Origin: a virus
Strand: one strand, 5' to 3'
Length of the DNA stretch: 64,000 nt
IMG/VR virus record: IMGVR_UViG_3300047095_000752
Coordinates: 181,226 to 245,225 of that record
A model generated the notes under the pieces. It was not told the origin of the DNA, searched no databases, and saw only the letters and a list, made by a program, of their open reading frames with translations. Positions within the stretch are counted from its first letter, which is position 1. Each line of letters opens with the position of its first letter. The translations under genes and the position numbers were made by a program. Positions 1 through 64,000 of the stretch are shown here, in pieces.

Positions 1-160
1 CAATGGCGTTTAGATCTGCCTTTAAACTCGATATATAAGATTCTACAGTTAAATTAAATGCATATGGAGTTTCAGTCTTAGATTCAATAAGTCGATCTAG
101 AGTCGAGGGCTGGTTTATTATTGGCTTAGGGTTTTTATTTATTACTATCGTGGTTGACAT
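1..160 (-). CDS. hypothetical protein, 3' part cut by window edge
   Basis: The reading frame starts at ATG 160 on the minus strand and stays open to the window edge, giving the first 53 residues (MSTTIVINKNPKP...). The start overlaps the end of the gene at 145-615 by 16 bp, the usual spacing in this cluster. No domain is recognised. The N-terminus is polar and Pro/Asn-rich with no signal peptide. Confidence 0.6.
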   Translation of the reverse strand, partial: MSTTIVINKNPKPIINQPSTLDRLIESKTETPYAFNLTVESYISSLKADLNAI

Positions 161-615
161 TGTTTAGACTTTTTAGTTTTCATATCATAAAAAATATTTA
201 AGCACTTTATTAAGTTGTCATACATATCAGTATAAACATGTGGTATCTCATATGCCATCCCGGATGTAATACCCTTTTCTTTAGTTATGATATGTCCGTA
301 TTCACCATATCTTAAATCTATATAATGATATTTATTATTATTTTTATTTTCTCTAAAAATTTTATTTAATAATTTGATATTTTCATTTTCGGCGGATTTA
401 TGTAAATAAAAAACAATTGGACAACAATGAAAATCTTCGGGATCGTTATAGTCATAATTTCGGCAAGATAATATAAATCTGGGAAATTTTTTATTAAATT
501 TATCTAAATCTTTTATAATATTTTCTAAGATTCTTTTATTTTCAGATAACTCTTTTATTTCATCTTCGAATTCTTGTATTACATCTATTATTTCTTTAAT
601 GGACTTACTTGGCAT
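145..615 (-). CDS. hypothetical protein with N-terminal coiled coil
   Basis: This is a 156-residue protein. Residues 1-45 are rich in Glu, Lys, Leu and Ile with heptad spacing, so a short coiled coil is likely. The rest holds Cys residues (RNYDYNDPEDFHCC) and many Tyr. It overlaps both neighbours by about 11-16 bp, which indicates co-transcription and translational coupling. No family is recognised and no function is inferred. Confidence 0.7.
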   Translation of the reverse strand: MPSKSIKEIIDVIQEFEDEIKELSENKRILENIIKDLDKFNKKFPRFILSCRNYDYNDPEDFHCCPIVFYLHKSAENENIKLLNKIFRENKNNNKYHYIDLRYGEYGHIITKEKGITSGMAYEIPHVYTDMYDNLIKCLNIFYDMKTKKSKQCQPR

Positions 616-856
616 ATATTAGTTCTTTCGGTTTTCCGTGAATACAACCAAAATCTGGACCTGTCTTAAAATGTGCGCTATATCCATCCGAATCACAATA
701 CATCAACGAATCTGGTTTAGATTCTTCGATGTTTGGATCATATAGGAATTTATCACCATCTAATAAACAATCGTAATAATAATCCGATCTATATCCTTCT
801 AGGTGGCTGTTATCATCATCGGAATACCAATATTTACATTCTTTACAAGTTATCAT
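605..856 (-). CDS. small Cys-rich protein, possible zinc site
   Basis: The ATG at 856 is chosen because AAAGGATGT sits just upstream; an in-frame extension to 892 would run into the terminator stem. The 83-residue product begins MITCKECKYWYSDD and has CKEC near the N-terminus plus later Cys residues (DCLL, MYCDSD, FGCIHG), so it may bind a metal. It is acidic and Tyr-rich. Its 3' end overlaps the next minus-strand gene by 11 bp. No family is recognised. Confidence 0.65.
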   Translation of the reverse strand: MITCKECKYWYSDDDNSHLEGYRSDYYYDCLLDGDKFLYDPNIEESKPDSLMYCDSDGYSAHFKTGPDFGCIHGKPKELIYAK

Positions 857-874
857 TTTAACATCCTTTCTAAG

Positions 875-908
875 TAAAAAAAGACCCACCATATATTTTG
901 GTGGGTCT
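875..908 (-). terminator. rho-independent terminator after 919-1347
   Basis: A 9-bp GC-containing stem (gacccacca / tggtgggtc) with a 7-nt loop is followed on the minus strand by a run of T residues. It lies directly downstream of the gene ending at 919 and upstream of the ribosome binding site of 605-856. Confidence 0.85.
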
Positions 909-918
909 ACTAAATATA

Positions 919-1347
919 CTACGCACGATAGGTTTTTCTTTTATTAAATGAAAATCTTGGTATGAAATTTTTAAAAGTAAATTGTCTACCAATCCAGTTT
1001 AAATTACATATTGAAAATATCAATGATCCAAGTATAGTAACAAGAGATTGAACAACACGAAGTCGGTATGGGTATACAACCCATTTTAGGGCGGCTAGGT
1101 GGGGTAGACCATAAGACATGACCCACCCTCTTCTCCAGTCTTTACAATTGAATTCTCTATTATAATGATTCCAACCATTTGCTATTGATATATCGGGAGA
1201 CTGATAATCCATCCAAACCGCGTCCCTGTGAACTCCACCCTTACGATGAACAGAGTGCAGACCGCGCCGACAATATAAATAACCACGAAATGGATAGAAT
1301 AGCACATGTGTTCTGAGTTTTGTTGTCAATTTTATATTGAACTCCAA
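919..1347 (-). CDS. hypothetical basic protein with C-terminal membrane segment
   Basis: This 142-residue protein is rich in Arg, His, Trp and Tyr. Residues about 98-120 (RVVQSLVTILGSLIFSICNL) are hydrophobic enough for one membrane segment, followed by a basic tail. It starts 14 bp downstream of the endonuclease gene 1361-2962 and ends at a strong terminator. The composition resembles the other short aromatic and basic proteins of the window (for example 5345-6187 and 25939-27337), but no sequence relationship is clear. Confidence 0.65.
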   Translation of the reverse strand: MEFNIKLTTKLRTHVLFYPFRGYLYCRRGLHSVHRKGGVHRDAVWMDYQSPDISIANGWNHYNREFNCKDWRRGWVMSYGLPHLAALKWVVYPYRLRVVQSLVTILGSLIFSICNLNWIGRQFTFKNFIPRFSFNKRKTYRA

Positions 1348-1360
1348 ATAAGGGTTTGAT

Positions 1361-2962
1361 TTATAATGTTTGGTTTATAAGGTAGCGACCACAATCCCAT
1401 ATTTTAACGGTATATTCTTTTGAGTACTTACTATATCTATTGCTAAAATTGTCATCTATATAATAAAAGTCTGGTTCAATGCTTGTAGAAATTTCGCATT
1501 GAGAATCTAATTTAAAATATCGCTTATTTATTAAAACTGGCATTCCAATACCCCAAATATAATCTATAACAGAATGGTCTAGTTTAGTTCCACACCTCAT
1601 GACAATATTATCCTTTATCAGTACCACAAATACAAGTTCATCATTATAATAATATCCAACATTAGTATCAGACTTAGTATATCCTTCTATGTGATTTTTA
1701 TTTAAGAATTTTCGGGATATTCTTTTATTAATATATCTCATGTCACACTCATTGAAATCTATAATTTTGTTTAGATTTAATTTTTCTTTTATTATTGACT
1801 GGATGATGTCGGATTTATATATCCATTCATCCTCAAATATATGTAATAAGTCAATACCTTTATTAAGACATAGATTCGTTTTGTTTAAGTGGTATTGAGA
1901 GTCTTTACCTTGGAGTTCAGAATGCCAATACAATCCGTTAAATTCTATAGCTAAGTTATAGTCGGGTAAATAGATATCAAGTTCGAGAGGTGATATTATA
2001 GATCGATTTGAAGTTGATATGTTATAATCTATAGGTAAAATGGATTTAATAAAATCAACAATTTCGTTTTCATATTTTGATGTATATGGTAGTGGATCGC
2101 ATACATAGCATCTTGGTATTCGACCATTATCTAAATGATCTTCGAAGGTTGTGTTACAATCGTTACATTGAAATCTATATTTCTCATTTTTGACTCCATT
2201 GTAATTATATAAATTAAATAATGGAGTCAAAGATTTAAACTTATGTGAATTTAATATTTTATTGAATTTACGAGCTAATGATTTTTTTCTAAGTTTAGTC
2301 TTTCCTAAATCCGTTTTTAAATAATGTATTTCACCATAACGTTTTATGTTTGTTTCCTTTATTTTTTGTTTTACCGTATCACTTTGAAAAGTATATTTTA
2401 CACCATACTTCTCTAAATTTGTTTTTTTGATATTATTTTGTATGGTTGGATTATTAAATGGGTTTTCAAATCCATGTTGCTTTAAATTGGTTTGTTTAAT
2501 TTGTTCTAAAATAATATCGGATTTGAGTGGGTTATCCACGCCATATTTTTTAAAGCACGTAGTTTTAATTTTCTCTCTACACTCATTATTTTCTTTCGAA
2601 AGAAATTCTTCAACCCCATATCTTTCTAAATTAGTTTTCTTTATTTTATCTCGTATTTGTTTAATTTGTGTTATATACTCAACTCCGTATTTTTCTAAAT
2701 TAGTTTTCTTTGTTTTTTCAGTTCTTTTTTGTATAAATTCTGGATCTTTAAACTTACACTTCGTCGAACAATAAATATAAAACCCCTTAGCTAGATTTTT
2801 AAATTTTAATTTGTTATTACAAACCCTACAGTTAAGTTTTACATTAGGATTTATATATTTTATATAGAATTCTTCTTTAGAAGCTTCAGGATGAATTTTT
2901 GATAAGTGTGTCGATAATTGATTTATATTTGAATACTTTTTATCACATAGGCTGCAATCCAT
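1361..2962 (-). CDS. putative homing endonuclease, Vsr-like/PD-(D/E)XK fold with KTNLEKYGV repeats
   Basis: The 533-residue protein starts with a C2H2-like finger (CSLC ... HLSKIH, residues 3-24) and a CxxC pair (NCRVCNNK ... CSTKC). Then come about six copies of a repeat of the form K(I/K)KTNLEKYGVE, roughly residues 80-215, a known DNA-binding spacer in phage endonucleases. The C-terminal half has the nuclease signature ELDIYLPDYNLAIEFNG, then YWHSE, HLNKTNLC and LLHIFEDEW. These are typical of the phage homing nuclease family related to Vsr and I-Bth0305I-type EDxHD enzymes. It lies between thyX and small genes and is likely mobile. Cleavage activity is inferred from the family. Confidence 0.8.
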   Translation of the reverse strand: MDCSLCDKKYSNINQLSTHLSKIHPEASKEEFYIKYINPNVKLNCRVCNNKLKFKNLAKGFYIYCSTKCKFKDPEFIQKRTEKTKKTNLEKYGVEYITQIKQIRDKIKKTNLERYGVEEFLSKENNECREKIKTTCFKKYGVDNPLKSDIILEQIKQTNLKQHGFENPFNNPTIQNNIKKTNLEKYGVKYTFQSDTVKQKIKETNIKRYGEIHYLKTDLGKTKLRKKSLARKFNKILNSHKFKSLTPLFNLYNYNGVKNEKYRFQCNDCNTTFEDHLDNGRIPRCYVCDPLPYTSKYENEIVDFIKSILPIDYNISTSNRSIISPLELDIYLPDYNLAIEFNGLYWHSELQGKDSQYHLNKTNLCLNKGIDLLHIFEDEWIYKSDIIQSIIKEKLNLNKIIDFNECDMRYINKRISRKFLNKNHIEGYTKSDTNVGYYYNDELVFVVLIKDNIVMRCGTKLDHSVIDYIWGIGMPVLINKRYFKLDSQCEISTSIEPDFYYIDDNFSNRYSKYSKEYTVKIWDCGRYLINQTL

Positions 2963-2975
2963 TTATAATCCTAAA

Positions 2976-3013
2976 AATAATTCGTTATATTAAAATTAAT
3001 ATAACGAATTATT
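2976..3013 (-). terminator. AT-rich hairpin between thyX and the endonuclease gene
   Basis: A perfect 17-bp inverted repeat (2976-2992 and 2997-3013) with a 4-nt loop occupies the short gap after the thyX stop codon. It is AT-rich and lacks a long T-tract, so it could instead be an mRNA-stabilising hairpin. Confidence 0.6.
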
Positions 3014-3030
3014 ACGTTGTTGGTTTCATA

Positions 3031-3810
3031 TTAGATCTTGTGGTTCTCGAAGGTCCATTCCCCGTCTTCATTCCGACTCATATCTTGATAAATGTTTGGA
3101 AACTCTTCCTTAAGTAAAGTAGCAATTTTATCAAATACAACTCGAATTTCTATCTCAGCGTGTTTGGATGTACGAAGCTCGATGACATGTCGTAGAGTCC
3201 GGTGATTGGCGGTGAAGACCATCTTACACATCTTACCTGTAGGGGCAATGCGTCGGAATGCGGAAGTTAAAATCTTCTTAGTATCAAAGTCTTTAATATT
3301 ATCAATGTCATATATTTTTTCGAGTTCTTTAATTGATTTTTCAACACTTAGAACCGCATCTTGAAATACTTTATATGCTTCTTCGTTATCTTTAATAATA
3401 TCTGGAGCATACATAGAAATATCGTCGCAACGAATGTATCGATCTGATGACTGTGCATAGGCGGTTCCTGCCCTATGCCGGACTAACTCATGAGTAGCTA
3501 CACGAGATAGCTCCAACAGAAATCCGACGTTACAATGCTCTAGAACTGAACCGTGCCCGGATTTAAGAATGTTATTGATATAGATATCATTACCTTCTCT
3601 TACACGAGAAATATTCTTATTTTCAAATGTACCATCTTCTTTAGACCACGATTCATAGCAATTTCTACCGGCAAATTCAATTAATGATTCGGCACAGGTA
3701 ACACCAAGTGCTGGTTTCCATGCGATTTCATTGTCGCTAAGATAATCCCACAGTCCTGATGTAATTTGAGTCTTTGAAATGATATACACTTTGGGGTCTG
3801 TAATTCTCAT
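3031..3810 (-). CDS. thyX: FAD-dependent thymidylate synthase ThyX
   Basis: This 259-residue protein, near the usual ThyX length, converts dUMP to dTMP using methylene-tetrahydrofolate, FAD and NADPH. The ThyX signature RHRAGTAYAQSS (R111-S122) is intact and is followed by the expected RY. GHGSVLEHCNVGF (residues 85-97) and the late RTLRHVIELR block are further conserved ThyX regions. It supplies thymidylate for phage replication independently of host ThyA and works alongside the class II reductase at 15046-17031. The start is preceded by AAAGGAATTTCA. The gene is followed by a hairpin and a homing endonuclease gene. Confidence 0.96.
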   Translation of the reverse strand: MRITDPKVYIISKTQITSGLWDYLSDNEIAWKPALGVTCAESLIEFAGRNCYESWSKEDGTFENKNISRVREGNDIYINNILKSGHGSVLEHCNVGFLLELSRVATHELVRHRAGTAYAQSSDRYIRCDDISMYAPDIIKDNEEAYKVFQDAVLSVEKSIKELEKIYDIDNIKDFDTKKILTSAFRRIAPTGKMCKMVFTANHRTLRHVIELRTSKHAEIEIRVVFDKIATLLKEEFPNIYQDMSRNEDGEWTFENHKI

Positions 3811-3867
3811 TGAAATTCCTTTGTTGCGGTTTCGGTTGGATTATTATATCATACGAATTTCAAGGCA

Positions 3868-4290
3868 TCAATACTTCTTACCATAATATATAGACTGTTC
3901 ACGTTCATGCCGAATTTTAAAATCTATTAGAATGTTACTTATTATATTCCACATCATACTATGCAGATTTAAATCCTCTAATTCTTCATTCACAATATTA
4001 CCATCACTGACGCTTAGAAGATCTGTACCATCCAATGTAAACCTCACTGCTAGACCTAATAGTGTTGGAATACCATAAAATTTAATATGTTTAGTGGGAG
4101 CTTGAATATACACGTCCCCTAATTTCATGTTCATCTTATCATTTGGGCTGGTGTTATGTATTGGTACCGTCGCTGTATAAATATTAGGATAAACTTGAAC
4201 CTCATTAAAAGTACAATTTACAAATATATCACCTTCTTTATAATTTAATATATCATCATTTGTTAATATTTTATTCGTGGTTATATACAT
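3868..4290 (-). CDS. hypothetical protein
   Basis: A 140-residue soluble protein with a beta-rich first half (NCTFNEVQVYPNIYTATV ...) and a helical C-terminus ending in basic and Tyr residues. GGAGGTTTG-like sequence precedes the ATG. It starts 14 bp after the end of 4304-4681, so it belongs to the minus-strand operon that includes the LigD-type polymerase gene. No domain is recognised. Confidence 0.65.
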   Translation of the reverse strand: MYITTNKILTNDDILNYKEGDIFVNCTFNEVQVYPNIYTATVPIHNTSPNDKMNMKLGDVYIQAPTKHIKFYGIPTLLGLAVRFTLDGTDLLSVSDGNIVNEELEDLNLHSMMWNIISNILIDFKIRHEREQSIYYGKKY

Positions 4291-4303
4291 AACAAACCTC
4301 CAG

Positions 4304-4681
4304 TTAGGTGAAAGAGTAACTAAACTTTATAAGGTTTTTATCAAATTCTTCAGATCTATACAAATAAGCGAAGTTATCTAATTCATTCTTAAACTTATCA
4401 AATCCCATATCATCCAATATATAATCGAGTCTAGTACATATATCATACATATTTTGATTATATTTAACATTACCATCCCTTGGTTTATCTCTTGGTGATA
4501 GACCTCTCGGACCTAAAGTCATACGATAGGTTTGATCTTTAAATACATTTATAATATGACCGAGATTATCATCCTTTGTAATTTGGGAGGTTACCGAAAC
4601 CATTTCGATAGAATAATACCACGTGTATTCTAATTGGGTATATCCTAAATCATGTAAATTTTTTGGTTGAGCGCCTTGCAT
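4304..4681 (-). CDS. hypothetical protein overlapping the primase-polymerase-like gene
   Basis: A 125-residue protein whose start lies inside the 3' end of 4650-5336 (32-bp overlap), implying coupled translation. It has a charged, Tyr-rich composition with GPRGLSPRDKPRDG in the middle and a helical C-terminus. No family is recognised. The overlap makes a functional link with the polymerase-like protein possible but unproven. Confidence 0.65.
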   Translation of the reverse strand: MQGAQPKNLHDLGYTQLEYTWYYSIEMVSVTSQITKDDNLGHIINVFKDQTYRMTLGPRGLSPRDKPRDGNVKYNQNMYDICTRLDYILDDMGFDKFKNELDNFAYLYRSEEFDKNLIKFSYSFT

Positions 4682-5336
4682 TATTCAAGTCCTTTAGTTG
4701 TATATATCGACATACTGTTAGATTCCTGTTGAGAGCATAGGGTACAGTTAAACTACCCCTAGACTGCATAGCAACTAAATCTAAATTAATCATACCAGCA
4801 TTTCGAGTTGACGGCTTTTCATTTATAGCATATATACCTTGAAATTTAGATGTCAACTCACTCTTAGTTATAGCTAATGCTTGTTTATAAGACTGAGAGT
4901 TTATATCAACTCTAAAGTGATATCCAGTAGAACTAATTGTAACATAGCACTTATATCTATTATATAATTGAAATAGATCCGTTACACATTTCTTTAAATC
5001 TTTTTCTGTAATCTTATTAGATCTACTGTCTATGTCAATTATTTTTTGTCGGAGAGTCTGACCGGGATATTCACTTTCGACAGATATGGAAACTGTGTAG
5101 CCAGTTATAATATCTTCATAGTTATCTTTATTTAATATTATAGCCGAATCTTTATATTTACGAACTACGGTGAAGGAATCGTGTGTATCGTATTTATTAA
5201 ACAGTAAAACTTTTCTGTAATTACACTCCTTAAGTATTTTGTCTTTGTTTGAAATGTAATACTCGTACAACTCACCTGTAGTCGTACGAGTATTACCAAC
5301 TGTTATTGTCTTGTCTGGTTCCGATGGTTGCGGCAT
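4650..5336 (-). CDS. LigD polymerase-domain-like archaeo-eukaryotic primase (stand-alone PolDom)
   Basis: The 228-residue protein carries the ordered motifs of the archaeo-eukaryotic primase superfamily as arranged in bacterial LigD polymerase domains. These are GELYEYY near the N-terminus (residues 21-27), the metal-binding IIDIDS (D101, D103), STGYHFRV (S136, H140), and the late NLDLVAMQSRGSLTVPYALN, where D186, R193 and PY 199-200 match the LigD 'iDylrN..g.T.vapYSlR' block. LigD PolDoms normally have about 280-300 residues, so this is a short version. Expected activity is template-dependent nucleotide or ribonucleotide addition at DNA ends or priming. A separate LigD-type phosphoesterase lies at 31485-31910. 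The assignment rests on motif order only. Confidence 0.62.
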   Translation of the reverse strand: MPQPSEPDKTITVGNTRTTTGELYEYYISNKDKILKECNYRKVLLFNKYDTHDSFTVVRKYKDSAIILNKDNYEDIITGYTVSISVESEYPGQTLRQKIIDIDSRSNKITEKDLKKCVTDLFQLYNRYKCYVTISSTGYHFRVDINSQSYKQALAITKSELTSKFQGIYAINEKPSTRNAGMINLDLVAMQSRGSLTVPYALNRNLTVCRYIQLKDLNNARRSTKKFT

Positions 5337-5344
5337 AATATCTC

Positions 5345-5764
5345 CTAGCCTCTATAACGATGATAATGCATTTCTATATATTTACCGTTTTTCAATTCTC
5401 GTCTTGTTGATTGATGTAGAACACGAAGAGTATTCCCATTCAAGTTAGACTTTGTATGTAGTTTATGGTTTATTTTATTTTTAAACCCTATATTATACAT
5501 AAGTTTTTTAGACATGAATCTATTTTTAGTTTCTAAAAATCTTTTAATAACATAGGGGCTTATGGAATACATCCACTGGTCGGACATTGGTAGATACTCA
5601 CATGCACACCAATTATAAAGATTATCGTAAAAATATGACTTTAAACTTTTATTACATTTTATATATTGTAACATATTTAGACGTGGTCGATATAAGATTA
5701 AATTTGTAAGCAGAGAGTAATTTATCATAGATTTTACTAAATACATTCTGGTTAAGTCGGACAT
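5345..5764 (-). CDS. hypothetical basic aromatic protein
   Basis: A 139-residue protein, strongly basic and Tyr/Leu/Asn-rich, with a moderately hydrophobic N-terminus (MYLVKSMINYSLLTNLILY). It lies directly after the two paralogous genes 5767-5970 and 5957-6187 and just before the polymerase-like gene. Its composition fits the small fast-evolving proteins found in other clusters here, but alignment is not convincing. Function unknown. Confidence 0.55.
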   Translation of the reverse strand: MSDLTRMYLVKSMINYSLLTNLILYRPRLNMLQYIKCNKSLKSYFYDNLYNWCACEYLPMSDQWMYSISPYVIKRFLETKNRFMSKKLMYNIGFKNKINHKLHTKSNLNGNTLRVLHQSTRRELKNGKYIEMHYHRYRG

Positions 5765-5766
5765 AT

Positions 5767-5970
5767 CTAAGGTTCAACCATCAAGAATTTTTTGAAATAT
5801 TTATTACCTCGATATAAGTCGAACCAATGCCCATTAACAAAGCCAAATATAGAAATGTATAGTAAATTAGTATAAAATGCGAATGTATTATATGTATCGT
5901 ATTCAAATATGAAAATTCTAAATATACGCCTAATGCCGGACCAACAACGTGTAATTTTATCTATAATCAT
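5767..5970 (-). CDS. small paralogous protein, copy 2 of a tandem pair
   Basis: The start is placed at ATG 5970, which overlaps the end of the upstream paralogue by 14 bp; an upstream extension would lie in the other gene's frame. The 67-residue product shares with 5957-6187 the pattern RRIF-x2-FI, F-x-F/Y-x-N, G-F-x-N-x2-W-x2-LY and YFKKF, so the two arose by tandem duplication. The proteins are hydrophobic and aromatic and may be membrane-associated. No known family. Confidence 0.6.
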   Translation of the reverse strand: MIIDKITRCWSGIRRIFRIFIFEYDTYNTFAFYTNLLYISIFGFVNGHWFDLYRGNKYFKKFLMVEP

Positions 5971-6187
5971 GACATTTAACCCAATCGTCTGAAAAGAATT
6001 TTTTGAAATACACAGTACTATCGTATAACTCTTTCCATTGGTCATTAATGAAACCATACAATGTGATGAAGGTCATATTTGCATATACTGTAAATGTATA
6101 AAATGAATTACGAATCTGGTTTCCTATAAAACATGTAAATATGCGTCTAATTATACCCATACATATTCGGATGTTCGTTTCAATCAT
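5957..6187 (-). CDS. small paralogous protein, copy 1 of a tandem pair
   Basis: A 76-residue protein whose ATG overlaps the stop of the RlaP-like gene (ATGA). It contains IIRRIFTCFIG, FYTFTVYANMTFITLYGFIN and YFKKFF, aligning along its whole length with the next gene (5767-5970). One hydrophobic stretch in the middle could contact membrane. Function unknown. Confidence 0.6.
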   Translation of the reverse strand: MIETNIRICMGIIRRIFTCFIGNQIRNSFYTFTVYANMTFITLYGFINDQWKELYDSTVYFKKFFSDDWVKCHDYR

Positions 6188-7044
6188 ACATTGAACCTAT
6201 CTATAACTTTTTGCATTTCAGATAATATGGATTCTGCTTTGGTGTTGCGAGGTACCATTTTATCTAAAGATCCATAGTGGGCTTCAAGGCAATTCAATAG
6301 AAGTTCCTTAATTGGTTCATACTGTATGTCGTGAGGGAGAGAAGTAGTTTCATATAGTGTCTGGAGTGTCTTTTCTTTTTCATAAAAATGATTTTCAACT
6401 TGATCTAAGTTCCACTCTCCCGCGCGTATTGACTTCCACCGTTCTCGATCCCGTTGCATGTCCATATCACCAAATTGTAATAATTGTTCAGCATAATCTA
6501 TTAGTCGAACGATGTGATATGCGAATTTAGTATCAAATCCGTATTTATCTATTAATTCTTTTCTTTTACCGGAATTTGGATCTTTATTTTTCAATTTTCG
6601 TAATTGAGAATACGCATAGCCTTTGTAAGTGTGCCAGAGCTTAGAACATAAGAACTTATGTCTATTATTACGAACCATCTCACCGATCTTGGTCATATGG
6701 CATATACAATTATCAGGAACAAATAAACTGTCGATCATATTTGGATTATTATTTACACATAAATCAAAATACTTTACAATATTAAATATAGAAAAATCTA
6801 CGTCGTCATAACACTTCTGAAACTGATCGAATCCTTGTGGTCTTCGTCCGAATCCTTCTATATGCCCTCCAATTTGATGAGGAAACAGGATCAATTTTGG
6901 GGGCATACAGAAGCCATACACATCTTTATCGGAATCTCGGTTATGGACTCCGTATGCGAAACTGCCCATGATCACCTCATATTGGACGCTATCGATCATC
7001 CACTTTGGACAATCCTTCTGGACTTGTTTGTGTTGTTTGAACAT
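6184..7044 (-). CDS. RlaP-like nucleotidyltransferase
   Basis: The 286-residue protein has the nucleotidyltransferase signature GSFAYGVHNRDSDKDVYGF (residues 27-45), that is GS-x3-G-x4-DSD-x-D. It matches the predicted nucleotidyltransferase family typified by RlaP, widespread in large phages. DSDKD supplies the metal-binding acidic residues and a third acidic residue is likely in VDFSIF. The substrate is unknown; relatives are thought to act on RNA or nucleotides. It is followed without gap by small paralogous genes and preceded by an HNH endonuclease gene. Confidence 0.8.
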   Translation of the reverse strand: MFKQHKQVQKDCPKWMIDSVQYEVIMGSFAYGVHNRDSDKDVYGFCMPPKLILFPHQIGGHIEGFGRRPQGFDQFQKCYDDVDFSIFNIVKYFDLCVNNNPNMIDSLFVPDNCICHMTKIGEMVRNNRHKFLCSKLWHTYKGYAYSQLRKLKNKDPNSGKRKELIDKYGFDTKFAYHIVRLIDYAEQLLQFGDMDMQRDRERWKSIRAGEWNLDQVENHFYEKEKTLQTLYETTSLPHDIQYEPIKELLLNCLEAHYGSLDKMVPRNTKAESILSEMQKVIDRFNV

Positions 7045-7056
7045 CTAGTTTTTCTC

Positions 7057-7587
7057 CTATAAAACATGTTTCCATAATTTATAATTAATAATTCTTGATA
7101 TTGCGGTTAGAGATACATTAAATATTTTTGCTAATTCTTTTTGTTCAAAATATTTATTTTTATGGGATATTCTAATTATACTAACTATCTTATTATTTAA
7201 TTTAGATTTTCCAATTTTTTCACCTTTAGCAGTTAAGTTATTTTGCGCGGCGTGTTTCATATTTTGGGAATGAGTACACCATTCCAGATTATCTAATCTA
7301 TTATTTAACTTATTTCCATCAATATGATTGATAATAGCACCTTCAAAATATTTCTCAGGTCGAAAACTCAACAGTACTAATCTATGAATTGTACAAATTT
7401 TTTTATTTTTATTTTTAGATAATGTGACGTGTAAATATCTCTTACCATTTGGTTTTAATATCTTTTCAGGATCGTTAAATTTAGATCCACCGGCACCTAT
7501 AATAAAACTTTTAACTCTACCAAAATTACTAACTTGATACATACCCTCATATTCAGGTATATCTTTCCAAATTTCTTGTATATCCAT
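7057..7587 (-). CDS. HNH homing endonuclease with NUMOD4 domain
   Basis: A 176-residue protein. Residues 1-40 (EIWKDIPEYEGMYQVSNFGRVKS) form the NUMOD4 DNA-binding module. NHIDGNKLNNRLDNLEWCTHSQN (about residues 88-111) is the HNH core. The C-terminus is a helix-turn-helix-like segment (QKELAKIFNVSLTAISRII). It is paralogous to 11963-12484 and 34903-35415. It sits between the RlaP-like gene and 7605-7784, as an intergenic mobile gene would. Confidence 0.92.
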   Translation of the reverse strand: MDIQEIWKDIPEYEGMYQVSNFGRVKSFIIGAGGSKFNDPEKILKPNGKRYLHVTLSKNKNKKICTIHRLVLLSFRPEKYFEGAIINHIDGNKLNNRLDNLEWCTHSQNMKHAAQNNLTAKGEKIGKSKLNNKIVSIIRISHKNKYFEQKELAKIFNVSLTAISRIINYKLWKHVL

Positions 7588-7604
7588 ATTGTTGGTCCTT
7601 TAAT

Positions 7605-7784
7605 TTAATGATTACTCTGCTGCCATTTAACATGATCATAAAATTGTTTTGAGAGTTCCGTGCAGTTAGGATTGTCTCTCGGTATAGATGTGAATAGGGT
7701 TAGAGAACCCACACTATAATAAAGAATAATATTATTTTCAGTGTTATATTCCAATACTTGTTTTAAGCTTTCTTCAAGTGGCAT
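7605..7784 (-). CDS. hypothetical small protein
   Basis: ATG 7784 overlaps the stop codon of the upstream gene (ATGTGATG) and an AGAGG motif lies within the end of that gene; a GTG one codon upstream is an alternative. The 59-residue product is MPLEESLKQVLEYNTENN... with a short hydrophobic centre. No family recognised. Confidence 0.55.
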   Translation of the reverse strand: MPLEESLKQVLEYNTENNIILYYSVGSLTLFTSIPRDNPNCTELSKQFYDHVKWQQSNH

Positions 7785-8410
7785 CACATTACCTCTTTAG
7801 GAGTATAAGGAATAAATTCTGCATTCATAGACTTATATATTGGAGAACCGATGTTCTTATATCGTGTGAATATAAATTTTTGCTTTAAATAACAATCTTT
7901 ATGTTCAACTGTTAAATCCCCATCGACCGTTAACTGCCCGAGTATCTTACACTTTATATCAACTCCATTAACAAGATATGGATTAAAATATTCACCGCTA
8001 AATTTAGAACTTCCTTTATGATTTTGGAATAAATATACTTCAAGTTCTTTATCTGTGGTGTGTTTCAAATTGAGTTTCAATTTATATTCAATCATATCGT
8101 ATGGAATTTGATTAACGTCTAACCAATTCCAAAACATATCAATGCGTTTAATATTATTTTCACAATATTTAGAATGTAAGTTTAAATAATTTAAGTCTTC
8201 AATCTTAACATCCACATCCCACTTTTCTTGCATCTCCTTACGAAGAAGAGTTAGGAACCATTCTGATTTACTATATTGCCAATGGGACTCACCATACTCG
8301 CCGTCCATGTTATAAAAAAATGTATTAAATAATATCCCCAGTGGAGAATCGAAATTATTATCAAAATTATAAAATTTTTCCATCTTATATGGGATCATAA
8401 CTTTTACCAT
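7784..8410 (-). CDS. hypothetical protein
   Basis: The start is placed at ATG 8410; a GTG three codons upstream at 8419 is also possible. The protein of about 208 residues is rich in aromatic and acidic residues (KFYNFDNNFDSPLGILFNTFFYNMDGEYG split over residues 12-40) and beta-rich at the C-terminus. It is translationally coupled on both sides. No domain recognised. Confidence 0.62.
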   Translation of the reverse strand: MVKVMIPYKMEKFYNFDNNFDSPLGILFNTFFYNMDGEYGESHWQYSKSEWFLTLLRKEMQEKWDVDVKIEDLNYLNLHSKYCENNIKRIDMFWNWLDVNQIPYDMIEYKLKLNLKHTTDKELEVYLFQNHKGSSKFSGEYFNPYLVNGVDIKCKILGQLTVDGDLTVEHKDCYLKQKFIFTRYKNIGSPIYKSMNAEFIPYTPKEVM

Positions 8411-8415
8411 AGGAC

Positions 8416-8601
8416 TCACTTCAATACCGTAGTTGTTATTTTCAATACAGGCTCACTGAATACAATAAATTCATTATTACATGCTTTACATGTGCTTTTA
8501 AATTCATCCGCTATCATTTTAATGTTATCATTTAATTTATGGTCGGTAGTACAAAATGGACATACAACCATATCAATTGCAACTTCACTAACTCTAGACA
8601 T
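8416..8601 (-). CDS. zinc-ribbon small protein
   Basis: A 61-residue protein with two CxxC pairs, CPFC (residues 14-17) and CKAC (about 38-41), separated by about 20 residues, the layout of a rubredoxin-like zinc ribbon. It probably binds one zinc and may contact nucleic acid or protein. It is co-transcribed with its neighbours. Confidence 0.7.
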   Translation of the reverse strand: MSRVSEVAIDMVVCPFCTTDHKLNDNIKMIADEFKSTCKACNNEFIVFSEPVLKITTTVLK

Positions 8602-8611
8602 TTCAGACCCT

Positions 8612-8917
8612 TTACTTTCCGGTGAAAAAATTCATTCCAAATTGAAATTGTTTGTGGTATTTTAGCTTACCACATAGTAGTAAAACACAATCCAAGTTAT
8701 GACTAACAAACGCATATACTTGAAATGAGTTTACAGTTTGACCGCAAATACCAAATGGGCTAGTACCACCAACCTGAGTCCACGCATAAAAATCTACATG
8801 ATCATCGATATAAGCATGATTATTGATGTCAGGTTCTTGCTTCTTTAGTGTGTTTAGTATATCATATTTATATGCCGCAAAGAAGTCCCAATTAATGGGG
8901 TCGTGTGGGTTACTCAT
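8612..8917 (-). CDS. hypothetical protein, first gene of the minus operon
   Basis: A 101-residue protein beginning MSNPHDPINWDFFAAYK with AAAAGGTAATC upstream as ribosome binding site. The middle is beta-rich (DFYAWTQVGGTSPFGICGQT). It heads the long minus-strand run 8917 to 145. The upstream intergenic DNA has a consensus TTGACA at 9053-9058 (minus) without a convincing -10 box. Confidence 0.62.
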   Translation of the reverse strand: MSNPHDPINWDFFAAYKYDILNTLKKQEPDINNHAYIDDHVDFYAWTQVGGTSPFGICGQTVNSFQVYAFVSHNLDCVLLLCGKLKYHKQFQFGMNFFTGK

Positions 8918-9110
8918 TTTTGATTACCTTTTGTTTTATTGATTGTATATAAACATTTATGATAAACTTTATTCACAGTTGACGTATTAATATACACCAT
9001 AAAATTAAAAACCGATCAAAATGCGGTAAACTATGCTCTAAAGTGGCAGAAAACTGTCAATTTTTTATGGTATGTAACTTGCTTAGTATATACAACGGAG
9101 AACAACAACA

Positions 9111-9917
9111 ATGTCAATTTTCAAAAAAATTATACTTAGTTTAGGTGTTACATTATGTAGTTTAAATTCATATGCAATTACAGTTGATGGAAACTGGGAC
9201 GATTGGTTTTCATATTCAGGTAACATTGGTTTTAACACATGGCGTGAAAATCTAGTAACAGTTAACAACCCCAACATTCGTTTTCAAAACGATGAAGAAG
9301 GACCCACACCCGGTGGTGGTGGTCAGTTATATGATATAGAGCAAATCTTCTATGCATTTTCAGATAATGATCCCAACGCTATAAGTGGTGGTAAACTTTA
9401 TATTGGACTTGTAACGGGATTTCCACCACAAGGTGTTCCCGCAGATGCTCTATATGCTGGTGATCTTTTCATTGACATCGGTGCTACTGGTAGTTATACA
9501 TTTGCTATTAACTTAAGTGAACGACAAGCCGACGCTTCTCGCTTCAATCAAGGTTGGATCAATGTTAACTGGGATACAATAGACACAACATTTTATCCAG
9601 CAGCAAACCCATATCGAGTTGATGAAAATGGACCCGGTGTATTCAATTATACAACTTCATTAAACCCCGTTGTAGAAACCAATCTACACGGAAAGCATTA
9701 TTTTTATGAAATTTCAATCGACCTAGACAGCATCATGGAAGAACAGTTAACAAATCCAAATGGTGGTATCGGTCTACATTGGACTATGGAGTGTGGTAAC
9801 GACGTTATCGATGTCGTGGATAACACCCCTTTAAATCCAGTGCCCGAACCTAGTACAATCGCTCTGCTAACAATGGGTTGTATTGGGGCTGCATTTCGTC
9901 GTAAATTCAGCGCATAA
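9111..9917 (+). CDS. secreted PEP-CTERM sorting-signal protein
   Basis: This 268-residue protein has a classical signal peptide (MSIFKKIILSLGVTLC, cleavage likely after NSYA at residue 22). The C-terminus has the full tripartite PEP-CTERM signal: VPEPS at residues 244-248, a hydrophobic segment (TIALLTMGCIGAA) and a basic tail (FRRKFSA). PEP-CTERM proteins are cut and anchored or exported by exosortase EpsH-type enzymes of Gram-negative bacteria that make exopolysaccharide. The mature domain is Asp/Asn/Gly-rich and beta-like (ITVDGNWDDWF) and may resemble a carbohydrate-binding fold, which is inference. It is the only plus-strand gene in the first 15 kb, with its own terminator, which is typical of a cargo (moron) gene. 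Confidence 0.9.
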   Translation: MSIFKKIILSLGVTLCSLNSYAITVDGNWDDWFSYSGNIGFNTWRENLVTVNNPNIRFQNDEEGPTPGGGGQLYDIEQIFYAFSDNDPNAISGGKLYIGLVTGFPPQGVPADALYAGDLFIDIGATGSYTFAINLSERQADASRFNQGWINVNWDTIDTTFYPAANPYRVDENGPGVFNYTTSLNPVVETNLHGKHYFYEISIDLDSIMEEQLTNPNGGIGLHWTMECGNDVIDVVDNTPLNPVPEPSTIALLTMGCIGAAFRRKFSA

Positions 9918-9932
9918 AAATAATTAATAAAA

Positions 9933-9967
9933 ACATCCCCGTATATATCTTTATACGGGGGTGTTTT
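9933..9967. terminator. bidirectional terminator between PEP-CTERM gene and 9951-10310
   Basis: A 13-bp stem (acatccccgtata / tatacgggggtgt, one G-T pair) is followed by T residues on the plus strand and by A/T-rich sequence on the minus strand. The minus-strand gene stops inside the right arm. Confidence 0.85.
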
Positions 9968-10310
9968 CGTTTATAGGGGAAGTCTCATCCGGATATAATA
10001 TATTCTCAGCTATGCAAAAATAATCTATTAAATCACCACCACACACAGAACATACCACTTTATGATAACCCTGACCATTGCCATGCATAATATGTTTATG
10101 GTTTACAGGAGCTTTACACTCAATACAATAATCCAAATGCTTACCGTCTTCTTTCCAATATTTCTTTAACTCTTCAAGTTGAGCTTGATATGGTATTAAT
10201 TGTTCAATTAAGGCGATTAGATCTCTTATCTGATGTTGAGTATGTGGTGGAGCGGAATATAAATTATTATTAATTTCATTTATTCTATTCTTGATATCAT
10301 TCACTTCCAT
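9951..10310 (-). CDS. hypothetical protein with coiled coil and zinc ribbon
   Basis: A 119-residue protein. Residues 1-55 form a helical, likely coiled-coil region (DIKNRINEINNNL ... ALIEQLIPYQAQLEELKK). Residues 62-100 carry CIEC and CSVC pairs plus His residues (NHKHIMHGNGQGYHK), a zinc ribbon. Its start overlaps the stop of 10297-10452. Function unknown. Confidence 0.7.
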   Translation of the reverse strand: MEVNDIKNRINEINNNLYSAPPHTQHQIRDLIALIEQLIPYQAQLEELKKYWKEDGKHLDYCIECKAPVNHKHIMHGNGQGYHKVVCSVCGGDLIDYFCIAENILYPDETSPINENTPV

Positions 10311-10452
10311 CGTCTATATCCTTATCTTGAATATTATCTTTTTTAATTTCAAGTTTTTCGTCAGCATCATCTACTCCCATATTAATTGCAATTCCCCATA
10401 TAATAAATCCAACAATTCCGATGACATACCATAATTCGTTTTCGTTTCCCAT
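10297..10452 (-). CDS. 51-residue single-span membrane protein
   Basis: The frame runs from ATG 10452 to TGA 10297 with AAAGGAAAT six bases upstream. The product starts MGNENELWYVIGIVGF and continues IIWGIAINMG, one membrane span at residues 8-25, followed by a highly charged acidic and Lys tail (DDADEKLEIKKD). It overlaps the next gene by 14 bp, supporting real translation. It may be a small holin-like or membrane-modulating peptide, but nothing specific identifies it. Confidence 0.65.
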   Translation of the reverse strand: MGNENELWYVIGIVGFIIWGIAINMGVDDADEKLEIKKDNIQDKDIDDGSE

Positions 10453-10462
10453 TTAATTTCCT

Positions 10463-10537
10463 TTACGACCTATCTATTATTAGACAAAATGCTATAACCC
10501 AAATCAAAACTATACAAAATAAGTAAGTTGAAGTCAT
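10463..10537 (-). CDS. 24-residue membrane micropeptide
   Basis: A tiny frame (MTSTYLFCIVLIWVIAFCLI + IDRS) whose ATG overlaps the TGA of the upstream gene 10534-10866 (ATGA). It ends just before the ribosome binding site of the next small membrane protein gene. Nearly the whole peptide is one hydrophobic span. Support is only the overlap and composition. Confidence 0.4.
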   Translation of the reverse strand: MTSTYLFCIVLIWVIAFCLIIDRS

Positions 10538-10866
10538 GGGAGTTTTGTACCGTTTATATAAATTGTATTGTTTGATCCTGTTATATGAATTTCTTGATGA
10601 AATGGTAAATTAGATTGTGAAGTTGGGATGGTGGTTGGATCTGGATTTATATTTATATCAATAGTTTGATTTGGTGGGATGGTGTAGGGTACAACAGGAG
10701 TTGTAGATTCGATTTGTATTACATCCGGTTCAGTTTCAATTTCATTGAAGGTCATGCAAACTCCGATGAACAATATTATACACCCAATTGATATACCCAA
10801 TAAAAAGTAATAATCAACAATATCCATATTCTTTATTTTTTCTTTAACTTGGTCTAAATTAAACAT
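10534..10866 (-). CDS. membrane-anchored protein with Pro/Thr-rich extracytoplasmic part
   Basis: A 110-residue protein: short charged N-terminus, one hydrophobic span at residues 18-40 (YYFLLGISIGCIILFIGVCM), then a Thr/Pro/Ile/Asn-rich region (STTPVVPYTIPPNQT) and a beta-like end (IHITGSNNTIYING). The layout resembles phage spanin or holin accessory proteins, but there is no lipobox or other signature. It is coupled to 10463-10537. Confidence 0.6.
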   Translation of the reverse strand: MFNLDQVKEKIKNMDIVDYYFLLGISIGCIILFIGVCMTFNEIETEPDVIQIESTTPVVPYTIPPNQTIDININPDPTTIPTSQSNLPFHQEIHITGSNNTIYINGTKLP

Positions 10867-10877
10867 TCAACTTCCCT

Positions 10878-11072
10878 CTACAGTTTAGTTTCACCATTTA
10901 ATGCGCGTAATCTTTTATCTACACTGTATCTAAGTTCTTTTACTTCTCGCTCTAGTCGTTCTTCTTTAGTCTCTCCATACTCGTCTCGATCCACGGCTGC
11001 ATCCGCCACTTGTTCGGCTAATACCAACCTACGCAGTAACCGATTATACTTCTTTCGACTTATCCATACCAT
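10878..11072 (-). CDS. small charged helical protein
   Basis: The start is taken at ATG 11072 with AAAGGAAAAGC upstream; a TTG one codon before is possible. The protein has 64 residues, with more than a third Arg, Lys, Glu or Asp, and is predicted helical (RKKYNRLLRRLVLAEQVADA). It overlaps the end of 11044-11364. Unknown function. Confidence 0.6.
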   Translation of the reverse strand: MVWISRKKYNRLLRRLVLAEQVADAAVDRDEYGETKEERLEREVKELRYSVDKRLRALNGETKL

Positions 11073-11364
11073 CAAGCTTTTCCTTTAAGTGGTTTAGAGT
11101 TTGACCTAAATCCTCAATATATTCTTCTAATAATTCTATTCTGTGTTCGTCTGATATTGCTTGTCGTTGATATTTTGCCATCTCTTCATAATAGTTTAGA
11201 TTTAATTCAGATGGGATATAGTAAGGTGGGTTAATTCTAGGCGCAGACACTAAACGATCATTTAAACGCTTTTGTTCTACCTGCTCAATATTCTCCAACA
11301 ACTTTATATCTTCAGCAGACAACAAATCATATATAGTTTTAGTATTTGGATCGTTATGATACAT
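11044..11364 (-). CDS. hypothetical helical protein
   Basis: The start is uncertain. ATG 11364 (MYHNDPNTK) has GAGGGACTTTC upstream and is preferred; ATG 11388 (MAVRRGTF) overlaps the stop of the HldE-like gene but lacks a ribosome binding site. The 106-residue product is helical with a coiled-coil-like C-terminus (EHRIELLEEYIEDLGQTLNH). No family. Confidence 0.6.
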   Translation of the reverse strand: MYHNDPNTKTIYDLLSAEDIKLLENIEQVEQKRLNDRLVSAPRINPPYYIPSELNLNYYEEMAKYQRQAISDEHRIELLEEYIEDLGQTLNHLKEKLDGMDKSKEV

Positions 11365-11387
11365 GAAAGTCCCTCGTCTGACTGCCA

Positions 11388-11957
11388 TTATTTTTGTTTA
11401 TTAAGACGATCTTCACAGATGCACCGAATAGATTTAGTATTAGCCTCAACTTGATTTATAAGGTGAGTTGTGCTGTATTGATTATAAAAAGGTAAAAATA
11501 AAGGCGTTATGTTATATTCCTTAAAAATATTCTTTTCATTTTGCGTCATAGATTCGTAACTGTACTGATCTGATTTAATAAAATAATCTGGACGTATCGC
11601 CTTAAGAACACCATCAATAACAGGCGCATCGAAAATAGTCACATAATCAACATAAGAAAGACTAGCTAAAAAGAAGGCGCGGTCGTCTTGATTTAGGATA
11701 GGTCTACTCTCACCTTTTAGAATCTTAACTGATATATCTGAGTTCAACGCAATAATAACAGTATCAATAAAAGATCCATCAACTTCAAAGTATTTGGCTC
11801 GGGAGATCAGATCCAAGTGACCGGGATGCGTAAGATCGAAGCAACCACCGAGCATGGCTACCTTGTGATCCGGATTTGTATTTTTAAGATTCTTTAGTAT
11901 TTCATCTGGGGATTTAACTTTTTCGATAAGAATATCATTTTTAGTTTGATTGTACAT
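11388..11957 (-). CDS. HldE/RfaE-type nucleotidyltransferase (cytidylyltransferase-like fold)
   Basis: The 189-residue protein aligns with the C-terminal ADP-transferring domain of HldE. It has GGCFDLTHPGHLDLISRAK with HPGH at residues 44-47, IALNSDISVKILKGESRPI, RAFFLASLSYVDYVTIF, PDYFIKSDQY and the late STTHLINQV. In bacteria this domain joins heptose-1-phosphate to ATP to give an ADP-heptose donor; related enzymes use other sugar or polyol phosphates. The HldE kinase domain is absent. It lies near a heptosyltransferase-like gene (12486-13433), with an HNH gene between them, so a heptose-like sugar is a reasonable but unproven substrate. Confidence 0.82.
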   Translation of the reverse strand: MYNQTKNDILIEKVKSPDEILKNLKNTNPDHKVAMLGGCFDLTHPGHLDLISRAKYFEVDGSFIDTVIIALNSDISVKILKGESRPILNQDDRAFFLASLSYVDYVTIFDAPVIDGVLKAIRPDYFIKSDQYSYESMTQNEKNIFKEYNITPLFLPFYNQYSTTHLINQVEANTKSIRCICEDRLNKQK

Positions 11958-11962
11958 TTATA

Positions 11963-12484
11963 TTATCCTTTATAGTTCCATGATTTATTGTGTACTACAT
12001 CGTATATACACGTATCCGAAACATTGTACTTAGCCGCCAATTCTCTTAGGCTGTATTCTTTATTCGAATATTGATATCGAATTTCTTCAGCCTTTTCATA
12101 ATTTAATTTCCGCTTTTTATATCCAATTTGAGGAACCATAAGTCCAGTTTCATAAGCATGATTTATATTTTCTTTTTGTGTCACCCATTCTAGATTGTCG
12201 ACGTTATTATCAGTCTTTACACCATTAATGTGATTGACTTGAGCGCCCTCGAAATAAGTATCCGATTTAAATGCTCTAATAACAAGCTGATGCACACAAT
12301 ATGTTTTTGATTTTTTATCTTTAGTTAAATCTAATTTTTTATAGCCATATGTATTTAAATTAGGTTTTAGAATTGTGCCTAGACCTTTAGATCCAGTACC
12401 GGTATGAAAACTCTTTATATTACCTAAATTACTAACTTGATATTTATTATCAAAATCTTCTATAGCTACCCAAATCTCTTCCAT
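11963..12484 (-). CDS. HNH homing endonuclease with NUMOD4 domain
   Basis: A 173-residue paralogue of 7057-7587 and 34903-35415. NUMOD4 module EEIWVAIEDFDNKYQVSNLG at residues 2-21, HNH core QVNHINGVKTDNNVDNLEW (about 83-101), C-terminal helix-turn-helix (LRELAAKYNVSDTCIYDVV). It is wedged between the HldE-like gene and the glycosyltransferase-like gene with gaps of 5 and 1 bp, consistent with homing into that operon. Confidence 0.92.
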   Translation of the reverse strand: MEEIWVAIEDFDNKYQVSNLGNIKSFHTGTGSKGLGTILKPNLNTYGYKKLDLTKDKKSKTYCVHQLVIRAFKSDTYFEGAQVNHINGVKTDNNVDNLEWVTQKENINHAYETGLMVPQIGYKKRKLNYEKAEEIRYQYSNKEYSLRELAAKYNVSDTCIYDVVHNKSWNYKG

Positions 12485-12485
12485 A

Positions 12486-13433
12486 TTATCCTTTATTCTT
12501 CAGCCATTGATAGATCTTACCGGGAATGTATGTCGCAATATCGATGTGGTCCATTGGCGTTGGAGAACTTATATAATTTGAGATCTTAAATTGACCTTGA
12601 ACACCAAAACAATTTTCAGATCCATAGACTCGGTTACATAAATGTAGCGGACCCGACAAAACACCAACACAATACTTAGATTTTTTCACAACATCCAGAA
12701 GTAAATCGGGGTGCATAGGTTTATTACGGATTGAATACTTCTCATCGATAAAAGATGGTAGCGGAACTTTACTAAACACGATATTCGACGAACTGTTGAT
12801 ATGCACATCAAACGGCTGATATCCAGCATCTACGATTTCTTTCCAAATTGCGGCTTGAATATTTTCATTTGGGATCTTGATCGATTTGTCCGTATGCCCG
12901 GCGAAGTGATAAACAACTTGCTTGGAATCTTTGTTATCGAGATCGAAATTAAATGTATGAGTCTTTAATTTTACATTATCCCAACCAATTTCAACAAAAG
13001 CACACATTTCATTTTTAGATCTGTTTATGATTTGATCTGGTTTGGTTGATGGGTGTCTAAAATCGCAGTACCGGATATTGGCTATAATTTTATACTTCTT
13101 AGAAAGTTCTTTCATATTGTAACGGAAGAATACATTATCAACTCCCTGTACAATACTAGATCCGTACGGGATAACAAATTCTTTATTAAGGTCTGAAATT
13201 TTAATAATATCAGGGTGTAAATTTGTATAGTCGAGAGATGGGTGGTGACCAATGTTGAAAGTCCATTTTGGATATGCTTCTTTTAAAGTTACATATAGAT
13301 CCAGAAATTCAACAATGTCACCAATGCCGTGGTCAAAGATCAACAGGACTTTACCCGGACTGTATGTATCTAAGTAATGAACTAATTTATTTTTTGAGTT
13401 TGCAATTAAATTTTCTAATTGAATCGATTTCAT
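12486..13433 (-). CDS. heptosyltransferase-like (GT9-type) glycosyltransferase
   Basis: The 315-residue protein has a GT-B-like layout. The N-terminal domain has VLLIFDHGIGDIVEFLDLY (the G-x-GD loop of GT9 enzymes) and the C-terminal domain has VVYHFAGHTDKS, KIPNENIQAAIWKEIVDAGY, DEKYSIRNKPMHPDLL and SKYCVGVLSGPLHLCNRVYG, the donor-binding S/G-P-x-H region. ADP-heptose:LPS heptosyltransferases share this pattern. The acceptor could be host glycan, virion protein or modified DNA. A sigma70-like promoter lies directly upstream and an HNH gene separates it from the HldE-like gene. Confidence 0.7.
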   Translation of the reverse strand: MKSIQLENLIANSKNKLVHYLDTYSPGKVLLIFDHGIGDIVEFLDLYVTLKEAYPKWTFNIGHHPSLDYTNLHPDIIKISDLNKEFVIPYGSSIVQGVDNVFFRYNMKELSKKYKIIANIRYCDFRHPSTKPDQIINRSKNEMCAFVEIGWDNVKLKTHTFNFDLDNKDSKQVVYHFAGHTDKSIKIPNENIQAAIWKEIVDAGYQPFDVHINSSSNIVFSKVPLPSFIDEKYSIRNKPMHPDLLLDVVKKSKYCVGVLSGPLHLCNRVYGSENCFGVQGQFKISNYISSPTPMDHIDIATYIPGKIYQWLKNKG

Positions 13434-13453
13434 GTTATACTCCTTGTATCTAT

Positions 13454-13483
13454 ATTATAATATAACCGACTAAATGTATACAA
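13454..13483 (-). promoter_or_regulatory. sigma70-like promoter for 12486-13433
   Basis: On the minus strand TTGTAT, an 18-bp spacer and a perfect TATAAT lie 21 bp upstream of the ATG. Confidence 0.7.
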
Positions 13484-13484
13484 G

Positions 13485-13519
13485 AAAAAACTACCCGACT
13501 CAGATTAGAGCCGGGTAGT
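13485..13519 (-). terminator. terminator after 13529-14803
   Basis: An 8-bp stem (actacccg / cgggtagt, 14-nt loop) is followed on the minus strand by six T residues, 9 bp after the stop codon of the GC-rich gene. Confidence 0.85.
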
Positions 13520-13528
13520 ATATTTTGG

Positions 13529-14803
13529 TTATCCGAGAATCTCGCCGATGAGATCCTTGGATATTAACGAATCCATGATGGCTTCGTTAAGGTTCGACTG
13601 TACAGTCGGGTTGAGTACACCCGCCCGCTGCAGAAGCTTAGCCGCCGCCTCAATACAATGAATTCTGTCTACAAGGCTTCCGGATTCCTCACTGGACAGA
13701 ATCTGGTACACTCGGTCGGCGAGTGTATTTTCTTGTTTCGTGCGGGTGGTATGAGTCGGCGTTCTGAGAACCGGTTCTTGGGAAACCGACTCTACAACCG
13801 ACTTTGTCGTGGGCATCTCGGGAGCCGGGTGAGGAAATCCCTTTTCCTTGTTGATGATCTCGATTGCCCGTTGCACCCGCAGGGCATTGGTCTCATCATT
13901 TGGTGAGAACTTAATCTCACCACTCGTGAGACTCCTCGGGCTGATCGCAGCCACCTCTCTCATGTTGGTCAGCCACCGACCTTTACCCCGGTGAGCGATC
14001 CCCTTGTCGCAGCCACTTGTAAACGCCATGTAATTAATGGCAGCAACCGTGGCTGTCCCGATTGAACCAACCTTGATGGAATCTCCCACCTTCGCCGCCT
14101 TCAGCAATCTTACAGACTCATCCACAAGGCTGTCACAGACAACCTTGCGCTTCATACCGTGCCTCGCGGCGCGGCGTTCCTCTATCATAACCACGTTTTC
14201 TTCTCCCTTCACTTCACCCAATATCTTTGGTGTATCAGCTTCCGCTGCAACCATATCCGGTATTTCAATTTCAACCGGTTCAGCGCCAACAGCGATATCT
14301 TTAATCTCATGTCCCTCAACATCGACAAGCGAATGGGAGGGGGTTAATACCACATGGATTGGCTTCTCCACCTTTTCAAGTTCCGCAGCGGAATTACCAC
14401 TCCAGATGTCCTTGATGTACGTATTCGAAGACTCCCCACACTCCAGTTTCAATATCTTCACCGCCGCCGCCGCCCGTGAACTGTTCGTGTCCACAAACGG
14501 TGAAAACCTGATGCGGCGCTTCTCGATATTGGTTATATCGATTGCGATCAGGTCTGCCCGCGTCAGGGACTCGCCTTGACGGTGAGCTTTAATACCAACC
14601 GAGCCACCGAGGCAAAAAGCAGCCCAATTGATATTACACACCAACTGGAAGCTCTCCTTTGTCGCCATGTTGAATTTCACGGTCGACCCCGGTCCTTTAC
14701 CTCCAGATTTTAGTTCTTCAACAATCGCTATAACAGTAGCATCATCGAAGAACTTCGGTCTTGTAGGACCGATTGAAACGGTCCTCATCTTCATATCAAT
14801 CAT
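13529..14803 (-). CDS. GC-rich gene for a protein with a duplicated ~95-residue domain
   Basis: The start is set at ATG 14803 behind AAGGAG; an upstream in-frame GTG (14824) would overlap that site. The 424-residue protein contains two related domains. The first has NINWAAFCLGGSVGIKAHRQ, LTRADLIAID and RFSPFVDTNSSRAAAAVKI; the second has INYMAFTSGCDKGIAHRGKG, NMREVAAISP and KFSPNDETNALRVQRAIEI. A Val/Glu-rich linker joins them and a helical C-terminal region follows. No known family fits. Its base composition is much more GC-rich than the neighbouring genes, and the conserved TATATATA element lies 52 bp upstream. Confidence 0.75.
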   Translation of the reverse strand: MIDMKMRTVSIGPTRPKFFDDATVIAIVEELKSGGKGPGSTVKFNMATKESFQLVCNINWAAFCLGGSVGIKAHRQGESLTRADLIAIDITNIEKRRIRFSPFVDTNSSRAAAAVKILKLECGESSNTYIKDIWSGNSAAELEKVEKPIHVVLTPSHSLVDVEGHEIKDIAVGAEPVEIEIPDMVAAEADTPKILGEVKGEENVVMIEERRAARHGMKRKVVCDSLVDESVRLLKAAKVGDSIKVGSIGTATVAAINYMAFTSGCDKGIAHRGKGRWLTNMREVAAISPRSLTSGEIKFSPNDETNALRVQRAIEIINKEKGFPHPAPEMPTTKSVVESVSQEPVLRTPTHTTRTKQENTLADRVYQILSSEESGSLVDRIHCIEAAAKLLQRAGVLNPTVQSNLNEAIMDSLISKDLIGEILG

Positions 14804-14855
14804 ACCATCTTTCACTCCTTCCACGAGTTAGTTGAAAACCACAATTAAGTTTGGA

Positions 14856-14877
14856 TTCAATAATTAATATATATAGT
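14856..14877 (-). promoter_or_regulatory. TATATATA-class phage promoter-like element, site 1
   Basis: The minus strand reads ACTATATATATTAATTATTG, matching the consensus shared by ten sites in this window. It is 52 bp upstream of the start at 14803. Confidence 0.65.
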
Positions 14878-14911
14878 CTATATTTATAAGGGAAATTTTT
14901 TGTCAAATCGA

Positions 14912-14941
14912 TTGGATCTTTTAGCAAAAGAGTGGTACAAT
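14912..14941 (+). promoter_or_regulatory. sigma70-like promoter for the ribonucleotide reductase gene
   Basis: TTGGAT, 18-bp spacer, TACAAT. It leaves a leader of about 100 nt before ATG 15046 in which I see no convincing riboswitch. The rest of this intergenic region holds element site 1. Confidence 0.5.
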
Positions 14942-15045
14942 GATGGTATCTATACAAACCATATAGACGGTTGTATTGGCAAAGTTTAGAATTCAAATTT
15001 TAAGACAAATGATTATCATACAAAAAACACAGGAGTTTAATTTTT

Positions 15046-17031
15046 ATGAGTCGTGACGAAATGAATGAATGGATCTTCCCAATTAAAGAACGCTTTAAAC
15101 TAAGTGAAAAGTTTCTAGAAGATTTCATAGATAAAGAACCGAATTGGGGTCCACTGGGTAAATTAACATACAAGAGAACATATGCTGCCCGTGTAGAGGG
15201 CGAAGATCGCACCGAAGAATGGTTTGAAACCGTAAAGCGAGTCGTAGAGACATGTTACACGATTCAATTAAATCATTGTAAAAATTTAAGACTCCCTTGG
15301 AAAGCACATACAGCACAAAAGTCCGCCCAAGAAATGTATACTCGGATGTTTACTTTTAAGTTTATTCCTCCGGGGCGCGGACTTGCTAATATGGGTGATG
15401 TTATTTTTAAACGTGGATCTATGGGGTTATTCAATTGCTCTGCGGTATCCACTAACAGCACAAATTTCTCAGATCCATACGTTTTCATGATGGACGTTTC
15501 AATGTGTGGAGTGGGATGTGGATTTGATACAGAAGGATCCGGTAAATTCAAATTCGTAACACCAAAAACAACAGATAAGCCACATATAGTGGAAGACTCT
15601 CGTGAAGGGTGGTGTGAGATCCTCCGAGTTGTTCTTGAATCATATGTTGGTAAAGAACACTTACCTACTAATATTGATTATTCTCAGATCCGAAAGATTG
15701 GATCTCCTATCGTAACATCTGGCGGCACTGCTCCCGGTCCAGAACCTTTAATTAATTGTATAAATAAAATTCAAGAAATAATGAATAAACGAATTGACTA
15801 TGATATTTCATCTAGTGATATTGTTGATCTTATGAATATTATTGGAGTGTGTGTTGTAGCTGGCGGGAAAAGGCGCACAGCCCAGATAGCCTTTGGACAT
15901 TACAACGATCAAGAATATATTTCATTGAAGGATCCGGATCTGCACCAAGAAGAATTAATGACCCACCGTTGGGCGTCAAATAATAGCATCTATGCTCAAG
16001 ATGGAATGGATTACACCAATATTATTAATACAATTAAAAAGTCTGGCGAACCCGGAATTCTTTATAAACATCGTATGCAAAATTATGGTCGTTTGAAAGA
16101 TGGGTATCAAGAAGGCATTGATGGTAAGGCTACACTGCTTAATCCATGCGGTGAAATTTCGCTGGAGAGTGAAGAACTCTGCAATATAGCGGATGTCTTC
16201 CCGGCGCACCATAGTTCCTTCGAAGATTTTAAACGTAGTCTCAAATTTGCATTTCTATATTGCAAGTCGGTCACGCTCGTACCTACACATTTAACCACAA
16301 CAAATTCGAAAATCCTAAAGAACCGCAGAATTGGAATCTCTCAGTCTGGGATCGTGCAAGCAATCCAAAAGCACGGTACAACCGAATACTTCCGTTGGTG
16401 CGATGAAGGATATCAATACCTCAAAAACTTGGATAAAAAATATTCAGACTGGCTATGTATCCAGAAAAGCATTAAGATTAGCACGGTTAAGCCGAGCGGA
16501 ACGACATCACTTCTGTGTGGGTCTACGCCGGGGATTCATTTTGAACACTCCGAATATTATATCCGTCGAATTCGGATTGAAGAAACCAACGAACAATTGA
16601 TTCAATCGGTTAAAGATGCTGGCTATAAGTGGGAAGTATCCGCTTATGGTGATCGTTCCATAGTATTTGAAATACCCGTCAAGGCTGAGAACTTCTATAA
16701 AGGGAAGTCGGACGTTTCGGTTTGGGAACAAATGCAACTTGGATCTAAGATTCAATCAATTTGGGCGGATAATAGCGTTTCACAGACAGTGCACTTTACC
16801 AAAGACGAATCCCTCTATCTTAAAAATGTAATTGAAATGTACGAAGATCAGTTGAAGACCGTATCATTTCTACCCCTGTCGGATCACGGATATATACAAG
16901 CACCGTATGAGTCAATAACCAAGGATCAGTACGAAGAAATGAGCAAGAATATAATCGCAATAAACTTTAAGTTTAAGAATACACAAGACACCATCGAGAA
17001 ATTCTGTGATGGTGATAAGTGTATGATCTAA
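15046..17031 (+). CDS. nrdJ: class II (adenosylcobalamin-dependent) monomeric ribonucleotide reductase
   Basis: The 661-residue protein resembles the monomeric ribonucleoside-triphosphate reductase of Lactobacillus leichmannii. The redox Cys lies in FNCSAVS (C131), the radical-site region is NPCGEISL (C368) with the second active-site Cys 11 residues on in ELCNIADVFP (C379), and the C-terminal shuttle pair is C654/C659 in CDGDKCMI. VKPSGTTSLLCGSTPGIH is the conserved substrate-binding segment. It reduces ribonucleotides to deoxyribonucleotides with a B12 cofactor, works in aerobic and anaerobic cells, and feeds phage DNA synthesis with ThyX. An ACAGGAG site precedes the ATG. Confidence 0.95.
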   Translation: MSRDEMNEWIFPIKERFKLSEKFLEDFIDKEPNWGPLGKLTYKRTYAARVEGEDRTEEWFETVKRVVETCYTIQLNHCKNLRLPWKAHTAQKSAQEMYTRMFTFKFIPPGRGLANMGDVIFKRGSMGLFNCSAVSTNSTNFSDPYVFMMDVSMCGVGCGFDTEGSGKFKFVTPKTTDKPHIVEDSREGWCEILRVVLESYVGKEHLPTNIDYSQIRKIGSPIVTSGGTAPGPEPLINCINKIQEIMNKRIDYDISSSDIVDLMNIIGVCVVAGGKRRTAQIAFGHYNDQEYISLKDPDLHQEELMTHRWASNNSIYAQDGMDYTNIINTIKKSGEPGILYKHRMQNYGRLKDGYQEGIDGKATLLNPCGEISLESEELCNIADVFPAHHSSFEDFKRSLKFAFLYCKSVTLVPTHLTTTNSKILKNRRIGISQSGIVQAIQKHGTTEYFRWCDEGYQYLKNLDKKYSDWLCIQKSIKISTVKPSGTTSLLCGSTPGIHFEHSEYYIRRIRIEETNEQLIQSVKDAGYKWEVSAYGDRSIVFEIPVKAENFYKGKSDVSVWEQMQLGSKIQSIWADNSVSQTVHFTKDESLYLKNVIEMYEDQLKTVSFLPLSDHGYIQAPYESITKDQYEEMSKNIIAINFKFKNTQDTIEKFCDGDKCMI

Positions 17032-17066
17032 CAAGAGTTAAACGAAATCCTTCGAAAGGGTTTAAA

Positions 17067-17762
17067 ATGATATCAGATATTAACAACTGTCCAGAAGTTT
17101 ATTACCCAGAAAAAAATATATTTACGGGTATAATTGAAAATATATTTAATCAAATTGGAACCACCAATAAATATTACGTCGAATTTGGATTTACTGATGT
17201 TGATGAACTATATGATAATACAACATTTCTAAAAAGGCATCATGGTTGGAATGGCTTGTGGATGGATGTAAGTCCGAATACAAAGTATAATAAAAAGAAA
17301 AATCCAGCCGTAAAAATCCATAAAATAACTGCAGAAAATATTAATGATTTATTTGAGTTATATAATGTTCCTGAAATATTCGATTTGCTAATCATTGATG
17401 TTGATTTTAATGACTTATGGATTTGGAAAGCATTAAATGAAAAATATAAACCAAGAATGTTAATGATCGAATACAATTTATTCGTACCACCCGGAGAAAG
17501 TAAAGTTGTTGCGTACGACCCCGACTTTGTTATAACTACGTATGACCAATATTTTGGCGGAAGTTTTGACGCATTATTAAAATTATCAAAAGAAAAAAAT
17601 TATCAATTAATTGGATGTTCGGATGCAAATATGTTATTCGTACCAAATGATTTAGTGGATGGTAACTTTATAATACCAGATGACATATATACTTTATATA
17701 TCCCACCAAATCCAAATAAACACACACACCCAAAATCAAATATGACCATGATAGACTACTAA
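17067..17762 (+). CDS. FkbM-like methyltransferase
   Basis: The start is set at ATG 17067 behind AAAGGG; an upstream ATG at 17019 lies inside the RNR gene. The 231-residue protein has the FkbM-type beginning YYVEFGFTDVDELYDNTTFL, then GWNGLWMDVSP and FDLLIIDVDFNDLWIWKAL, matching a Rossmann methyltransferase with its SAM and acidic motifs. Members of this family usually O-methylate sugars or small molecules, so it may belong to the glycan set of this phage. It is followed by a strong terminator. Confidence 0.65.
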   Translation: MISDINNCPEVYYPEKNIFTGIIENIFNQIGTTNKYYVEFGFTDVDELYDNTTFLKRHHGWNGLWMDVSPNTKYNKKKNPAVKIHKITAENINDLFELYNVPEIFDLLIIDVDFNDLWIWKALNEKYKPRMLMIEYNLFVPPGESKVVAYDPDFVITTYDQYFGGSFDALLKLSKEKNYQLIGCSDANMLFVPNDLVDGNFIIPDDIYTLYIPPNPNKHTHPKSNMTMIDY

Positions 17763-17775
17763 AAATCAATAAAAC

Positions 17776-17813
17776 GAACGCCAGACCATATAAATTGGTT
17801 TGGCGTTCTTTTT
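17776..17813 (+). terminator. rho-independent terminator after the FkbM-like gene
   Basis: A 13-bp stem (gaacgccagacca / tggtttggcgttc) with a 7-nt loop is followed by five T residues. Confidence 0.9.
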
Positions 17814-17893
17814 ATCGGTATCGTTTGCATATATCCTTCATGTATGGTACACTTCATATACAATACTCACCACAACACAACGGGACCCAACCA

Positions 17894-18748
17894 ATGAGTT
17901 TTTTTCGTTACCCCGGCGGCAAGTCGAAGCTAAGAACCAAAATTGTATCTAAATTAAATGATATGGCTGGAGACTTAGATTTGGAGTACCGGGAACCTTT
18001 CTTTGGGGGTGGTAGTATAGGACTACAATACCTAGAAAAATCAAAAAATAATAAAGTGTGGATTAATGATTTAGACTTGGGTATTTATTGTCTATGGGTG
18101 TCAGTGTTTAGATATCCAGAGAAACTTAAAGAGAATGTTTTAAAATTTACTCCAACCGTAGATGCATTTTACTCATTCAAAAACGATTTAACTAGAGACT
18201 GTAAATTAATTGATATTGATACTGTTGTAAATTTTGGATTCAAAAAACTAGCGATACATCAAATATCATACTCTGGATTGGGTACAAAATCAGGTGGACC
18301 ATTAGGTGGGCAATCCCAACTTTCAGATTATAAGATTGACTGCCGATGGTCACCTAAATATATTTGTAAAAAAATAGATAAACTTAATAAACAGTTTAAA
18401 AGATATAGTTTAAGATTTTCAGGAGTAGATTTTTCCGAAGTTATACTGGAAGATACTAAGGATGCTATTATTTATCTAGATCCACCATATTTTGTAAAGG
18501 GCAATGATTTATATCAGCACGGATTCAACACTGAAGATCATATACGCCTAGCAAATTGTTTAAAGAATACAAAACATAAATGGTTATTGTCGTATGATGA
18601 TTGTGATGAAATACGAGATTTATATAGCTGGGCAACCATAGAAGAACTTGATGGTGTGAGTTATAGTATAACAGCACTTAAAGATAAAGACTCGGGTAAA
18701 AGAACTAGCAGACAAAAAACCGAATTATTAATATCGGCGGGTTATTAA
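17894..18748 (+). CDS. Dam-like DNA adenine-N6 methyltransferase
   Basis: The 284-residue protein starts MSFFRYPGGKSKL, the SAM-binding F-x-G-x-K motif of D12-class (alpha group) adenine methyltransferases, and has the catalytic DPPY at residues 196-199 (IYLDPPYFVKG). QISYSGLGTKSGG and YDDCDEIRDLY are also typical of the family. The length matches Dam-type enzymes. It methylates adenine in DNA; the site is unknown. The next gene starts one base after its stop, suggesting a functional pair. The ribosome binding site is weak. TTGCAT with TACACT (17824-17852) may be its promoter. Confidence 0.9.
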   Translation: MSFFRYPGGKSKLRTKIVSKLNDMAGDLDLEYREPFFGGGSIGLQYLEKSKNNKVWINDLDLGIYCLWVSVFRYPEKLKENVLKFTPTVDAFYSFKNDLTRDCKLIDIDTVVNFGFKKLAIHQISYSGLGTKSGGPLGGQSQLSDYKIDCRWSPKYICKKIDKLNKQFKRYSLRFSGVDFSEVILEDTKDAIIYLDPPYFVKGNDLYQHGFNTEDHIRLANCLKNTKHKWLLSYDDCDEIRDLYSWATIEELDGVSYSITALKDKDSGKRTSRQKTELLISAGY

Positions 18749-18749
18749 A

Positions 18750-19424
18750 ATGGATTTGTTAGAACAAATAAAAACAGAAGTTTTGATATATGATTGTACA
18801 TTTAAATTAGCAGAAGAGACACATAAAAAATCTTTGGATAAAATTATTTGTTTTTCTAATGCAATGAATTCAAAAGGTCAATCTAAAATACACTATGAAA
18901 ATGAACGAAATGCTGTAAATGCATTAAACAATATTAGAGTCGGTAAATATGGTGAATTAGCAGTTGCTGTATTTTTATATAAAAATGGATATCCAAAAAT
19001 AGTACCTGATATGACGGTTAGATATGGTGCGAGTAAAGGGTGGGATTGTGATCTACCATATAAAGAATTAGACCCCACTCTCCCGGATATACATGTAAAA
19101 ACATGCGACGTAAATACAACTAAGTATTTAAAATCAAATGGCAGGACAGACAATTATTCTTGGACATTTCAATTTGGTAATAAATCAGGCAAGGGTGGTA
19201 AAGATATTCTATTTACAACTCCGGATAGCACCGAAGTTATTTTTTTGTCTGTAGTATCAAATATAAATAACCCTAACGTTACAGTTTACGCTTCTGGTCC
19301 TTGGTGTAAGTTATATCCGATATTAAAAGATCCAATGTTAGATTATTTAATAGGATTTAAAAAATGTATATATTCAAATGATTTATTAGATATTGCTAAG
19401 ACTGTTAAATTAGAAATAAATTAA
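18750..19424 (+). CDS. possible nuclease partner of the adenine methyltransferase
   Basis: This 224-residue protein starts 1 bp after the methyltransferase stop, so the two are coupled. The region GKYGELAVAVFLYKNG (E69), then KGWDCDL (D99, D101) and PDIHVKTCD (D113, K117) has the spacing of a PD-(D/E)XK nuclease core (Glu helix, acidic strand, x-V-K strand), but the residue two before Lys is His instead of Glu or Asp. If it is a nuclease, the pair would be a phage-borne type II restriction-modification system. It may instead be inactive or have another role. Confidence 0.5.
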   Translation: MDLLEQIKTEVLIYDCTFKLAEETHKKSLDKIICFSNAMNSKGQSKIHYENERNAVNALNNIRVGKYGELAVAVFLYKNGYPKIVPDMTVRYGASKGWDCDLPYKELDPTLPDIHVKTCDVNTTKYLKSNGRTDNYSWTFQFGNKSGKGGKDILFTTPDSTEVIFLSVVSNINNPNVTVYASGPWCKLYPILKDPMLDYLIGFKKCIYSNDLLDIAKTVKLEIN

Positions 19425-19426
19425 AC

Positions 19427-19468
19427 AAAAAATCACCGTCCCTTAAATATTGGAGGCGGTGATTTTTT
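19427..19468. terminator. bidirectional terminator between 18750-19424 and 19476-19772
   Basis: A 12-bp stem (aaaaaatcaccg / cggtgatttttt) has T-runs on both strands and separates converging genes. Confidence 0.85.
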
Positions 19469-19475
19469 TGGGACA

Positions 19476-19772
19476 TCAAGTACATCCGACCCCCTGCGCC
19501 GGGATCTTATGGTCACCCGCCCGTAGGGTCGACCACCGCCCCTCTCCCTCCGGCCACTTCCATTCGCAGAACCCCGCCACCAACTCGAAGATGGATCCGT
19601 CTTCGAACTTGGCGGAAACATCACCCTTGTTTCCGCCACTCTCCACGAATTGTTTACAGTCTCCTTTTATGGAGGTAACCCGCTGATTAAACTCCGGGTT
19701 GGAGTTGAACTTCGTCTCAACTAATTTCATAGCCAAGACGTAGTCCCTTCCGAATGTTGATGATGTCCACAT
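19476..19772 (-). CDS. GC-rich hypothetical protein
   Basis: A 98-residue protein starting MWTSSTFGRDYVLAMKLVE behind AAAAGGGATATAAC. It is Gly- and charge-rich with two Trp in CEWKWPEGEGRW and Cys residues at the C-terminus. Its GC content is far above the AT-rich neighbours. The conserved TATATATA element is 68 bp upstream and a terminator follows, so it forms a one-gene unit. No family recognised. Confidence 0.65.
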   Translation of the reverse strand: MWTSSTFGRDYVLAMKLVETKFNSNPEFNQRVTSIKGDCKQFVESGGNKGDVSAKFEDGSIFELVAGFCEWKWPEGEGRWSTLRAGDHKIPAQGVGCT

Positions 19773-19840
19773 GTTATATCCCTTTTATGTGAAACTTTGA
19801 TATCCCCATCAAGTCACACAGAAGTTATGGGAATATAATT

Positions 19841-19862
19841 TACAATTATTAATATATATAAT
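19841..19862 (-). promoter_or_regulatory. TATATATA-class element, site 2
   Basis: Minus strand ATTATATATATTAATAATTG, 68 bp upstream of the start at 19772. Confidence 0.65.
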
Positions 19863-19866
19863 TAAA

Positions 19867-20199
19867 TTAAAATACACAATTATGAATTCTATCCGCTTTT
19901 ACTTTATCCCCGACGATGTAGTAAAAGTTTTTTTGCTTTAACGCATTCGCGAATTTGTGTAGGCAGATGTGAACGGCACCTTCAATCCGTATCCCGGAAT
20001 TGAGATCTACTCGGGTACCGTCATTTAATTTCATGACCATCTTATCATCCGTCTTATCACGTAATGTTACTGTATATCCGTTGGACGAATCAAGCTCAAT
20101 ATTGGACCCGTACACCCATATGATCTCCCCTATCGAAGGAAGTATTTTTCCACCGATGGTGATATCACGCCCCGTAACATTAACTAACATTGGTACCAT
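19867..20199 (-). CDS. GC-leaning hypothetical protein
   Basis: The start is set at ATG 20199 behind AAGGAGGTTTT. The 110-residue product (MVPMLVNVTGRDITIGGKIL ...) is mostly beta-strand with Asp/Gly turns, ending with a short helix and VGDKVKADRIHNCVF. It may be a small beta-barrel or SH3-like domain, which is inference. It follows the 27-residue peptide gene, with a terminator hairpin between them. Confidence 0.62.
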   Translation of the reverse strand: MVPMLVNVTGRDITIGGKILPSIGEIIWVYGSNIELDSSNGYTVTLRDKTDDKMVMKLNDGTRVDLNSGIRIEGAVHICLHKFANALKQKNFYYIVGDKVKADRIHNCVF

Positions 20200-20211
20200 A
20201 AAACCTCCTTG

Positions 20212-20250
20212 AAAAAGAAAAACCGGCGCTCCCCACAATGAGGAGCGCCG
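20212..20250 (-). terminator. terminator after the 27-residue peptide gene
   Basis: A 9-bp GC-rich stem (cggcgctcc / ggagcgccg) with a 9-nt loop is followed on the minus strand by a T-rich run. Some read-through would be needed to express 19867-20199 from the same promoter. Confidence 0.8.
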
Positions 20251-20256
20251 AACCTG

Positions 20257-20340
20257 TTACGCGAAGAAGTCGTTGCCATTCGACTTCTTCTTGAAGAGTT
20301 TGTTGAAAATATTAATGATATAATCAATTACCCCAGCCAT
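20257..20340 (-). CDS. 27-residue amphipathic peptide
   Basis: The frame runs from ATG 20340 (behind GAAAGGGTAACGGT) to TAA 20257. The peptide begins MAGVIDYIINIFNKLFKKK and ends SNGNDFFA. The first 19 residues form an amphipathic helix with a basic end, much like small membrane-active peptides or phenol-soluble-modulin-like toxins. It lies between the TATATATA element (53 bp upstream) and a strong terminator, so it is a dedicated transcription unit, which supports it being a gene. Confidence 0.65.
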   Translation of the reverse strand: MAGVIDYIINIFNKLFKKKSNGNDFFA

Positions 20341-20393
20341 ACCGTTACCCTTTCGATGTTTAATGTTGTATTATAGAATATACATACTCTATC

Positions 20394-20415
20394 TTCGTTA
20401 GTTTATATATATAAT
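20394..20415 (-). promoter_or_regulatory. TATATATA-class element, site 3
   Basis: Minus strand ATTATATATATAAACTAACG, 53 bp upstream of the 27-residue peptide gene. It fits the consensus less well at its right end. Confidence 0.6.
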
Positions 20416-20861
20416 CACTGTACAGTGGATGGTAGTTGCAATAATTGAGTCCCTCGTTGCCAAGAACTCTCCAATAACATAGGTCTATTCACTTTTGATG
20501 AATCGACACGAGATGTCGCTAATACCCAGCTTGCCGCCATTATCCCACTTCCCGATGATATGTTTATATATACTTTGCTTTTTCGGTGCATATGAATTAG
20601 TTGTTCACTTGCCATATAAATGGATTCCATATCATTAGGATGATCTATGATAACTTTTTTTGCTCGTATATATAATTTTGGGTGTTTAGCTCTTAGATTA
20701 TGAACAAACCCACCACTTCCTAATACCCGCTTGTATCGTATAGAATCATATAATATAAACAACTGATCTATTTCTATATCCCGCAGGATATCACATATCG
20801 CCCCTCGTTTCGTGTTTTCCTCAAGATCGGTAGTACCAACCCAACTCAATAAGACACTCAC
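20415..20861 (-). CDS. stand-alone RtcR-like CARF-domain protein
   Basis: The 148-residue protein matches the ligand-sensing N-terminal domain of RtcR (a CARF-like Rossmann domain). It has MSVLLSWVGTTDLE at the start (compare GFVGT in RtcR), IDQLFILYDS (residues 31-40), KKVIIDHPNDMESIYMASEQ (68-87), and the signature VYINISSGSGIMAASWVLAT (97-116) followed by RPMLLESS. In RtcR this domain senses RNA ends; in type III CRISPR accessory proteins CARF domains bind cyclic oligoadenylates. There is no effector or sigma54 domain here. It is the last gene of the operon starting at 22560. It could sense, sequester or cleave a signal nucleotide or RNA end. Confidence 0.62.
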   Translation of the reverse strand: MSVLLSWVGTTDLEENTKRGAICDILRDIEIDQLFILYDSIRYKRVLGSGGFVHNLRAKHPKLYIRAKKVIIDHPNDMESIYMASEQLIHMHRKSKVYINISSGSGIMAASWVLATSRVDSSKVNRPMLLESSWQRGTQLLQLPSTVQ

Positions 20862-20874
20862 ATAAACACTCCTT

Positions 20875-21300
20875 CTAAGTTTCGTTCAAAGGGTTATACA
20901 CAACACACGTGATTAAAGATTGTAAACAATAAGTATTATCAAAATCCGGATCCCTATATACAAATACGACATTGTTAAAACACATGAGATATAAATAATA
21001 CTTCGATAATCCGAATTCAACATAAAAACTACGATATACAGACATGTTATAAACAGATCCATAATAACGAAAGTTGTAATATTTTTTCTGTTTATTATTT
21101 AAATATTGTTTATTATGTGTTGTCTTAGTATGATGTGTTATATGTATATCCTTTGGTATGATATTTCGAAGATCCGATGTTTTACTATCTATGAAATAAG
21201 GTAAAACGAGTCTATAATCTTTTTTCAAAATTTTAAATATTAGTTCCATACATCGGATAATTATATTATCATAGGTGTCCGACAGATTTAATTTGTACAC
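20875..21300 (-). CDS. diverged small protein family, member D
   Basis: A GTG start at 21300 behind TGAGGGCTTC is used. The 141-residue protein is Tyr/Asn/Lys-rich, with a beta-rich C-terminal half (VYRSFYVEFGLSKYYLYLMC) ending CVVYNPLNET, comparable to CFVYNP in 50711-51172. Together with 21327-22560 it forms a run of four consecutive genes of similar size and layout. Function unknown. Confidence 0.6.
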   Translation of the reverse strand: MYKLNLSDTYDNIIIRCMELIFKILKKDYRLVLPYFIDSKTSDLRNIIPKDIHITHHTKTTHNKQYLNNKQKKYYNFRYYGSVYNMSVYRSFYVEFGLSKYYLYLMCFNNVVFVYRDPDFDNTYCLQSLITCVVYNPLNET

Positions 21301-21326
21301 ACGAAGCCCTCAAGTTAAATACCATA

Positions 21327-21725
21327 TCATAGACGATACTCAAATATATATTCTCCGAAATACGTCCCGGTTAAATCATAGTCCTCAAGTCTAACCAAAA
21401 AACTTAACAATACGAAATTTGTTTTAAAAGTAAATGCGGTCAATGTAGTAATTCCATCACAGTCGTATATTATGGTATCACTTAATATCACCGCATTCTT
21501 GTTGAATGTATAATTATGTTTAGGCTTATATTTCAAATCTGGTATATACAATTCCATTTCTTCACCATTTGGATAGGAGTCATATAAACCAATTAGTCTG
21601 TTGTTTACACTTTGGCTTGACCACAATTTCATGTAATTGAATATAGGGAATATTTTAACATTTAAGTTAGACACAAGAACATGGGTATAATATATACACT
21701 GTTGAATTCTATGTTGTATATCCAT
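21327..21725 (-). CDS. diverged small protein family, member E (xFPIFNx motif)
   Basis: A 132-residue protein. NVKIFPIFNYMKLW near residue 25 is shared in form with members F and G (FPIFNFMMHD, IPIFNFVKAW). Later strands (FTFKTNFVLLSFLV) align with KYNFLIL and KYNFMLL in the relatives. The ATG overlaps the stop of member F. Unknown function. Confidence 0.62.
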   Translation of the reverse strand: MDIQHRIQQCIYYTHVLVSNLNVKIFPIFNYMKLWSSQSVNNRLIGLYDSYPNGEEMELYIPDLKYKPKHNYTFNKNAVILSDTIIYDCDGITTLTAFTFKTNFVLLSFLVRLEDYDLTGTYFGEYIFEYRL

Positions 21726-22111
21726 TATACGGGGAGTACCGAACTTCTAAATGGCAGTCTGTTATAATTAGATGATGGACATGCATATCTAGATGTTAGA
21801 ATTAAAAAATTGTACTTTGGAACTCTTAGAACTAATACGGTCGAGTCGTGTACACTAGATTTGGAGAACCCGCGACACACACTCAATTTAAATGTGTGAT
21901 CCGAATTAACTAATGGATAAGGAAAGTGAATGTCGATCCCATAGAAATTGAATTTTACTTTATCACTTTGTTTGGAATCTATACATATTATATCATGCAT
22001 CATAAAATTAAATATAGGAAATCGACATATTTTTAGGTCGTAGATCAATCTTAAAATTAAAGCCAAACTATTAGTTAACTTAGATTTATATACAAGACTT
22101 GGTCCCACCAT
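21725..22111 (-). CDS. diverged small protein family, member F (xFPIFNx motif)
   Basis: The start is ATG 22111, overlapping the upstream TGA and preceded by GGAGG. The 128-residue protein contains LKICRFPIFNFMMHDIIC, FPYPLVN and VPKYNFLILTSRY, the same order of motifs as members E and G. Function unknown. Confidence 0.62.
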   Translation of the reverse strand: MVGPSLVYKSKLTNSLALILRLIYDLKICRFPIFNFMMHDIICIDSKQSDKVKFNFYGIDIHFPYPLVNSDHTFKLSVCRGFSKSSVHDSTVLVLRVPKYNFLILTSRYACPSSNYNRLPFRSSVLPV

Positions 22112-22560
22112 CACATCATCCTCCTTTTTTGCTTAACATTCATCATACTGTAGTTATATGGCCAGGTATCTCTATGGTATTCAGAATCCTCGTTGGACCC
22201 GTCTGTTACCCTTTTTAATAACATAAAATTATATTTACTGGTGAATAAGGATAGGGATACATCACAACATTTATCTCTTATTGGCGCAAACACATTCCTG
22301 AATATAATATTTGGGGAACCAACTGATATTTTAAAATTAGACATATAAAGAGACTCAGCAGACGACCTTCGTATTGGCGTAGTTTTGGTATAATTAGTTT
22401 GAAAGTTATTATAATCCCATGCTTTAACAAAATTAAATATAGGTATAATTGTAATATGTAACCCAAAGTCTATGAGCTTAAACAATTTATTTACTATACT
22501 ATATTGCATTCCTTTAATATAATGTATATACTTATATGAATTTTGATTCCATGGGTACAA
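22111..22560 (-). CDS. diverged small protein family, member G (xIPIFNx motif)
   Basis: The first gene of the cluster uses a TTG start at 22560 with GGAGGTTAGAGC directly upstream. The 149-residue protein contains LHITIIPIFNFVKAW, SNFKISVG and TSKYNFMLLKRV, then a basic Met-rich C-terminus (MMNVKQKRRMM). It lies 55 bp downstream of the conserved TATATATA element and probably leads an operon down to the CARF-like gene. Confidence 0.62.
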   Translation of the reverse strand: MYPWNQNSYKYIHYIKGMQYSIVNKLFKLIDFGLHITIIPIFNFVKAWDYNNFQTNYTKTTPIRRSSAESLYMSNFKISVGSPNIIFRNVFAPIRDKCCDVSLSLFTSKYNFMLLKRVTDGSNEDSEYHRDTWPYNYSMMNVKQKRRMM

Positions 22561-22615
22561 GCTCTAACCTCCACTCGTCATAATTAACCGCAGAAAAATA
22601 AAACAGAAGTATAAC

Positions 22616-22637
22616 TCCAATAATAAATATATATAGT
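22616..22637 (-). promoter_or_regulatory. TATATATA-class element, site 4
   Basis: Minus strand ACTATATATATTTATTATTG, 55 bp upstream of the TTG start at 22560. Confidence 0.65.
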
Positions 22638-22650
22638 TAAATAAACGTCG

Positions 22651-22658
22651 GGACAAAT
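22651..22658 (+). promoter_or_regulatory. GGACAAAT leader motif
   Basis: An 8-bp motif 27 bp before ATG 22686, one of seven plus-strand leader copies. Function unknown. Confidence 0.4.
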
Positions 22659-22685
22659 GTGTATATACTTAAAAGGAGATTTTAT

Positions 22686-22892
22686 ATGATTACTCATAAA
22701 GACATACACGTAGTTTTAGAATCATTTGTCAAAGAAACTACGCAAAAAAATAATGCCGTAAAGACCGAAGATAATTTTATGTTAGAGTCTAACTTACTTG
22801 AGTACGGTAGTGAAACCTATGATTTTGCTGGAAATATTAAAGTTGCTGACGAAGCTGCCTATATGGATTTCATCATCGAAAATAACCACTAA
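22686..22892 (+). CDS. small acidic protein
   Basis: ATG 22686 follows a strong AAAAGGAGATTTTAT site. The 68-residue protein (MITHKDIHVVLESFVKETTQ ...) is acidic and helical with a repeated Asp/Glu/Ala pattern at the end (KVADEAAYMDFIIENNH). The leader contains GGACAAAT. Unknown function. Confidence 0.65.
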   Translation: MITHKDIHVVLESFVKETTQKNNAVKTEDNFMLESNLLEYGSETYDFAGNIKVADEAAYMDFIIENNH

Positions 22893-22915
22893 ATCCTAGT
22901 TTCGACTTTCTTTTT

Positions 22916-22971
22916 ACCTCACTAGATGGTATACTGTAGTAACAACAGTTTCCAATTTAGTGAGGTTTTTT
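22916..22971 (+). terminator. hairpin that overlaps a promoter and the FEN ribosome binding site
   Basis: A 9-bp inverted repeat (acctcacta 22916-22924, tagtgaggt 22958-22966) is followed by T residues, so read-through from 22686-22892 should stop here. A -10-like TATACT (22930-22935) lies in the loop and the right arm carries the GTGAGG ribosome binding site of the next gene. New transcripts starting in the loop would lack the left arm. Confidence 0.5.
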
Positions 22972-22972
22972 C

Positions 22973-24169
22973 ATGTCTAATAATCTTAAACCGATAATGT
23001 TCTGCACACAACCATGTATGGAGATATTCGATTATATAAATCCAAATACCATTGACACGATACATCTATATATAGATTTAAAAAATTCATCGACCAACTT
23101 ATTTATACCAGATGTAGTACAAGAAATAGTAGAGACAAGTCGCCGAATGGGTAAGTCAGTTGAAAGTTCTATTTTTCAATCTATTATATTGACTTGCTCG
23201 AACTGGATAAGTGCTGCTCGAAGCCGTGGGTTTAATTGTAAGATAATCATATGCAATGATAAAGGCAGGTCCGAATACCATACAAAACTAAATCCATTAT
23301 ATAAAAAGAATAGAAAAATCACAAATGTATTGATGGAACATTATAGTGAAGAAATGGATCAGATTAAGACCCGCAACTGGGATTTCGCTGAGAAGATATG
23401 TGCAAAATTAAATAATATACATTTTATTAATATTAATTTCTTAGAAAGTGATTTTTTACCTTATTATTTAATAACTCGATATTTCAACGAATCGCCAAAT
23501 GTATATCATATCGTATCATCATGTGATAAGGATCACTTTCAATTATTAAATAAACCCAATACAATAATGTTCTCACGCAAATCAGGCACTACAACCATAT
23601 TAGATAAACAATCGTATTTAAGTAAATTTTTAAAGATTAATAAAGCCAGCGTTAAATCACAATCCAAATGGATCGATATAATGTCTAAAGTAAATCCAGA
23701 ATATATTGTATTAATAATGGCTATGTGCGGGGACGTATCCGATAACGTATTTGGTATACCTAGAATTGGTGATAAAACTGCATTAAAAATGATATCAGAT
23801 CATGATGTTGTAAACGAACTAATTGGTACGGTGGATGAACTTGAAGATAGATTATATAATGGTGGAAAAGTAATTCTAGATAAGCCTGATTTATATGATA
23901 GTTTAGATAATAATTGGAAATTAGCTGTAGATAATAATGACTTACTCACCAAAGCATATAAACAAATAAGCTACGAATCGCTATCAAGATGGCTTGATAA
24001 AACTGACATGATTAATGTTAAAGTTCCTGCTCGTAAAGCGATTGATGATAATATTAATAAACCATTCTATGTTTATAACGAAACTCACAAAGAAAATTTT
24101 ATCAAAAAAATAAAAGAATTAATACACGACTTTCACTTGAACGATTCTGATATTTACAATTTATTTTAA
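22973..24169 (+). CDS. FEN-like 5'-3' exonuclease / flap endonuclease
   Basis: The 398-residue protein has an N-terminal PIN-like nuclease domain with acidic metal ligands (HLYIDLKN, NFLESDFLPYYLI, SSCDKDHFQLL). These are followed by the helix-hairpin-helix motif MCGDVSDNVFGIPRIGDKTA (about residues 250-270), diagnostic of the 5'-3' exonuclease/FEN family. It corresponds in role to T4 RNase H or the Pol I 5' nuclease: removal of RNA primers and flaps during replication. It is longer than T4 RNase H (about 305 residues) because of an extended C-terminal helical part. Confidence 0.9.
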   Translation: MSNNLKPIMFCTQPCMEIFDYINPNTIDTIHLYIDLKNSSTNLFIPDVVQEIVETSRRMGKSVESSIFQSIILTCSNWISAARSRGFNCKIIICNDKGRSEYHTKLNPLYKKNRKITNVLMEHYSEEMDQIKTRNWDFAEKICAKLNNIHFININFLESDFLPYYLITRYFNESPNVYHIVSSCDKDHFQLLNKPNTIMFSRKSGTTTILDKQSYLSKFLKINKASVKSQSKWIDIMSKVNPEYIVLIMAMCGDVSDNVFGIPRIGDKTALKMISDHDVVNELIGTVDELEDRLYNGGKVILDKPDLYDSLDNNWKLAVDNNDLLTKAYKQISYESLSRWLDKTDMINVKVPARKAIDDNINKPFYVYNETHKENFIKKIKELIHDFHLNDSDIYNLF

Positions 24170-24176
24170 TCTAAAA

Positions 24177-24217
24177 AACACGCTACCGGGATATCTGCCG
24201 GTAGCGTGTTCTTTTTT
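24177..24217. terminator. bidirectional terminator between FEN gene and membrane operon
   Basis: A 13-bp stem (aacacgctaccgg / ccggtagcgtgtt, 8-nt loop) with T-runs on both strands separates converging genes. Confidence 0.92.
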
Positions 24218-24222
24218 AGTTC

Positions 24223-24633
24223 TTATGCTTTCTTTCCTTTCTGGATTGCTTCGAGGACAATCCCGGTTGAAAGGACCGCGAACAATATCACGGTCTGCAC
24301 CATAGCCGCCCCAGCCACTGCAGTTAGGCAGTAGGGGGATTCGTTCAACTTGTAGGACATGGCGATGATCGCCAGTCCCGCTACGACGAGGGAAATAACC
24401 GCCCGGAGGCGGATGTGATTTTCCCACATGTAGCGCGTCCGCTCATGTGGCTCCGACCACCTCTGATTGATAATCAGTACCCAAAGCGCCGCTGTTGTTC
24501 CGGCGACACATGATACCACCGGGATGCTGATGTTGTTGAGTGGTGCGAAATACGCCGCCCCGTAGATTGCAGCCTCTCCAATGATAGCAGCGATTAGCAT
24601 AAAAGGCATTAAAGCCTTCCGATCTTCAAACAC
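24223..24633 (-). CDS. polytopic membrane protein, last gene of GC-rich membrane operon
   Basis: A 136-residue protein with four likely spans: LMPFMLIAAIIGEAAIYGAA, VVSCVAGTTAALWVLII, VISLVVAGLAIIAM and CLTAVAGAAMVQTVILFAVL. A basic loop (HERTRYMWENHIRLR) lies between spans two and three. No family is recognised. It is GC-rich like the three genes upstream and unlike the AT-rich surroundings. Confidence 0.72.
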   Translation of the reverse strand: MFEDRKALMPFMLIAAIIGEAAIYGAAYFAPLNNISIPVVSCVAGTTAALWVLIINQRWSEPHERTRYMWENHIRLRAVISLVVAGLAIIAMSYKLNESPYCLTAVAGAAMVQTVILFAVLSTGIVLEAIQKGKKA

Positions 24634-24663
24634 GATTTTACTCTCCTTCCAAGAGGTATTATA

Positions 24664-24981
24664 CTATTTCCCGAACATCGCCCCCATCATCCGACCCGCC
24701 GTCGCCAATCCCATCACCGTATTTTTAATCTCCTCTATTTTGGGTCTAAGACCCGATGCCTTGAAGCGGAGCGCGTCAACAATGACGCCCACCACAATCA
24801 AGGTAACAACGCCACATATCAGATAGGTCGGGGCGGCGAGCGCCTTCATAGCACCCACCGCGAGGAAGCCCACCATGTAGGCTTCCTTGTTCCCCCCGGT
24901 CTGGATTCCTTTCCAGACCGGGGTAACGAATGCTCGGGTGAGGGACCCAATCCTTTTGAGTCCCTTTACGATGGGGTTCAT
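24664..24981 (-). CDS. membrane protein of GC-rich operon
   Basis: The start is set at ATG 24981, which overlaps the TGA of the upstream gene. The 105-residue product MNPIVKGLKRIGSLTRAFV has a basic N-terminus and two hydrophobic segments (AYMVGFLAVGAMKALA, TYLICGVVTLIVVGVIVDAL), then a basic stretch and Gly/Met-rich C-terminus. It is likely membrane-associated. Unknown function. Confidence 0.68.
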   Translation of the reverse strand: MNPIVKGLKRIGSLTRAFVTPVWKGIQTGGNKEAYMVGFLAVGAMKALAAPTYLICGVVTLIVVGVIVDALRFKASGLRPKIEEIKNTVMGLATAGRMMGAMFGK

Positions 24982-25316
24982 GTGCAAGCCCCAACCCGTG
25001 CACCCACGGACTGGGCGAGGTACCATGCCGCGTAGACGGCGATGGCGGGGATGAACCACAAGAGGCTACACCCCGTCACCACGAGGTCTAGAATCTGACC
25101 GGCCTTGTGGTCTACGGTCCCCTTCCTCTCAATCGCGAGCATGATACCCATGCTCACGAAACTTCCCGTGATCGCCACAGCGGCAATCGTGGGGAAGATG
25201 GTGCCGACAGCACACCAACCAATAAGGCTGATGGCGTCGGCGGTGACTGGCGACCTCTCAAGGAAGTCAAGACACTTCCCGATGGTCACCTGAAGGTGAA
25301 GTTTGAGTTTACCCAT
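24978..25316 (-). CDS. membrane protein of GC-rich operon
   Basis: A 112-residue protein with three likely spans: LIGWCAVGTIFPTIAAVAIT, GSFVSMGIMLAI, and ILDLVVTGCSLLWFIPAIAV running into YAAWYLAQSVG. AAAGGATATATT precedes the ATG. It is coupled to the next gene by an ATGA overlap. Confidence 0.7.
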   Translation of the reverse strand: MGKLKLHLQVTIGKCLDFLERSPVTADAISLIGWCAVGTIFPTIAAVAITGSFVSMGIMLAIERKGTVDHKAGQILDLVVTGCSLLWFIPAIAVYAAWYLAQSVGARVGACT

Positions 25317-25349
25317 AATATATCCTTTCTTGGAGATGTTTTTGTTCAG

Positions 25350-25796
25350 TTATACCGCCACACAACCGACGCGGGCGGGACGCTCACCCATAAAGCTATT
25401 ATTACGGATGGTGGATAAAATCTTCTCACCGATAATGTAAGTGGCGAGGGCGGTGATGACACGGAGTGTAAAACCGAGTAGCACACCCACCACCATAAGC
25501 TGCAACCCAACCAACCAGATGGTCAGTTTGCCTAGCACCGCATAACCGGCGAAGCGGGCAATACCCCCTTCGATGACGACCGTCAGTATCGTCTTCAACG
25601 AGGGCTTAGAGACGAGCTCAATCGCGGAGCATACAAGCACCACACCACCAATGGCGGTGAGAGCGACTGGGGCGGCGACGAGACCCATCGCCATCCCACC
25701 TACACCCACAACAACGGACGCCACAGGGGCGAACTTCACGCCGAAGTTGAGGGCGCGGACGATGATATTCTTGACATTGGATACGATGCTTTTCAT
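25350..25796 (-). CDS. membrane protein, first gene of GC-rich operon
   Basis: A 148-residue protein with several hydrophobic spans (FAPVASVVVGVGGMAMGLVA, VALTAIGGVVLVCSAIEL, IWLVGLQLMVVGVLLGFTLR) separated by short loops, ending in a basic C-terminus. AAAGGGTAATACC precedes the ATG and the conserved element lies 71 bp upstream. The four genes from here to 24223 look like one unit for remodelling or building a membrane-associated structure; this is inference from topology only. Confidence 0.7.
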   Translation of the reverse strand: MKSIVSNVKNIIVRALNFGVKFAPVASVVVGVGGMAMGLVAAPVALTAIGGVVLVCSAIELVSKPSLKTILTVVIEGGIARFAGYAVLGKLTIWLVGLQLMVVGVLLGFTLRVITALATYIIGEKILSTIRNNSFMGERPARVGCVAV

Positions 25797-25867
25797 GGTA
25801 TTACCCTTTGATGTTTAGACTATATGAAACCACCATTCAATCCGCATAGATCGATGATAGTATTCTT

Positions 25868-25889
25868 TACACTTCTTAATATATATAAT
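25868..25889 (-). promoter_or_regulatory. TATATATA-class element, site 5
   Basis: Minus strand ATTATATATATTAAGAAGTG, 71 bp upstream of 25796. The following GAAGTGTAAA is shared with site 9. Confidence 0.65.
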
Positions 25890-25900
25890 GAAAAATCAAC

Positions 25901-25927
25901 AAAAAAAGACCCCATAAATATGAGGTC
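25901..25927 (-). terminator. terminator after 25939-26187
   Basis: An 8-bp stem with one mismatch (gaccccat / atgaggtc) is followed on the minus strand by seven T residues. Confidence 0.8.
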
Positions 25928-25938
25928 AAAATGTTAAA

Positions 25939-26187
25939 TTATTTAAATTTTAATGACAATTTACCATGTCTTACCATATATACATCAAGCACAGATATAC
26001 CATCACGTTTAATTTTTATAGGGTATCTAAGTCTTGTGAACCAATTGCGATCAGTATCACCCATAAAAACATAAGATATAAGAATTAATTCGGATTTAAA
26101 AGATCTTAGTAATTTTGATACTTTATTTAAACATACAAAAACATTGTCTTTGAAGATATAGCGAAACCAAGAGAAGATGTCGATCAT
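25939..26187 (-). CDS. tiny AT-rich gene cluster, member 6 (last)
   Basis: An 82-residue basic protein (MIDIFSWFRYIFKDNVFVCL ...) with a hydrophobic aromatic N-terminus and a beta-like C-terminus. Its ATG overlaps the stop of the upstream gene (TAATG). It is the final gene of six overlapping small genes and is followed by a terminator. No known family. Confidence 0.6.
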   Translation of the reverse strand: MIDIFSWFRYIFKDNVFVCLNKVSKLLRSFKSELILISYVFMGDTDRNWFTRLRYPIKIKRDGISVLDVYMVRHGKLSLKFK

Positions 26188-26417
26188 TACGTTCTACCAA
26201 CGACTAAATTTGTGAAATAAGGGTTTATGGTATATTTAATCATACGAGATGGATAAAAATATCCACTGGATGGTTTAAAAATAATTAACTCACACCCATA
26301 GGAATTACTTAAACCATACTTAAAATCTATAAAAGGGGAGACCCCCGGTATACGAAAACTTTTGACTAACTTATATGTATAAAATATACAATCTAAAATA
26401 GTAATACCCTTAGCCAT
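26187..26417 (-). CDS. tiny AT-rich gene cluster, member 5
   Basis: A 76-residue protein, MAKGITILDCIFYTYKLVKS at the start, then a Pro/Gly/Tyr-rich part (IPGVSPFIDFKYG). It overlaps its neighbours at both ends. Unknown function. Confidence 0.6.
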   Translation of the reverse strand: MAKGITILDCIFYTYKLVKSFRIPGVSPFIDFKYGLSNSYGCELIIFKPSSGYFYPSRMIKYTINPYFTNLVVGRT

Positions 26418-26682
26418 AATGCATCTCGTATGATTTCTTTAATTTGGTATATCGAACAATAGGAGGACCGGTATGTAGTCGATATAAAATACCAGTTAAA
26501 TTAAAGGAACGATTTGCATATTTGCTCACCCCATAAAGAGTCCACATCGACATAAATTTGTTTTGATCGAAACCATATCCGGTATTAATATCAGATCCAC
26601 TAAATATCCACTTTATAATTGAATCAATTTTTTTGAATATTTTCATAATTAAAATTTTTATAACGTCATTGTAAAATTTCAC
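26410..26682 (-). CDS. tiny AT-rich gene cluster, member 4
   Basis: A GTG start at 26682 follows GGAGTTTAACTG. The 90-residue product is basic with a helical N-terminus (MKFYNDVIKILIMKIFKKID) and SGSDINTGYGFDQNKF in the middle. It overlaps the upstream gene by 17 bp. Unknown function. Confidence 0.58.
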   Translation of the reverse strand: MKFYNDVIKILIMKIFKKIDSIIKWIFSGSDINTGYGFDQNKFMSMWTLYGVSKYANRSFNLTGILYRLHTGPPIVRYTKLKKSYEMHYG

Positions 26683-26905
26683 CAGTTAAACTCCATTTCA
26701 AACAGTCGCCTAAATATTTATCATCGTAGGACTTTATATGATAATAAAACGTGTCAGTAGAATATTTAGTACATACTATTTTTAAAGCATGTCTACATAA
26801 AATACTAATCATTGCGCGGTAATCAAATTTAATTATACTAAATATAAGATTGACAAACATATTAAAATATTTATAAGGTGCGCTGATAGGCGTCAGTAAA
26901 CGCAA
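26666..26905 (-). CDS. tiny AT-rich gene cluster, member 3
   Basis: A TTG start at 26905 follows GGGAGTTTAGCAC. The 79-residue protein has a hydrophobic, basic N-terminal half (YFNMFVNLIFSIIKFDYRAM) and a Tyr/Asp-rich end. Its start lies inside the 3' end of the upstream gene. Unknown function. Confidence 0.55.
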   Translation of the reverse strand: MRLLTPISAPYKYFNMFVNLIFSIIKFDYRAMISILCRHALKIVCTKYSTDTFYYHIKSYDDKYLGDCLKWSLTGEILQ

Positions 26906-27122
26906 GTGCTAAACTCCCTCTGGTTCGTATATAATCTACGACGGTATATACCATAAAAGCCAACTGCTTAGATTTAAGGATTTGTGTTTCAGTCCAAGAA
27001 TGTAATTTAACAATAGTATTAAATGAAAATGTTAATATATGTCTATATGTTTTTTTGGTAATATAATAAATATATTTGAAAATTAAATCTACACACTTAC
27101 GAAATAGGTTTTCTAAAGCCAT
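26871..27122 (-). CDS. tiny AT-rich gene cluster, member 2
   Basis: An 83-residue protein, ATG 27122 with GAGTAAACTCCG upstream. N-terminal helix MALENLFRKCVDLIFKYIYY and a basic aromatic composition. It overlaps the upstream gene by 10 bp. Unknown function. Confidence 0.6.
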   Translation of the reverse strand: MALENLFRKCVDLIFKYIYYITKKTYRHILTFSFNTIVKLHSWTETQILKSKQLAFMVYTVVDYIRTRGSLALAFTDAYQRTL

Positions 27123-27337
27123 CGGAGTTTACTCACCGGATTCAATATTAAAGCAAATTTTCCAATACCATACCTATAAGCCTGTGAATACTCACAATAA
27201 AAATATTCTATTATACCTATTGAAAATGATATTAGCCAGACATATTTGAACTTATATTGAACTAATGCGTGTAGAAGTTTGTAATATGGGTTTATAGTAG
27301 CTAGTATATAAAAGTTGGAGTATGATAATGTCTTCAT
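27113..27337 (-). CDS. tiny AT-rich gene cluster, member 1 (first)
   Basis: A 74-residue protein (MKTLSYSNFYILATINPYYK ...) with one hydrophobic segment (YVWLISFSIGIIEYFYC). GGGAGAAACA precedes the ATG. It heads the six-gene run and is divergent from 27412-28134. Unknown function. Confidence 0.6.
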   Translation of the reverse strand: MKTLSYSNFYILATINPYYKLLHALVQYKFKYVWLISFSIGIIEYFYCEYSQAYRYGIGKFALILNPVSKLRWL

Positions 27338-27366
27338 TGTTTCTCCCGTGGTTTACCCTTTTAGCT

Positions 27367-27374
27367 GGACAAAT
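27367..27374 (+). promoter_or_regulatory. GGACAAAT leader motif
   Basis: An 8-bp motif 37 bp before ATG 27412, between divergent genes. Confidence 0.4.
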
Positions 27375-27411
27375 TAATGAAAGTATATTAGTTTAAAGGA
27401 GATATATTAAA

Positions 27412-28134
27412 ATGCTTACTTGGGATAAAGTTTTAACCTACGTAAAGGCTAACTTAGCTTTACCGTCAACATTTATTGAACATGATGATACTCAGATCCA
27501 AGATTATTTGAAGATCACGGCGTTATCCGAATTTAGTACATACATACCTGATTGGGAACGTGTGCCGATATACCCCGGAATTGACACATACAAAGTACCT
27601 CAAAAATCAAATCAATTCTATTTTTTCGATGAAGAATGCTGCGATATAATTAATGTACTTTTTTGTTATTTTAATATGGAAAGTGAATTGTGGACGGGGC
27701 ATCCTGTAGTTGGTCCATACGGACTTGAACATTATAAATGGTGGAGTTTGTCCGTATTCAAGAGCAAGCTATTTAAGAAGTACTCGAACTACGATCAAGT
27801 CTATAGATTTATACAACCGAATATTATAGAGATCCTTCCCGGTAATCTTGGAGATGATCCGATTGTTGTTGAATACGAGCGAACTCAGCCAAAAGACTTA
27901 TCAAAAATGCCGCAACCATTTGAAATGTTATTCATGGATCTTTGTTTAGCTCACTACATGACTCGCCTCGGTAATTTGAGATCACATTACGGATCCGGTA
28001 ATATTCAAACTCCATTTGGCGACATACCTTTAAGTGGAGACGATCTAAGATCCAGAGGCGATGAACTTCGCCAGAGAGTTGTTGAAAAGCTTGAAAATAA
28101 TTCACAACCAGAAATCTATATAGAGATAGATTAA
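27412..28134 (+). CDS. probable virion protein, neck/connector-like
   Basis: A 240-residue soluble protein with AAAGGAGATATATTAAA before the ATG. The N-terminal helical part (MLTWDKVLTYVKANLALPST) with DDTQIQDYLKITALSEFSTY, the beta-rich centre (RFIQPNIIEILPGN, PIVVEYERTQPKDLSKMP) and the C-terminal helices (MLFMDLCLAHYMTRLGNLR) resemble head-tail connector or neck proteins of large myoviruses. This is a weak structural impression only. The leader contains GGACAAAT. Confidence 0.42.
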   Translation: MLTWDKVLTYVKANLALPSTFIEHDDTQIQDYLKITALSEFSTYIPDWERVPIYPGIDTYKVPQKSNQFYFFDEECCDIINVLFCYFNMESELWTGHPVVGPYGLEHYKWWSLSVFKSKLFKKYSNYDQVYRFIQPNIIEILPGNLGDDPIVVEYERTQPKDLSKMPQPFEMLFMDLCLAHYMTRLGNLRSHYGSGNIQTPFGDIPLSGDDLRSRGDELRQRVVEKLENNSQPEIYIEID

Positions 28135-28159
28135 TGGATCGGATCCAAACATGAAACAA

Positions 28160-28187
28160 AAAATAAAGCCTGTATATAAACAGGCTT
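28160..28187. terminator. terminator after 27412-28134, also usable on the minus strand
   Basis: An 8-bp stem (aagcctgt / acaggctt, 6-nt loop) has a TTATTTTTTG tail on the minus strand and an AT-rich tail on the plus strand. Confidence 0.8.
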
Positions 28188-28237
28188 AAAATTTATGGGT
28201 GTTAATTTACCTCACTTTAAGTTAAAGTTGAACTATA
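28160..28237 (-). ncRNA. candidate small RNA between element site 6 and a terminator
   Basis: On the minus strand a TATATATA-class element (28238-28259) is followed by about 70 nt with no start codon and ribosome binding site, then a terminator with a T-rich tail. The region can fold into a small stem (ACTTTA / TAAAGT) plus the terminator stem. It may be a short non-coding RNA. Confidence 0.4.
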
Positions 28238-28259
28238 TACAATATTTAATATATATAAT
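28238..28259 (-). promoter_or_regulatory. TATATATA-class element, site 6
   Basis: Minus strand ATTATATATATTAAATATTG, a full consensus match, but with no protein gene downstream before the terminator at 28166-28187. Confidence 0.6.
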
Positions 28260-28702
28260 TAAGTGGTAGTTTCACCATCGAAGTGTTCATCATCAGCCTT
28301 AGCTATTTCTTTAGTTTTATGAATTGTTCCGTCTTTGTGGTTTGGAGGGGAGTAAATACTGTATAATTTAAGTTTAGTAGTTCCAGTATTTACAATGTTG
28401 TGCTTAACTCCAGCCGGGATAATAATTCCTGCGCCGGGATATATTTCATATTCTTTACCATCAATAACACTTACACCGGTACCTTCTTCGATTCTAAAAA
28501 ATTGATCTAAGGTATGGGTTTCGGAACCGATATCTTCATTTTCATTAAGGGACATAGCGACTAACTGACAATTGTTAGCTGTATATATAACTTTTCTAAA
28601 ATTGTCATTATCTTCAGTTAGTTTTTCAATATTATCTATAAACCCATTTTGACTTGATAATGTGTTTTCATTTAATTTCTTTTTTGTTATAACTTTATAC
28701 AT
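28259..28702 (-). CDS. cupin-domain protein
   Basis: A 147-residue protein with a single cupin barrel. Motif 1 is represented by GSETHTLDQFFRIEEGTGV (residues about 60-78), with His and Glu metal ligands. Motif 2 is PAGVKHNIVNTG (about 112-123) with its His. YPGAGIIIPAG is the typical inter-motif strand. The fold may bind a metal and a small ligand or sugar; the reaction is unknown. It is a single gene transcribed toward the plus-strand connector-like gene. Confidence 0.8.
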   Translation of the reverse strand: MYKVITKKKLNENTLSSQNGFIDNIEKLTEDNDNFRKVIYTANNCQLVAMSLNENEDIGSETHTLDQFFRIEEGTGVSVIDGKEYEIYPGAGIIIPAGVKHNIVNTGTTKLKLYSIYSPPNHKDGTIHKTKEIAKADDEHFDGETTT

Positions 28703-28732
28703 AACTTAATCCTTTCAATGTTGGAGGTATTC

Positions 28733-29017
28733 ATGCTAAAATTTGTCATAAATATATCTAAACTAATTATAACATTAATTGTATGTGGATTCACGTATAA
28801 TTTGTTAGTTGACAGTTATAATAGAGTTACTAAAAAAGAAAATGTTATATATAACATATCAGTGTATTACGATCTATCTCTGGCCGATTCAGACTCCTCG
28901 TACAAGATGCCAATCATAAAGGATAATTATATACAATACACAAATATAAACGGAGACACTTTAATATACAGTAACTTTAGATATAAGATTGAAGTTAAGG
29001 AATTGGACAGCAAATAA
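28733..29017 (+). CDS. membrane-anchored small protein
   Basis: ATG 28733 follows GGAGGTATTC. The 94-residue protein starts MLKFVINISKLIITLIVCGF, one N-terminal membrane anchor, followed by a beta-rich acidic domain (NVIYNISVYYDLSLADSDSS). It may face the periplasm. Unknown function. Confidence 0.62.
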   Translation: MLKFVINISKLIITLIVCGFTYNLLVDSYNRVTKKENVIYNISVYYDLSLADSDSSYKMPIIKDNYIQYTNINGDTLIYSNFRYKIEVKELDSK

Positions 29018-29028
29018 GAATAGAATTG

Positions 29029-29036
29029 GGACAAAT
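29029..29036 (+). promoter_or_regulatory. GGACAAAT leader motif
   Basis: An 8-bp motif 36 bp before ATG 29073. Confidence 0.4.
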
Positions 29037-29072
29037 TTAAGTAAATTTAACTTTTAATGAAGGATTTTATAA

Positions 29073-29945
29073 ATGAGATTACACAACGCTAAAGATAATA
29101 TAGATGCGGTTCTATCTGAGTCACTACTCGGCACTGTGGGTGGAGCCGCCCTGAAATATGGTGGAAAAGCCCTCGCCGGTATGACTAAGGCAAATGCTGC
29201 TAAAGCCGCCAAACTTGGTGTGGGTGGTACTGCCGCATACACTGCCGGAAATGCAGTTGATAATAGAACTGGTGATAATGTAGGTAAAGCATGGCGCGGT
29301 GTAAAAAACGCTGCGTCTAATGTTAAAGCCGCAGGTTGGGATAACCCTCTTGATGCTGCAGGTAAGTGGTGGGCAAGTAACCCACAAGCTGATGCTGCTC
29401 GGGATGCTCATATCAAATCACTAACCAAATCAAGTGCTGAAAAAGTTGCCGCCCGCGAAGCCGCAGAGAAAGCAGCCCAAGCACAACGAGACGCTCAAGC
29501 CAAGAATGTACTTGCAAATTCAGGTACAAAGCCTACTCTTGCAACATCCCTTAAAGATGGTATGACTTCTGCCAAAAATTCAATTATGACTAATAGTAAA
29601 GCTGCTCTCGAAAAGGTGAAAAGGGTGGCAACCAACAAGACTGCAGAAGTTAAGAAGGGAATTGATAGCTATCAAGCAGGTCGCGCCAAAGCTGCCGAAC
29701 TAATGGCTAAGTTACCGAAGCCCGCACCAATCCGGCCCGTAGCCCCGGCTCAACCCGTACTACCACCCCCTCCACCTCCGATGCCACAAGCCGCCTATAT
29801 TCCACCTCCTAGACCAGTTCAAGCTCCCGTACAAGCACCTCAACCTGTACCCCAAGCTCCTCAACAAACACGGGTACAACGTGCACAGAATTTCTACGGT
29901 GTAGGTCGAAATCGCCAAGGTAGTGGTGGTGGTCCCAGAAGATAA
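29073..29945 (+). CDS. Ala/Lys-rich basic protein with Pro-rich tail, possible virion or DNA-associated protein
   Basis: A 290-residue protein. Residues about 15-75 contain Gly/Ala-rich hydrophobic repeats (GTVGGAALKYGGKALAGMTK). Residues 110-225 are Ala/Lys/Glu helix of histone H1-like composition (AAREAAEKAAQAQRDAQAK). The C-terminal 65 residues are a Pro/Gln/Ala-rich linker (PVLPPPPPPMPQA) ending in Arg/Gly (GRNRQGSGGGPRR). The composition suggests an internal virion, scaffold-linked or DNA-binding protein. The gene itself is more GC-rich than average because of its Ala and Pro codons. Confidence 0.65.
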   Translation: MRLHNAKDNIDAVLSESLLGTVGGAALKYGGKALAGMTKANAAKAAKLGVGGTAAYTAGNAVDNRTGDNVGKAWRGVKNAASNVKAAGWDNPLDAAGKWWASNPQADAARDAHIKSLTKSSAEKVAAREAAEKAAQAQRDAQAKNVLANSGTKPTLATSLKDGMTSAKNSIMTNSKAALEKVKRVATNKTAEVKKGIDSYQAGRAKAAELMAKLPKPAPIRPVAPAQPVLPPPPPPMPQAAYIPPPRPVQAPVQAPQPVPQAPQQTRVQRAQNFYGVGRNRQGSGGGPRR

Positions 29946-29973
29946 TTATCTTATTAAAATATATATAATACAC

Positions 29974-30010
29974 AATCCCATTTCAATTAATATTGGAATG
30001 GGATTCTTTT
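29974..30010 (+). terminator. terminator after 29073-29945
   Basis: A 13-bp stem (aatcccatttcaa / ttggaatgggatt, one G-T pair) is followed by CTTTTTA. Confidence 0.85.
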
Positions 30011-30038
30011 TATGATATCATATGGGTAGGAGAACACT

Positions 30039-30557
30039 ATGAATAGTAAAAATAAAGGATCATCGTTCGAGCGCAAGATTTGTAAGTTATTATCACAGTG
30101 GATTACAAGCGGTGAACGTGACGATATTTTGTGGCGCTCCATTTCATCTGGAGCTTGGAATACTATTAAAAAACGCACTACAAATACACAAATTGGGGAT
30201 CTTACCTATATAGATCCATTAGGGAAACCTTTTATTGATAAGTTTGCAATCGAATGTAAATCGTATAAAGATGTACAAATGATTAAATTGTTTAACGAAA
30301 ATAGTATTATAAATAAATGGTGGGATAAAATTAATGAAGAAGCCGGAGATAAATATCCAATTATAATATTCAAAGAAAATAGAAGTTGTGAGTTTGTGGT
30401 TATTCCGTATTCTATATTTGACGTATTGAATTCTGACATTGGATTTTCAAATACAAATTATATTAAAGTGGGTAGGGAAACTAATACATTTTATATAATT
30501 AAACTGTCGGATTTATTACAAAATGATTACAATAAATTTATAAATGACATAAGATAA
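30039..30557 (+). CDS. PD-(D/E)XK nuclease, resolvase-like
   Basis: The 172-residue protein starts NKGSSFERKICKLLSQWIT, the Glu-containing helix typical of Hjc-type and related phage nucleases. It continues with NTQIGDLTYID (metal-binding Asp) and FAIECKSYKD (E-x-K). Such proteins cut branched or flap DNA. The spacing from E to D to ExK fits an intact catalytic core. AGGAGAACACT precedes the ATG. The exact substrate is unknown. Confidence 0.72.
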   Translation: MNSKNKGSSFERKICKLLSQWITSGERDDILWRSISSGAWNTIKKRTTNTQIGDLTYIDPLGKPFIDKFAIECKSYKDVQMIKLFNENSIINKWWDKINEEAGDKYPIIIFKENRSCEFVVIPYSIFDVLNSDIGFSNTNYIKVGRETNTFYIIKLSDLLQNDYNKFINDIR

Positions 30558-30569
30558 AGGATGATAACA

Positions 30570-30719
30570 ATGCGTAAATTTAATGAAGATTTTTCATCAC
30601 CCATGAGTTCAGTTAGTATGCCTTCATATGAGACATTTACTAAACCTTATCGCTTAGATAAAGCAAAAAAATTTATTAAAAAAATTGCTGCTAAAAAAAT
30701 AAACTCTACTAAAAAATAA
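30570..30719 (+). CDS. small basic protein
   Basis: The frame from ATG 30570 (behind AAAGGATGATAACA) to TAA 30719 encodes 49 residues: an N-terminal Ser/Met/Pro part (MRKFNEDFSSPMSSVSMPS) and a Lys-rich helix (KAKKFIKKIAAKKI). It may be a DNA- or membrane-binding peptide. It starts 13 bp after the nuclease gene and is followed by a terminator. Confidence 0.62.
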   Translation: MRKFNEDFSSPMSSVSMPSYETFTKPYRLDKAKKFIKKIAAKKINSTKK

Positions 30720-30756
30720 CCCCCCAGTAGCGTCGTGTCAGCGCGGACTGGGGGAT
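30711..30756. terminator. bidirectional terminator between 30570-30719 and the GC-rich minus unit
   Basis: An 8-bp stem (cccccagt 30721-30728 / actggggg 30747-30754) with an 18-nt GC-rich loop; the minus-strand side is followed by TTATTTTTT. Confidence 0.8.
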
Positions 30757-30835
30757 TTAAAATTTTATTCGGGTGGAGTTTAGGGACCAGCCCTTATAGC
30801 TATGTTCATTTTAATTACCCAATCATGGTGAAGCC

Positions 30836-30967
30836 CTAGCTGTGGTTGGCGCGGGCGTGGGAAACTTGTTCAACCACCTCGTCGACGGTGGCGTTCGGAT
30901 AGCGGACTACGACTTGCCAGATCGCTCTAACAAGTGTAGTCCGCTCAACTGGACTTAGCGGGCGCAC
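30836..30967 (-). CDS. 43-residue GC-rich gene with GTG start, overlapping the upstream gene
   Basis: GTG 30967 lies inside the last codons of 30955-31239 (13-bp overlap) with GGTGGGTGCC upstream. The product reads MRPLSPVERTTLVRAIWQVV, then VRYPNATVDEVVEQVSHARA and NHS, a compact amphipathic helical domain. The good helix pattern and the GC-rich third positions support coding. The 80 bases further downstream to the terminator hold nothing recognisable. Confidence 0.5.
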   Translation of the reverse strand: MRPLSPVERTTLVRAIWQVVVRYPNATVDEVVEQVSHARANHS

Positions 30968-31239
30968 GCGGGGCACCCACCGAGCCTCGCCCGCAGCCGG
31001 GCGAACCGGCTGGGGGGCGGAAGCACAGGGGCTTTCTTCAGCCCCAGCTTCAGAGCGGCTGCCCCGACAATCGCCGGGTTCCTCAACACCATGGCACCGC
31101 CAATGGCGGCCACCATGATTACGCCCGCGACCGCGTAATCCCGCTTCGTAAGCGGGGTGTCGGTCGTCTTGGTTGTGGTCGTCTCTTCGGTAGTGGTGAT
31201 CTTTTCGTGGGTCTCTGCGTTATTGGTGTCTTGTTCCAT
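30955..31239 (-). CDS. GC-rich single-span membrane protein
   Basis: A 94-residue protein: Thr/Glu-rich N-terminus (EKITTTEETTTTKTTD), hydrophobic segment YAVAGVIMVAAIGGAMVL (residues 35-52), further Ala-rich stretch, then a basic Pro/Arg end with CPACAR. GAAGGTATGTC precedes the ATG. The conserved element is 54 bp upstream. Confidence 0.68.
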   Translation of the reverse strand: MEQDTNNAETHEKITTTEETTTTKTTDTPLTKRDYAVAGVIMVAAIGGAMVLRNPAIVGAAALKLGLKKAPVLPPPSRFARLRARLGGCPACAR

Positions 31240-31293
31240 GACATACCTTCCATTATGCCACCTATTCTTAGAATTAGGGGCGTTAGTTGTAAA

Positions 31294-31315
31294 TTCAATA
31301 GTTTATATATATAGT
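31294..31315 (-). promoter_or_regulatory. TATATATA-class element, site 8
   Basis: Minus strand ACTATATATATAAACTATTG, 54 bp upstream of the start at 31239. Confidence 0.65.
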
Positions 31316-31401
31316 CGTTTTTAGCCTATTTTGAAGGTAAAATATAAGCTGTTTTCTTACACAATTTTAGGGTATAATACCGCACATAATCATATTTTTT
31401 A

Positions 31402-31409
31402 GGACAAAT
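31402..31409 (+). promoter_or_regulatory. GGACAAAT leader motif
   Basis: An 8-bp motif in the 31485 leader, 76 bp before the start; a -10-like TATAAT lies at 31373-31378. Confidence 0.4.
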
Positions 31410-31484
31410 GAGTGTAAAGAGGTTAAAATAAACAAGAAGATTTTATAAAATGGTTTAATTTAAAAATATTAAAGGAGAATAACT

Positions 31485-31910
31485 TTGTATTCGACTGAAC
31501 GATTTGTGATCCATGAACACGACGCTAAAACAGCAGGTTTACACTATGACCTGCGGATCTCTATCCCAAACCGAGATTCCCTAGCGAGTTTTGCGATCCC
31601 TAAGCATAAGATCCCACAAAAAGCAGGGGATAAGGTTTTGGCTGTAAAGACGCACGACCATGGTAGAATCTGGCTGTCCATAGATAATATGACGATCCCA
31701 GAAGGTCAGTACGGAGCAGGATCTATAAATATTTTTCAGGCAGGTGTATGTGAGATAGAAGGTTGGTCGTATAGTCACATAACATTTAGAGTAAATGGAT
31801 CCTCAGTAAAAGAAGGTCTGGATGGAAGATATGCTTTAATTAAGTTTAGAGGTGGTAAATCTGGAGACAGAGATAACCTATGGGTATTATTAAAAACTAA
31901 AACACAATAA
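31485..31910 (+). CDS. stand-alone LigD-type DNA 3'-phosphoesterase domain
   Basis: A TTG start at 31485 is used because AAAGGAGAATAACT lies directly before it and the protein homology begins there. The 141-residue protein matches the LigD phosphoesterase module: RFVIHEHDAKTAGLHYDLRI (catalytic His and Asp/Arg ligands), SFAIPK, DKVLAVKTHDHGRIWLSID and IPEGQYGAGSINIFQAG. The family trims 3' ribonucleotides and 3'-phosphates at DNA ends during bacterial end joining. Here it is a separate gene, far from the LigD polymerase-like gene at 4650-5336; no Ku or ligase gene is seen in this window. Confidence 0.88.
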   Translation: MYSTERFVIHEHDAKTAGLHYDLRISIPNRDSLASFAIPKHKIPQKAGDKVLAVKTHDHGRIWLSIDNMTIPEGQYGAGSINIFQAGVCEIEGWSYSHITFRVNGSSVKEGLDGRYALIKFRGGKSGDRDNLWVLLKTKTQ

Positions 31911-31944
31911 TAAATAAAATGCACAGCACACAAGGAATAATACA

Positions 31945-33111
31945 ATGAAATTGTTAGAACAACAAATATATAAGCAGTTACATGAACATAACGAGATCTG
32001 CTTTGGCCCCTTGGTGGGGGAACTGGGGTGGGAAGTAATTCTTTTATCTGGATTTATTAAAAAGTATAAGAAAGATTACCCCGAAAAGAAGATCTACGTT
32101 TGTACCAGAACAGATCGAAAAGAACTATATGAAAACTGTGGACTAGACGATATTCTAATTTTTGATATTCCGGGTGATTACGATAAATTTACTGCGCGTG
32201 GTAACACATTATGTATCGAGAATGCTGAAGGTATTCCGCTTATCGTAGATGTATCAAAACAATTTAAAAATTTAAAAGAGAGTGTCCACCAAATCCATCC
32301 CGGAACTGTATTTTTTTCATTCGAAACTCAGCAATTTAGTGCTGTCCCGCCTTATGAACTGTCCAATCTAGACTTTAGATTGCTACCAAATCCCGCCAAT
32401 AGTGATGTCATTAAAAATATACTATCCAAGAAAGAAAATCTTAATAAGAAGGTTGTCACTATATTTAGTAGGCACCGTATAGATCTAGCTCACAGAAATT
32501 GGAGTGAATCTAACTGGAAAAGTTTATTCAGAAAATTAAAGAAAAATGATGATTACATAGTCTTCATCTCTGGCATATCCCCTTCGTTCGTGAAGCCTAA
32601 AGCCTCTAAAAACATATATATACTGGAGGATATTCAGAAGAATTATAACGCAGATGTAACCACACTAGGATTATGTATAGAAGCTATACGTAATTCTACT
32701 TTTACGTTCGGTCCACAGACAAGTGGGATCCTCTTAGCAAATATATTAAATGTTCCATCATTATATTTTGGTAAAGAAAGAGATCTTGTATCAAAAAACT
32801 ATAATCCATTTAACGTCCCCCATCAATTCGTAGAAGTGGAATATGGATCTAATTTCTCGTATAATATAGCAGTGGATGAGGTATATAACTACATTTTAAA
32901 TTTTAATCCAAATTCTGATACCAATATAAATTCGGCTCCAAGCACATTAGCAGAAAATATGGAATATAAACTTCCTGTCTTACACCCAACATTATCTCAA
33001 ATCACAGATCCAAAAGTATTACGTGAAAAGGTTAGAGAATTTAATATGTATGGAGTTCGTAGAAATATTCCATTAGAGTTAAGACCAGTTAATACACATT
33101 CCGAGGGATAA
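31945..33111 (+). CDS. GT-B-like glycosyltransferase, paralogue 1
   Basis: The 388-residue protein has an N-terminal Rossmann-like part (CFGPLVGELGWEVILLSGF, KKIYVCTRTDRKELYENCG) and a second domain (KKVVTIFSRHRIDLAHRNWS, then TFGPQTSGILLANILNVPSL and YFGKE). The late G-P-Q-T-S/A-G-I segment resembles the donor-binding loop of GT9/GT61-like enzymes. It is paralogous over its whole length to the next gene. Sugar and acceptor are unknown. It is followed by its paralogue, a methyltransferase gene and an HNH gene. Confidence 0.55.
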   Translation: MKLLEQQIYKQLHEHNEICFGPLVGELGWEVILLSGFIKKYKKDYPEKKIYVCTRTDRKELYENCGLDDILIFDIPGDYDKFTARGNTLCIENAEGIPLIVDVSKQFKNLKESVHQIHPGTVFFSFETQQFSAVPPYELSNLDFRLLPNPANSDVIKNILSKKENLNKKVVTIFSRHRIDLAHRNWSESNWKSLFRKLKKNDDYIVFISGISPSFVKPKASKNIYILEDIQKNYNADVTTLGLCIEAIRNSTFTFGPQTSGILLANILNVPSLYFGKERDLVSKNYNPFNVPHQFVEVEYGSNFSYNIAVDEVYNYILNFNPNSDTNINSAPSTLAENMEYKLPVLHPTLSQITDPKVLREKVREFNMYGVRRNIPLELRPVNTHSEG

Positions 33112-33116
33112 TATAA

Positions 33117-34286
33117 ATGAAAAATACTGAGAAAAAGATATACGAAGAATTAGAACCCCATAATACAATTTGTTTTGGTCCTGTTTTCTCCGATTTTGGA
33201 TGGGAGGTGTCATACATCTCAGGGTTTATCAAAAAGTATAAAAAAGATAATCCACACAAAATAGTATTTGTAGCAACTCGTGAAAACCGTAAAGAATTAT
33301 ATGAAAATGCAGGACTTAATGATGTCTTCACATTTAAAATCGACGGTGATTATGCGACAGTAACACCGAGATCTCACTCAGTATATAAAGTTGATTCAAA
33401 AAATGTAAATGTACCAATTCCAATAAAAGTTGAAGATGAGTTTAAATATGTAAAAGATAGAATTTCAGATACCCATAAAAATGTAAAATTCCATTCATTT
33501 GTAGATTTAGTTTTTAGTTTTCAACCGGACTTCTCACTACAGGAATTTGATTATAGTTTTAAAACCCATGATGACAATTCAAAATTAATTCAAGATATCA
33601 TTGAAAAGAATCCAAATAAAAAAGTAGTAACAATATTCAGCAGACAGAGAGTAGACCTAGACCACAGAAATCTAGGAGTTAATCATTGGAATCATTTATT
33701 AAGACGACTCAGTGATTTAGATTCGCATATATTCTTAATCGCAGGAGTAAGTCCAGCGTATGTAAAACCAGACCCTCACTATAAGAATATGTATAACCTT
33801 GAAGATATGTGTGGCGATAATCCAAATGTTACAATACTAGCATTAATGATTGAGGCTGTCCGGAGATCACATTTTACATTCGGACCTCAAACTGCAGGTA
33901 TATTATTATCAATGGTTATGCAAGTTCCTACATTATATTTTGGTACGGACTATAACCTCGTATCAATAAATTATAATCCATTTAAATCTCAATCTGATTT
34001 TATACAAGTTAAAGTTAAGCACCCATCTGGAGAATATGATATAAATCCGGATGAACTTTACCGTAGAATAACAGAACTTAAATTAAGAGATCCTAATCAG
34101 ATAATAGTTACACCCGGACCACACACAATTGATATTGAATATCGAATACCAGAACTACATCCTTTATTAGTAGGTTTAACGGGATATCAAAAAATACAAA
34201 AAATAAGAGAATTAAATAGAAATCCTTCTAAATCAATACCCCTCATCGAACCGGTACCCGCTGTTGATACCGTAATTACAAAATAG
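33117..34286 (+). CDS. GT-B-like glycosyltransferase, paralogue 2
   Basis: A 389-residue tandem paralogue of 31945-33111. Shared blocks are CFGPVFSDFGWEVSYISGF, ATRENRKELYENAGLNDV, KKVVTIFSRQRVDLDHRNLG, TFGPQTAGILLSMVMQVPTL and YFGTDYNLVS. It starts 5 bp after the first copy. The C-terminal tail differs, so the two may act on different acceptors or form a heterodimer. Confidence 0.55.
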   Translation: MKNTEKKIYEELEPHNTICFGPVFSDFGWEVSYISGFIKKYKKDNPHKIVFVATRENRKELYENAGLNDVFTFKIDGDYATVTPRSHSVYKVDSKNVNVPIPIKVEDEFKYVKDRISDTHKNVKFHSFVDLVFSFQPDFSLQEFDYSFKTHDDNSKLIQDIIEKNPNKKVVTIFSRQRVDLDHRNLGVNHWNHLLRRLSDLDSHIFLIAGVSPAYVKPDPHYKNMYNLEDMCGDNPNVTILALMIEAVRRSHFTFGPQTAGILLSMVMQVPTLYFGTDYNLVSINYNPFKSQSDFIQVKVKHPSGEYDINPDELYRRITELKLRDPNQIIVTPGPHTIDIEYRIPELHPLLVGLTGYQKIQKIRELNRNPSKSIPLIEPVPAVDTVITK

Positions 34287-34297
34287 GAATATGAACA

Positions 34298-34900
34298 ATG
34301 AAGATATACAATCAAAAAAAAGATTTATGGTTAATGGCGTGGGCGGATTGGAATCCCGCTAAACGATATACAGAAGAATATCAAGTGAGAGCCGAGACTA
34401 CAAATTATTATAAACCCGAAGTTTTACAAATTAGAGATAGCTTTGTTAGATCTAAATGTGATCTTAAAACTGCGTTTGATTACGGGTGCGGTATGCGACC
34501 TTTCCATCTTAATCTCAAAACGAAAGAATCCGACTGTCTCGGTATGTGGGATAAATATATTGAACCTCACACAAAGTTCGACCGTGAAGCATATATGAAA
34601 AGTATAACTCTGCTGTTGTTTGATGTATTGGAGCATATGCACGATCCACATGCATTTTTAATGACGATCCCACAAAAACGATTGATAATGACAATTCCTG
34701 TATTTCCTGCAGCAACGATTAATACTTTAGAGGAGCTTGAAGGTTGGAAGCATACCCGTCCCGGTGAACATTTCATCTACGCTACAGAAGCTGGTATAAT
34801 TGATATAGTTACCGAGTCTGGATGGAATATAGAATACAAAGGATATCCAGAGTGCCCTCCCCGTGAAGATATTTTAACATTGGTTTTAACAAGGAATTAA
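34298..34900 (+). CDS. SAM-dependent class I methyltransferase
   Basis: A 200-residue protein with KTAFDYGCGMRPFHLNLK (motif I, D-x-G-C-G), LLLFDVLEHMHDPHAFL (the acidic and EH-x-x-D motif of small-molecule methyltransferases) and LIMTIPVFPA. This points to a class I enzyme acting on a small molecule or sugar. Being 11 bp downstream of two glycosyltransferase-like genes, it probably methylates a glycan; this is inference. Confidence 0.72.
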   Translation: MKIYNQKKDLWLMAWADWNPAKRYTEEYQVRAETTNYYKPEVLQIRDSFVRSKCDLKTAFDYGCGMRPFHLNLKTKESDCLGMWDKYIEPHTKFDREAYMKSITLLLFDVLEHMHDPHAFLMTIPQKRLIMTIPVFPAATINTLEELEGWKHTRPGEHFIYATEAGIIDIVTESGWNIEYKGYPECPPREDILTLVLTRN

Positions 34901-34902
34901 AA

Positions 34903-35415
34903 ATGGAAGAAGAAATTTGGAAACCTATTCCAGAATATGAAGATTCATATGAAGTTAGCAATCTAGGTAGAATAAAAAGTATAAAATTCAATAAAGAAAA
35001 AATACTAAAACTATCATTCGATAATTATGGCTATAATCATTTGAGTTTACGTAAAAATAAAATAGGTAAAACCAAAAAAGTACATAGATTAGTTATGTTA
35101 ACTTTTAAAAATGATTCTTATTTTGATGGCGCTCAAGTTAATCACATTAATGGTATAAAGACTGATAATAGATTAGATAATCTAGAATGGTGCGATCAAT
35201 TCCATAATATGCAACACGCATTTAAATTAGGGCTACAAATATCACTCAAGGGTGAAAATCATGGTGCCGCTAAATTAAATCAAAATCAAGTTAATAAGAT
35301 TAGATTTTACTATGAAAATAAAATATTTAATCAACGTCAATTAGCAAATATGTTTAATATAAAACGAGGAACCATTTCCGATATCACCACTAAAAAAATT
35401 TGGTCTCATTGTTAA
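34903..35415 (+). CDS. HNH homing endonuclease with NUMOD4 domain
   Basis: A 170-residue paralogue of 7057-7587 and 11963-12484. NUMOD4 EEIWKPIPEYEDSYEVSNLG, HNH core QVNHINGIKTDNRLDNLEWC, C-terminal helix-turn-helix (QRQLANMFNIKRGTISDITT). It sits between a methyltransferase gene and the phoH-like gene, ending 36 bp before the latter's start. Confidence 0.92.
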   Translation: MEEEIWKPIPEYEDSYEVSNLGRIKSIKFNKEKILKLSFDNYGYNHLSLRKNKIGKTKKVHRLVMLTFKNDSYFDGAQVNHINGIKTDNRLDNLEWCDQFHNMQHAFKLGLQISLKGENHGAAKLNQNQVNKIRFYYENKIFNQRQLANMFNIKRGTISDITTKKIWSHC

Positions 35416-35450
35416 ATAAATTTAGAAGTAACCGTTCGAAAGCGAGTTTT

Positions 35451-37751
35451 ATGAAACATTATATCATCGATACAAATATCCTTATTACAGACCCAAATGC
35501 AATTACGAATCTACTGGATGGAGGTACGAATAAAGTTACAGTTCCAATTAATGTATTGATGGAATTGGATAAACTTAAAAATGATATTAAAGTTGGTTAT
35601 TTAGCGCGAAAAGCCACAAATGAATTAATAAAACTCAGAGAACAAAATAAGGTAACTATACTTGGTTCTGAATCTAGTGATTGGATTGATAATTATTTAG
35701 CTTCACCTGATGGTAAGATTTTAGATAATATATTAAAAAGTAAACTTAATGTTAAAGACGACAATATATTTTTGACTAATGATAATATATTTTCAATGAC
35801 ATCCGAACAGATATTTGCTGCTAAGAAGAGAAAGATTAAAGTTGAACCTTATAATACAAAAGGTGAGTATATATCAGATCCAGTTTTATTCAATGGATTT
35901 TTAAAGAGTAGTAACGTTGAAGATAACTTTATTAACGTAGCTAATTATTTTACTTGGAATGAAGGTAAATTAAATTTTAACAATAAAAAGAAGTCTCGTG
36001 CGGTCGCGGAACAAAAGGTGTGGACTCTAAGCCCTCGCCACTATACCCAAAAAATGATGATTGATCTTATTCTTAATGACGATATCAAACTTTTAAGCGT
36101 GCAGGGGCAGGCCGGGTTTGGGAAAGCTCAACCATTAGATTCGAAAGTGTTGACACCTAATGGGTGGATCCGAATGGGTGATATAAAAATTGGAGATGTG
36201 GTATCAACTCCAGATAGCACCACAGCATCTGTCGTTGGGGTGTACCCGCAAGGTGAAATTGACATATATCAAGTGACGTTTAATGACGGAACAAAAACCG
36301 AATGTTGTGGCGATCATTTGTGGAAAGTTCGAACTTATTGTGAAAAACATAAATACAAAGTAAAAACAACAAATGAACTTAAAGATGACTTATACGTTAA
36401 AACTAAAGTCGAAGGTAAGGGACAACGAATAAAATATTTTAACTTCCCATTAGAATGTGCCTACATGGATGAAAAACCAATCCCAATACACCCCTATGTA
36501 ATTGGTGTACTGTTGGGTGACGGAACTCTTTATTCTAGCTATACAAAATTAACTTCAAATGATCCAGAAATAATAGAAGAATGTAGAAGACTTATAGGTA
36601 ATGATATTATACTTGAAAAAACAAATGACGAAAATAATATGGAATACACATTTATAAAAAAGATCCGAAGTTCATCTTTTGTAAAAAATAGTTTTAATGA
36701 AATACTAAAGTCTTTAGACTTAGCCGGTAAAAAATCATATGAAAAGTACATACCGAAAGATTATTTATTCAATTCAAAACAAAATAGAATAGAACTACTC
36801 CAAGGATTGATGGACACCGATGGATTTGTGTCAGACGGTAAAGTGACAAAAGAAATATCATATTGTAGTACATCTTATCAGTTGTGTTTGGGTGTTATGG
36901 ATTTAGTCCGTTCACTTGGTGGAAAAGCCACTATAAACCAAAAGAAAACATTTTGTTATACGAAAGGTTATGAGAAAGAGGGTAGACCCGCATGGAATGT
37001 AAATATAAATTTTTCAAACGATGTAATTCCATTTAAATTAAAGAGAAAGGTCGATAGGTTTTTGAGTTTAAAAAAATATCCCGTCTCTAAAGGTATAAAA
37101 AGTATTGAATATATAGGTAAAAAAGAGGCACAATGTATTTCAATAGATCACAAAGATCATTTATATATAACGGACGATTTTATTTCTACACACAACACTG
37201 TGATCGCCTTAGCCTGTGCTCTTTATGAAACATTTGAAAAACATAAGTATAAAAAGATCGTATTCGTTAAACCTATGTTTGAAATTGGTAATTCTATGGG
37301 ATTCCTTCCGGGGGACGTGAATGATAAAATAGGTTGCTATTTCGAGTATGCGTTAGATCTACTTCTATTCCTGAGTGATCAGCGCAAAGCAACTAAGATA
37401 TTTGATGATCCACAGAATTATAAAAAGATTAATGAAAAGGCATTCAAATTTATGCCACTAAACTTTATTCGCGGCCAAAATTTAAACGAGACACTTCTTA
37501 TATGCGATGAGTTTCAAAACGCTAACAAACACGAACTGAAGTCGATCCTTACACGATGCGGCGAAGGTACTAAAGCGATCATCCTTGGTGACGTAGATCA
37601 AATCGACAATGCAGCAGTGAACAAACAAAATAATGCGATCAGTGCTCTGGTTAGAAATATGCTCCCGAATGATAAGTATGCTCATATTGTACTTAGTGGT
37701 AAACAGTCACGCGGACCTGTCTGCGATATGATCCTTAACTCTGGAATTTAA
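35451..37751 (+). CDS. phoH: PhoH-like PIN-ATPase interrupted by an intein
   Basis: The precursor has 766 residues. Residues 1-130 are a PIN domain (HYIIDTNILITDP, VPINVLMELDKLK, FLTNDNIF). The PhoH ATPase domain begins near 205; its Walker A reads GQAGFGK, then the intein, then TVIALA, so the spliced protein has GQAGFGKTVIA. After the intein come KIVFVKPMFEIG, GFLPGD, ETLLICDEFQNA (Walker B) and ILGDVDQID. Spliced length is about 409 residues, normal for PIN-PhoH proteins, which act on RNA or DNA in ATP-dependent fashion. Start at ATG 35451; the ribosome binding site is weak. Confidence 0.92.
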   Translation: MKHYIIDTNILITDPNAITNLLDGGTNKVTVPINVLMELDKLKNDIKVGYLARKATNELIKLREQNKVTILGSESSDWIDNYLASPDGKILDNILKSKLNVKDDNIFLTNDNIFSMTSEQIFAAKKRKIKVEPYNTKGEYISDPVLFNGFLKSSNVEDNFINVANYFTWNEGKLNFNNKKKSRAVAEQKVWTLSPRHYTQKMMIDLILNDDIKLLSVQGQAGFGKAQPLDSKVLTPNGWIRMGDIKIGDVVSTPDSTTASVVGVYPQGEIDIYQVTFNDGTKTECCGDHLWKVRTYCEKHKYKVKTTNELKDDLYVKTKVEGKGQRIKYFNFPLECAYMDEKPIPIHPYVIGVLLGDGTLYSSYTKLTSNDPEIIEECRRLIGNDIILEKTNDENNMEYTFIKKIRSSSFVKNSFNEILKSLDLAGKKSYEKYIPKDYLFNSKQNRIELLQGLMDTDGFVSDGKVTKEISYCSTSYQLCLGVMDLVRSLGGKATINQKKTFCYTKGYEKEGRPAWNVNINFSNDVIPFKLKRKVDRFLSLKKYPVSKGIKSIEYIGKKEAQCISIDHKDHLYITDDFISTHNTVIALACALYETFEKHKYKKIVFVKPMFEIGNSMGFLPGDVNDKIGCYFEYALDLLLFLSDQRKATKIFDDPQNYKKINEKAFKFMPLNFIRGQNLNETLLICDEFQNANKHELKSILTRCGEGTKAIILGDVDQIDNAAVNKQNNAISALVRNMLPNDKYAHIVLSGKQSRGPVCDMILNSGI
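36126..37196 (+). mobile_element. LAGLIDADG intein in PhoH, probable class 3
   Basis: The intein is 357 residues (precursor 226-582). It starts with Ala instead of Cys or Ser (AQPLDSKVLTPNGWIRMGD, block A) and ends FISTHN before Thr+1. A Trp in block B (CGDHLWKV), a Cys in block F (EAQCISIDHKDHLYITDD) and Thr before His-Asn (STHN) fit the W-C-T triad of class 3 inteins, which use the block F Cys as first nucleophile. Two LAGLIDADG-type motifs, IGVLLGDGT and LLQGLMDTDG, show a homing endonuclease domain. The insertion point is the Walker A loop. Confidence 0.88.
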
Positions 37752-37761
37752 AATATACAAA

Positions 37762-37789
37762 AAAAGGGGGTCTCATTCCCCTTTTGGTT
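37762..37789. terminator. terminator after phoH, overlapping the end of 37773-37934
   Basis: An 8-bp stem (aaaagggg / cccctttt, 8-nt loop); the A-run on the left and the TTTT in the right arm suit both directions. Confidence 0.7.
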
Positions 37790-37934
37790 GGCGTTTCGGT
37801 TTGGGGCGCGGTACAGTGTACCGCGTCCCTTCAACCTTACCGCGCCCGTCACACTCTTCGCAGCGGACTCGGTAAGGGTCCTCCGGGTTGTCGAGGAGAT
37901 AATCCCCTTTCCCGTTGCATTTTTTGCAGTCCAT
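37773..37934 (-). CDS. DnaJ-type CxxCxGxG zinc miniprotein
   Basis: ATG 37934 follows AAAGGAGGTGAATATT. The 53-residue protein has two CxxCxGxG motifs, CKKCNGKG (residues 3-10) and CEECDGRG (25-32), as in the zinc-binding domain of DnaJ, then a basic Pro/Lys/Arg tail (RPKPKRQPKGE). It is GC-rich and the last gene of the minus unit that starts at 38551. Roles of such miniproteins in phage are unknown; they may bind protein or RNA. Confidence 0.72.
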   Translation of the reverse strand: MDCKKCNGKGDYLLDNPEDPYRVRCEECDGRGKVEGTRYTVPRPKPKRQPKGE

Positions 37935-37968
37935 AATATTCACCTCCTTTCTAGTGGTGGAGGCGGTC

Positions 37969-38208
37969 CTAGATGGACCACCTCCGTTTGAGGTCGGTGA
38001 CGTGATCGCGAATCACGTCGTATGGAAGTTCATCGCCCTCGGCTTTGAACTCCTGTTTGGCGAGCGCGGCGATGGCGGCGGCGCGCTGGGAAACCCGCTT
38101 GCGAGCGGGGGTGGGGGTGGCGACGGGGGCGAAAACGCTACGCAGCAACTGCGTAGCGTTACTCACCACCTCAAACTCCACCATGGACTGGGAACAGACA
38201 TCGCACAT
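37969..38208 (-). CDS. GC-rich hypothetical protein with CxxC
   Basis: ATG 38208 behind AAAAGGAGACGCACC is chosen over a longer frame that lacks a ribosome binding site. The 79-residue product (MCDVCSQSMVEFEVVSNATQ ...) has a CxxC at the N-terminus, a basic Ala-rich helix (KRVSQRAAAIAALAKQEFKA) and a charged end. Unknown function. Confidence 0.62.
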   Translation of the reverse strand: MCDVCSQSMVEFEVVSNATQLLRSVFAPVATPTPARKRVSQRAAAIAALAKQEFKAEGDELPYDVIRDHVTDLKRRWSI

Positions 38209-38257
38209 GGTGCGTCTCCTTTTGTTGTTGTTGTTGTTTTTGTTGGTGAGAGCAGGG

Positions 38258-38551
38258 TCACAAGACCCCACTCCCGTCAAACAGGACACTCGCCTCCTCC
38301 TCATACTCATCCTCAACAGGCTCCTCCTTGCGGCTGATGAGTTCTTCATACTCAGCATCCGACAAGGCGGCGAGTTGGAGAGCATCCACCATCTCCTCGC
38401 GCAGCGGGTGGTTGCGGATCTCATCACAGAGATCGCTAGCGATGCACCGACCCTGTTCAAGCCGGTAAGTCCCGAGGCGGCGGGTCTTCGGTGCGCACGC
38501 GGCTTCCCATACGCTGGCGGCGGCGGCTTTGAGTTCTTCGACAGTTTTCAT
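38258..38551 (-). CDS. GC-rich hypothetical helical protein
   Basis: ATG 38551 follows GGGAGAAATACC. The 97-residue product (MKTVEELKAAAASVWEAACA ...) is helical and becomes very acidic at the C-terminus (RKEEPVEDEYEEEASVLF). It heads the GC-rich unit 38551-37773 under element site 9. No family. Confidence 0.62.
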   Translation of the reverse strand: MKTVEELKAAAASVWEAACAPKTRRLGTYRLEQGRCIASDLCDEIRNHPLREEMVDALQLAALSDAEYEELISRKEEPVEDEYEEEASVLFDGSGVL

Positions 38552-38618
38552 GGTATTTCTCCCTACCACGTTACACATCCCACCACCATTTCACAATGAA
38601 ATTGGCTAGTGGTTTGTT

Positions 38619-38640
38619 TACACTTCTCTATATATATAAT
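38619..38640 (-). promoter_or_regulatory. TATATATA-class element, site 9
   Basis: Minus strand ATTATATATATAGAGAAGTG, 67 bp upstream of 38551; the flanks TTTC and TAAA are shared with site 5. Confidence 0.62.
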
Positions 38641-38674
38641 GAAATTTACTATATTACGAACAGTGTGTTATAAT

Positions 38675-38682
38675 GGACAAAT
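38675..38682 (+). promoter_or_regulatory. GGACAAAT leader motif
   Basis: An 8-bp motif directly after a TATAAT (38669-38674), 19 bp before ATG 38702. Confidence 0.45.
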
Positions 38683-38701
38683 GTATAAAAGGACCTAAAT
38701 A

Positions 38702-39112
38702 ATGAGTGCAGATCTACACGCAGAAATAAAACAAACCGTAAATTCTATCATTGAAGAAAAAATGGAAGGTATAGCCACCATGAGCGACCTTAATAATAGC
38801 ACTCGGGTATATGATAAATTAGATGAAATTTCAAATAAATTGTCATTATTAGTCAATGAATTATCCCAATTAAATCTACAAACTGTGACGGTAAACAATT
38901 TAACGACGACAAATACACAGTATCAACCACAATATATACCAATGGTTGAGGTACCAAAATCAAGCTCAAAAACTAAATCCAAGCCAGATGCGATATTTAT
39001 TCCAACTATAGATTCATCGAATATTGAAATGGTTAATAAAAATAAAAAATCAGTCGAATTATCCGGAGATGACTTTTTAAATACTTTAAACGCTTTAGAT
39101 AAATTGAAATAA
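38702..39112 (+). CDS. hypothetical coiled-coil protein
   Basis: A 136-residue protein with a helical N-terminal half (HAEIKQTVNSIIEEKMEGIA, KLDEISNKLSLLVNELSQLN), a Thr/Asn/Gln-rich centre and a Lys/Ser-rich end. AAAGGACCTAAATA precedes the ATG. It is 10 bp upstream of the large repeat protein and may be a chaperone or a structural partner, unproven. Confidence 0.62.
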   Translation: MSADLHAEIKQTVNSIIEEKMEGIATMSDLNNSTRVYDKLDEISNKLSLLVNELSQLNLQTVTVNNLTTTNTQYQPQYIPMVEVPKSSSKTKSKPDAIFIPTIDSSNIEMVNKNKKSVELSGDDFLNTLNALDKLK

Positions 39113-39122
39113 AGGACATTTG

Positions 39123-41720
39123 ATGCCATCATTAACATTTACACCAACAAGTGCCGTAGTGTCGGGTTCTGTAACGGCTCCAAATTCATCATGGACTAAC
39201 TTGTCTTATTTATATGATTTATCCGGGAGCCACACCCAAACTTCAATCACACTAGCACCGAACGCTGAGACCAATTATCTAATTATTAGTGGATTTGGAT
39301 CCGAGATCCCTGCTGGTACGACATTAACCGGTGTTCGATTTAATTTTGATGTATCTCTCGATTCAGTATCGGATAGTGAAAACGTGGCGGCTACCGAACT
39401 CTACCTTCAGATCAATGGTTCGGATTACGGACCAAACTTGGTGGCAACTGAAGGTTATCTAAATGATTTCGGTTATGGTAATGGGTCAGTTGGTGGTGGA
39501 GTTGGGGATTATATTGTAGATGGACTTAATTTAACTTTGGTTGAAAATTCCACATTTGGTATAAAATTAAAAATTAGAAATACAAACACAATAGAATATT
39601 ACAGAGCCTATATAAACTCTGTGTCATTAGAATTATTCCACTCAGAAGAACGTCCGAAATTCTTATATGAAGGGGATTCTACATCAGAAGTTCATATACA
39701 ATTACCATTATCGGATACCACATCAACTACAGTATTTCAAATATTACATGGCGCGGAAGACACCACATCACCCGGTACAAACTATAACTACTTCTGGGGA
39801 TTTGGATTCTCCGCTCCTAACCCAAATGATCCAGCCGTTGGTTACACACCTATAACTCAGATTCCCGGACACGGTAGTTATGATACCAACTATTTAGTTC
39901 CGACCTATGGAACAAGTTTAGATTCAACTGAGTATTGTTGTTATAATATAACAGACCATACAATGGCGTATGACACAGCCGGTCTTGTTGTGGGTGAAAC
40001 TTATCGTAGATCCCTTGATTTGATAAATATTAGATTACCGATTATAACAATTTATGGTCAATTATACGATTCACTTTATTTTAACATCGAAATAATTCCA
40101 GAAGCAGATCAACTACCACACTTTATTTATAATGGCGACTCAACATCTGAAGTAACAGTTACATTAGATAAAAAAGTAGGAGCTACAAATCCAACTACAA
40201 ACTTTTTAATACACCACGGTCCAGATCCCGACATAATTACTCGTAATCCGGATTTAATATTATCTTATAAAACATATAGTATGTATACTGATGTAGATTC
40301 GACTTCACTGGAACCGGTATATGATTTTGATACTTCTTCAATTGGTTCTGGAATTGGTGTATATCCAAACAACTTCTTAAATACATCTCAGGTTAGTATT
40401 GTTAGAGGTGTAAGTGAATTATGGGGTTCAAGTACTGATACAACACACACAATGGCGTATAACGTATCAAGTTTAGTAGCGGGAAATACATATAGACGCG
40501 CACATGTTTTGTGGTATGAGGCAACGGATGCAAGTGGAGTCGTGTATGATTCTGGTATTTATGACACTCTGTATTTTAATGTAGATTTTGTTGATACCAC
40601 GGTTCCGCAATTAATTGAACCTTATATTATTTATAATGGGTTTACTAATTTAGATGCAAATATTGTAATTGACTTGAATCCAACTGCAACTATACCAACA
40701 ACTAACTTTGAAGTATATCATGGTGATATTGTAGAACCTTCAGATGGAGACGATTTAATATATTATCAGATAGGTGGATTTTATACTTCACCTTTAGGTA
40801 ATGATACAACATCCGTCTACACACCGTCTGATTACACAGGTAGTTATACAATTGGTACTTATAATGTCAATTACTTAGATTTAACCGGAGTAACATGGGA
40901 CCAAACTTCCGGGGTTTACCAAAGTCATACAACAACAAGTCATACTATGGGATATGACGTATCAGGTTTAATTGCAGGAGAAGTATATCGTCGAGGTGTT
41001 GCTCTAACTTATTATGATACCGATACAAGTGGTGATACTTCGTCTGGAGCTTTAAGAAAAAGTATTTATGATGTATTGTATTTTAACTTAAATGTAATCG
41101 ACACGAGTCCCGCTCCATTAGCATATCCATATTATGTGTACAGCGCAGATCCGTACCCAGACGGCGAACCCGTTGATCCTGATGGTCCCGACGGTCCTTT
41201 ACTTGAGCCAGATTATATTGGGGATTCGACATCTGAAATTAATATAAGCATGTATCCATACGATTCAACTACAATTACATTTGGTATTAAGCACGATATT
41301 GCTTCATTGCCTCCGGGTGTACATGATATGGTAGATATATTTTCTTATATTTACGATATTGGTAGAGACACAAGTGATGCTGTTATATCCCCAAGTTGGA
41401 CTTCACTTGATCCCACCCGAGAAGTTGAATCTGGTATTTACGATAATAGACCAAAAGATAATTATTTTGGTTCTGGCAATTTGGAATTAATTGAATTAAC
41501 AATATCACCATTTGTCTTGGGTGGGGAGTTATTAGAACCCGGAACTTATAGATTGTATTTATCATTAACTTTAATGGGTTATTCATATTCTATAGATCCC
41601 GAAGATTTAGTACCAGATGAAACAAATTCGTTTTACGAAATGGATAGATTGTATATTAACTTAACAATTCTTCCAAAAATATTTAGACACACAGGTACAT
41701 ATTCAAATTCAATTGTATAA
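39123..41720 (+). CDS. large repeat-containing virion protein (fibre or decoration type)
   Basis: The 865-residue protein begins with a jelly-roll-like domain (about residues 1-175; TNLSYLYDLSGSHTQTSITL), then four repeats of about 150-170 residues. Each starts with a version of FIYNGDSTSEVTV and TTNFLIHHG, and most contain HTMAYD-x4-L-x2-G-x-TYRR and end YDSLYFN(I/L). Ig-like or fibre repeats of this type occur in phage tail fibres and capsid decoration proteins. There is no signal peptide and no enzymatic motif. An ATG at 39123 with AAAGGACATTTG is used. Confidence 0.65.
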   Translation: MPSLTFTPTSAVVSGSVTAPNSSWTNLSYLYDLSGSHTQTSITLAPNAETNYLIISGFGSEIPAGTTLTGVRFNFDVSLDSVSDSENVAATELYLQINGSDYGPNLVATEGYLNDFGYGNGSVGGGVGDYIVDGLNLTLVENSTFGIKLKIRNTNTIEYYRAYINSVSLELFHSEERPKFLYEGDSTSEVHIQLPLSDTTSTTVFQILHGAEDTTSPGTNYNYFWGFGFSAPNPNDPAVGYTPITQIPGHGSYDTNYLVPTYGTSLDSTEYCCYNITDHTMAYDTAGLVVGETYRRSLDLINIRLPIITIYGQLYDSLYFNIEIIPEADQLPHFIYNGDSTSEVTVTLDKKVGATNPTTNFLIHHGPDPDIITRNPDLILSYKTYSMYTDVDSTSLEPVYDFDTSSIGSGIGVYPNNFLNTSQVSIVRGVSELWGSSTDTTHTMAYNVSSLVAGNTYRRAHVLWYEATDASGVVYDSGIYDTLYFNVDFVDTTVPQLIEPYIIYNGFTNLDANIVIDLNPTATIPTTNFEVYHGDIVEPSDGDDLIYYQIGGFYTSPLGNDTTSVYTPSDYTGSYTIGTYNVNYLDLTGVTWDQTSGVYQSHTTTSHTMGYDVSGLIAGEVYRRGVALTYYDTDTSGDTSSGALRKSIYDVLYFNLNVIDTSPAPLAYPYYVYSADPYPDGEPVDPDGPDGPLLEPDYIGDSTSEINISMYPYDSTTITFGIKHDIASLPPGVHDMVDIFSYIYDIGRDTSDAVISPSWTSLDPTREVESGIYDNRPKDNYFGSGNLELIELTISPFVLGGELLEPGTYRLYLSLTLMGYSYSIDPEDLVPDETNSFYEMDRLYINLTILPKIFRHTGTYSNSIV

Positions 41721-41762
41721 TTAATAATGATATGGTACAATTGATGTAACGAGGATTCAATC

Positions 41763-41993
41763 ATGGCTTACACATTCGAACAAATTGTCAAAGGAACTAT
41801 AGGTATAATTTCAAGTTATATTCCGGGTAAACATAAAGTGGAGCCGGAAGTAGCAACGAGCCGCCTTAAGTTATGTTCGGATTGTGACCATATGAAAGAA
41901 AATCGTGGAAATTTTAAATGTGGTATTTGTGGATGTTATCTAAAATCTAAAGTTGTATTAAAAATAGAAAAGTGCCCTATAAATAAGTGGTGA
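41763..41993 (+). CDS. small zinc-binding protein
   Basis: A 76-residue protein with an amphipathic N-terminus and a Cys cluster CSDC, CGICGCY and CPINKW at the C-terminal half, a zinc ribbon common among phage small proteins (KCGICGC and EKCPINKW). ACGAGGATTCAATC precedes the ATG. The role is unknown. Confidence 0.75.
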   Translation: MAYTFEQIVKGTIGIISSYIPGKHKVEPEVATSRLKLCSDCDHMKENRGNFKCGICGCYLKSKVVLKIEKCPINKW

Positions 41994-42002
41994 AAATTTT
42001 AG

Positions 42003-42031
42003 TTGACATCATAATTTAAATATGATATTAT
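42003..42031 (+). promoter_or_regulatory. consensus sigma70 promoter of the small RNA
   Basis: TTGACA, exactly 17 bp spacer, TATTAT. Transcription should start near 42038, at the first stem of the RNA. Confidence 0.85.
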
Positions 42032-42036
42032 ATTTT

Positions 42037-42126
42037 CGAAGTGAGCCGCGAGCCTAGTACTCATGGGACTTCGCCTCATAAACCCCGTTCCACTGTCTGC
42101 AGACCTTGTAACGGGGTTTATTTTTT
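42037..42126 (+). ncRNA. candidate structured small RNA (~90 nt)
   Basis: The unit runs from a consensus promoter to a strong terminator. Stem 1 is cgaagt (42037-42042) with acttcg (42068-42073) around an inner GAG/CTC pair. The terminator stem is aaaccccgtt (42080-42089) with aacggggttt (42110-42119), whose loop contains the palindrome GTCTGCAGAC, then six T residues. No start codon with a ribosome binding site lies inside. The direct repeat GAGCC-GC-GAGCC in loop 1 is unpaired and could contact a target. It is not a tRNA. Confidence 0.65.
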
Positions 42127-42148
42127 ATTATATATATTCAATATTGTA
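42127..42148 (+). promoter_or_regulatory. TATATATA-class element, site 10 (only plus-strand copy)
   Basis: Plus strand ATTATATATATTCAATATTG, starting right after the small RNA terminator and 37 bp before ATG 42186. The orientation flips with the gene, which shows the element is directional. Confidence 0.68.
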
Positions 42149-42185
42149 TACGAAACCCTCAACCAGAACGGGAGTAAACAATATT

Positions 42186-42458
42186 ATGCCAACACCGAAT
42201 GAACAAGATCTGATCATATTTATGCATGAGTTCAACACCATTAACCATGAGATTATAAGCGCTATGGAACGGCGTACGTTTAGCATGGTTAAGATTACAG
42301 GTAACGGAGGAAACGTTACGGATCCCGCCACCCTAATCGTCGATGCTAAAAACATCGTCAAACAGACGGATCGCATCGGGGAATACAAACAAGAATTGGG
42401 AATCCTCAAAAATCGCTACGAGCGGTTCCTCACCGACAAAGGAATTGTAAATGCCTAG
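42186..42458 (+). CDS. GC-leaning hypothetical helical protein
   Basis: ATG 42186 is chosen; a longer frame would start inside the small RNA. The 90-residue protein (MPTPNEQDLIIFMHEFNTIN ...) is helical and charged with no Cys. It overlaps the next gene by 8 bp. The two form a unit between element site 10 and a terminator. Unknown function. Confidence 0.65.
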   Translation: MPTPNEQDLIIFMHEFNTINHEIISAMERRTFSMVKITGNGGNVTDPATLIVDAKNIVKQTDRIGEYKQELGILKNRYERFLTDKGIVNA

Positions 42459-42648
42459 ACACTTGTCGCGGGAACAGCGAAAAGAAGTGGACCACATATT
42501 GGAACGGGTATACATTCTTAAATCGCTGACCGAGCAGGTGGATGAGTATACCCAACATATCAAGGAATTAAACCCGAGAAAGGTAGCCATAAGGGCTGAA
42601 CTCAAGGGTTTAATCAAATCATTACAAAACTTAGAATTCAACTTATAG
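42451..42648 (+). CDS. small coiled-coil protein
   Basis: A 65-residue basic helical protein (REQRKEVDHILERVYILKSL ... HIKELNPRKVAIRAELKGLI) with heptad Leu/Ile spacing. It is translationally coupled to 42186-42458. Together they may form a heteromeric helical bundle. Unknown function. Confidence 0.65.
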   Translation: MPRHLSREQRKEVDHILERVYILKSLTEQVDEYTQHIKELNPRKVAIRAELKGLIKSLQNLEFNL

Positions 42649-42675
42649 GGGCTAACACCCCCTTTATTTTTTTTT
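42647..42675 (+). terminator. terminator after 42451-42648
   Basis: A short stem (aggggg-type, 5 bp, 7-nt loop) followed by TTATTTTTTTTTG. Confidence 0.75.
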
Positions 42676-42692
42676 GTTTAATTAATTTACGG

Positions 42693-42722
42693 TTGACAAA
42701 TTTATAGAATATATGGTAGTAT
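42693..42722 (+). promoter_or_regulatory. sigma70-like promoter for the actin-like gene
   Basis: TTGACA, 18-bp spacer, TAGTAT, 34 bp upstream of ATG 42757. Confidence 0.7.
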
Positions 42723-42756
42723 TTATTATATATTTTAACTTGAAGGATACTAAATA

Positions 42757-43833
42757 ATGAGTAAAGAAAAGACTGAGAATAGCTATATGATCGCCGGATG
42801 CGATGTAGGTACCGGGAATCTTGTTTTTGCAAAAATAAATAAAGATAATAAAGTTGAAGTTAATTCAATTCGTGATATGTTTATTTACGTCGAAGATGAT
42901 CACATTTCTTCCTCGGAAATGGCTAGCTCAAAGCTGGACTATATCACCCAAAATGATGATAATGGCGATCCAGAATGGCACGCTGTAGTTGGGGACGATG
43001 CATTAAAACTTGCAAATATTTTTAATTCTAAGATTAATCGCCCAATGTCCAAGGGTATGCTTAGTCCACATGAAGTAAATGCGTCTCCTATTATTACAGC
43101 CATGCTTAAAAATATTATTGGAGAAGATGTTAATGGTGGACACGTTGTATTTAGTGTTCCTTCCCAGCCATGCGATACCGGTGAAGTTGCCCCATTGCAT
43201 TTCCACACGGAGGTATTTAAACAGATCTTTAAGAATATTGGATTTACCGAAGTTGTTCCGCTTAATGAAGCTCAGAGTGTGGTATTTTCAGAATGTGGAT
43301 CTGAGAATTTCACTGCATTGAGTGCCTCATGGGGCGCAGGGCAGGTTAATATAGCACTCACATTCAAAGGATCACTATTGTTTTCATTTAGTATTGGTCG
43401 TAGCGGTGATTGGATCGATGAGTATGCTGGATCTGCAACTGGATTGATCCCAAATAAAATTACATCGATTAAAGAAAAACCTGATATGAATATTAAAAAT
43501 CCAGTTACAGCGGCTACTCCCAAAAAGGAAAGAGTAGCGCGGCAAGCAATTGGATTCGCTTATCAACAACTGATTGCTTATGTTGTAGAACATATTGACG
43601 AGCAATTTAAAGCTCACGCTGATAATATTGATCTTGACGAACCAATTCCATTTGTACATGCAGGTGGTACTAGCCTTATTCCCGGATTTATTGATGCATT
43701 TACTGAGAAGTTTAATGAACTAAAAGAATTTCCAGTTGAGATCAGTGAAATTCGACAAGCTAAGGATCCCCTTAGCGCGATCAGTGTCGGATGTTTGACC
43801 TATTCACAATGGCTTCAAAATAAGAAGAGTTAA
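42757..43833 (+). CDS. actin-like ATPase (ParM/Alp type)
   Basis: The 358-residue protein has the actin-superfamily nucleotide-binding motifs: phosphate 1 AGCDVGTGNLVFAKI (residues 13-27), connect 1 PLNEAQSVVFSE (about 168-179), phosphate 2 SASWGAGQVNIAL (weaker, W for the usual residue after Ser), and adenosine FVHAGGTSLIPGF (about 298-310). ParM and related proteins polymerise into filaments that move DNA; phage versions may segregate or position the replicating genome. No adaptor or parC-like repeat is obvious nearby. Confidence 0.78.
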   Translation: MSKEKTENSYMIAGCDVGTGNLVFAKINKDNKVEVNSIRDMFIYVEDDHISSSEMASSKLDYITQNDDNGDPEWHAVVGDDALKLANIFNSKINRPMSKGMLSPHEVNASPIITAMLKNIIGEDVNGGHVVFSVPSQPCDTGEVAPLHFHTEVFKQIFKNIGFTEVVPLNEAQSVVFSECGSENFTALSASWGAGQVNIALTFKGSLLFSFSIGRSGDWIDEYAGSATGLIPNKITSIKEKPDMNIKNPVTAATPKKERVARQAIGFAYQQLIAYVVEHIDEQFKAHADNIDLDEPIPFVHAGGTSLIPGFIDAFTEKFNELKEFPVEISEIRQAKDPLSAISVGCLTYSQWLQNKKS

Positions 43834-43837
43834 TATT

Positions 43838-44782
43838 ATGCCCGCAAAATTAACTCATGACTTTGTGAACTCTTATTATAGAGATCATGGATATACATTA
43901 GATTCCACATATAATGGAAATAAGAATAAAGATGACCTGATATGCCAAGAGGGACATAAAACTAAAATATGTTTTGATAAATTTAAAAACCGTGGTGATC
44001 GATGTTCCGAATGTTCTGGTAACGAAAAATGGACATATGAAGAAGTATACAAAGCCTTCAAAGATAAAGGTTGTGAATTATTAGAAACAGAATATATTAA
44101 TAATCAAACAAAAATGAAATACAAATGTAAATGCGGGAATGGAAGTTCAATAACATTAGGTAATTTTAATTCAGGGCATAAATGCTCAAAATGTGGCGGC
44201 AACGAAAAATTAAAATATGAAACTGTCTACAAAGCCTTCAAAGATCAAGGTTGTGAATTGTTAGAAACAGAATATATTAATACACTTACTAAAATGAGAT
44301 ACAGGTGTGAATGTGGTAATGAATCCATCAGTTCGTATAATAATTTTCGGAGTGGTAATAGGTGTAAGGAATGTGGGTTATTAAAAAGGACTGGCGCGAA
44401 TCACCCAAGATTTAAAAAAGATAGAACTAGAATGGATCGAACTAAAATACTATCGTTTGATTATAGAAAACTCCACATCTTAAATGACGATCCCAATTAT
44501 GCAAATCACGTCCAATCCAAAAATGTCGCCAAGACATCGGGTAATAGATGGGATATATCTGATTATACCGTCGATCATATACAACCAAGAATTGCCTTTA
44601 TTGATAATGATCTTGACATTAAATACGATTTAAAAATAATTAAAGAAATCTGTAACCTACGAGAAAACTTAAGAATAATACCTCAAAAAGAAAATGGATC
44701 TAAAGCCGGTAAATACAACCAAGAAGAGTTCATGGCTTGGTTCAATGAAAAGATAAATGTATATAACTTAAAGGAAATATAA
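43838..44782 (+). CDS. zinc-ribbon HNH endonuclease
   Basis: A 314-residue protein. Three zinc-ribbon units at the N-terminus (CSEC, CKCG and CSKC, CECG and CKEC). The second and third share YKAFKD(K/Q)GCELLETEYIN. The C-terminal HNH-like nuclease has YTVDHIQPRIAF and NLRENLRIIPQKENGSKAG, with His-Asn metal positions. It is a probable homing endonuclease between the actin-like gene and the GH9 gene (gaps of 4 and 0 bp). Confidence 0.82.
   Translation: MPAKLTHDFVNSYYRDHGYTLDSTYNGNKNKDDLICQEGHKTKICFDKFKNRGDRCSECSGNEKWTYEEVYKAFKDKGCELLETEYINNQTKMKYKCKCGNGSSITLGNFNSGHKCSKCGGNEKLKYETVYKAFKDQGCELLETEYINTLTKMRYRCECGNESISSYNNFRSGNRCKECGLLKRTGANHPRFKKDRTRMDRTKILSFDYRKLHILNDDPNYANHVQSKNVAKTSGNRWDISDYTVDHIQPRIAFIDNDLDIKYDLKIIKEICNLRENLRIIPQKENGSKAGKYNQEEFMAWFNEKINVYNLKEI
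44047..44280 (+). repeat. 180-bp period internal duplication in the HNH gene
   Basis: Copies at 44047-44100 and 44227-44280 differ at only a few bases (tacaaagccttcaaagat ... gaaacagaatatattaa). This marks a recent duplication of one zinc-ribbon unit. Confidence 0.85.
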
Positions 44783-47101
44783 ATGCAAATTGTAAAGACT
44801 ATGCAATTGACAAATCAGTGGGTTGTTGTGATAATCAACTCCATGCAGGATGTGGTTAATGAAATTGGTAGATTATCGGGTAGTTCAACATACCTGAATA
44901 ATGTTAATCTATGGGCAAGTACTAGATATACAGCGACACCAAACTACAATGCCCGTAACGCCTTCCGTACCGTCAGAGACCAATACATTGCCCAAGCCCG
45001 TATCAATGTAGGTGAACAAGCATTAGACGACGCCACATCATTCACACCAAATCCCCTAGAACAAGGCCGGGTACTCGTTGGAATCAATGAGGATATTACA
45101 ACTGGCGGCCCTCTTGTCGAATACGTACATTACTGTTACTTGAAGGTACCACTTGATACAACTTCAATCTCCGTATTCGGACAAACAACCTCCGTAATCC
45201 TGAATGATGACCAAATCTCCAGAGCAATCAAGATAAATCAGGTAGGCTATCTGCCCTCATCACCAAAGAAGTATGCCTATATAGGAGCGCACATTTATGA
45301 TCACGGTCCGCTTACCATCGATGCGACAAGTTTTACTATTCATGATAGTAGCTCAAACGCAACTGTGTATACCGGATCGGTCACACTAAGAGATTCAAAT
45401 ACAATTCTTGCAAGTGGAAAACCATTGACGGGTGAAAACGTCTATCAGATGGACCTCTCGGATTTTTCAGGTATTGGTGAATTTTACATTAAAGTTCCCG
45501 GCGTGGGAAGATCTTGGAATTTCAAACACACACTCGATGTTTATGGGGAAGTATTCTACACTACAACCCGTGGTCTTTATCATCAACGTTGTGGATTACC
45601 TCTAAAAGCTCCTTATACTAATTGGCTACGCCCAACCTGCCATACGAAACCAGTCAAGGAATCTAAATTCGTTTCGTTCCCAAGTCAATTTACAGATCGT
45701 CCCGCTAACTATGAACGGTTTGATGTTTACGGTGCGACCACAGATCATAGCTCATTCAACGTGACCGCAGCGGGCGGCTGGCATGACGCGGCAGACTGGG
45801 ATCGTAATACTCAGCACTACACTTGTGTTTTTGATCTTCTTTACGCTTATGAAATGGATCCTGATAAATTCACTTCAAATCAATTAAATATCCCGGAATC
45901 ACCAACCGCTTACCCAGATATATTGAAAGAGGCGGAATACGGTTTACAGTGTTGGAAGAGATCTATGGACTCGCGGGGCGGAGTTTCCGGGATGATCGAG
46001 ACGAATACGCATCCGACACGCGGAGTTGACGGCAATTACGCATACTCGGTTAGAACTCGCTGGGATTCACTACTATTAGCCGCCGCAGCAGCCATGATGG
46101 CGGAATTAATCGCGCCATTTGACATGGCTAAATCGAATACTTGGAAATGGTATGCTATTAAAAGTTATAACTTCGGAAACAATCCCGCTAATAGCTTAGG
46201 AACTGTGACAATCCCCGCGAAGACGAACCGAGGACTTGGTACATCTTACACCTATACCTTCACGGAAAAAGACACGCATATTGAACCGCTCCTTGCTCAC
46301 GCTAAATCCAGATTGTATAAGTTAACAAGCGATTCCACCTATCTAACTGGACTTGATACTTTAATTGGAAAATTAAGAGCACCATTTAAATGGCCATATA
46401 CAAATCGTGATTACAGCGGATGGATTAACTATAGTTGTCTCGATCACGTGTCAAATCCAACTACCAAAGCTAATTATATTAAACTTTGGTTTACAAATTA
46501 TGCTGATGCGTTACTACCCCACGTTGCAGCCCAGCCTTATAGATGTACTTGGCCAGTTACAAAAGACTTCTGGTTGGATTGGGGAGCGAGTTGCATGACC
46601 AATGAGAACAGATCCCTGCTACTTTCATACAAACTCACGACTCAATCCAAGTATTTAGAAGCTGCAATTTTAAACATGGACTATATGCTCGGCGCAAATC
46701 CACAGGGTATGGTATACACAACTGGTTTAGGGCAGTCGTATCCTGCAATTTTACAGCACGAAACGAGTCAGTTTGATGGCATCGATGATCCAGTACCCGG
46801 AATTGCCTTGTACGGTCAAACCGGCGGCTCACACAACACACTACGCACAACAGTCTGGCAATCCCCTTCTCCGACGGGACAGGTGGAATTCAAGACGCCC
46901 GTTGTTCCTTTATGGAGATCTTGGTCCGCTCACCCAACCTTAAATACAAGACAGTGTGAATTTACGATCCAAGAAACAATGTCCTGCAATATCTTCTCGG
47001 CTGCAGCCTTAATGTCGGAGGGGTGGAGTCCTTCAAATACACTTAAAACCAAGACTCCAAAGACACTGGCGAATTTACCCGGATATTATTACTTACCGTA
47101 A
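44783..47101 (+). CDS. glycoside hydrolase family 9 (endoglucanase-like) protein
   Basis: The 772-residue protein has an N-terminal part of about 150 residues without a known match (possible virion attachment). Then comes an Ig-like CelD_N domain (KINQVGYLPSSPKKYAYIG), then a GH9 (alpha/alpha)6 barrel. GGWHDAADWDR (near residue 330) has the catalytic-base Asp pair, NMDYMLGANPQGMVYTTGLG (near 630) is the family signature, and FTIQETMSCN (near 728) has the likely acid Glu. GH9 enzymes cut beta-1,4-glucans and similar polymers. There is no signal peptide, so it is probably a tail-borne depolymerase. Confidence 0.88.
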   Translation: MQIVKTMQLTNQWVVVIINSMQDVVNEIGRLSGSSTYLNNVNLWASTRYTATPNYNARNAFRTVRDQYIAQARINVGEQALDDATSFTPNPLEQGRVLVGINEDITTGGPLVEYVHYCYLKVPLDTTSISVFGQTTSVILNDDQISRAIKINQVGYLPSSPKKYAYIGAHIYDHGPLTIDATSFTIHDSSSNATVYTGSVTLRDSNTILASGKPLTGENVYQMDLSDFSGIGEFYIKVPGVGRSWNFKHTLDVYGEVFYTTTRGLYHQRCGLPLKAPYTNWLRPTCHTKPVKESKFVSFPSQFTDRPANYERFDVYGATTDHSSFNVTAAGGWHDAADWDRNTQHYTCVFDLLYAYEMDPDKFTSNQLNIPESPTAYPDILKEAEYGLQCWKRSMDSRGGVSGMIETNTHPTRGVDGNYAYSVRTRWDSLLLAAAAAMMAELIAPFDMAKSNTWKWYAIKSYNFGNNPANSLGTVTIPAKTNRGLGTSYTYTFTEKDTHIEPLLAHAKSRLYKLTSDSTYLTGLDTLIGKLRAPFKWPYTNRDYSGWINYSCLDHVSNPTTKANYIKLWFTNYADALLPHVAAQPYRCTWPVTKDFWLDWGASCMTNENRSLLLSYKLTTQSKYLEAAILNMDYMLGANPQGMVYTTGLGQSYPAILQHETSQFDGIDDPVPGIALYGQTGGSHNTLRTTVWQSPSPTGQVEFKTPVVPLWRSWSAHPTLNTRQCEFTIQETMSCNIFSAAALMSEGWSPSNTLKTKTPKTLANLPGYYYLP

Positions 47102-47130
47102 AGTTATTAAATTCAAGTGTTATCATACAT

Positions 47131-47159
47131 TTGCCTTAACTCAGTTTCAATGGTATAAT
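47131..47159 (+). promoter_or_regulatory. sigma70-like promoter for 47192
   Basis: TTGCCT, 17-bp spacer, TATAAT, 32 bp before ATG 47192. Confidence 0.75.
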
Positions 47160-47191
47160 CAATGTGAACTTAAACCAAGGAGAGACCTATT

Positions 47192-47932
47192 ATGTTCAAG
47201 TTAATTCGCAAATATATTGACTTCATATTCAAGACCGACCTAAAAAATTATGACAAGGATTATCGAGATTATTGTGGCGATATCGATCTGTATGAAAGTT
47301 GTTCTCGTGATCCATTTGTATTTATGAAGAAATATTTTCAAGATAACTTATTAATTAATATCTCTCTTTTGGATATGGATCACCTGCAATTATTGATTTT
47401 AGACGCATTTGTGAATAAACAAAAAATCATTGTAAAAGCTAAAAATTATAACCACACGACGCAGGTTCAAATCATCCTCACAGCTTGGTTGATGATTTTC
47501 TATCCAAATACTAAAATTGGTGTAATTGTACCTAATCAAATATTAGCTAAAAAATACATTGCGGATTTACAAAATGCTTTTAATTATATTAAAAAGGAAT
47601 ATTATGGGGACGCTTTTTTTGAAGTGACCGCCCAATCAATAACACTCACTAACAATTCACATTGTACAGTAAAGTCTTCTCGCGATGTCGATCTCAATGG
47701 TTTATTTCGTGGTATTACCTTGGATTGTATTTTTTACAATGATGTAAACCGACTTCAGTGCGTTGAAGAAATATACGACCTCTTCAAGAAGCAATATAAC
47801 CCAGAATACGTATTTATGTTCAACACAGACTCTAAGGAAATGCCCTATCATATTAATCCTAAGTCTAATGTATGGTTTGATGCTAAATTTAATTCAAATT
47901 CAGAATTATATCCTACAACCATACAAAAATAA
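47192..47932 (+). CDS. degenerate terminase-ATPase-like protein
   Basis: The 246-residue protein follows the layout of the ATPase half of T4-type large terminase. It has DPFVFMKKYF, LLDMDHLQLLILDAF, the strand KIIVKAKNYNHTTQVQIILT where Walker A (RQ-x-GKT) should be, NTKIGVIVPNQILAKKYIAD, SITLTNNSHCTVKSSRDVD (the 'NgS' strand) and GLFRGITLDCIFYNDV where Walker B and catalytic Glu should be. The Lys-Thr of Walker A and the Asp-Glu of Walker B are lost. The nuclease half is absent. It may be an inactive paralogue with a structural or regulatory role in packaging. Confidence 0.5.
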   Translation: MFKLIRKYIDFIFKTDLKNYDKDYRDYCGDIDLYESCSRDPFVFMKKYFQDNLLINISLLDMDHLQLLILDAFVNKQKIIVKAKNYNHTTQVQIILTAWLMIFYPNTKIGVIVPNQILAKKYIADLQNAFNYIKKEYYGDAFFEVTAQSITLTNNSHCTVKSSRDVDLNGLFRGITLDCIFYNDVNRLQCVEEIYDLFKKQYNPEYVFMFNTDSKEMPYHINPKSNVWFDAKFNSNSELYPTTIQK

Positions 47933-47972
47933 TATTATCGACAAATATGTATAAACATTAGGATTTGATATT

Positions 47973-48467
47973 ATGAACCAATTGAATAAAAATATTAAGC
48001 AACTTCGAGAAGATATAATCGAATTTGTAATTGATAAATCTGTAGACCTCGGGCTTGATGCTGCTCGTAAGGCGAAGGATAAAACCGTTGAAGTTATCAA
48101 GAAACAAGACTACACGGCAATTAAATTATCAATACAAGATATAATAAATGATGCGTTATGGAGGCATAAATCTAAGACTCAGCAATGTAATGATTTAAAA
48201 GACGACATCCAATATTATGTTTGTAAGAAAAGTATAGCTTATATGCAAATTAAGGAACTCCAGAACTCCGTGGGTAATTGTCGGAGAAATGAAAATCCGG
48301 TATTATGCCGTACAAGAGTATTAGAAAAAATTGTAGAAAAAAAGAATTTCATACTAAAATGCGAACAGCAAATAAATGAAATTAAAGTTGAAAATATAAA
48401 ATTAGACAATGCTCGTAGTCCGGGTAAAACATACTGGGGAAATGAGTACAAATCACTGGACGATTAA
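47973..48467 (+). CDS. hypothetical coiled-coil protein
   Basis: A 164-residue helical protein, charged, with Cys residues (QQCNDLKDD, YVCKKS, GNCRRNENPVLCRTR). The C-terminal helix (IVEKKNFILKCEQQINEIKV) suits a coiled coil. It follows the terminase-like gene by 40 bp. Unknown function. Confidence 0.65.
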   Translation: MNQLNKNIKQLREDIIEFVIDKSVDLGLDAARKAKDKTVEVIKKQDYTAIKLSIQDIINDALWRHKSKTQQCNDLKDDIQYYVCKKSIAYMQIKELQNSVGNCRRNENPVLCRTRVLEKIVEKKNFILKCEQQINEIKVENIKLDNARSPGKTYWGNEYKSLDD

Positions 48468-48496
48468 GACAATCGTATGGTATAATGGATATAACA

Positions 48497-48868
48497 ATGG
48501 ATAACGAACGTAAAAGTAAAATAATTGAGGAACTATCAAGCAATAGAGAAAATCTATATGAATTGCTTAATAGTAACATCACAGATCGTAAATCATTAGA
48601 AAAATTTAAAGTAACAGACGATGACTTTAAGAATCGACGTAGTAATATGACGTTGGCGGTGGAATTAACCAAGACTAAGTCGGAACTAATAAATGCCGAA
48701 CTTAACATTAGAAAATCTATTGACAGTTCAATAAAAACTGAGTACGAACTATTATCTAAGTTTGAAAAAGACTCGGCTAATAAAAAAGAAGCAAATATAG
48801 ATATTGCCGCCCTCGCCGCGCAGATATTGAAGTACCGTTCCAATGAAGAGCACACTAACAAAGGATAA
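48497..48868 (+). CDS. hypothetical coiled-coil protein upstream of uvsX
   Basis: ATG 48497 is used; ATG 48485 (four codons earlier) overlaps a TATAAT box at 48481-48486. The 123-residue protein is helical and acidic (KSKIIEELSSNRENLYELLN ...). It ends 3 bp before uvsX. A packaging or recombination accessory role is possible from position only. Confidence 0.62.
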   Translation: MDNERKSKIIEELSSNRENLYELLNSNITDRKSLEKFKVTDDDFKNRRSNMTLAVELTKTKSELINAELNIRKSIDSSIKTEYELLSKFEKDSANKKEANIDIAALAAQILKYRSNEEHTNKG

Positions 48869-48871
48869 AAC

Positions 48872-50095
48872 ATGGCTTCAAAGCTTAAAAAACAAAAAGT
48901 TGTAGACCTCACTGAAGATAACTCGGATTCGTTTCAAAATGCGTTTTCGAGTTTTCTATCCTCTACCCAAGGAATTGAAAATAAACTAACTGATGATATT
49001 AAGAAAATTCCAACTGGTATTGATTTTCTAGATGCCATTACGGGCGGTGGTATTCCTTGTAAGTTCTCAGTATTCGTGGGTAAGCCCGGCGGCGGTAAAA
49101 GCTCACTCCTTGCCAGTATTATTAAAGCCGGTCAGAAGAAATGGGGTAAGAAGTTTATTGCGGTATATGCAGACTCAGAAGAGTCCATGTCTCAGCAACG
49201 CCTAAAGGATTTGGGTTGTATATACCCAGTAAGTATTATTAATGGACTCACCGTAGAAAAGCTATTCAAATGTGTAGAGTCGGTATGTGCTTTTAAAGAA
49301 TCCAATCCCGAAAGTCTAGAGATCCCATCCATCATTGTTTGGGATTCAATTGCAAATACTCAAACTGAAGATTTAATGAATTCCGAAGAGTTATCGAATA
49401 CAGATGGCATGCGCCGCGCAAATATTCTATCCAAATATATACCAAAGTATGTCGACCGCCTAGCCAAGTACAACATCGCACTTGCCGCCGTAAATCAGTA
49501 CAGAGACAAGCCAAACGTCGGCGGTGGACCACAGGCTGCTGATATGCGAAACATGGGACAAGACGTTACAACCCCCGGCGGACACGCAGTCCAATATAAT
49601 GCATACTTAATGTTAGATATCGCTCAGGGTCCTATGCATAAAAATGATCCTTATGGGTACCCAATGGCACCAGTTACAATAAAAGCGATAAAAAACAAAT
49701 CATTCACATCAAACGTACCTATAGTATTAAATTTTAATCACACCAAAGGATTTTCTAACTTCTGGACGAATTATGAATTTCTAAAGACCCGCAAGTATAT
49801 TAAAGCTGGTGCCCGATGCTCATTAAATTCATATCCAACAGTAACATTTTTTCAAAAGAATGTCGCAAATCTCTATAATACAAATCCAGAATTTAAGGAA
49901 GCATTTAACGCTGACCTTAAATCTGCATTTGAAGAATTTATTAAAGAACACTCCGCCGAAAATATGGATAAAGATTCTTGGGATCCTAGTTCAGACATTA
50001 GCAATTCAACCGAACCTGTGATACAATATGATAGTCCTGATATGCACCCCGAAACCTTAGAAGAAGAGTCTGTGGAGTTATTCGATGTTGACTAA
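48872..50095 (+). CDS. uvsX: UvsX/RecA-like recombinase
   Basis: The 407-residue protein has the RecA core: IPTGIDFLDAITGGGIPCKF, Walker A GKPGGGKSS (about residues 70-78), VYADSEES, PSIIVWDSIANT (Walker B) and the L1/L2-region segment VNQYRDKPNVGGG, then TPGGHAVQYNAYLMLDI. Length and acidic C-terminus match T4 UvsX-type proteins. It forms filaments on single-stranded DNA for strand exchange and recombination-dependent replication. AAAGGATAAAAC precedes the ATG; the kinase gene overlaps its end. Confidence 0.92.
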   Translation: MASKLKKQKVVDLTEDNSDSFQNAFSSFLSSTQGIENKLTDDIKKIPTGIDFLDAITGGGIPCKFSVFVGKPGGGKSSLLASIIKAGQKKWGKKFIAVYADSEESMSQQRLKDLGCIYPVSIINGLTVEKLFKCVESVCAFKESNPESLEIPSIIVWDSIANTQTEDLMNSEELSNTDGMRRANILSKYIPKYVDRLAKYNIALAAVNQYRDKPNVGGGPQAADMRNMGQDVTTPGGHAVQYNAYLMLDIAQGPMHKNDPYGYPMAPVTIKAIKNKSFTSNVPIVLNFNHTKGFSNFWTNYEFLKTRKYIKAGARCSLNSYPTVTFFQKNVANLYNTNPEFKEAFNADLKSAFEEFIKEHSAENMDKDSWDPSSDISNSTEPVIQYDSPDMHPETLEEESVELFDVD

Positions 50096-50657
50096 TACTT
50101 CCGATGTAGATTTTATTATACCACTATTAAAACAAGAAAATAATTCAATTAAAAAGATAGCTTATAGTGGAACCCATGGTACTGGTAAAACTACATCGTG
50201 CTTCAATTTAGCTACACAGTGTAAATTAAATTGTCATAGTAAATCCATCCATCTATTAACTGAAGTTGCTAGTGAATCTCCATTTAAAATTAATAAAGAG
50301 ACTACAGTTGAAAGTCAGATGTGGATATTCGTAAATCAAATTTCAAGAGAATTAGAAAATTCACTTCGGTATAAAATATTAATATCAGATCGAACTATTG
50401 TTGATAATATTGCTTATACTATGGTAGCTGGATTCAAAGATTTGGCTAAAAATCAGTATGAATTCGCGAAGTCATTTATTTCAACATATGATTATATTTT
50501 TGTTAAAAAGAACGCTAACAACGATTTTCACTATGAAGATGGTATTCGGGACTCAAAGGATTCCCAGTACCGACAAGATGTAGAAGATGCGCTACTTAAT
50601 ATTTACATAAAACTGGAATCTTACATGGTAGCTCGAAATCGTATAATTTTTATTTAA
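50085..50657 (+). CDS. P-loop kinase/ATPase (NadR/AAA_28-like)
   Basis: A 190-residue protein with Walker A AYSGTHGTGKTTSCFNLA (about residues 26-43), the middle IHLLTEVASESPF, and LISDRTIVDNIAY, typical of small AAA_28-like or nucleoside kinase-like phage ATPases. The GGAG site and ATG 50085 lie within the end of uvsX (11-bp overlap). It may phosphorylate a nucleotide or cofactor; the substrate is not determined. Confidence 0.68.
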   Translation: MLTNTSDVDFIIPLLKQENNSIKKIAYSGTHGTGKTTSCFNLATQCKLNCHSKSIHLLTEVASESPFKINKETTVESQMWIFVNQISRELENSLRYKILISDRTIVDNIAYTMVAGFKDLAKNQYEFAKSFISTYDYIFVKKNANNDFHYEDGIRDSKDSQYRQDVEDALLNIYIKLESYMVARNRIIFI

Positions 50658-50677
50658 CAAATATTTAACAAAAAAAT

Positions 50678-50715
50678 AAATCCCCCACAATTAAGTTTGT
50701 GGGGGATTTTTTAGT
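50678..50715. terminator. bidirectional terminator between the kinase gene and 50711-51172
   Basis: A 13-bp stem (aaatcccccacaa / ttgtgggggattt, 6-nt loop) with T-runs on both strands. Confidence 0.92.
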
Positions 50716-51172
50716 CGAACGCTTGATAGGTCGGGTTATAAACAAAACACGCGGACTCCACGCAATTCCAACTTGCCGTGGATATTATTACTTTTTTAAT
50801 ATATAACCCAATACTATTAAATCGACCGTACGGAATTATTTTATTATAAACATTTCCATTTATATCACCACATCCAATCATTACAAAACTTGGGATTAAT
50901 TTTGGAGTATATACAATATCACTATCTTTCGGTTCGTATATCGGTAAAATTTGCTGGACCGTTGATAATCGATCACACCTATATGATCGAACCGTCGAAT
51001 CTATAAAACAATGTCTAATAAGTGATATGTATTCAAACGTAGTTCTTCCTCTAATTGTAATTGTATTAATCATTTTAAATATTAGATATATTGATCTTAC
51101 AGCATAAACTTTATAATTGAATTTTATATTCTCTGTGATCTTATCAAATTTATAAAGCACAAAAAAATCCAA
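50711..51172 (-). CDS. diverged small protein, family resembling 20875-22560
   Basis: The start is uncertain: TTG 51172 or GTG 51160, both inside the end of 51150-51308. The protein of about 150 residues is Tyr/Ile/Lys-rich, with a hydrophobic N-terminus (VRSIYLIFKMINTITIRG), a beta-rich C-terminal half (IGLYIKKVIISTASWNC) and the end CFVYNPTYQAFD, similar to CVVYNPLNET in 20875-21300. Unknown function. Confidence 0.55.
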   Translation of the reverse strand: MDFFVLYKFDKITENIKFNYKVYAVRSIYLIFKMINTITIRGRTTFEYISLIRHCFIDSTVRSYRCDRLSTVQQILPIYEPKDSDIVYTPKLIPSFVMIGCGDINGNVYNKIIPYGRFNSIGLYIKKVIISTASWNCVESACFVYNPTYQAFD

Positions 51173-51308
51173 AAAGAGCTACCGACAGTCCTCCCCAGAG
51201 GGAGATACCATCAGTAGCAGGGAAATGGGGTAGTATAATATTCGTTGTATGGATGTCTCTCAGAGAAGAGACGCGGTATGCGTACAACTTTTGCCGTCCT
51301 TCGGACAT
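51150..51308 (-). CDS. 52-residue small protein with hydrophobic C-terminus
   Basis: ATG 51308 sits behind a perfect AAAGGAGGACGA. The product starts MSEGRQKLYAYRVSSLRDIH and ends with GLSVALFGFFCAL, a short hydrophobic tail that could insert in membrane. The TATATATA element is 81 bp upstream. A longer frame to 51482 is rejected because it would cross that element. Confidence 0.62.
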   Translation of the reverse strand: MSEGRQKLYAYRVSSLRDIHTTNIILPHFPATDGISLWGGLSVALFGFFCAL

Positions 51309-51389
51309 TCGTCCTCCTTTCGTTGATGCGGCTATAACTATCTTTGATGCTATATAGGTCCCGATATATTTTTCCTTTATAGTGTACCT

Positions 51390-51411
51390 ACCAATATTAA
51401 ATATATATAGT
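51390..51411 (-). promoter_or_regulatory. TATATATA-class element, site 11
   Basis: Minus strand ACTATATATATTTAATATTG, 81 bp upstream of ATG 51308 and back to back with the helicase promoter. Confidence 0.65.
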
Positions 51412-51429
51412 GTTTGTCCGAAATTCGAT

Positions 51430-51458
51430 TTGCATATCCCCGGATCTCGTGGTATAAT
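51430..51458 (+). promoter_or_regulatory. sigma70-like promoter for the helicase gene
   Basis: TTGCAT, 17-bp spacer, perfect TATAAT, 39 bp before ATG 51498. Confidence 0.75.
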
Positions 51459-51497
51459 TTGAGTACTAAAGAACATGGACACACCGGAGATTTAAAG

Positions 51498-53042
51498 ATG
51501 CTCTCAGAAAAAGTTATTAATACATGCTTTGATGTATGTGTTGCGACTCCCACCGATTACCCAAAATGTCGTGAATTATTTTCAGCAATATTTTCTATTT
51601 TCAATCATTATATTAAAAATACTCCTGTAGAAGAACGTCCTCTCAACTCCCGTATAAAAATTGAGTTCGTACATTATATTGCACGATTCCGGTTTAAAAC
51701 ACCTGAACAATTCTCAATTGAACGGATAAAGGAGATGACGGCAAAGGGTAAATACTCCGATTTATCTTGCTTGCTTCAGGTTAATCCCACTTATACATCA
51801 AGTGAAATAATTGATGAATTTCTGACAAAAACTATTATCCCCAAAAGAAAAGGATCCCACCTTGGGTCTAATATAATTGACCTTAAGCAAGCAATTGAAC
51901 ATTATGAAAATGATTCTTTTGAAGATTTGAATGATCTATTAGATACATTCGAGAATATCATCTCTCGTACCCACGTTGGGTTAAAAGAATTAAACCGCAT
52001 TGAATCAATATCTAAATCATCATGCTTAGATCTACTGAATGATGACTACAATAACGTCTTAGAACGATTTAGGATGCAGTGCACGAATAATATTATTAAG
52101 TCCGGGTTTGATATTATCGATGAAACGCTCCCATTCGGTGGATTTGAATCTGGTCGTGTTTATATCTTCGGCGGCGAAACTGGTGTTGGTAAATCCGTTA
52201 TGCTTCTCAATATTCTGGCAAATACAGTTAAAATGTATGCGGAATATATCAAGGATTGTATTGATGAAGACGAGATCAAAGCTTTAAAATCCAAGAAGAA
52301 ACAAGTACACTTATACATAACCGCAGAAAACTTAATTGATGAAAGCCTTATCCGGTATTATTGTGCCAGTACAGGTCGCTCCCATAATGAAGTCGTATTT
52401 GATATTAAGAATGTACCTAACTTCAATCCTAAAAAAGAAATTACTGAGGATTTAGTACGGACGAACTCCAATATCTTATTTTATTATGTACCCGCCCGTT
52501 TAGTTAAGTTGTCTGAAATTGAAGCTATTATCGATGAGACTATTCAAAAGTATGAATTAAAGTCTGTTTACATAGATTATCTAGATCTTATCCGTAGCGG
52601 CACTGAAACTGAACTCCGTCACGAACTGGGCGAAGTTACCTCCGGGTTTAAACGGTTCGCTATCCTCAATAATGTACCTGTGATTACAGCCACCCAGTTG
52701 AATCGCTCAGGGTATAATAACAGCAAGGCATCATTCACAAGCATGTCAGAATCCATGGAGAAGGCAAACGACACGGACTTTCTGGCATACTTACAACGGA
52801 CAGATAAAGATGAAACCCGATTTATGAATGAGTTCGGGGCTATTATAACTGGTACAAAAGTAAGACTTTCCATCCTAAAAAATCGTGGTGGTCCTACCGG
52901 GAAGTCAACTGAACTGCTATTAGAAAAGACCTTAAATGGTAAAAATATATTCAATTACCAGTTTAAAGAAGTTCCTGACTATAAAGAAATTGATGCTGAA
53001 ACCGACCACATAGCATTAGCAGATTATGGTATGGATGTTTAA
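51498..53042 (+). CDS. replicative DNA helicase (DnaB/T4 gp41 type)
   Basis: ATG 51498 behind CGGAGATTTAAAG gives 514 residues. The N-terminal helical domain is followed by a RecA-fold motor: SGFDIIDETLPFGGFESGRV, Walker A GGETGVGKS (about 225-233), YITAENLIDESLIRYY (motif H1a region), KSVYIDYLDLIRSG (Walker B), VPVITATQLNR (H3 Gln) and KVRLSILKNRGGPTG (arginine finger region). It unwinds DNA ahead of the fork as a hexamer. The primase partner is not in this window unless the LigD-type polymerase fills that role. Confidence 0.9.
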   Translation: MLSEKVINTCFDVCVATPTDYPKCRELFSAIFSIFNHYIKNTPVEERPLNSRIKIEFVHYIARFRFKTPEQFSIERIKEMTAKGKYSDLSCLLQVNPTYTSSEIIDEFLTKTIIPKRKGSHLGSNIIDLKQAIEHYENDSFEDLNDLLDTFENIISRTHVGLKELNRIESISKSSCLDLLNDDYNNVLERFRMQCTNNIIKSGFDIIDETLPFGGFESGRVYIFGGETGVGKSVMLLNILANTVKMYAEYIKDCIDEDEIKALKSKKKQVHLYITAENLIDESLIRYYCASTGRSHNEVVFDIKNVPNFNPKKEITEDLVRTNSNILFYYVPARLVKLSEIEAIIDETIQKYELKSVYIDYLDLIRSGTETELRHELGEVTSGFKRFAILNNVPVITATQLNRSGYNNSKASFTSMSESMEKANDTDFLAYLQRTDKDETRFMNEFGAIITGTKVRLSILKNRGGPTGKSTELLLEKTLNGKNIFNYQFKEVPDYKEIDAETDHIALADYGMDV

Positions 53043-53053
53043 TTTAATAATTA

Positions 53054-53061
53054 GGACAAAT
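53054..53061 (+). promoter_or_regulatory. GGACAAAT leader motif
   Basis: An 8-bp motif 12 bp after the helicase stop and 74 bp before ATG 53135. Confidence 0.4.
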
Positions 53062-53134
53062 AATCGTAAAGCCATCCATAGGCTTGTATACCAACCCCAA
53101 CATATAAATTTAATTAATTTTAAGGAGAATTAAT

Positions 53135-54025
53135 ATGTATAGAAATAGTAAGAAAGATCGCACCGAATTCTTTCGCCAGTTGAATGAATCCTTCATCGAA
53201 GATGAAATTTTTACCGAAGATAATGTAGACCTTAAGAGTCTCAGTAATTACAGTAACCCCGGTCTAGACATCATCACTTGGCGTGGCGAAGGCGAAATGC
53301 CCACCACAGTCAAGGGTGCCGACATGGACGATATCGCCAAGAAGATTGCTGCCCCCTACGGTGAAGATCTTAAGGCTACCGAAGTGTTCGAAGCTGTATT
53401 TGATGAAGTTTTTGGTAAGGGTGAAAAGAGTTACCGCCCCTTTGAAGTACTTGAAGATGATTTTGACATGGCTTCTGTTATTCAACGTGATAACGATTAC
53501 CATGAATTCATCCGCGAGGAAGCCGACGAAGACAAGGAAGAAGACTCTAAAGACGATAAGTCATTTTCCGCTGATATGGATAAATTGAAGCAGACCAACG
53601 ACGAATCATCCTATGATGAAGATGACGACGATGATGACGATGACGATGAGGAGGACTCCCTCAATGAAAGTTTTTTAGGGCTGAACTTAGACGAAGATTA
53701 TCAAGACGATTATCAAGACGCTCTTAATGAAGATGCTAACGACTATGATATGGGTGATGTAGCTCCTTTATCATTACTTGAAAACAACGAACTTGATATC
53801 GTAAATCTCGACACTCTGCTTGAACAAACTCAATTAATTGAAGATGAGTTAGACCAAGTATCCAATTATGACAGCGTTTTAGAAAATGATTCTGATTTTT
53901 CCGACGTTTTTGATTCCGATAACGAAATGATTTCTGAAGATACATTTGATGAATCCTTCGATATGGAAGACCTGTTAGAAGATGGTACCGACTACTCCGA
54001 GTATTTAGACGAAGATATCCTTTAA
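53135..54025 (+). CDS. highly acidic protein, possible head scaffold or DNA mimic
   Basis: The 296-residue protein is extremely rich in Asp and Glu, especially residues 130-175 (a run of Asp after SSYDE) and 185-296 (YQDDYQDALNEDANDYD ...). The N-terminal 100 residues are mixed alpha/beta (NPGLDIITWRGEGEMPTTV). TTAAGGAGAATTAAT precedes the ATG. Acidic proteins next to portal genes may be scaffold or core proteins; DNA mimicry is another option. No family recognised. Confidence 0.68.
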   Translation: MYRNSKKDRTEFFRQLNESFIEDEIFTEDNVDLKSLSNYSNPGLDIITWRGEGEMPTTVKGADMDDIAKKIAAPYGEDLKATEVFEAVFDEVFGKGEKSYRPFEVLEDDFDMASVIQRDNDYHEFIREEADEDKEEDSKDDKSFSADMDKLKQTNDESSYDEDDDDDDDDDEEDSLNESFLGLNLDEDYQDDYQDALNEDANDYDMGDVAPLSLLENNELDIVNLDTLLEQTQLIEDELDQVSNYDSVLENDSDFSDVFDSDNEMISEDTFDESFDMEDLLEDGTDYSEYLDEDIL

Positions 54026-54051
54026 TTTAAAAAAGTTGTACGTTAAACCTG

Positions 54052-54090
54052 AAATTCCAGATCATTTAAAAATGGTCTGGAATTTTTATT
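54052..54090 (+). terminator. terminator after the acidic protein gene
   Basis: A 14-bp stem with one G-T pair (aaattccagatcat / atggtctggaattt) is followed by TTATT. Confidence 0.85.
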
Positions 54091-54105
54091 AGATAGGGAT
54101 CTACT

Positions 54106-54348
54106 ATGTTACTATATAACGCTAAACAATTTATACAAGAATTTGTAATGGGTAGTCACTTTTCTGGTACTATGTTTAGTACAATACCTGAATCTAAGCA
54201 GGGTAAAAAGATTAATTTAAAGAACAATTTAACTGAATATAAACCGGTCAAGAAAAGACTCACCCATGATAAAAAGACATTACCTACCAAATCTATAGAT
54301 AAGGAAAGTTTTTCAAATCATGAGGTAGATGTTAAAGGAAATAAATAA
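54106..54348 (+). CDS. hypothetical small basic protein
   Basis: An 80-residue protein, hydrophobic at the start (MLLYNAKQFIQEFVMG) and then Lys-rich (KQGKKINLKNNLTEYKPVKK). AGGGATCTACT precedes the ATG. It ends directly before the ATG of 54349-54621. Unknown function. Confidence 0.65.
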   Translation: MLLYNAKQFIQEFVMGSHFSGTMFSTIPESKQGKKINLKNNLTEYKPVKKRLTHDKKTLPTKSIDKESFSNHEVDVKGNK

Positions 54349-54621
54349 ATGGACTCTGACCATGACAACGATTATTTAGTAGATATAAAATCCAAAAACT
54401 TTACATTACAAACGAAATATGGTAAAATCATCCGAACACCAATAAAGTTCTATATTAAAGCTGGAGATAAACTATACTGGGACATGCAAATAACCATGTC
54501 TGGTATAAAGGACTTTAATATAGTGAAGTTGGTTAAGAATGTAATTGAACCGACCCAAACCGTGGAAACAAAGGTTGTTGAGGAGTTAGTGCGCCCCTCA
54601 ACAAAACATAAAAGGGAATAA
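54349..54621 (+). CDS. hypothetical small protein
   Basis: A 90-residue protein with beta-like strands (NFTLQTKYGKIIRTPIKFYI) and a helical basic C-terminus. It abuts its neighbours by 0-3 bp. Unknown function. Confidence 0.65.
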   Translation: MDSDHDNDYLVDIKSKNFTLQTKYGKIIRTPIKFYIKAGDKLYWDMQITMSGIKDFNIVKLVKNVIEPTQTVETKVVEELVRPSTKHKRE

Positions 54622-54624
54622 ATA

Positions 54625-55086
54625 ATGAAGACTAAGTATACGTTTGTATTGAATAACAACTCTAAAATCGTTTTGACTGAGGAAGGTGGACCTAAGCTAT
54701 CATCGGATGACATTGATAAAATAATGAATTCTGAAAATATTATTGTGGTATCAACAGCCACAGATTCTTTGAAGATAAGACCCTCCCAAATTAGCGCAAT
54801 TCATGTAACAACTGCTGATGGAAATAATAAAAAGAATTCCACCCAGAATGAAGAACACTTATATCATAATGAACACGATGCTGAAAATGATGCGACTACT
54901 GATGCTTTTTATGATATTAAGGATGATTCGTCAGATCTATATGAAGATGATATTATTGTTGAGAATGACGACGTAAGCAATGATAACATTGAGCTTGTAT
55001 CAAATATTGAGTTTGATGATAATGATGATTTGGACTCAATTTTAACGATGTCCCATGAAGAAGATTTAGATGAATCTACAACTTAA
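54625..55086 (+). CDS. hypothetical acidic protein
   Basis: A 153-residue protein. Residues 1-70 form a compact domain (YTFVLNNNSKIVLTEEGG, KLSSDDIDKIM). The rest is Asp/Glu/Asn-rich and disordered (DDSSDLYEDDIIVENDDVSN). It overlaps the next gene by 17 bp. Its acidic tail resembles that of 53135-54025. Role unknown, likely in head assembly given the location. Confidence 0.65.
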   Translation: MKTKYTFVLNNNSKIVLTEEGGPKLSSDDIDKIMNSENIIVVSTATDSLKIRPSQISAIHVTTADGNNKKNSTQNEEHLYHNEHDAENDATTDAFYDIKDDSSDLYEDDIIVENDDVSNDNIELVSNIEFDDNDDLDSILTMSHEEDLDESTT

Positions 55087-55576
55087 TACACTTATTGAAA
55101 ATATTGATGTTATATTAATATTATTCTTTTTAGCAATATTTTTTAAATATATAACAAATTTAATAGAAGATATAAAAAATGAATATAGGCGTAAGTTATT
55201 ATTTTCTCGTGCAGAATATGTAATTACAATATATGAGAATAAAAGACATATAGCATTCAACTCTTTATATAAAAGAAAACTTTCCGTCCTATATACAAGT
55301 AACACTACCACAAATAAATCAGAACAAATTTTAAAGTATGAGAAGACTTTTATTCATATTGTTCGAGAATTATGTGGACCCACCATATTTGAAGATCTAA
55401 GGGATATATATGGTGACACCAATTCAATCGTACGAGATTTAAGTGAGTATTATTCCACAAAGATAATCACAATTGAAGCTGGTAACTTTGAAATGGAACT
55501 TAAAGAAAAATTCGCAAATGATCTAATAGACGATGATGATCCGGATTCAAAACCCCAAACTATCTTTATAAGATAA
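55070..55576 (+). CDS. membrane-anchored protein upstream of the portal
   Basis: A 168-residue protein with one N-terminal membrane span (VILILFFLAIFFKYITNL, about residues 14-31), a basic segment (KNEYRRKLLFSRAEYVI), then a soluble helical domain. It overlaps 54625-55086 and is 12 bp upstream of the portal gene. A membrane anchor for prohead initiation is conceivable but unproven. Confidence 0.65.
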   Translation: MNLQLNTLIENIDVILILFFLAIFFKYITNLIEDIKNEYRRKLLFSRAEYVITIYENKRHIAFNSLYKRKLSVLYTSNTTTNKSEQILKYEKTFIHIVRELCGPTIFEDLRDIYGDTNSIVRDLSEYYSTKIITIEAGNFEMELKEKFANDLIDDDDPDSKPQTIFIR

Positions 55577-55588
55577 AGGCTTTTATAA

Positions 55589-57703
55589 ATGGCAACTAAC
55601 AATAGTGGTATTAAAAGAATAAGCAAAGCATTAGCTGATATTCGATTAAACTTAATATCAAGTCGTGATTATAGTAAAATCGACTCTGAAATTGATAGAT
55701 CTATCGATAAGCTCACGGTTAGTGACTTAAATGTAAATACTATTAATTACGCAGAAACTATGAAGCAGTACATGACTAAAAGTATTGATACTAACTCTAT
55801 CAATAAAGAAGTAACCGCTAATATCTTAAATACACCTGAGACATTAGCTCGTTTTGGTCGTTATTCTAATGCTGAAGAAGTTATTTATAATATACCACAA
55901 TGTTCCCGCGCCCTAAAGGTATTAGCATCCGGTATTCTGTCTCCTGACAATGTAACTAAGACTAGCTTAAGTATTCTAGCTAGCGAAGATTCTGATGCGG
56001 ATAATGTCAAAGAAATTTTAAATAATATTAAATTAATTAATAAAGAAATAAAATTTGAAGATTTCTTGGATACAGCCATTACCGAAACTCTAAAGTATGG
56101 TGATAAGTTTATCGAAATTTGCTCATATAAGTCTAAAGAAATCCCAATCACACAATCCATGTACCTTCAAGAAAGAATCATATATGAAAGCACAGGACGT
56201 GTAGGGGAGCCGCCTCAAAAAATGAGGACAAAGATCCATAACGTCCAATATGATGAACCAACCCAGTTCTTAAATGAAGATGATGTACAGTATTTTAATA
56301 AATTCAATAAAAAGGTTTATTTGAATATTGTTGAAGATGGTAGTCCAAATGAACTTAATTTCTCACAGTCTTTACTTCATGAAAAACGGTCTCGTCGTAA
56401 TAGAAAGGCTAAAGAAGAAAAGCTTTTCGAGAATATTGAAGAAGTACGTCTAATTCAACACGATCCCCGTAGAGTAGTAAAACTCCAGACCGAAAGATTT
56501 AAGGTTAACCTTGGATATTTAATTCTACCCGAAGGTTCCGAGGATATGGCGGGACTTGGTATGGTAGGCATGAGTTCGACTGCTGGCGGTGGATATTCTT
56601 CTGGTGGTGCGACTCCAATTGCAAGTGGACTTCAAAATGATGTATTTAAGGGTGTCGAAGGTCTTTATGTAGATCTTATTAAAATGATTAAGCGCCACGT
56701 TAATTCAAATGACCTTAAAGTTAATAAAAAAGAAATGAAGGAAATGTTAGCTCGTCTTGTAAAGGACCTTGAAACTGACTCTGATAAGTCTGAAATCAAG
56801 ATTCGATATGTACCACCAGAACGGATGGAGCATTTCATGATTAATGATCGAATCCACTTTCCTTATGGTGAAGGTATATTTGAAAAGACGATGCACGCCG
56901 CCAAGGAATTAATCGCCCTTAAAACTGCAGTAACAGTACGTAGAATTACAGATGCTGTAGATAAGAGAGTTATTTATATTGAATCTACAATGGCGAGAAA
57001 TTCAAGAAATATTATGACCTCATTTAGAGAGGCTCTTCGTAAGCGTAAGTTTACAATGAACAGTTTATCTAATATTAGTACTATCCCATCTCAAATGACT
57101 AACTTTGAAGATTATATTTTAACTCAGAAGAATGGTAAGAGATCTGTTGAATTCGATACTATTCCAACTACAAGTAGCATTAGAGATATTGCCGAAGAAC
57201 TTAAATTCTTCCGTGATGAATTGGTATCAAGCTTGGACGTACCTCCAGCATTTATTGGTATTGAAGAAAATGTAAATGGTAAGAGTACCCTTGCCCACGA
57301 ATCCGCTTTATTTGCCGAGACAATTTTAAGTTATCAAAAAGTATTTAATATACACATTTTTAGATTTTTTAATAACTTACATAAATTATTATATGGTCGC
57401 TCCGTCCCCGATACAATCAACATTACATTACAGCCTCCTAAGATGTTAGCAATTAGTACAGAATTAGAACATCTTGAAACTGTATCTCGTATTATGGAAC
57501 TTTCTACTTCTCTTGGTATTGAGAAAGAAACCCTCCGTAAGCGTTATGTCCCCGTCGATTGGGAAGAGGAAGAAGACGTTAAGGTTAAAGATCAGCTTAA
57601 TAAGCGTGGTGAAGCCTCTAAGAAATCAGACGATGATATATTTGGCGGCGGTATGATGGGTGGAATGGGTGGAATGGGTATGGGTGGTGCACCAATGATG
57701 TAA
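55589..57703 (+). CDS. portal protein (T4 gp20-like)
   Basis: The 704-residue protein has the layout of T4-type portals: RLIQHDPRRVVKL, GYLILPEGSE, RYVPPERMEHFMINDRIHFP, IALKTAVTVRRITDAVDKRV, then SLDVPPAFIGIEENVNGKST with HESALFAETILSYQ and the clip/stem helices. The C-terminus is Gly/Met-rich (GGGMMGGMGGMGMGGAPMM). Portals form the dodecameric vertex through which DNA is packaged. The order portal, core-like gene, protease matches T4 gp20, 67/68, 21. Confidence 0.85.
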   Translation: MATNNSGIKRISKALADIRLNLISSRDYSKIDSEIDRSIDKLTVSDLNVNTINYAETMKQYMTKSIDTNSINKEVTANILNTPETLARFGRYSNAEEVIYNIPQCSRALKVLASGILSPDNVTKTSLSILASEDSDADNVKEILNNIKLINKEIKFEDFLDTAITETLKYGDKFIEICSYKSKEIPITQSMYLQERIIYESTGRVGEPPQKMRTKIHNVQYDEPTQFLNEDDVQYFNKFNKKVYLNIVEDGSPNELNFSQSLLHEKRSRRNRKAKEEKLFENIEEVRLIQHDPRRVVKLQTERFKVNLGYLILPEGSEDMAGLGMVGMSSTAGGGYSSGGATPIASGLQNDVFKGVEGLYVDLIKMIKRHVNSNDLKVNKKEMKEMLARLVKDLETDSDKSEIKIRYVPPERMEHFMINDRIHFPYGEGIFEKTMHAAKELIALKTAVTVRRITDAVDKRVIYIESTMARNSRNIMTSFREALRKRKFTMNSLSNISTIPSQMTNFEDYILTQKNGKRSVEFDTIPTTSSIRDIAEELKFFRDELVSSLDVPPAFIGIEENVNGKSTLAHESALFAETILSYQKVFNIHIFRFFNNLHKLLYGRSVPDTINITLQPPKMLAISTELEHLETVSRIMELSTSLGIEKETLRKRYVPVDWEEEEDVKVKDQLNKRGEASKKSDDDIFGGGMMGGMGGMGMGGAPMM

Positions 57704-57740
57704 CATTTGGGCTTTATTATAATAACGATATAATGTGCAA

Positions 57741-57748
57741 GGACAAAT
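57741..57748 (+). promoter_or_regulatory. GGACAAAT leader motif
   Basis: An 8-bp motif 10 bp downstream of a TATAAT-like box, 16 bp before ATG 57765. Confidence 0.4.
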
Positions 57749-57764
57749 AAATGAGGAAATTATA

Positions 57765-59069
57765 ATGCAATTTGACAAACTTATTTATGAAGATGAAGAT
57801 TTAGTGGGAGAGAATTCTGTTCCACAATCTATTGTTATAAATAATACTTCCGGTGGGACTGTTGTTATTCATCAAGCCCCCGGTATGTTACCAACGGTGT
57901 CAACTATTCCGCCTACGGGAGTTCCACCCGAAGGAATTGCTGATGCTCCCCAACAGCCATATTATGACGATGAGAATGAAATTCAACCATCTATCGACCC
58001 GCCTGTACCGGATGCACAACAGATGCCCGAGGCACCACAATATGATCCCCAAGCTTCACAAGAATTTCCTCAACCCTATGACGATGAAGAATTTAACCCC
58101 CAGACAGATTTGCCTAATGGAAATGGTAACGAACTCCCTTATTACGATGATGATGCTGAAGAATATAATGAAGAACCTTTACCACCTCAAGAAGTAGCCC
58201 AAGCTGAAACTCCCCCATCAGATCCGATGGCTGGAGTTCCTGTTGATCCTAATGTTCAACCTCAATTTGCTACATATGATGATTTTGCTCCACCTCAAGA
58301 ACAAACGGAAATGCCTCAAGAAGGTCAGCCCGCACAAACTCCATATTACGAGGATGACCCCCAGATTGATCCCGCCACCGGACAACCAATGGAGCCACAG
58401 ATTGACCCAGCAACCGGACAAGCTGTAGCTCCCCAAGAATCAGGTGTAGACCCTGCTACAGGTCAGCCGGTAGCTCCCCAGATTGATCCCGCTACGGGGC
58501 AGCCTATGGATCCTGCAACCCAAGGCGGAATAGACCCAGCGACAGGTCAACCGATGGCTCCTCAAATCGACCCAGCCACGGGTATGCCTATGGATCCTGC
58601 CGCTCAAGGTGGAATCGACCCTGCTACAGGTCAGCCGATTCCCCCCGCTGGTGGACAAATCGACCCAATGACTGGTATGCCAGTGGATCCAATGGCTGCA
58701 GCGTCCGACCCGTACACATCATCTTGGACTGACGAAAAGCAACCCGACGGTCGTGTCGGTAACTCATCTGAAGTTACAACAGGTAGACCAATCCCAGTTG
58801 AAGATATTTCTAAAATAACAGAACTTAAAAAAATCAATTCTCAATTAATGCGTATTAGAGGAATTCTTGAAAAAGAACTTGATAAATCATATAACGCAGT
58901 AGAAGAAAAATTAACCGAAGCCATTGATTATTTTAGAACTATTATTGCAAACTTAGATTCATACGTAAATCAAATCGACGATATAATCACAAAATACAAG
59001 AGATTTATTGTTACGGTTTTAACTCAAATTAATATATTGAAGAAACAAGAAATGGAAGATAAAAAGTAA
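57765..59069 (+). CDS. Pro/Gln-rich repeat protein, possible prohead core
   Basis: ATG 57765 (after GAGGAAATTATA) gives 434 residues. Residues about 30-200 are Pro/Gln/Asp/Tyr-rich and disordered. Residues about 200-310 hold eight copies of IDPATGQP(M/V) variants. The C-terminal 90 residues are helical coiled coil (KKINSQLMRIRGILEKEL ...). It occupies the position of T4 gp67/gp68 core proteins between portal and protease, so a core or scaffold role is suggested, not shown. Confidence 0.6.
   Translation: MQFDKLIYEDEDLVGENSVPQSIVINNTSGGTVVIHQAPGMLPTVSTIPPTGVPPEGIADAPQQPYYDDENEIQPSIDPPVPDAQQMPEAPQYDPQASQEFPQPYDDEEFNPQTDLPNGNGNELPYYDDDAEEYNEEPLPPQEVAQAETPPSDPMAGVPVDPNVQPQFATYDDFAPPQEQTEMPQEGQPAQTPYYEDDPQIDPATGQPMEPQIDPATGQAVAPQESGVDPATGQPVAPQIDPATGQPMDPATQGGIDPATGQPMAPQIDPATGMPMDPAAQGGIDPATGQPIPPAGGQIDPMTGMPVDPMAAASDPYTSSWTDEKQPDGRVGNSSEVTTGRPIPVEDISKITELKKINSQLMRIRGILEKELDKSYNAVEEKLTEAIDYFRTIIANLDSYVNQIDDIITKYKRFIVTVLTQINILKKQEMEDKK
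58362..58692 (+). repeat. in-frame IDPATGQPM repeats
   Basis: Eight degenerate units of 11-17 codons encoding versions of QIDPATGQPMEP; base changes are mostly synonymous, so selection keeps the peptide. Confidence 0.85.
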
Positions 59070-59099
59070 TTTTAATATTATACTTATAGGAGTATATAA

Positions 59100-59858
59100 A
59101 TGTATATTTTACAAGATGATACAAACATTAGAGCGATTCCACGTCGAATCAAATCATTTAAGTCAAAACCCTACATTCAAATGGAATGTATTTTACAAAC
59201 TGCAAATGAACTTAATAGAAATAAGAGAAGTTACGATAAACAGACCTTACAAGAATCTATTAATAAAATCATGCCCAGAATTAAAGGTAAAGAATTCGTA
59301 GGTGAACTCGACCACCCCGTAAGTAAAGACCCCGGTCGTCAGCTAACCGTTCTTTATAAAGAATGTTCACACGTAATTACAGAACTTGGTTGGGACGGCA
59401 ATTCCCTAATCGGCGTGCTGGAAACTACAAACACACCAAATGGTCAAATTTTAAAAGGATTAGCTGAACAGGGGATTCCGGTTGGATTCTCATACCGAGG
59501 CATGGGTGATTTACGTCCTACCTTAGAAAATGGTCAACAGACTTTTAAAGTTGTAGGTCCTTTACATACAGTGACTTGGGATAGTGTTTCATTTCCTTCC
59601 CACCCAACTGCAAGAATGACTAGAATTTCAGAAGGTGTTGGTTATAACAATAACAATTTTGATAAAAATGCAAGTGCTGACCCAATTAAAGTTACAGATC
59701 AAATTTCAAAGATGATTTTCGAATCAATCGACTTAAGTACTATTACAGAAAATAGAAATAATTATATTTGTACTGAGAATGGTGTTTGTTACCTTCCAAA
59801 CGATTTTGACAAATTAGTAGAATTAAGAAAAAAACATCTTTTAGGATTATTTAGATAA
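59100..59858 (+). CDS. prohead protease (T4 gp21-like, S77/S80 type)
   Basis: The 252-residue protein has FVGELDHPVSKDPG with the catalytic His72, GVLETTNTPNGQILKGLAEQ, and GIPVGFSYRG with nucleophile Ser131, then TWDSVSFPSHPTARM. This is the pattern of phage prohead proteases that trim scaffold and capsid proteins. GGAGTATATAA precedes the ATG. Confidence 0.9.
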   Translation: MYILQDDTNIRAIPRRIKSFKSKPYIQMECILQTANELNRNKRSYDKQTLQESINKIMPRIKGKEFVGELDHPVSKDPGRQLTVLYKECSHVITELGWDGNSLIGVLETTNTPNGQILKGLAEQGIPVGFSYRGMGDLRPTLENGQQTFKVVGPLHTVTWDSVSFPSHPTARMTRISEGVGYNNNNFDKNASADPIKVTDQISKMIFESIDLSTITENRNNYICTENGVCYLPNDFDKLVELRKKHLLGLFR

Positions 59859-60481
59859 TGGCAATTACAATCCCAACCCAAATTAGATCCGTTGATCCAT
59901 ACGCAGATCATAGATTTTCAAACACCATAAATAGATTCAATAGAATCTTTACGGCTGGTTTGGATACTATCATGCCGTTTGATGATCAAGAATTCACCTT
60001 AACTAAAATGACCTCCGGAGGTACCGCCACACCCGGTGGGTCCGGTTATCCAACTTATACTTGGAATGCTAATAAAGCTGTTAAGATTGGACCGGGATTG
60101 TGTATTAAAGATGATACCTTAATTCATATTAGACATGATGCGTATCTTGATTTTGAAGATACTGATAATTATGTTGGAACTGATGTTGGCTTTAATCAAT
60201 TCAATGCAACTGGTAAATATTTTATTCTTTTACATTATGTTTATTCCAGATCCATTCCAGCACCTCAAGCTACATATGTAATTGCAAAACAGAGATTAGA
60301 GTTTTTAAATAATAGAGATAAGTATATTTATCTTGGTACAGCAAATGTTATTTCAAGTGCTGGATATTCTATTGATACTATCGATTTAACTGATATTGAT
60401 GAAAGTATTAATAATGATGTTATATCAAGACCTAATTATAAATTTGTATTACCACTTGTAGATGGTGGAGAAATTGTCTAA
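59858..60481 (+). CDS. probable structural protein
   Basis: A 207-residue protein starting in the stop of the protease gene. Beta-rich, with GGTATPGGSGYPTYTWNANK and LILHYVYSRSIPAPQ-like strands. Probably a virion protein (hub, fibre-adaptor or decoration) together with 60481-61134 and the gene at 61172. No family recognised. Confidence 0.6.
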   Translation: MAITIPTQIRSVDPYADHRFSNTINRFNRIFTAGLDTIMPFDDQEFTLTKMTSGGTATPGGSGYPTYTWNANKAVKIGPGLCIKDDTLIHIRHDAYLDFEDTDNYVGTDVGFNQFNATGKYFILLHYVYSRSIPAPQATYVIAKQRLEFLNNRDKYIYLGTANVISSAGYSIDTIDLTDIDESINNDVISRPNYKFVLPLVDGGEIV

Positions 60482-61134
60482 TGAGCGTCATTCCGATTCA
60501 AGATACGTATTTATCACCTTTTTGTGATGATAGTCCAGAAGGACTTGGTCAATGGATTTCAGTTTATAATCTATTTGTTAGAAGAGGTAATTACACTTAT
60601 GTCGGACAAAACTCTATTAGATTTAGTACATTAGACCACCTGTCCGCTCCATTACCTAATGTAAGTGCCAGAGTTTATGATAATTCCGGATACGATTTCG
60701 AAATGACAGCATCAACAGCGTCCACCGTTACACTTAGAGGTGGGATTGTTGTAGTAAATAATACTGTTATTGAACTTGAAGGATTTACTACAAACTTTAG
60801 CGAACTAGCTGGACACTGGGCACCGGGTAACTTATATGGTACTTGGAATTTTTCAAACAATTCCACCGACTCAGCATTTATGTGTGTTTTATACGATCCA
60901 TATATGCCAGACGGAACCATAAACCCAACCGAACCCGGCGCTAGAATAGTATATGTAACGGTCGGTGATTTAGACTATAGTGTTATGGCTCCAATTTGGT
61001 TAATTAAAGTAACTAAAACAGGATCCACAGTTACAAATGTGCAGTTATTATTAGAAACTGTTGGTGTAACCCCAAAAGTAGAACAAATTGGCTATTGGAA
61101 AAATTTTATAGTAGATGGTGGAAATTTTGTATAA
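60481..61134 (+). CDS. probable structural protein
   Basis: A 217-residue beta-rich protein whose ATG overlaps the previous stop (TAATG). Contains RIVYVTVGDLDYSVMAPIWL and ends IGYWKNFIVDGGNFV, similar in style to the end of 59858-60481 (FVLPLVDGGEIV). The two may be distant paralogues. Virion function inferred from the neighbours. Confidence 0.6.
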   Translation: MSVIPIQDTYLSPFCDDSPEGLGQWISVYNLFVRRGNYTYVGQNSIRFSTLDHLSAPLPNVSARVYDNSGYDFEMTASTASTVTLRGGIVVVNNTVIELEGFTTNFSELAGHWAPGNLYGTWNFSNNSTDSAFMCVLYDPYMPDGTINPTEPGARIVYVTVGDLDYSVMAPIWLIKVTKTGSTVTNVQLLLETVGVTPKVEQIGYWKNFIVDGGNFV

Positions 61135-61171
61135 GAATATTATATAATAAATAGGAGTTATAAATAACGAT

Positions 61172-64000
61172 ATGAGTAATACTACAATTAAATTAAAACG
61201 TACAGACTTCGCCGCCTCTATAGATGCTATAGTTCTACAACGCGGCGAACCTGCAATCGATTTTGATAGACAAATTCTATGGGTTGGTGATGGTGATGTG
61301 AATTTACAATTCGCCGCCGTTAATTCCGATGCCGCCTCTCATTCTGTTACATCAGCGGGTGAGTCTGGTGATGTACATACAGTAACAGTTACCAAATATG
61401 GTTCTGTTCTTAAAGGGACTGCTACAACCAAGGCTTCTTTCCAACGACTTGGATTCTACGATCTTGGTGATATTGCAGTTTTACCTTCAACCAATGCTTC
61501 CTTCCCTTCGCAAGATGTATCTGATACAACTGGTATATTAAGTCGTTGGCACTGGATTGAAAAGACGCATGCTGGTCCCCGTAGATCTTTATTTATGACC
61601 AATACCTCTATTAGCGGTGTTGGTACGGGATCTAATGGATCTGGTATGGGTAATATGCGTCACGCTGGTGGTGCTAGTGCCGCAGACCTAACTGGTTATC
61701 GGGTTGAAGCTCTGTCTTACGAATATGCCGGTGATATGTTAATGACAAATCCGGAATTTGATGGCGGCGGCTCTCACGTCCTTGTAGTAGATTATACAAG
61801 TAGCTTATCAAACAATGTATTAAAATTCCGTAGACTACTCGCTGCTGATATTGAAGGTGGATCTCCTGTACATGAAATGACATCGGATTCACACAGTTGT
61901 TCCGCATCACTGATATATTATTCTCGCGGGGTTAATGACATGACCTCTTTAAGTTTCTTAAGCGGTACTGTTGCCGGTAAAGTTATTAAAAGAGCTAGTT
62001 CAACAGCGCTTGAATGGAGTACTGTTGATTGGTCTGAAATTACAGGTAATTTTAATCCCGACCTTGGTTCCGTGGCTGCAAATAATAATACAATGCGATT
62101 TGATGCTACACTTAGTCGTTGGGTTATAAATCCGTATGTAAACAGTATTAACGACTCAGCCGCCGGTTGGAATGGTCACGAGATTATAAATACCGGGTTC
62201 ACAGGTAGAACGATTGGTACTACGTATAAAGCGTATTCCGGTTCAACAGTTATAAGTACGGTTGAAATGTGTTTACCCGGATCTACTAAAAAGGTCAATC
62301 AATATTATATCGGAAGTAATGACGGTGGGTTTGTATTTAATATTAAAGGTAACCACGACCAATTTCTATTTTATGCTGGTAACAATCCTGATGCTGGAGA
62401 TGTTCCGAACTTCTGGATTCGTAAAACAGGCGGGGTTAGAATTCAAGCGACAACTAGACATGACAATCTTTTTGCATTAACAAATTCCGGGACTCCAGCA
62501 AAATCAGCCGATCTTGAAATTGGTAGTAAAACCAACACCCGGCAAATTGTATTTGATTCCGCGTCTCGCCCATCATTACCCGAATACTCTGGTATATTAA
62601 TAAGTGAAACCAGTATTAGACAAGACCACGCCACCGCCGTAGCAACTGCCGAGGTTGCAGGTCTGAGAATAGATAATATAACATACACATCCGGAAGCGG
62701 CGCTCCAGACTACACAAATCCATGCCAACCTACATATATGCTCCGACTTGGAAATGTATCATCAACCAATACAACAATTGGTGCACGATTTGGCAGTGTA
62801 ACTGTAACCGAACGTGTAATAGATCCAACAATTACAGGTAGAACTGCGTGTGGTCTATATTTCGATAGTATTCGTAATGCTAGAGACGAGACTGGTAGTA
62901 ATGCGTTTGGGATTCGGTTTGATCAAATTGTTGCAGGTTATGGGAGCACCACTGCCGGTGGGTCCGCTTATGGGGTTAACATTGGTGGTGTTTCTGGGTT
63001 CATTGACGCATATGGTTTCAATTTCAGTACATCTATTACAGGTAAGCGAAATGCATATGGTATTAATATCAATGCCATATCAAATGACACCGGGGTCGCC
63101 CCATCAACTACAGCATCAAATACAATCGGTCTAAACATTGGTTCTATTAGAAATGGTGCTAATGTTGCTGGTATTTCAATTACCGATATAACTTCGGGCG
63201 ATACTACTAAAAAGACAGTTGGATTATTTATAAATCTTGGTGCAAATACTAGTTTACAGTCTACTTCTGTAGCGACCAACGATCCCCATGTAATTTATGC
63301 TATAGGTGGTAAAACGTATTTAGGTGGAGCGACAACACTAGGATGGACCGGCGTCGGAACTACCCTAACTGTATTAGGGCAAACCGTACTACAATCATCA
63401 TTGGCAGTTTGGACTAGTGTAACTATATCACAAGCCCTAGCAGTCGGTAACAGTAGTATACCGGATACAAACTACGTATCTAATTTTTATGGTGATGTTA
63501 AAATTAGACGAATCGGAGCACAAGGGGTTGGGCGTCGACTCTCAATTGACGGTAACGGGACGGATGAAGTGTTCGGCGGCGGTCAATTAATATCATCCGT
63601 AATTTCTATTGAGCGGGGTCATATTGATGTAACATCTGGTGACTTGAGGTTATATAGTGGTATTGTTCGGGATAATACGTTTGATAGTACCATTTTAGAT
63701 CAAGGTACCAGTACCGACGAGTACTTAAAAGCTGGTAATGGCACTGTAATCGATGTATCTAAATATCGTACCTTAATATTAACTACTTCAACCGCAGGAT
63801 CTCCTGTCGGGAACACTCCACATTCTATATGGAGAATAAAGCCCGGATATAATGGGCAAAGATTAACATTAGTTGCTAGAATTGCTGCTACATCCGCCAC
63901 CAAACGATATATAGAATTACAGGGCGCTGATACAGACAATATAAACGACTCAAATAGACAATCGAATATAGTCATTGAGAAGAGTGATTATTTTGACGAT
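61172..64000 (+). CDS. large fibre-like structural protein, 3' end beyond window
   Basis: The frame is open from ATG 61172 to the window edge, at least 943 residues. It begins MSNTTIKLKRTDFAASIDAI, followed by VLQRGEPAIDFDRQILWVGD, the start found on many phage fibre and baseplate-wedge-associated proteins. After that it is Gly/Ser/Thr/Asn-rich with many short beta repeats, typical of trimeric fibre shafts (beta-helix). GGAGTTATAAATAACGAT precedes the ATG with a longish spacer. The C-terminal receptor-binding part lies beyond the window. Confidence 0.78.
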   Translation, partial: MSNTTIKLKRTDFAASIDAIVLQRGEPAIDFDRQILWVGDGDVNLQFAAVNSDAASHSVTSAGESGDVHTVTVTKYGSVLKGTATTKASFQRLGFYDLGDIAVLPSTNASFPSQDVSDTTGILSRWHWIEKTHAGPRRSLFMTNTSISGVGTGSNGSGMGNMRHAGGASAADLTGYRVEALSYEYAGDMLMTNPEFDGGGSHVLVVDYTSSLSNNVLKFRRLLAADIEGGSPVHEMTSDSHSCSASLIYYSRGVNDMTSLSFLSGTVAGKVIKRASSTALEWSTVDWSEITGNFNPDLGSVAANNNTMRFDATLSRWVINPYVNSINDSAAGWNGHEIINTGFTGRTIGTTYKAYSGSTVISTVEMCLPGSTKKVNQYYIGSNDGGFVFNIKGNHDQFLFYAGNNPDAGDVPNFWIRKTGGVRIQATTRHDNLFALTNSGTPAKSADLEIGSKTNTRQIVFDSASRPSLPEYSGILISETSIRQDHATAVATAEVAGLRIDNITYTSGSGAPDYTNPCQPTYMLRLGNVSSTNTTIGARFGSVTVTERVIDPTITGRTACGLYFDSIRNARDETGSNAFGIRFDQIVAGYGSTTAGGSAYGVNIGGVSGFIDAYGFNFSTSITGKRNAYGININAISNDTGVAPSTTASNTIGLNIGSIRNGANVAGISITDITSGDTTKKTVGLFINLGANTSLQSTSVATNDPHVIYAIGGKTYLGGATTLGWTGVGTTLTVLGQTVLQSSLAVWTSVTISQALAVGNSSIPDTNYVSNFYGDVKIRRIGAQGVGRRLSIDGNGTDEVFGGGQLISSVISIERGHIDVTSGDLRLYSGIVRDNTFDSTILDQGTSTDEYLKAGNGTVIDVSKYRTLILTTSTAGSPVGNTPHSIWRIKPGYNGQRLTLVARIAATSATKRYIELQGADTDNINDSNRQSNIVIEKSDYFDD

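Follow-up and report, generated by a model that had tools for sequence, protein, structure and literature searches.

The gene at positions 9111–9917 (+ strand) raises the questions of how a tailed phage came to encode a PEP-CTERM protein, a substrate of bacterial exosortase, and of what such a gene could do for a phage. The window analysed here is the whole 64,000-nucleotide stretch and comprises bases 181226–245225 of a 245,225-base IMG/VR virus record (IMGVR_UViG_3300047095_000752); coordinates refer to the window unless another source is given. A sequence-only reading of this stretch had described a secretion signal and a PEP-CTERM signal on the product of a stand-alone phage gene, and had taken these to imply an exosortase-bearing host.

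The gene, identified from the open reading frame (ORF) list, the PF07589 and TIGR02595 profiles, a family alignment and a tree, encodes a protein of 268 amino acids (aa), and a putative ribosome-binding site, GGAG (9097–9100, + strand), can be read 10 nt before the ATG. Residues 243–265 (9837–9905, + strand), which include a PEP motif, a hydrophobic helix and a basic end, match PF07589 with 26 bits (Pfam cut-off 20.7), and the tail matches TIGR02595 with 25.5 bits (NCBIfam cut-off 16); a helix spans residues 247–266 in the AlphaFold model. This product was the sole PEP-CTERM match across the 245,225-base record (E 3e-7). The N-terminus (residues 1–22, MSIFKKIILSLGVTLCSLNSYA; 9111–9176, + strand) has the hydrophobic core, positive residues and A-Y-A site of a putative Sec signal peptide, as judged by a heuristic scan rather than SignalP, and the product was among only 5 candidates found by that scan in 358 ORFs. 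The model places a helix at residues 3–17 of this segment. Both signals described by the sequence-only reading were therefore recovered, the sorting signal by two profiles above their cut-offs, and the signal peptide by the heuristic scan and the model helix. Going by its tail and N-terminus, the phage protein is of the PEP-CTERM sorted type, and its processing and its location at the surface or in the matrix are predicted. The model, which is of high confidence (pLDDT 89.7), is rich in beta-strands. No trustworthy structural relative of it was found in the PDB or BFVD and there was no PDB sequence match; as a structural relative was not found, no binding function is named here and no claim of carbohydrate binding is made.

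The record as a whole is that of a tailed phage. It encodes a PBS1/T4-like portal sharing ~22% identity with the portals of PBS1 and AR9 over 73–79% of the length, a beta-prime-type RNA polymerase subunit, two beta-type proteins, a family B DNA polymerase and gyrase B, with RNA polymerase genes located at G000:C1 51248–57993 and 77830–80313 (L004 and L006). The portal, RNA polymerase and family B DNA polymerase bear out the earlier assignment of the gene to a tailed-phage genome. Portal relatives were not found in viral contigs, and the beta-prime protein has many uncultivated IMG/VR relatives at 35–40% identity. None of 50 contigs carrying such beta-prime relatives, only 36–40% related and many of them fragments, contained a PEP-CTERM match, nor did the control genomes, though the same search did score in the present phage record and in five others from phages. 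As none of the 50 related contigs gave a match, the gene is probably a lineage-specific addition. The phage record was also searched for an exosortase, a check that the sequence-only reading had put forward, and no match was found.

Several other features of the window were recorded. A PhoH-like ORF of 783 aa (35400–37751, + strand) is apparently interrupted by an intein, as read from its translation. An ADP-heptose-synthase-like nucleotidyltransferase is found together with a number of ORFs that resemble glycosyltransferases, two of them in tandem, at 11388–13433 (− strand) and 31945–34286 (+ strand); these two groups are possible surface-sugar or glycosylation genes, and one tested ORF in each had no Pfam match. 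Patches of ~47–50% GC in this 35% GC genome were seen at 24223–25796 (− strand), where there are four small membrane-protein-like ORFs, and at ~37900–38600.

The PEP-CTERM gene is located between two genes on the minus strand, and since both neighbours are opposite in orientation it forms a single-gene unit. A hairpin of 15 pairs (approximately 9931–9966; −22.6 kcal/mol on the + strand) follows the gene and is a predicted terminator; in the terminator consensus scan it was detected for the minus strand alone, and it may thus act for both directions. An inverted repeat with a T-run, TGGCAG-AAAA-CTGTCA (9044–9059; −6.1 kcal/mol), is found just 5′ of the predicted promoter described below, and may be either terminator-like or an operator. 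Around the gene, sigma-70 promoters were not above chance. The arrangement is that of a moron, with oppositely oriented phage neighbours and a predicted promoter and terminator of its own, in agreement with the description of a stand-alone gene with its own terminator in the earlier reading. Single-gene moron layouts are common among exclusion genes, and this layout, together with the predicted surface destination, would suit superinfection exclusion by surface masking, in which the protein, once on the surface, covers or modifies the receptor that related phages use and has no role in the matrix. However, a host that already makes the same protein would hardly have its surface altered by display alone unless the phage version binds differently, and no receptor is known, making this explanation an unlikely one.

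No relatives of the phage protein were found in 50,697 phage records, none above chance among 72,556 plasmids, and none in IMG/VR, even with the most conserved motif of the family, WTMxCGND. Viral matches to a sequence pattern proved to be unrelated. The closest bacterial relatives, with 52–58% aligned identity, all belong to one group of genomes of Candidatus Hydrogenedentota, a phylum in which 13 of 68 genomes gave a match and five (G001, G002, G036, G037 and G038) a full-length one at >40% identity. Distant relatives (~26–34%) occur in Thermodesulfobacteriota, Omnitrophota, Poribacteria, Zixiibacteriota and other groups. In four genomes the closest copy is the last gene of a conserved cluster, following those for an exosortase, EpsI, a TPR protein that resembles PrsT, and a CRP-like protein. 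The exosortase and EpsI are fused in one open frame in G038, and an additional TPR gene is present upstream of the exosortase gene in G037 and G038.

In a maximum likelihood tree the phage protein was placed within the Hydrogenedentota clade (16 rows; support 99/98) as sister to the cluster copy of G037 (G037:C9; 90/82), and the node uniting it with the four cluster copies received 80/78, support for the inner nodes being moderate. The tail sequence KF[ST]A is common to the phage protein and the four cluster copies and is absent from the paralogues in the alignment (A2), and the phage protein retains the family residue at all 13 invariant alignment columns. No exosortase, EpsI or TPR neighbours were found beside the phage gene; as it stands alone, it is an orthologue by descent and not a member of the cluster. 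A complete sorting signal on an orthologue of the cluster's own substrate raises the possibility of an exosortase decoy, whereby phage substrate floods the host exosortase, host PEP-CTERM proteins are left unsorted, and a looser matrix lets progeny escape or spread more readily. A decoy and nothing else would have no need of the entire folded domain and all of the invariant residues, which have been retained, and this explanation is considered doubtful.

The composition of the gene also bears on its history. The GC content of the phage gene is 39% and its GC3 is 0.27 (0.265), which is phage-like, whereas close Hydrogenedentota relatives have GC contents of 54–64% and GC3 values of 0.57–0.82 (0.62–0.82 for the four cluster orthologues). 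The gene thus has the look of an old, ameliorated transfer, and there is good support for its having run from host to phage. The search for homologues that would separate host acquisition from a phage lineage thus favours a host-derived gene, with its nearest relatives in Hydrogenedentota and no viral relative carrying the WTMxCGND motif; a phage-lineage family was ruled out by this lack of viral relatives and by the result for the 50 related phage contigs. The sequence-only reading had named one finding that would overturn it, namely a bacterial segment joined to the phage contig by misassembly. A family that is bacterial and otherwise not seen in viral contigs could suggest such an artefact, but the phage-like GC and GC3, the phage genes on its flanks, where host genes are lacking, and the divergence from any known host copy (only 55–60% identity) make misassembly scarcely credible.

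A Hydrogenedentota host is further suggested by two other genes in the window. A class II ribonucleotide reductase (RNR; 15046–17031, + strand) shares 50–56% identity with Hydrogenedentota proteins versus 38.7% with the best phage protein. A GH9 glucanase with a CelD_N domain (44783–47101, + strand) shares 52, 47, 46 and 45% full-length identity with proteins of G037, G002, G038 and G036, respectively, whereas searches of four genomes from other phyla and of the 50,697 phage records gave no match to it. From these three genes we infer that the host probably belongs to Hydrogenedentota, the RNR and GH9 proteins having been compared with Hydrogenedentota and phages rather than with all bacteria. 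A DNA search of the 68 Hydrogenedentota genomes returned mainly gene homology (RNR and the PEP-CTERM gene) and short weak matches, and with positions 1–20000 of the window it revealed no CRISPR spacer link between the phage and this group. An exosortase is present in the predicted host group and none is found in the phage record, and a Hydrogenedentota host would therefore supply the exosortase that the phage is without. The exosortase-bearing host implied earlier can accordingly be given a proposed identity, a Hydrogenedentota group with a matching exosortase cluster. The GH9 glucanase has no signal peptide and is encoded near structural genes, and may therefore be a depolymerase carried on the virion that acts on the host matrix.

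A sigma-54-type promoter, TGGTATG-TAAC-TTGCT (TGGTATGTAACTTGCT), is predicted from the sequence at 9068–9083 (+ strand), where −24 GG and −12 GC elements are correctly spaced on the coding strand 5′ of the gene. It is a strict match to the consensus (pattern TGGYAYRN4TTGCW), which was matched once in the 64-kb window (0.16 expected), this same match being the only one in the 245-kb record. Sigma-54-like sites are also found upstream of many homologues in Hydrogenedentota and other phyla, among them most of the close host relatives; several paralogues are without a clear one. Of 140 ORFs in the host loci, only 4 had a comparable site in the 200 bp before them, each a member of this PEP-CTERM family, a count that excludes the cluster copies of G001 and G002, whose site is TGGCACG-N4-GTGCG. 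RpoN (sigma-54) is encoded in all five host genomes (G001, G002, G036, G037 and G038). Neither an RpoN match nor a PrsR-like regulator was found in the phage record, and a search of the hosts for PrsR (TIGR02915) gave many sigma-54-activator-like matches, none above the cut-off. A looser sigma-54-like site, TGGCACGGCAAATGCT (G000:C1 151786–151801, − strand), lies 80 bp before an ORF for a small heat-shock (Hsp20-like) protein (151260–151706) and may be due to chance.

An exact palindrome, GTCA-N4-TGAC, is present ~200–250 bp upstream in each of the four host cluster loci (L085 9879, L028 4762, L029 4799 and L087 8108). By its likeness to these, a one-mismatch copy at 8972–8983 was noted in the phage; sites with at most one mismatch number 13 in 64 kb, or 0.04 expected per 200 bp. 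This is suggestive of a candidate enhancer for a sigma-54 activator in the hosts, of which the phage copy would be a degenerate form. A point that is new here is that a phage cargo gene has a predicted promoter built, like those of its family in the hosts, on the sigma-54 pattern. Absence from related phages and a promoter of the type usual for the family in hosts would both be expected had a host gene and its regulatory region been carried passively, by chance and with no benefit to the phage. However, synonymous sites are saturated relative to the nearest orthologue (57 of 74 fourfold sites differ), yet the reading frame is unbroken, the signal peptide, the sorting signal and the invariant residues remain, as does the promoter core, and the composition is now phage-like, so that passive carriage is distinctly improbable.

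We therefore consider it fairly likely that the gene is a moron of host origin, that the PEP-CTERM gene of a Hydrogenedentota exosortase cluster was captured by a jumbo phage and retained as a unit of one gene under a predicted sigma-54-type promoter, and that its product alters the host surface or matrix. The predicted promoter and the proposed status as a host-derived moron refine the earlier reading, in which neither appeared. Transcription of the phage gene would depend on host RNA polymerase, host sigma-54 and a host enhancer-binding activator, after which Sec would export the protein and the host exosortase, acting on the PEP-CTERM tail, would direct it to the cell surface or matrix. There it could join, supplement or displace the host orthologue, changing the retention of exopolysaccharide around infected cells. 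The benefit might be aggregation of infected cells, shielding against competing phages, or loosening of the matrix through competition for exosortase. Expression, sorting and any effect on the matrix or on superinfection are here inferred from the sequence. As the phage has an RNA polymerase of its own, lytic growth may be a time when the gene is not transcribed with host sigma-54, and the sigma-54 promoter may matter most in early infection or in a carrier state. More tentatively, and with rather low confidence, a jumbo phage with its own RNA polymerase might keep one gene under the control of host sigma-54 and its activator so that infected or carrier-state cells show the phage version of the matrix protein only when the host matrix programme is on, which would amount to a conditional surface change that senses the state of the host.

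When IMG/VR was searched at the DNA level for the typical PEP-CTERM tail, 11 contigs matched, and all five that were checked by protein model (L112, L114, L116, L117 and L118) exceeded the TIGR02595 and Pfam cut-offs. Phage-family genes are found elsewhere on each of these contigs, encoding an endolysin, annealing protein and exonuclease in L112 and L117, a helicase in L114, an anti-repressor and DnaC-like loader in L118, and a primase in L116. At least four unrelated phages (L112/L117, L113/L114, L111/L118 and L116) therefore carry other PEP-CTERM genes. The L118 record (G076) includes two such genes. These findings suggest that phage-encoded exosortase substrates recur as a class of cargo, of which the literature searches turned up no description. 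They tie phages to exosortase/PEP-CTERM export, which in several groups of Gram-negative bacteria governs flocs and the matrix of biofilms, and the present gene also helps to predict, from gene relationships, that the host of this jumbo phage belongs to an uncultured phylum.

The phage gene can be compared with several known systems. As in other phage morons, a lone gene of apparent host origin, missing in relatives, is set between opposite neighbours with a predicted promoter and terminator of its own; it differs from them in that the promoter is of the sigma-54 rather than the sigma-70 type, and in having an exosortase substrate as cargo. The Hydrogenedentota cluster proteins (G037:C9, G001:C177, G002:C306 and G038:C39) resemble the phage protein in their full-length domain, signal peptide, PEP-CTERM tail, KF[ST]A sequence and upstream sigma-54-like site. 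However, their genes are chromosomal, high in GC and at the end of an exosortase cluster, whereas the phage copy is alone and AT-rich, with its predicted promoter close to the ATG and a degenerate palindrome.

The RpoN-dependent flocculation protein PepA of Zoogloea and Aquincola, which keeps exopolysaccharide on cells (PMC9850573), likewise has a PEP-CTERM signal and a sigma-54 promoter. It nevertheless belongs to a different family, as the phage protein matches floc_PepA (NF033554) at the sorting tail only, with 18 bits versus a cut-off of 80. The PEP-CTERM genes of other viruses are similar in having tails above the cut-offs and in being located on contigs with phage genes, but they encode unrelated domains and no sigma-54 site was found upstream of them, so that, among the phages compared, only the present one has so far been seen with sigma-54 wiring. 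Finally, 13 horizontally acquired viral proteins of the exosortase-tail family TIGR03118 were counted in hot-spring viral contigs (PMC11003980); these share an exosortase-type tail and a viral location with the protein described here, but belong to another family and were reported as a count only, without a mechanism, host or promoter.
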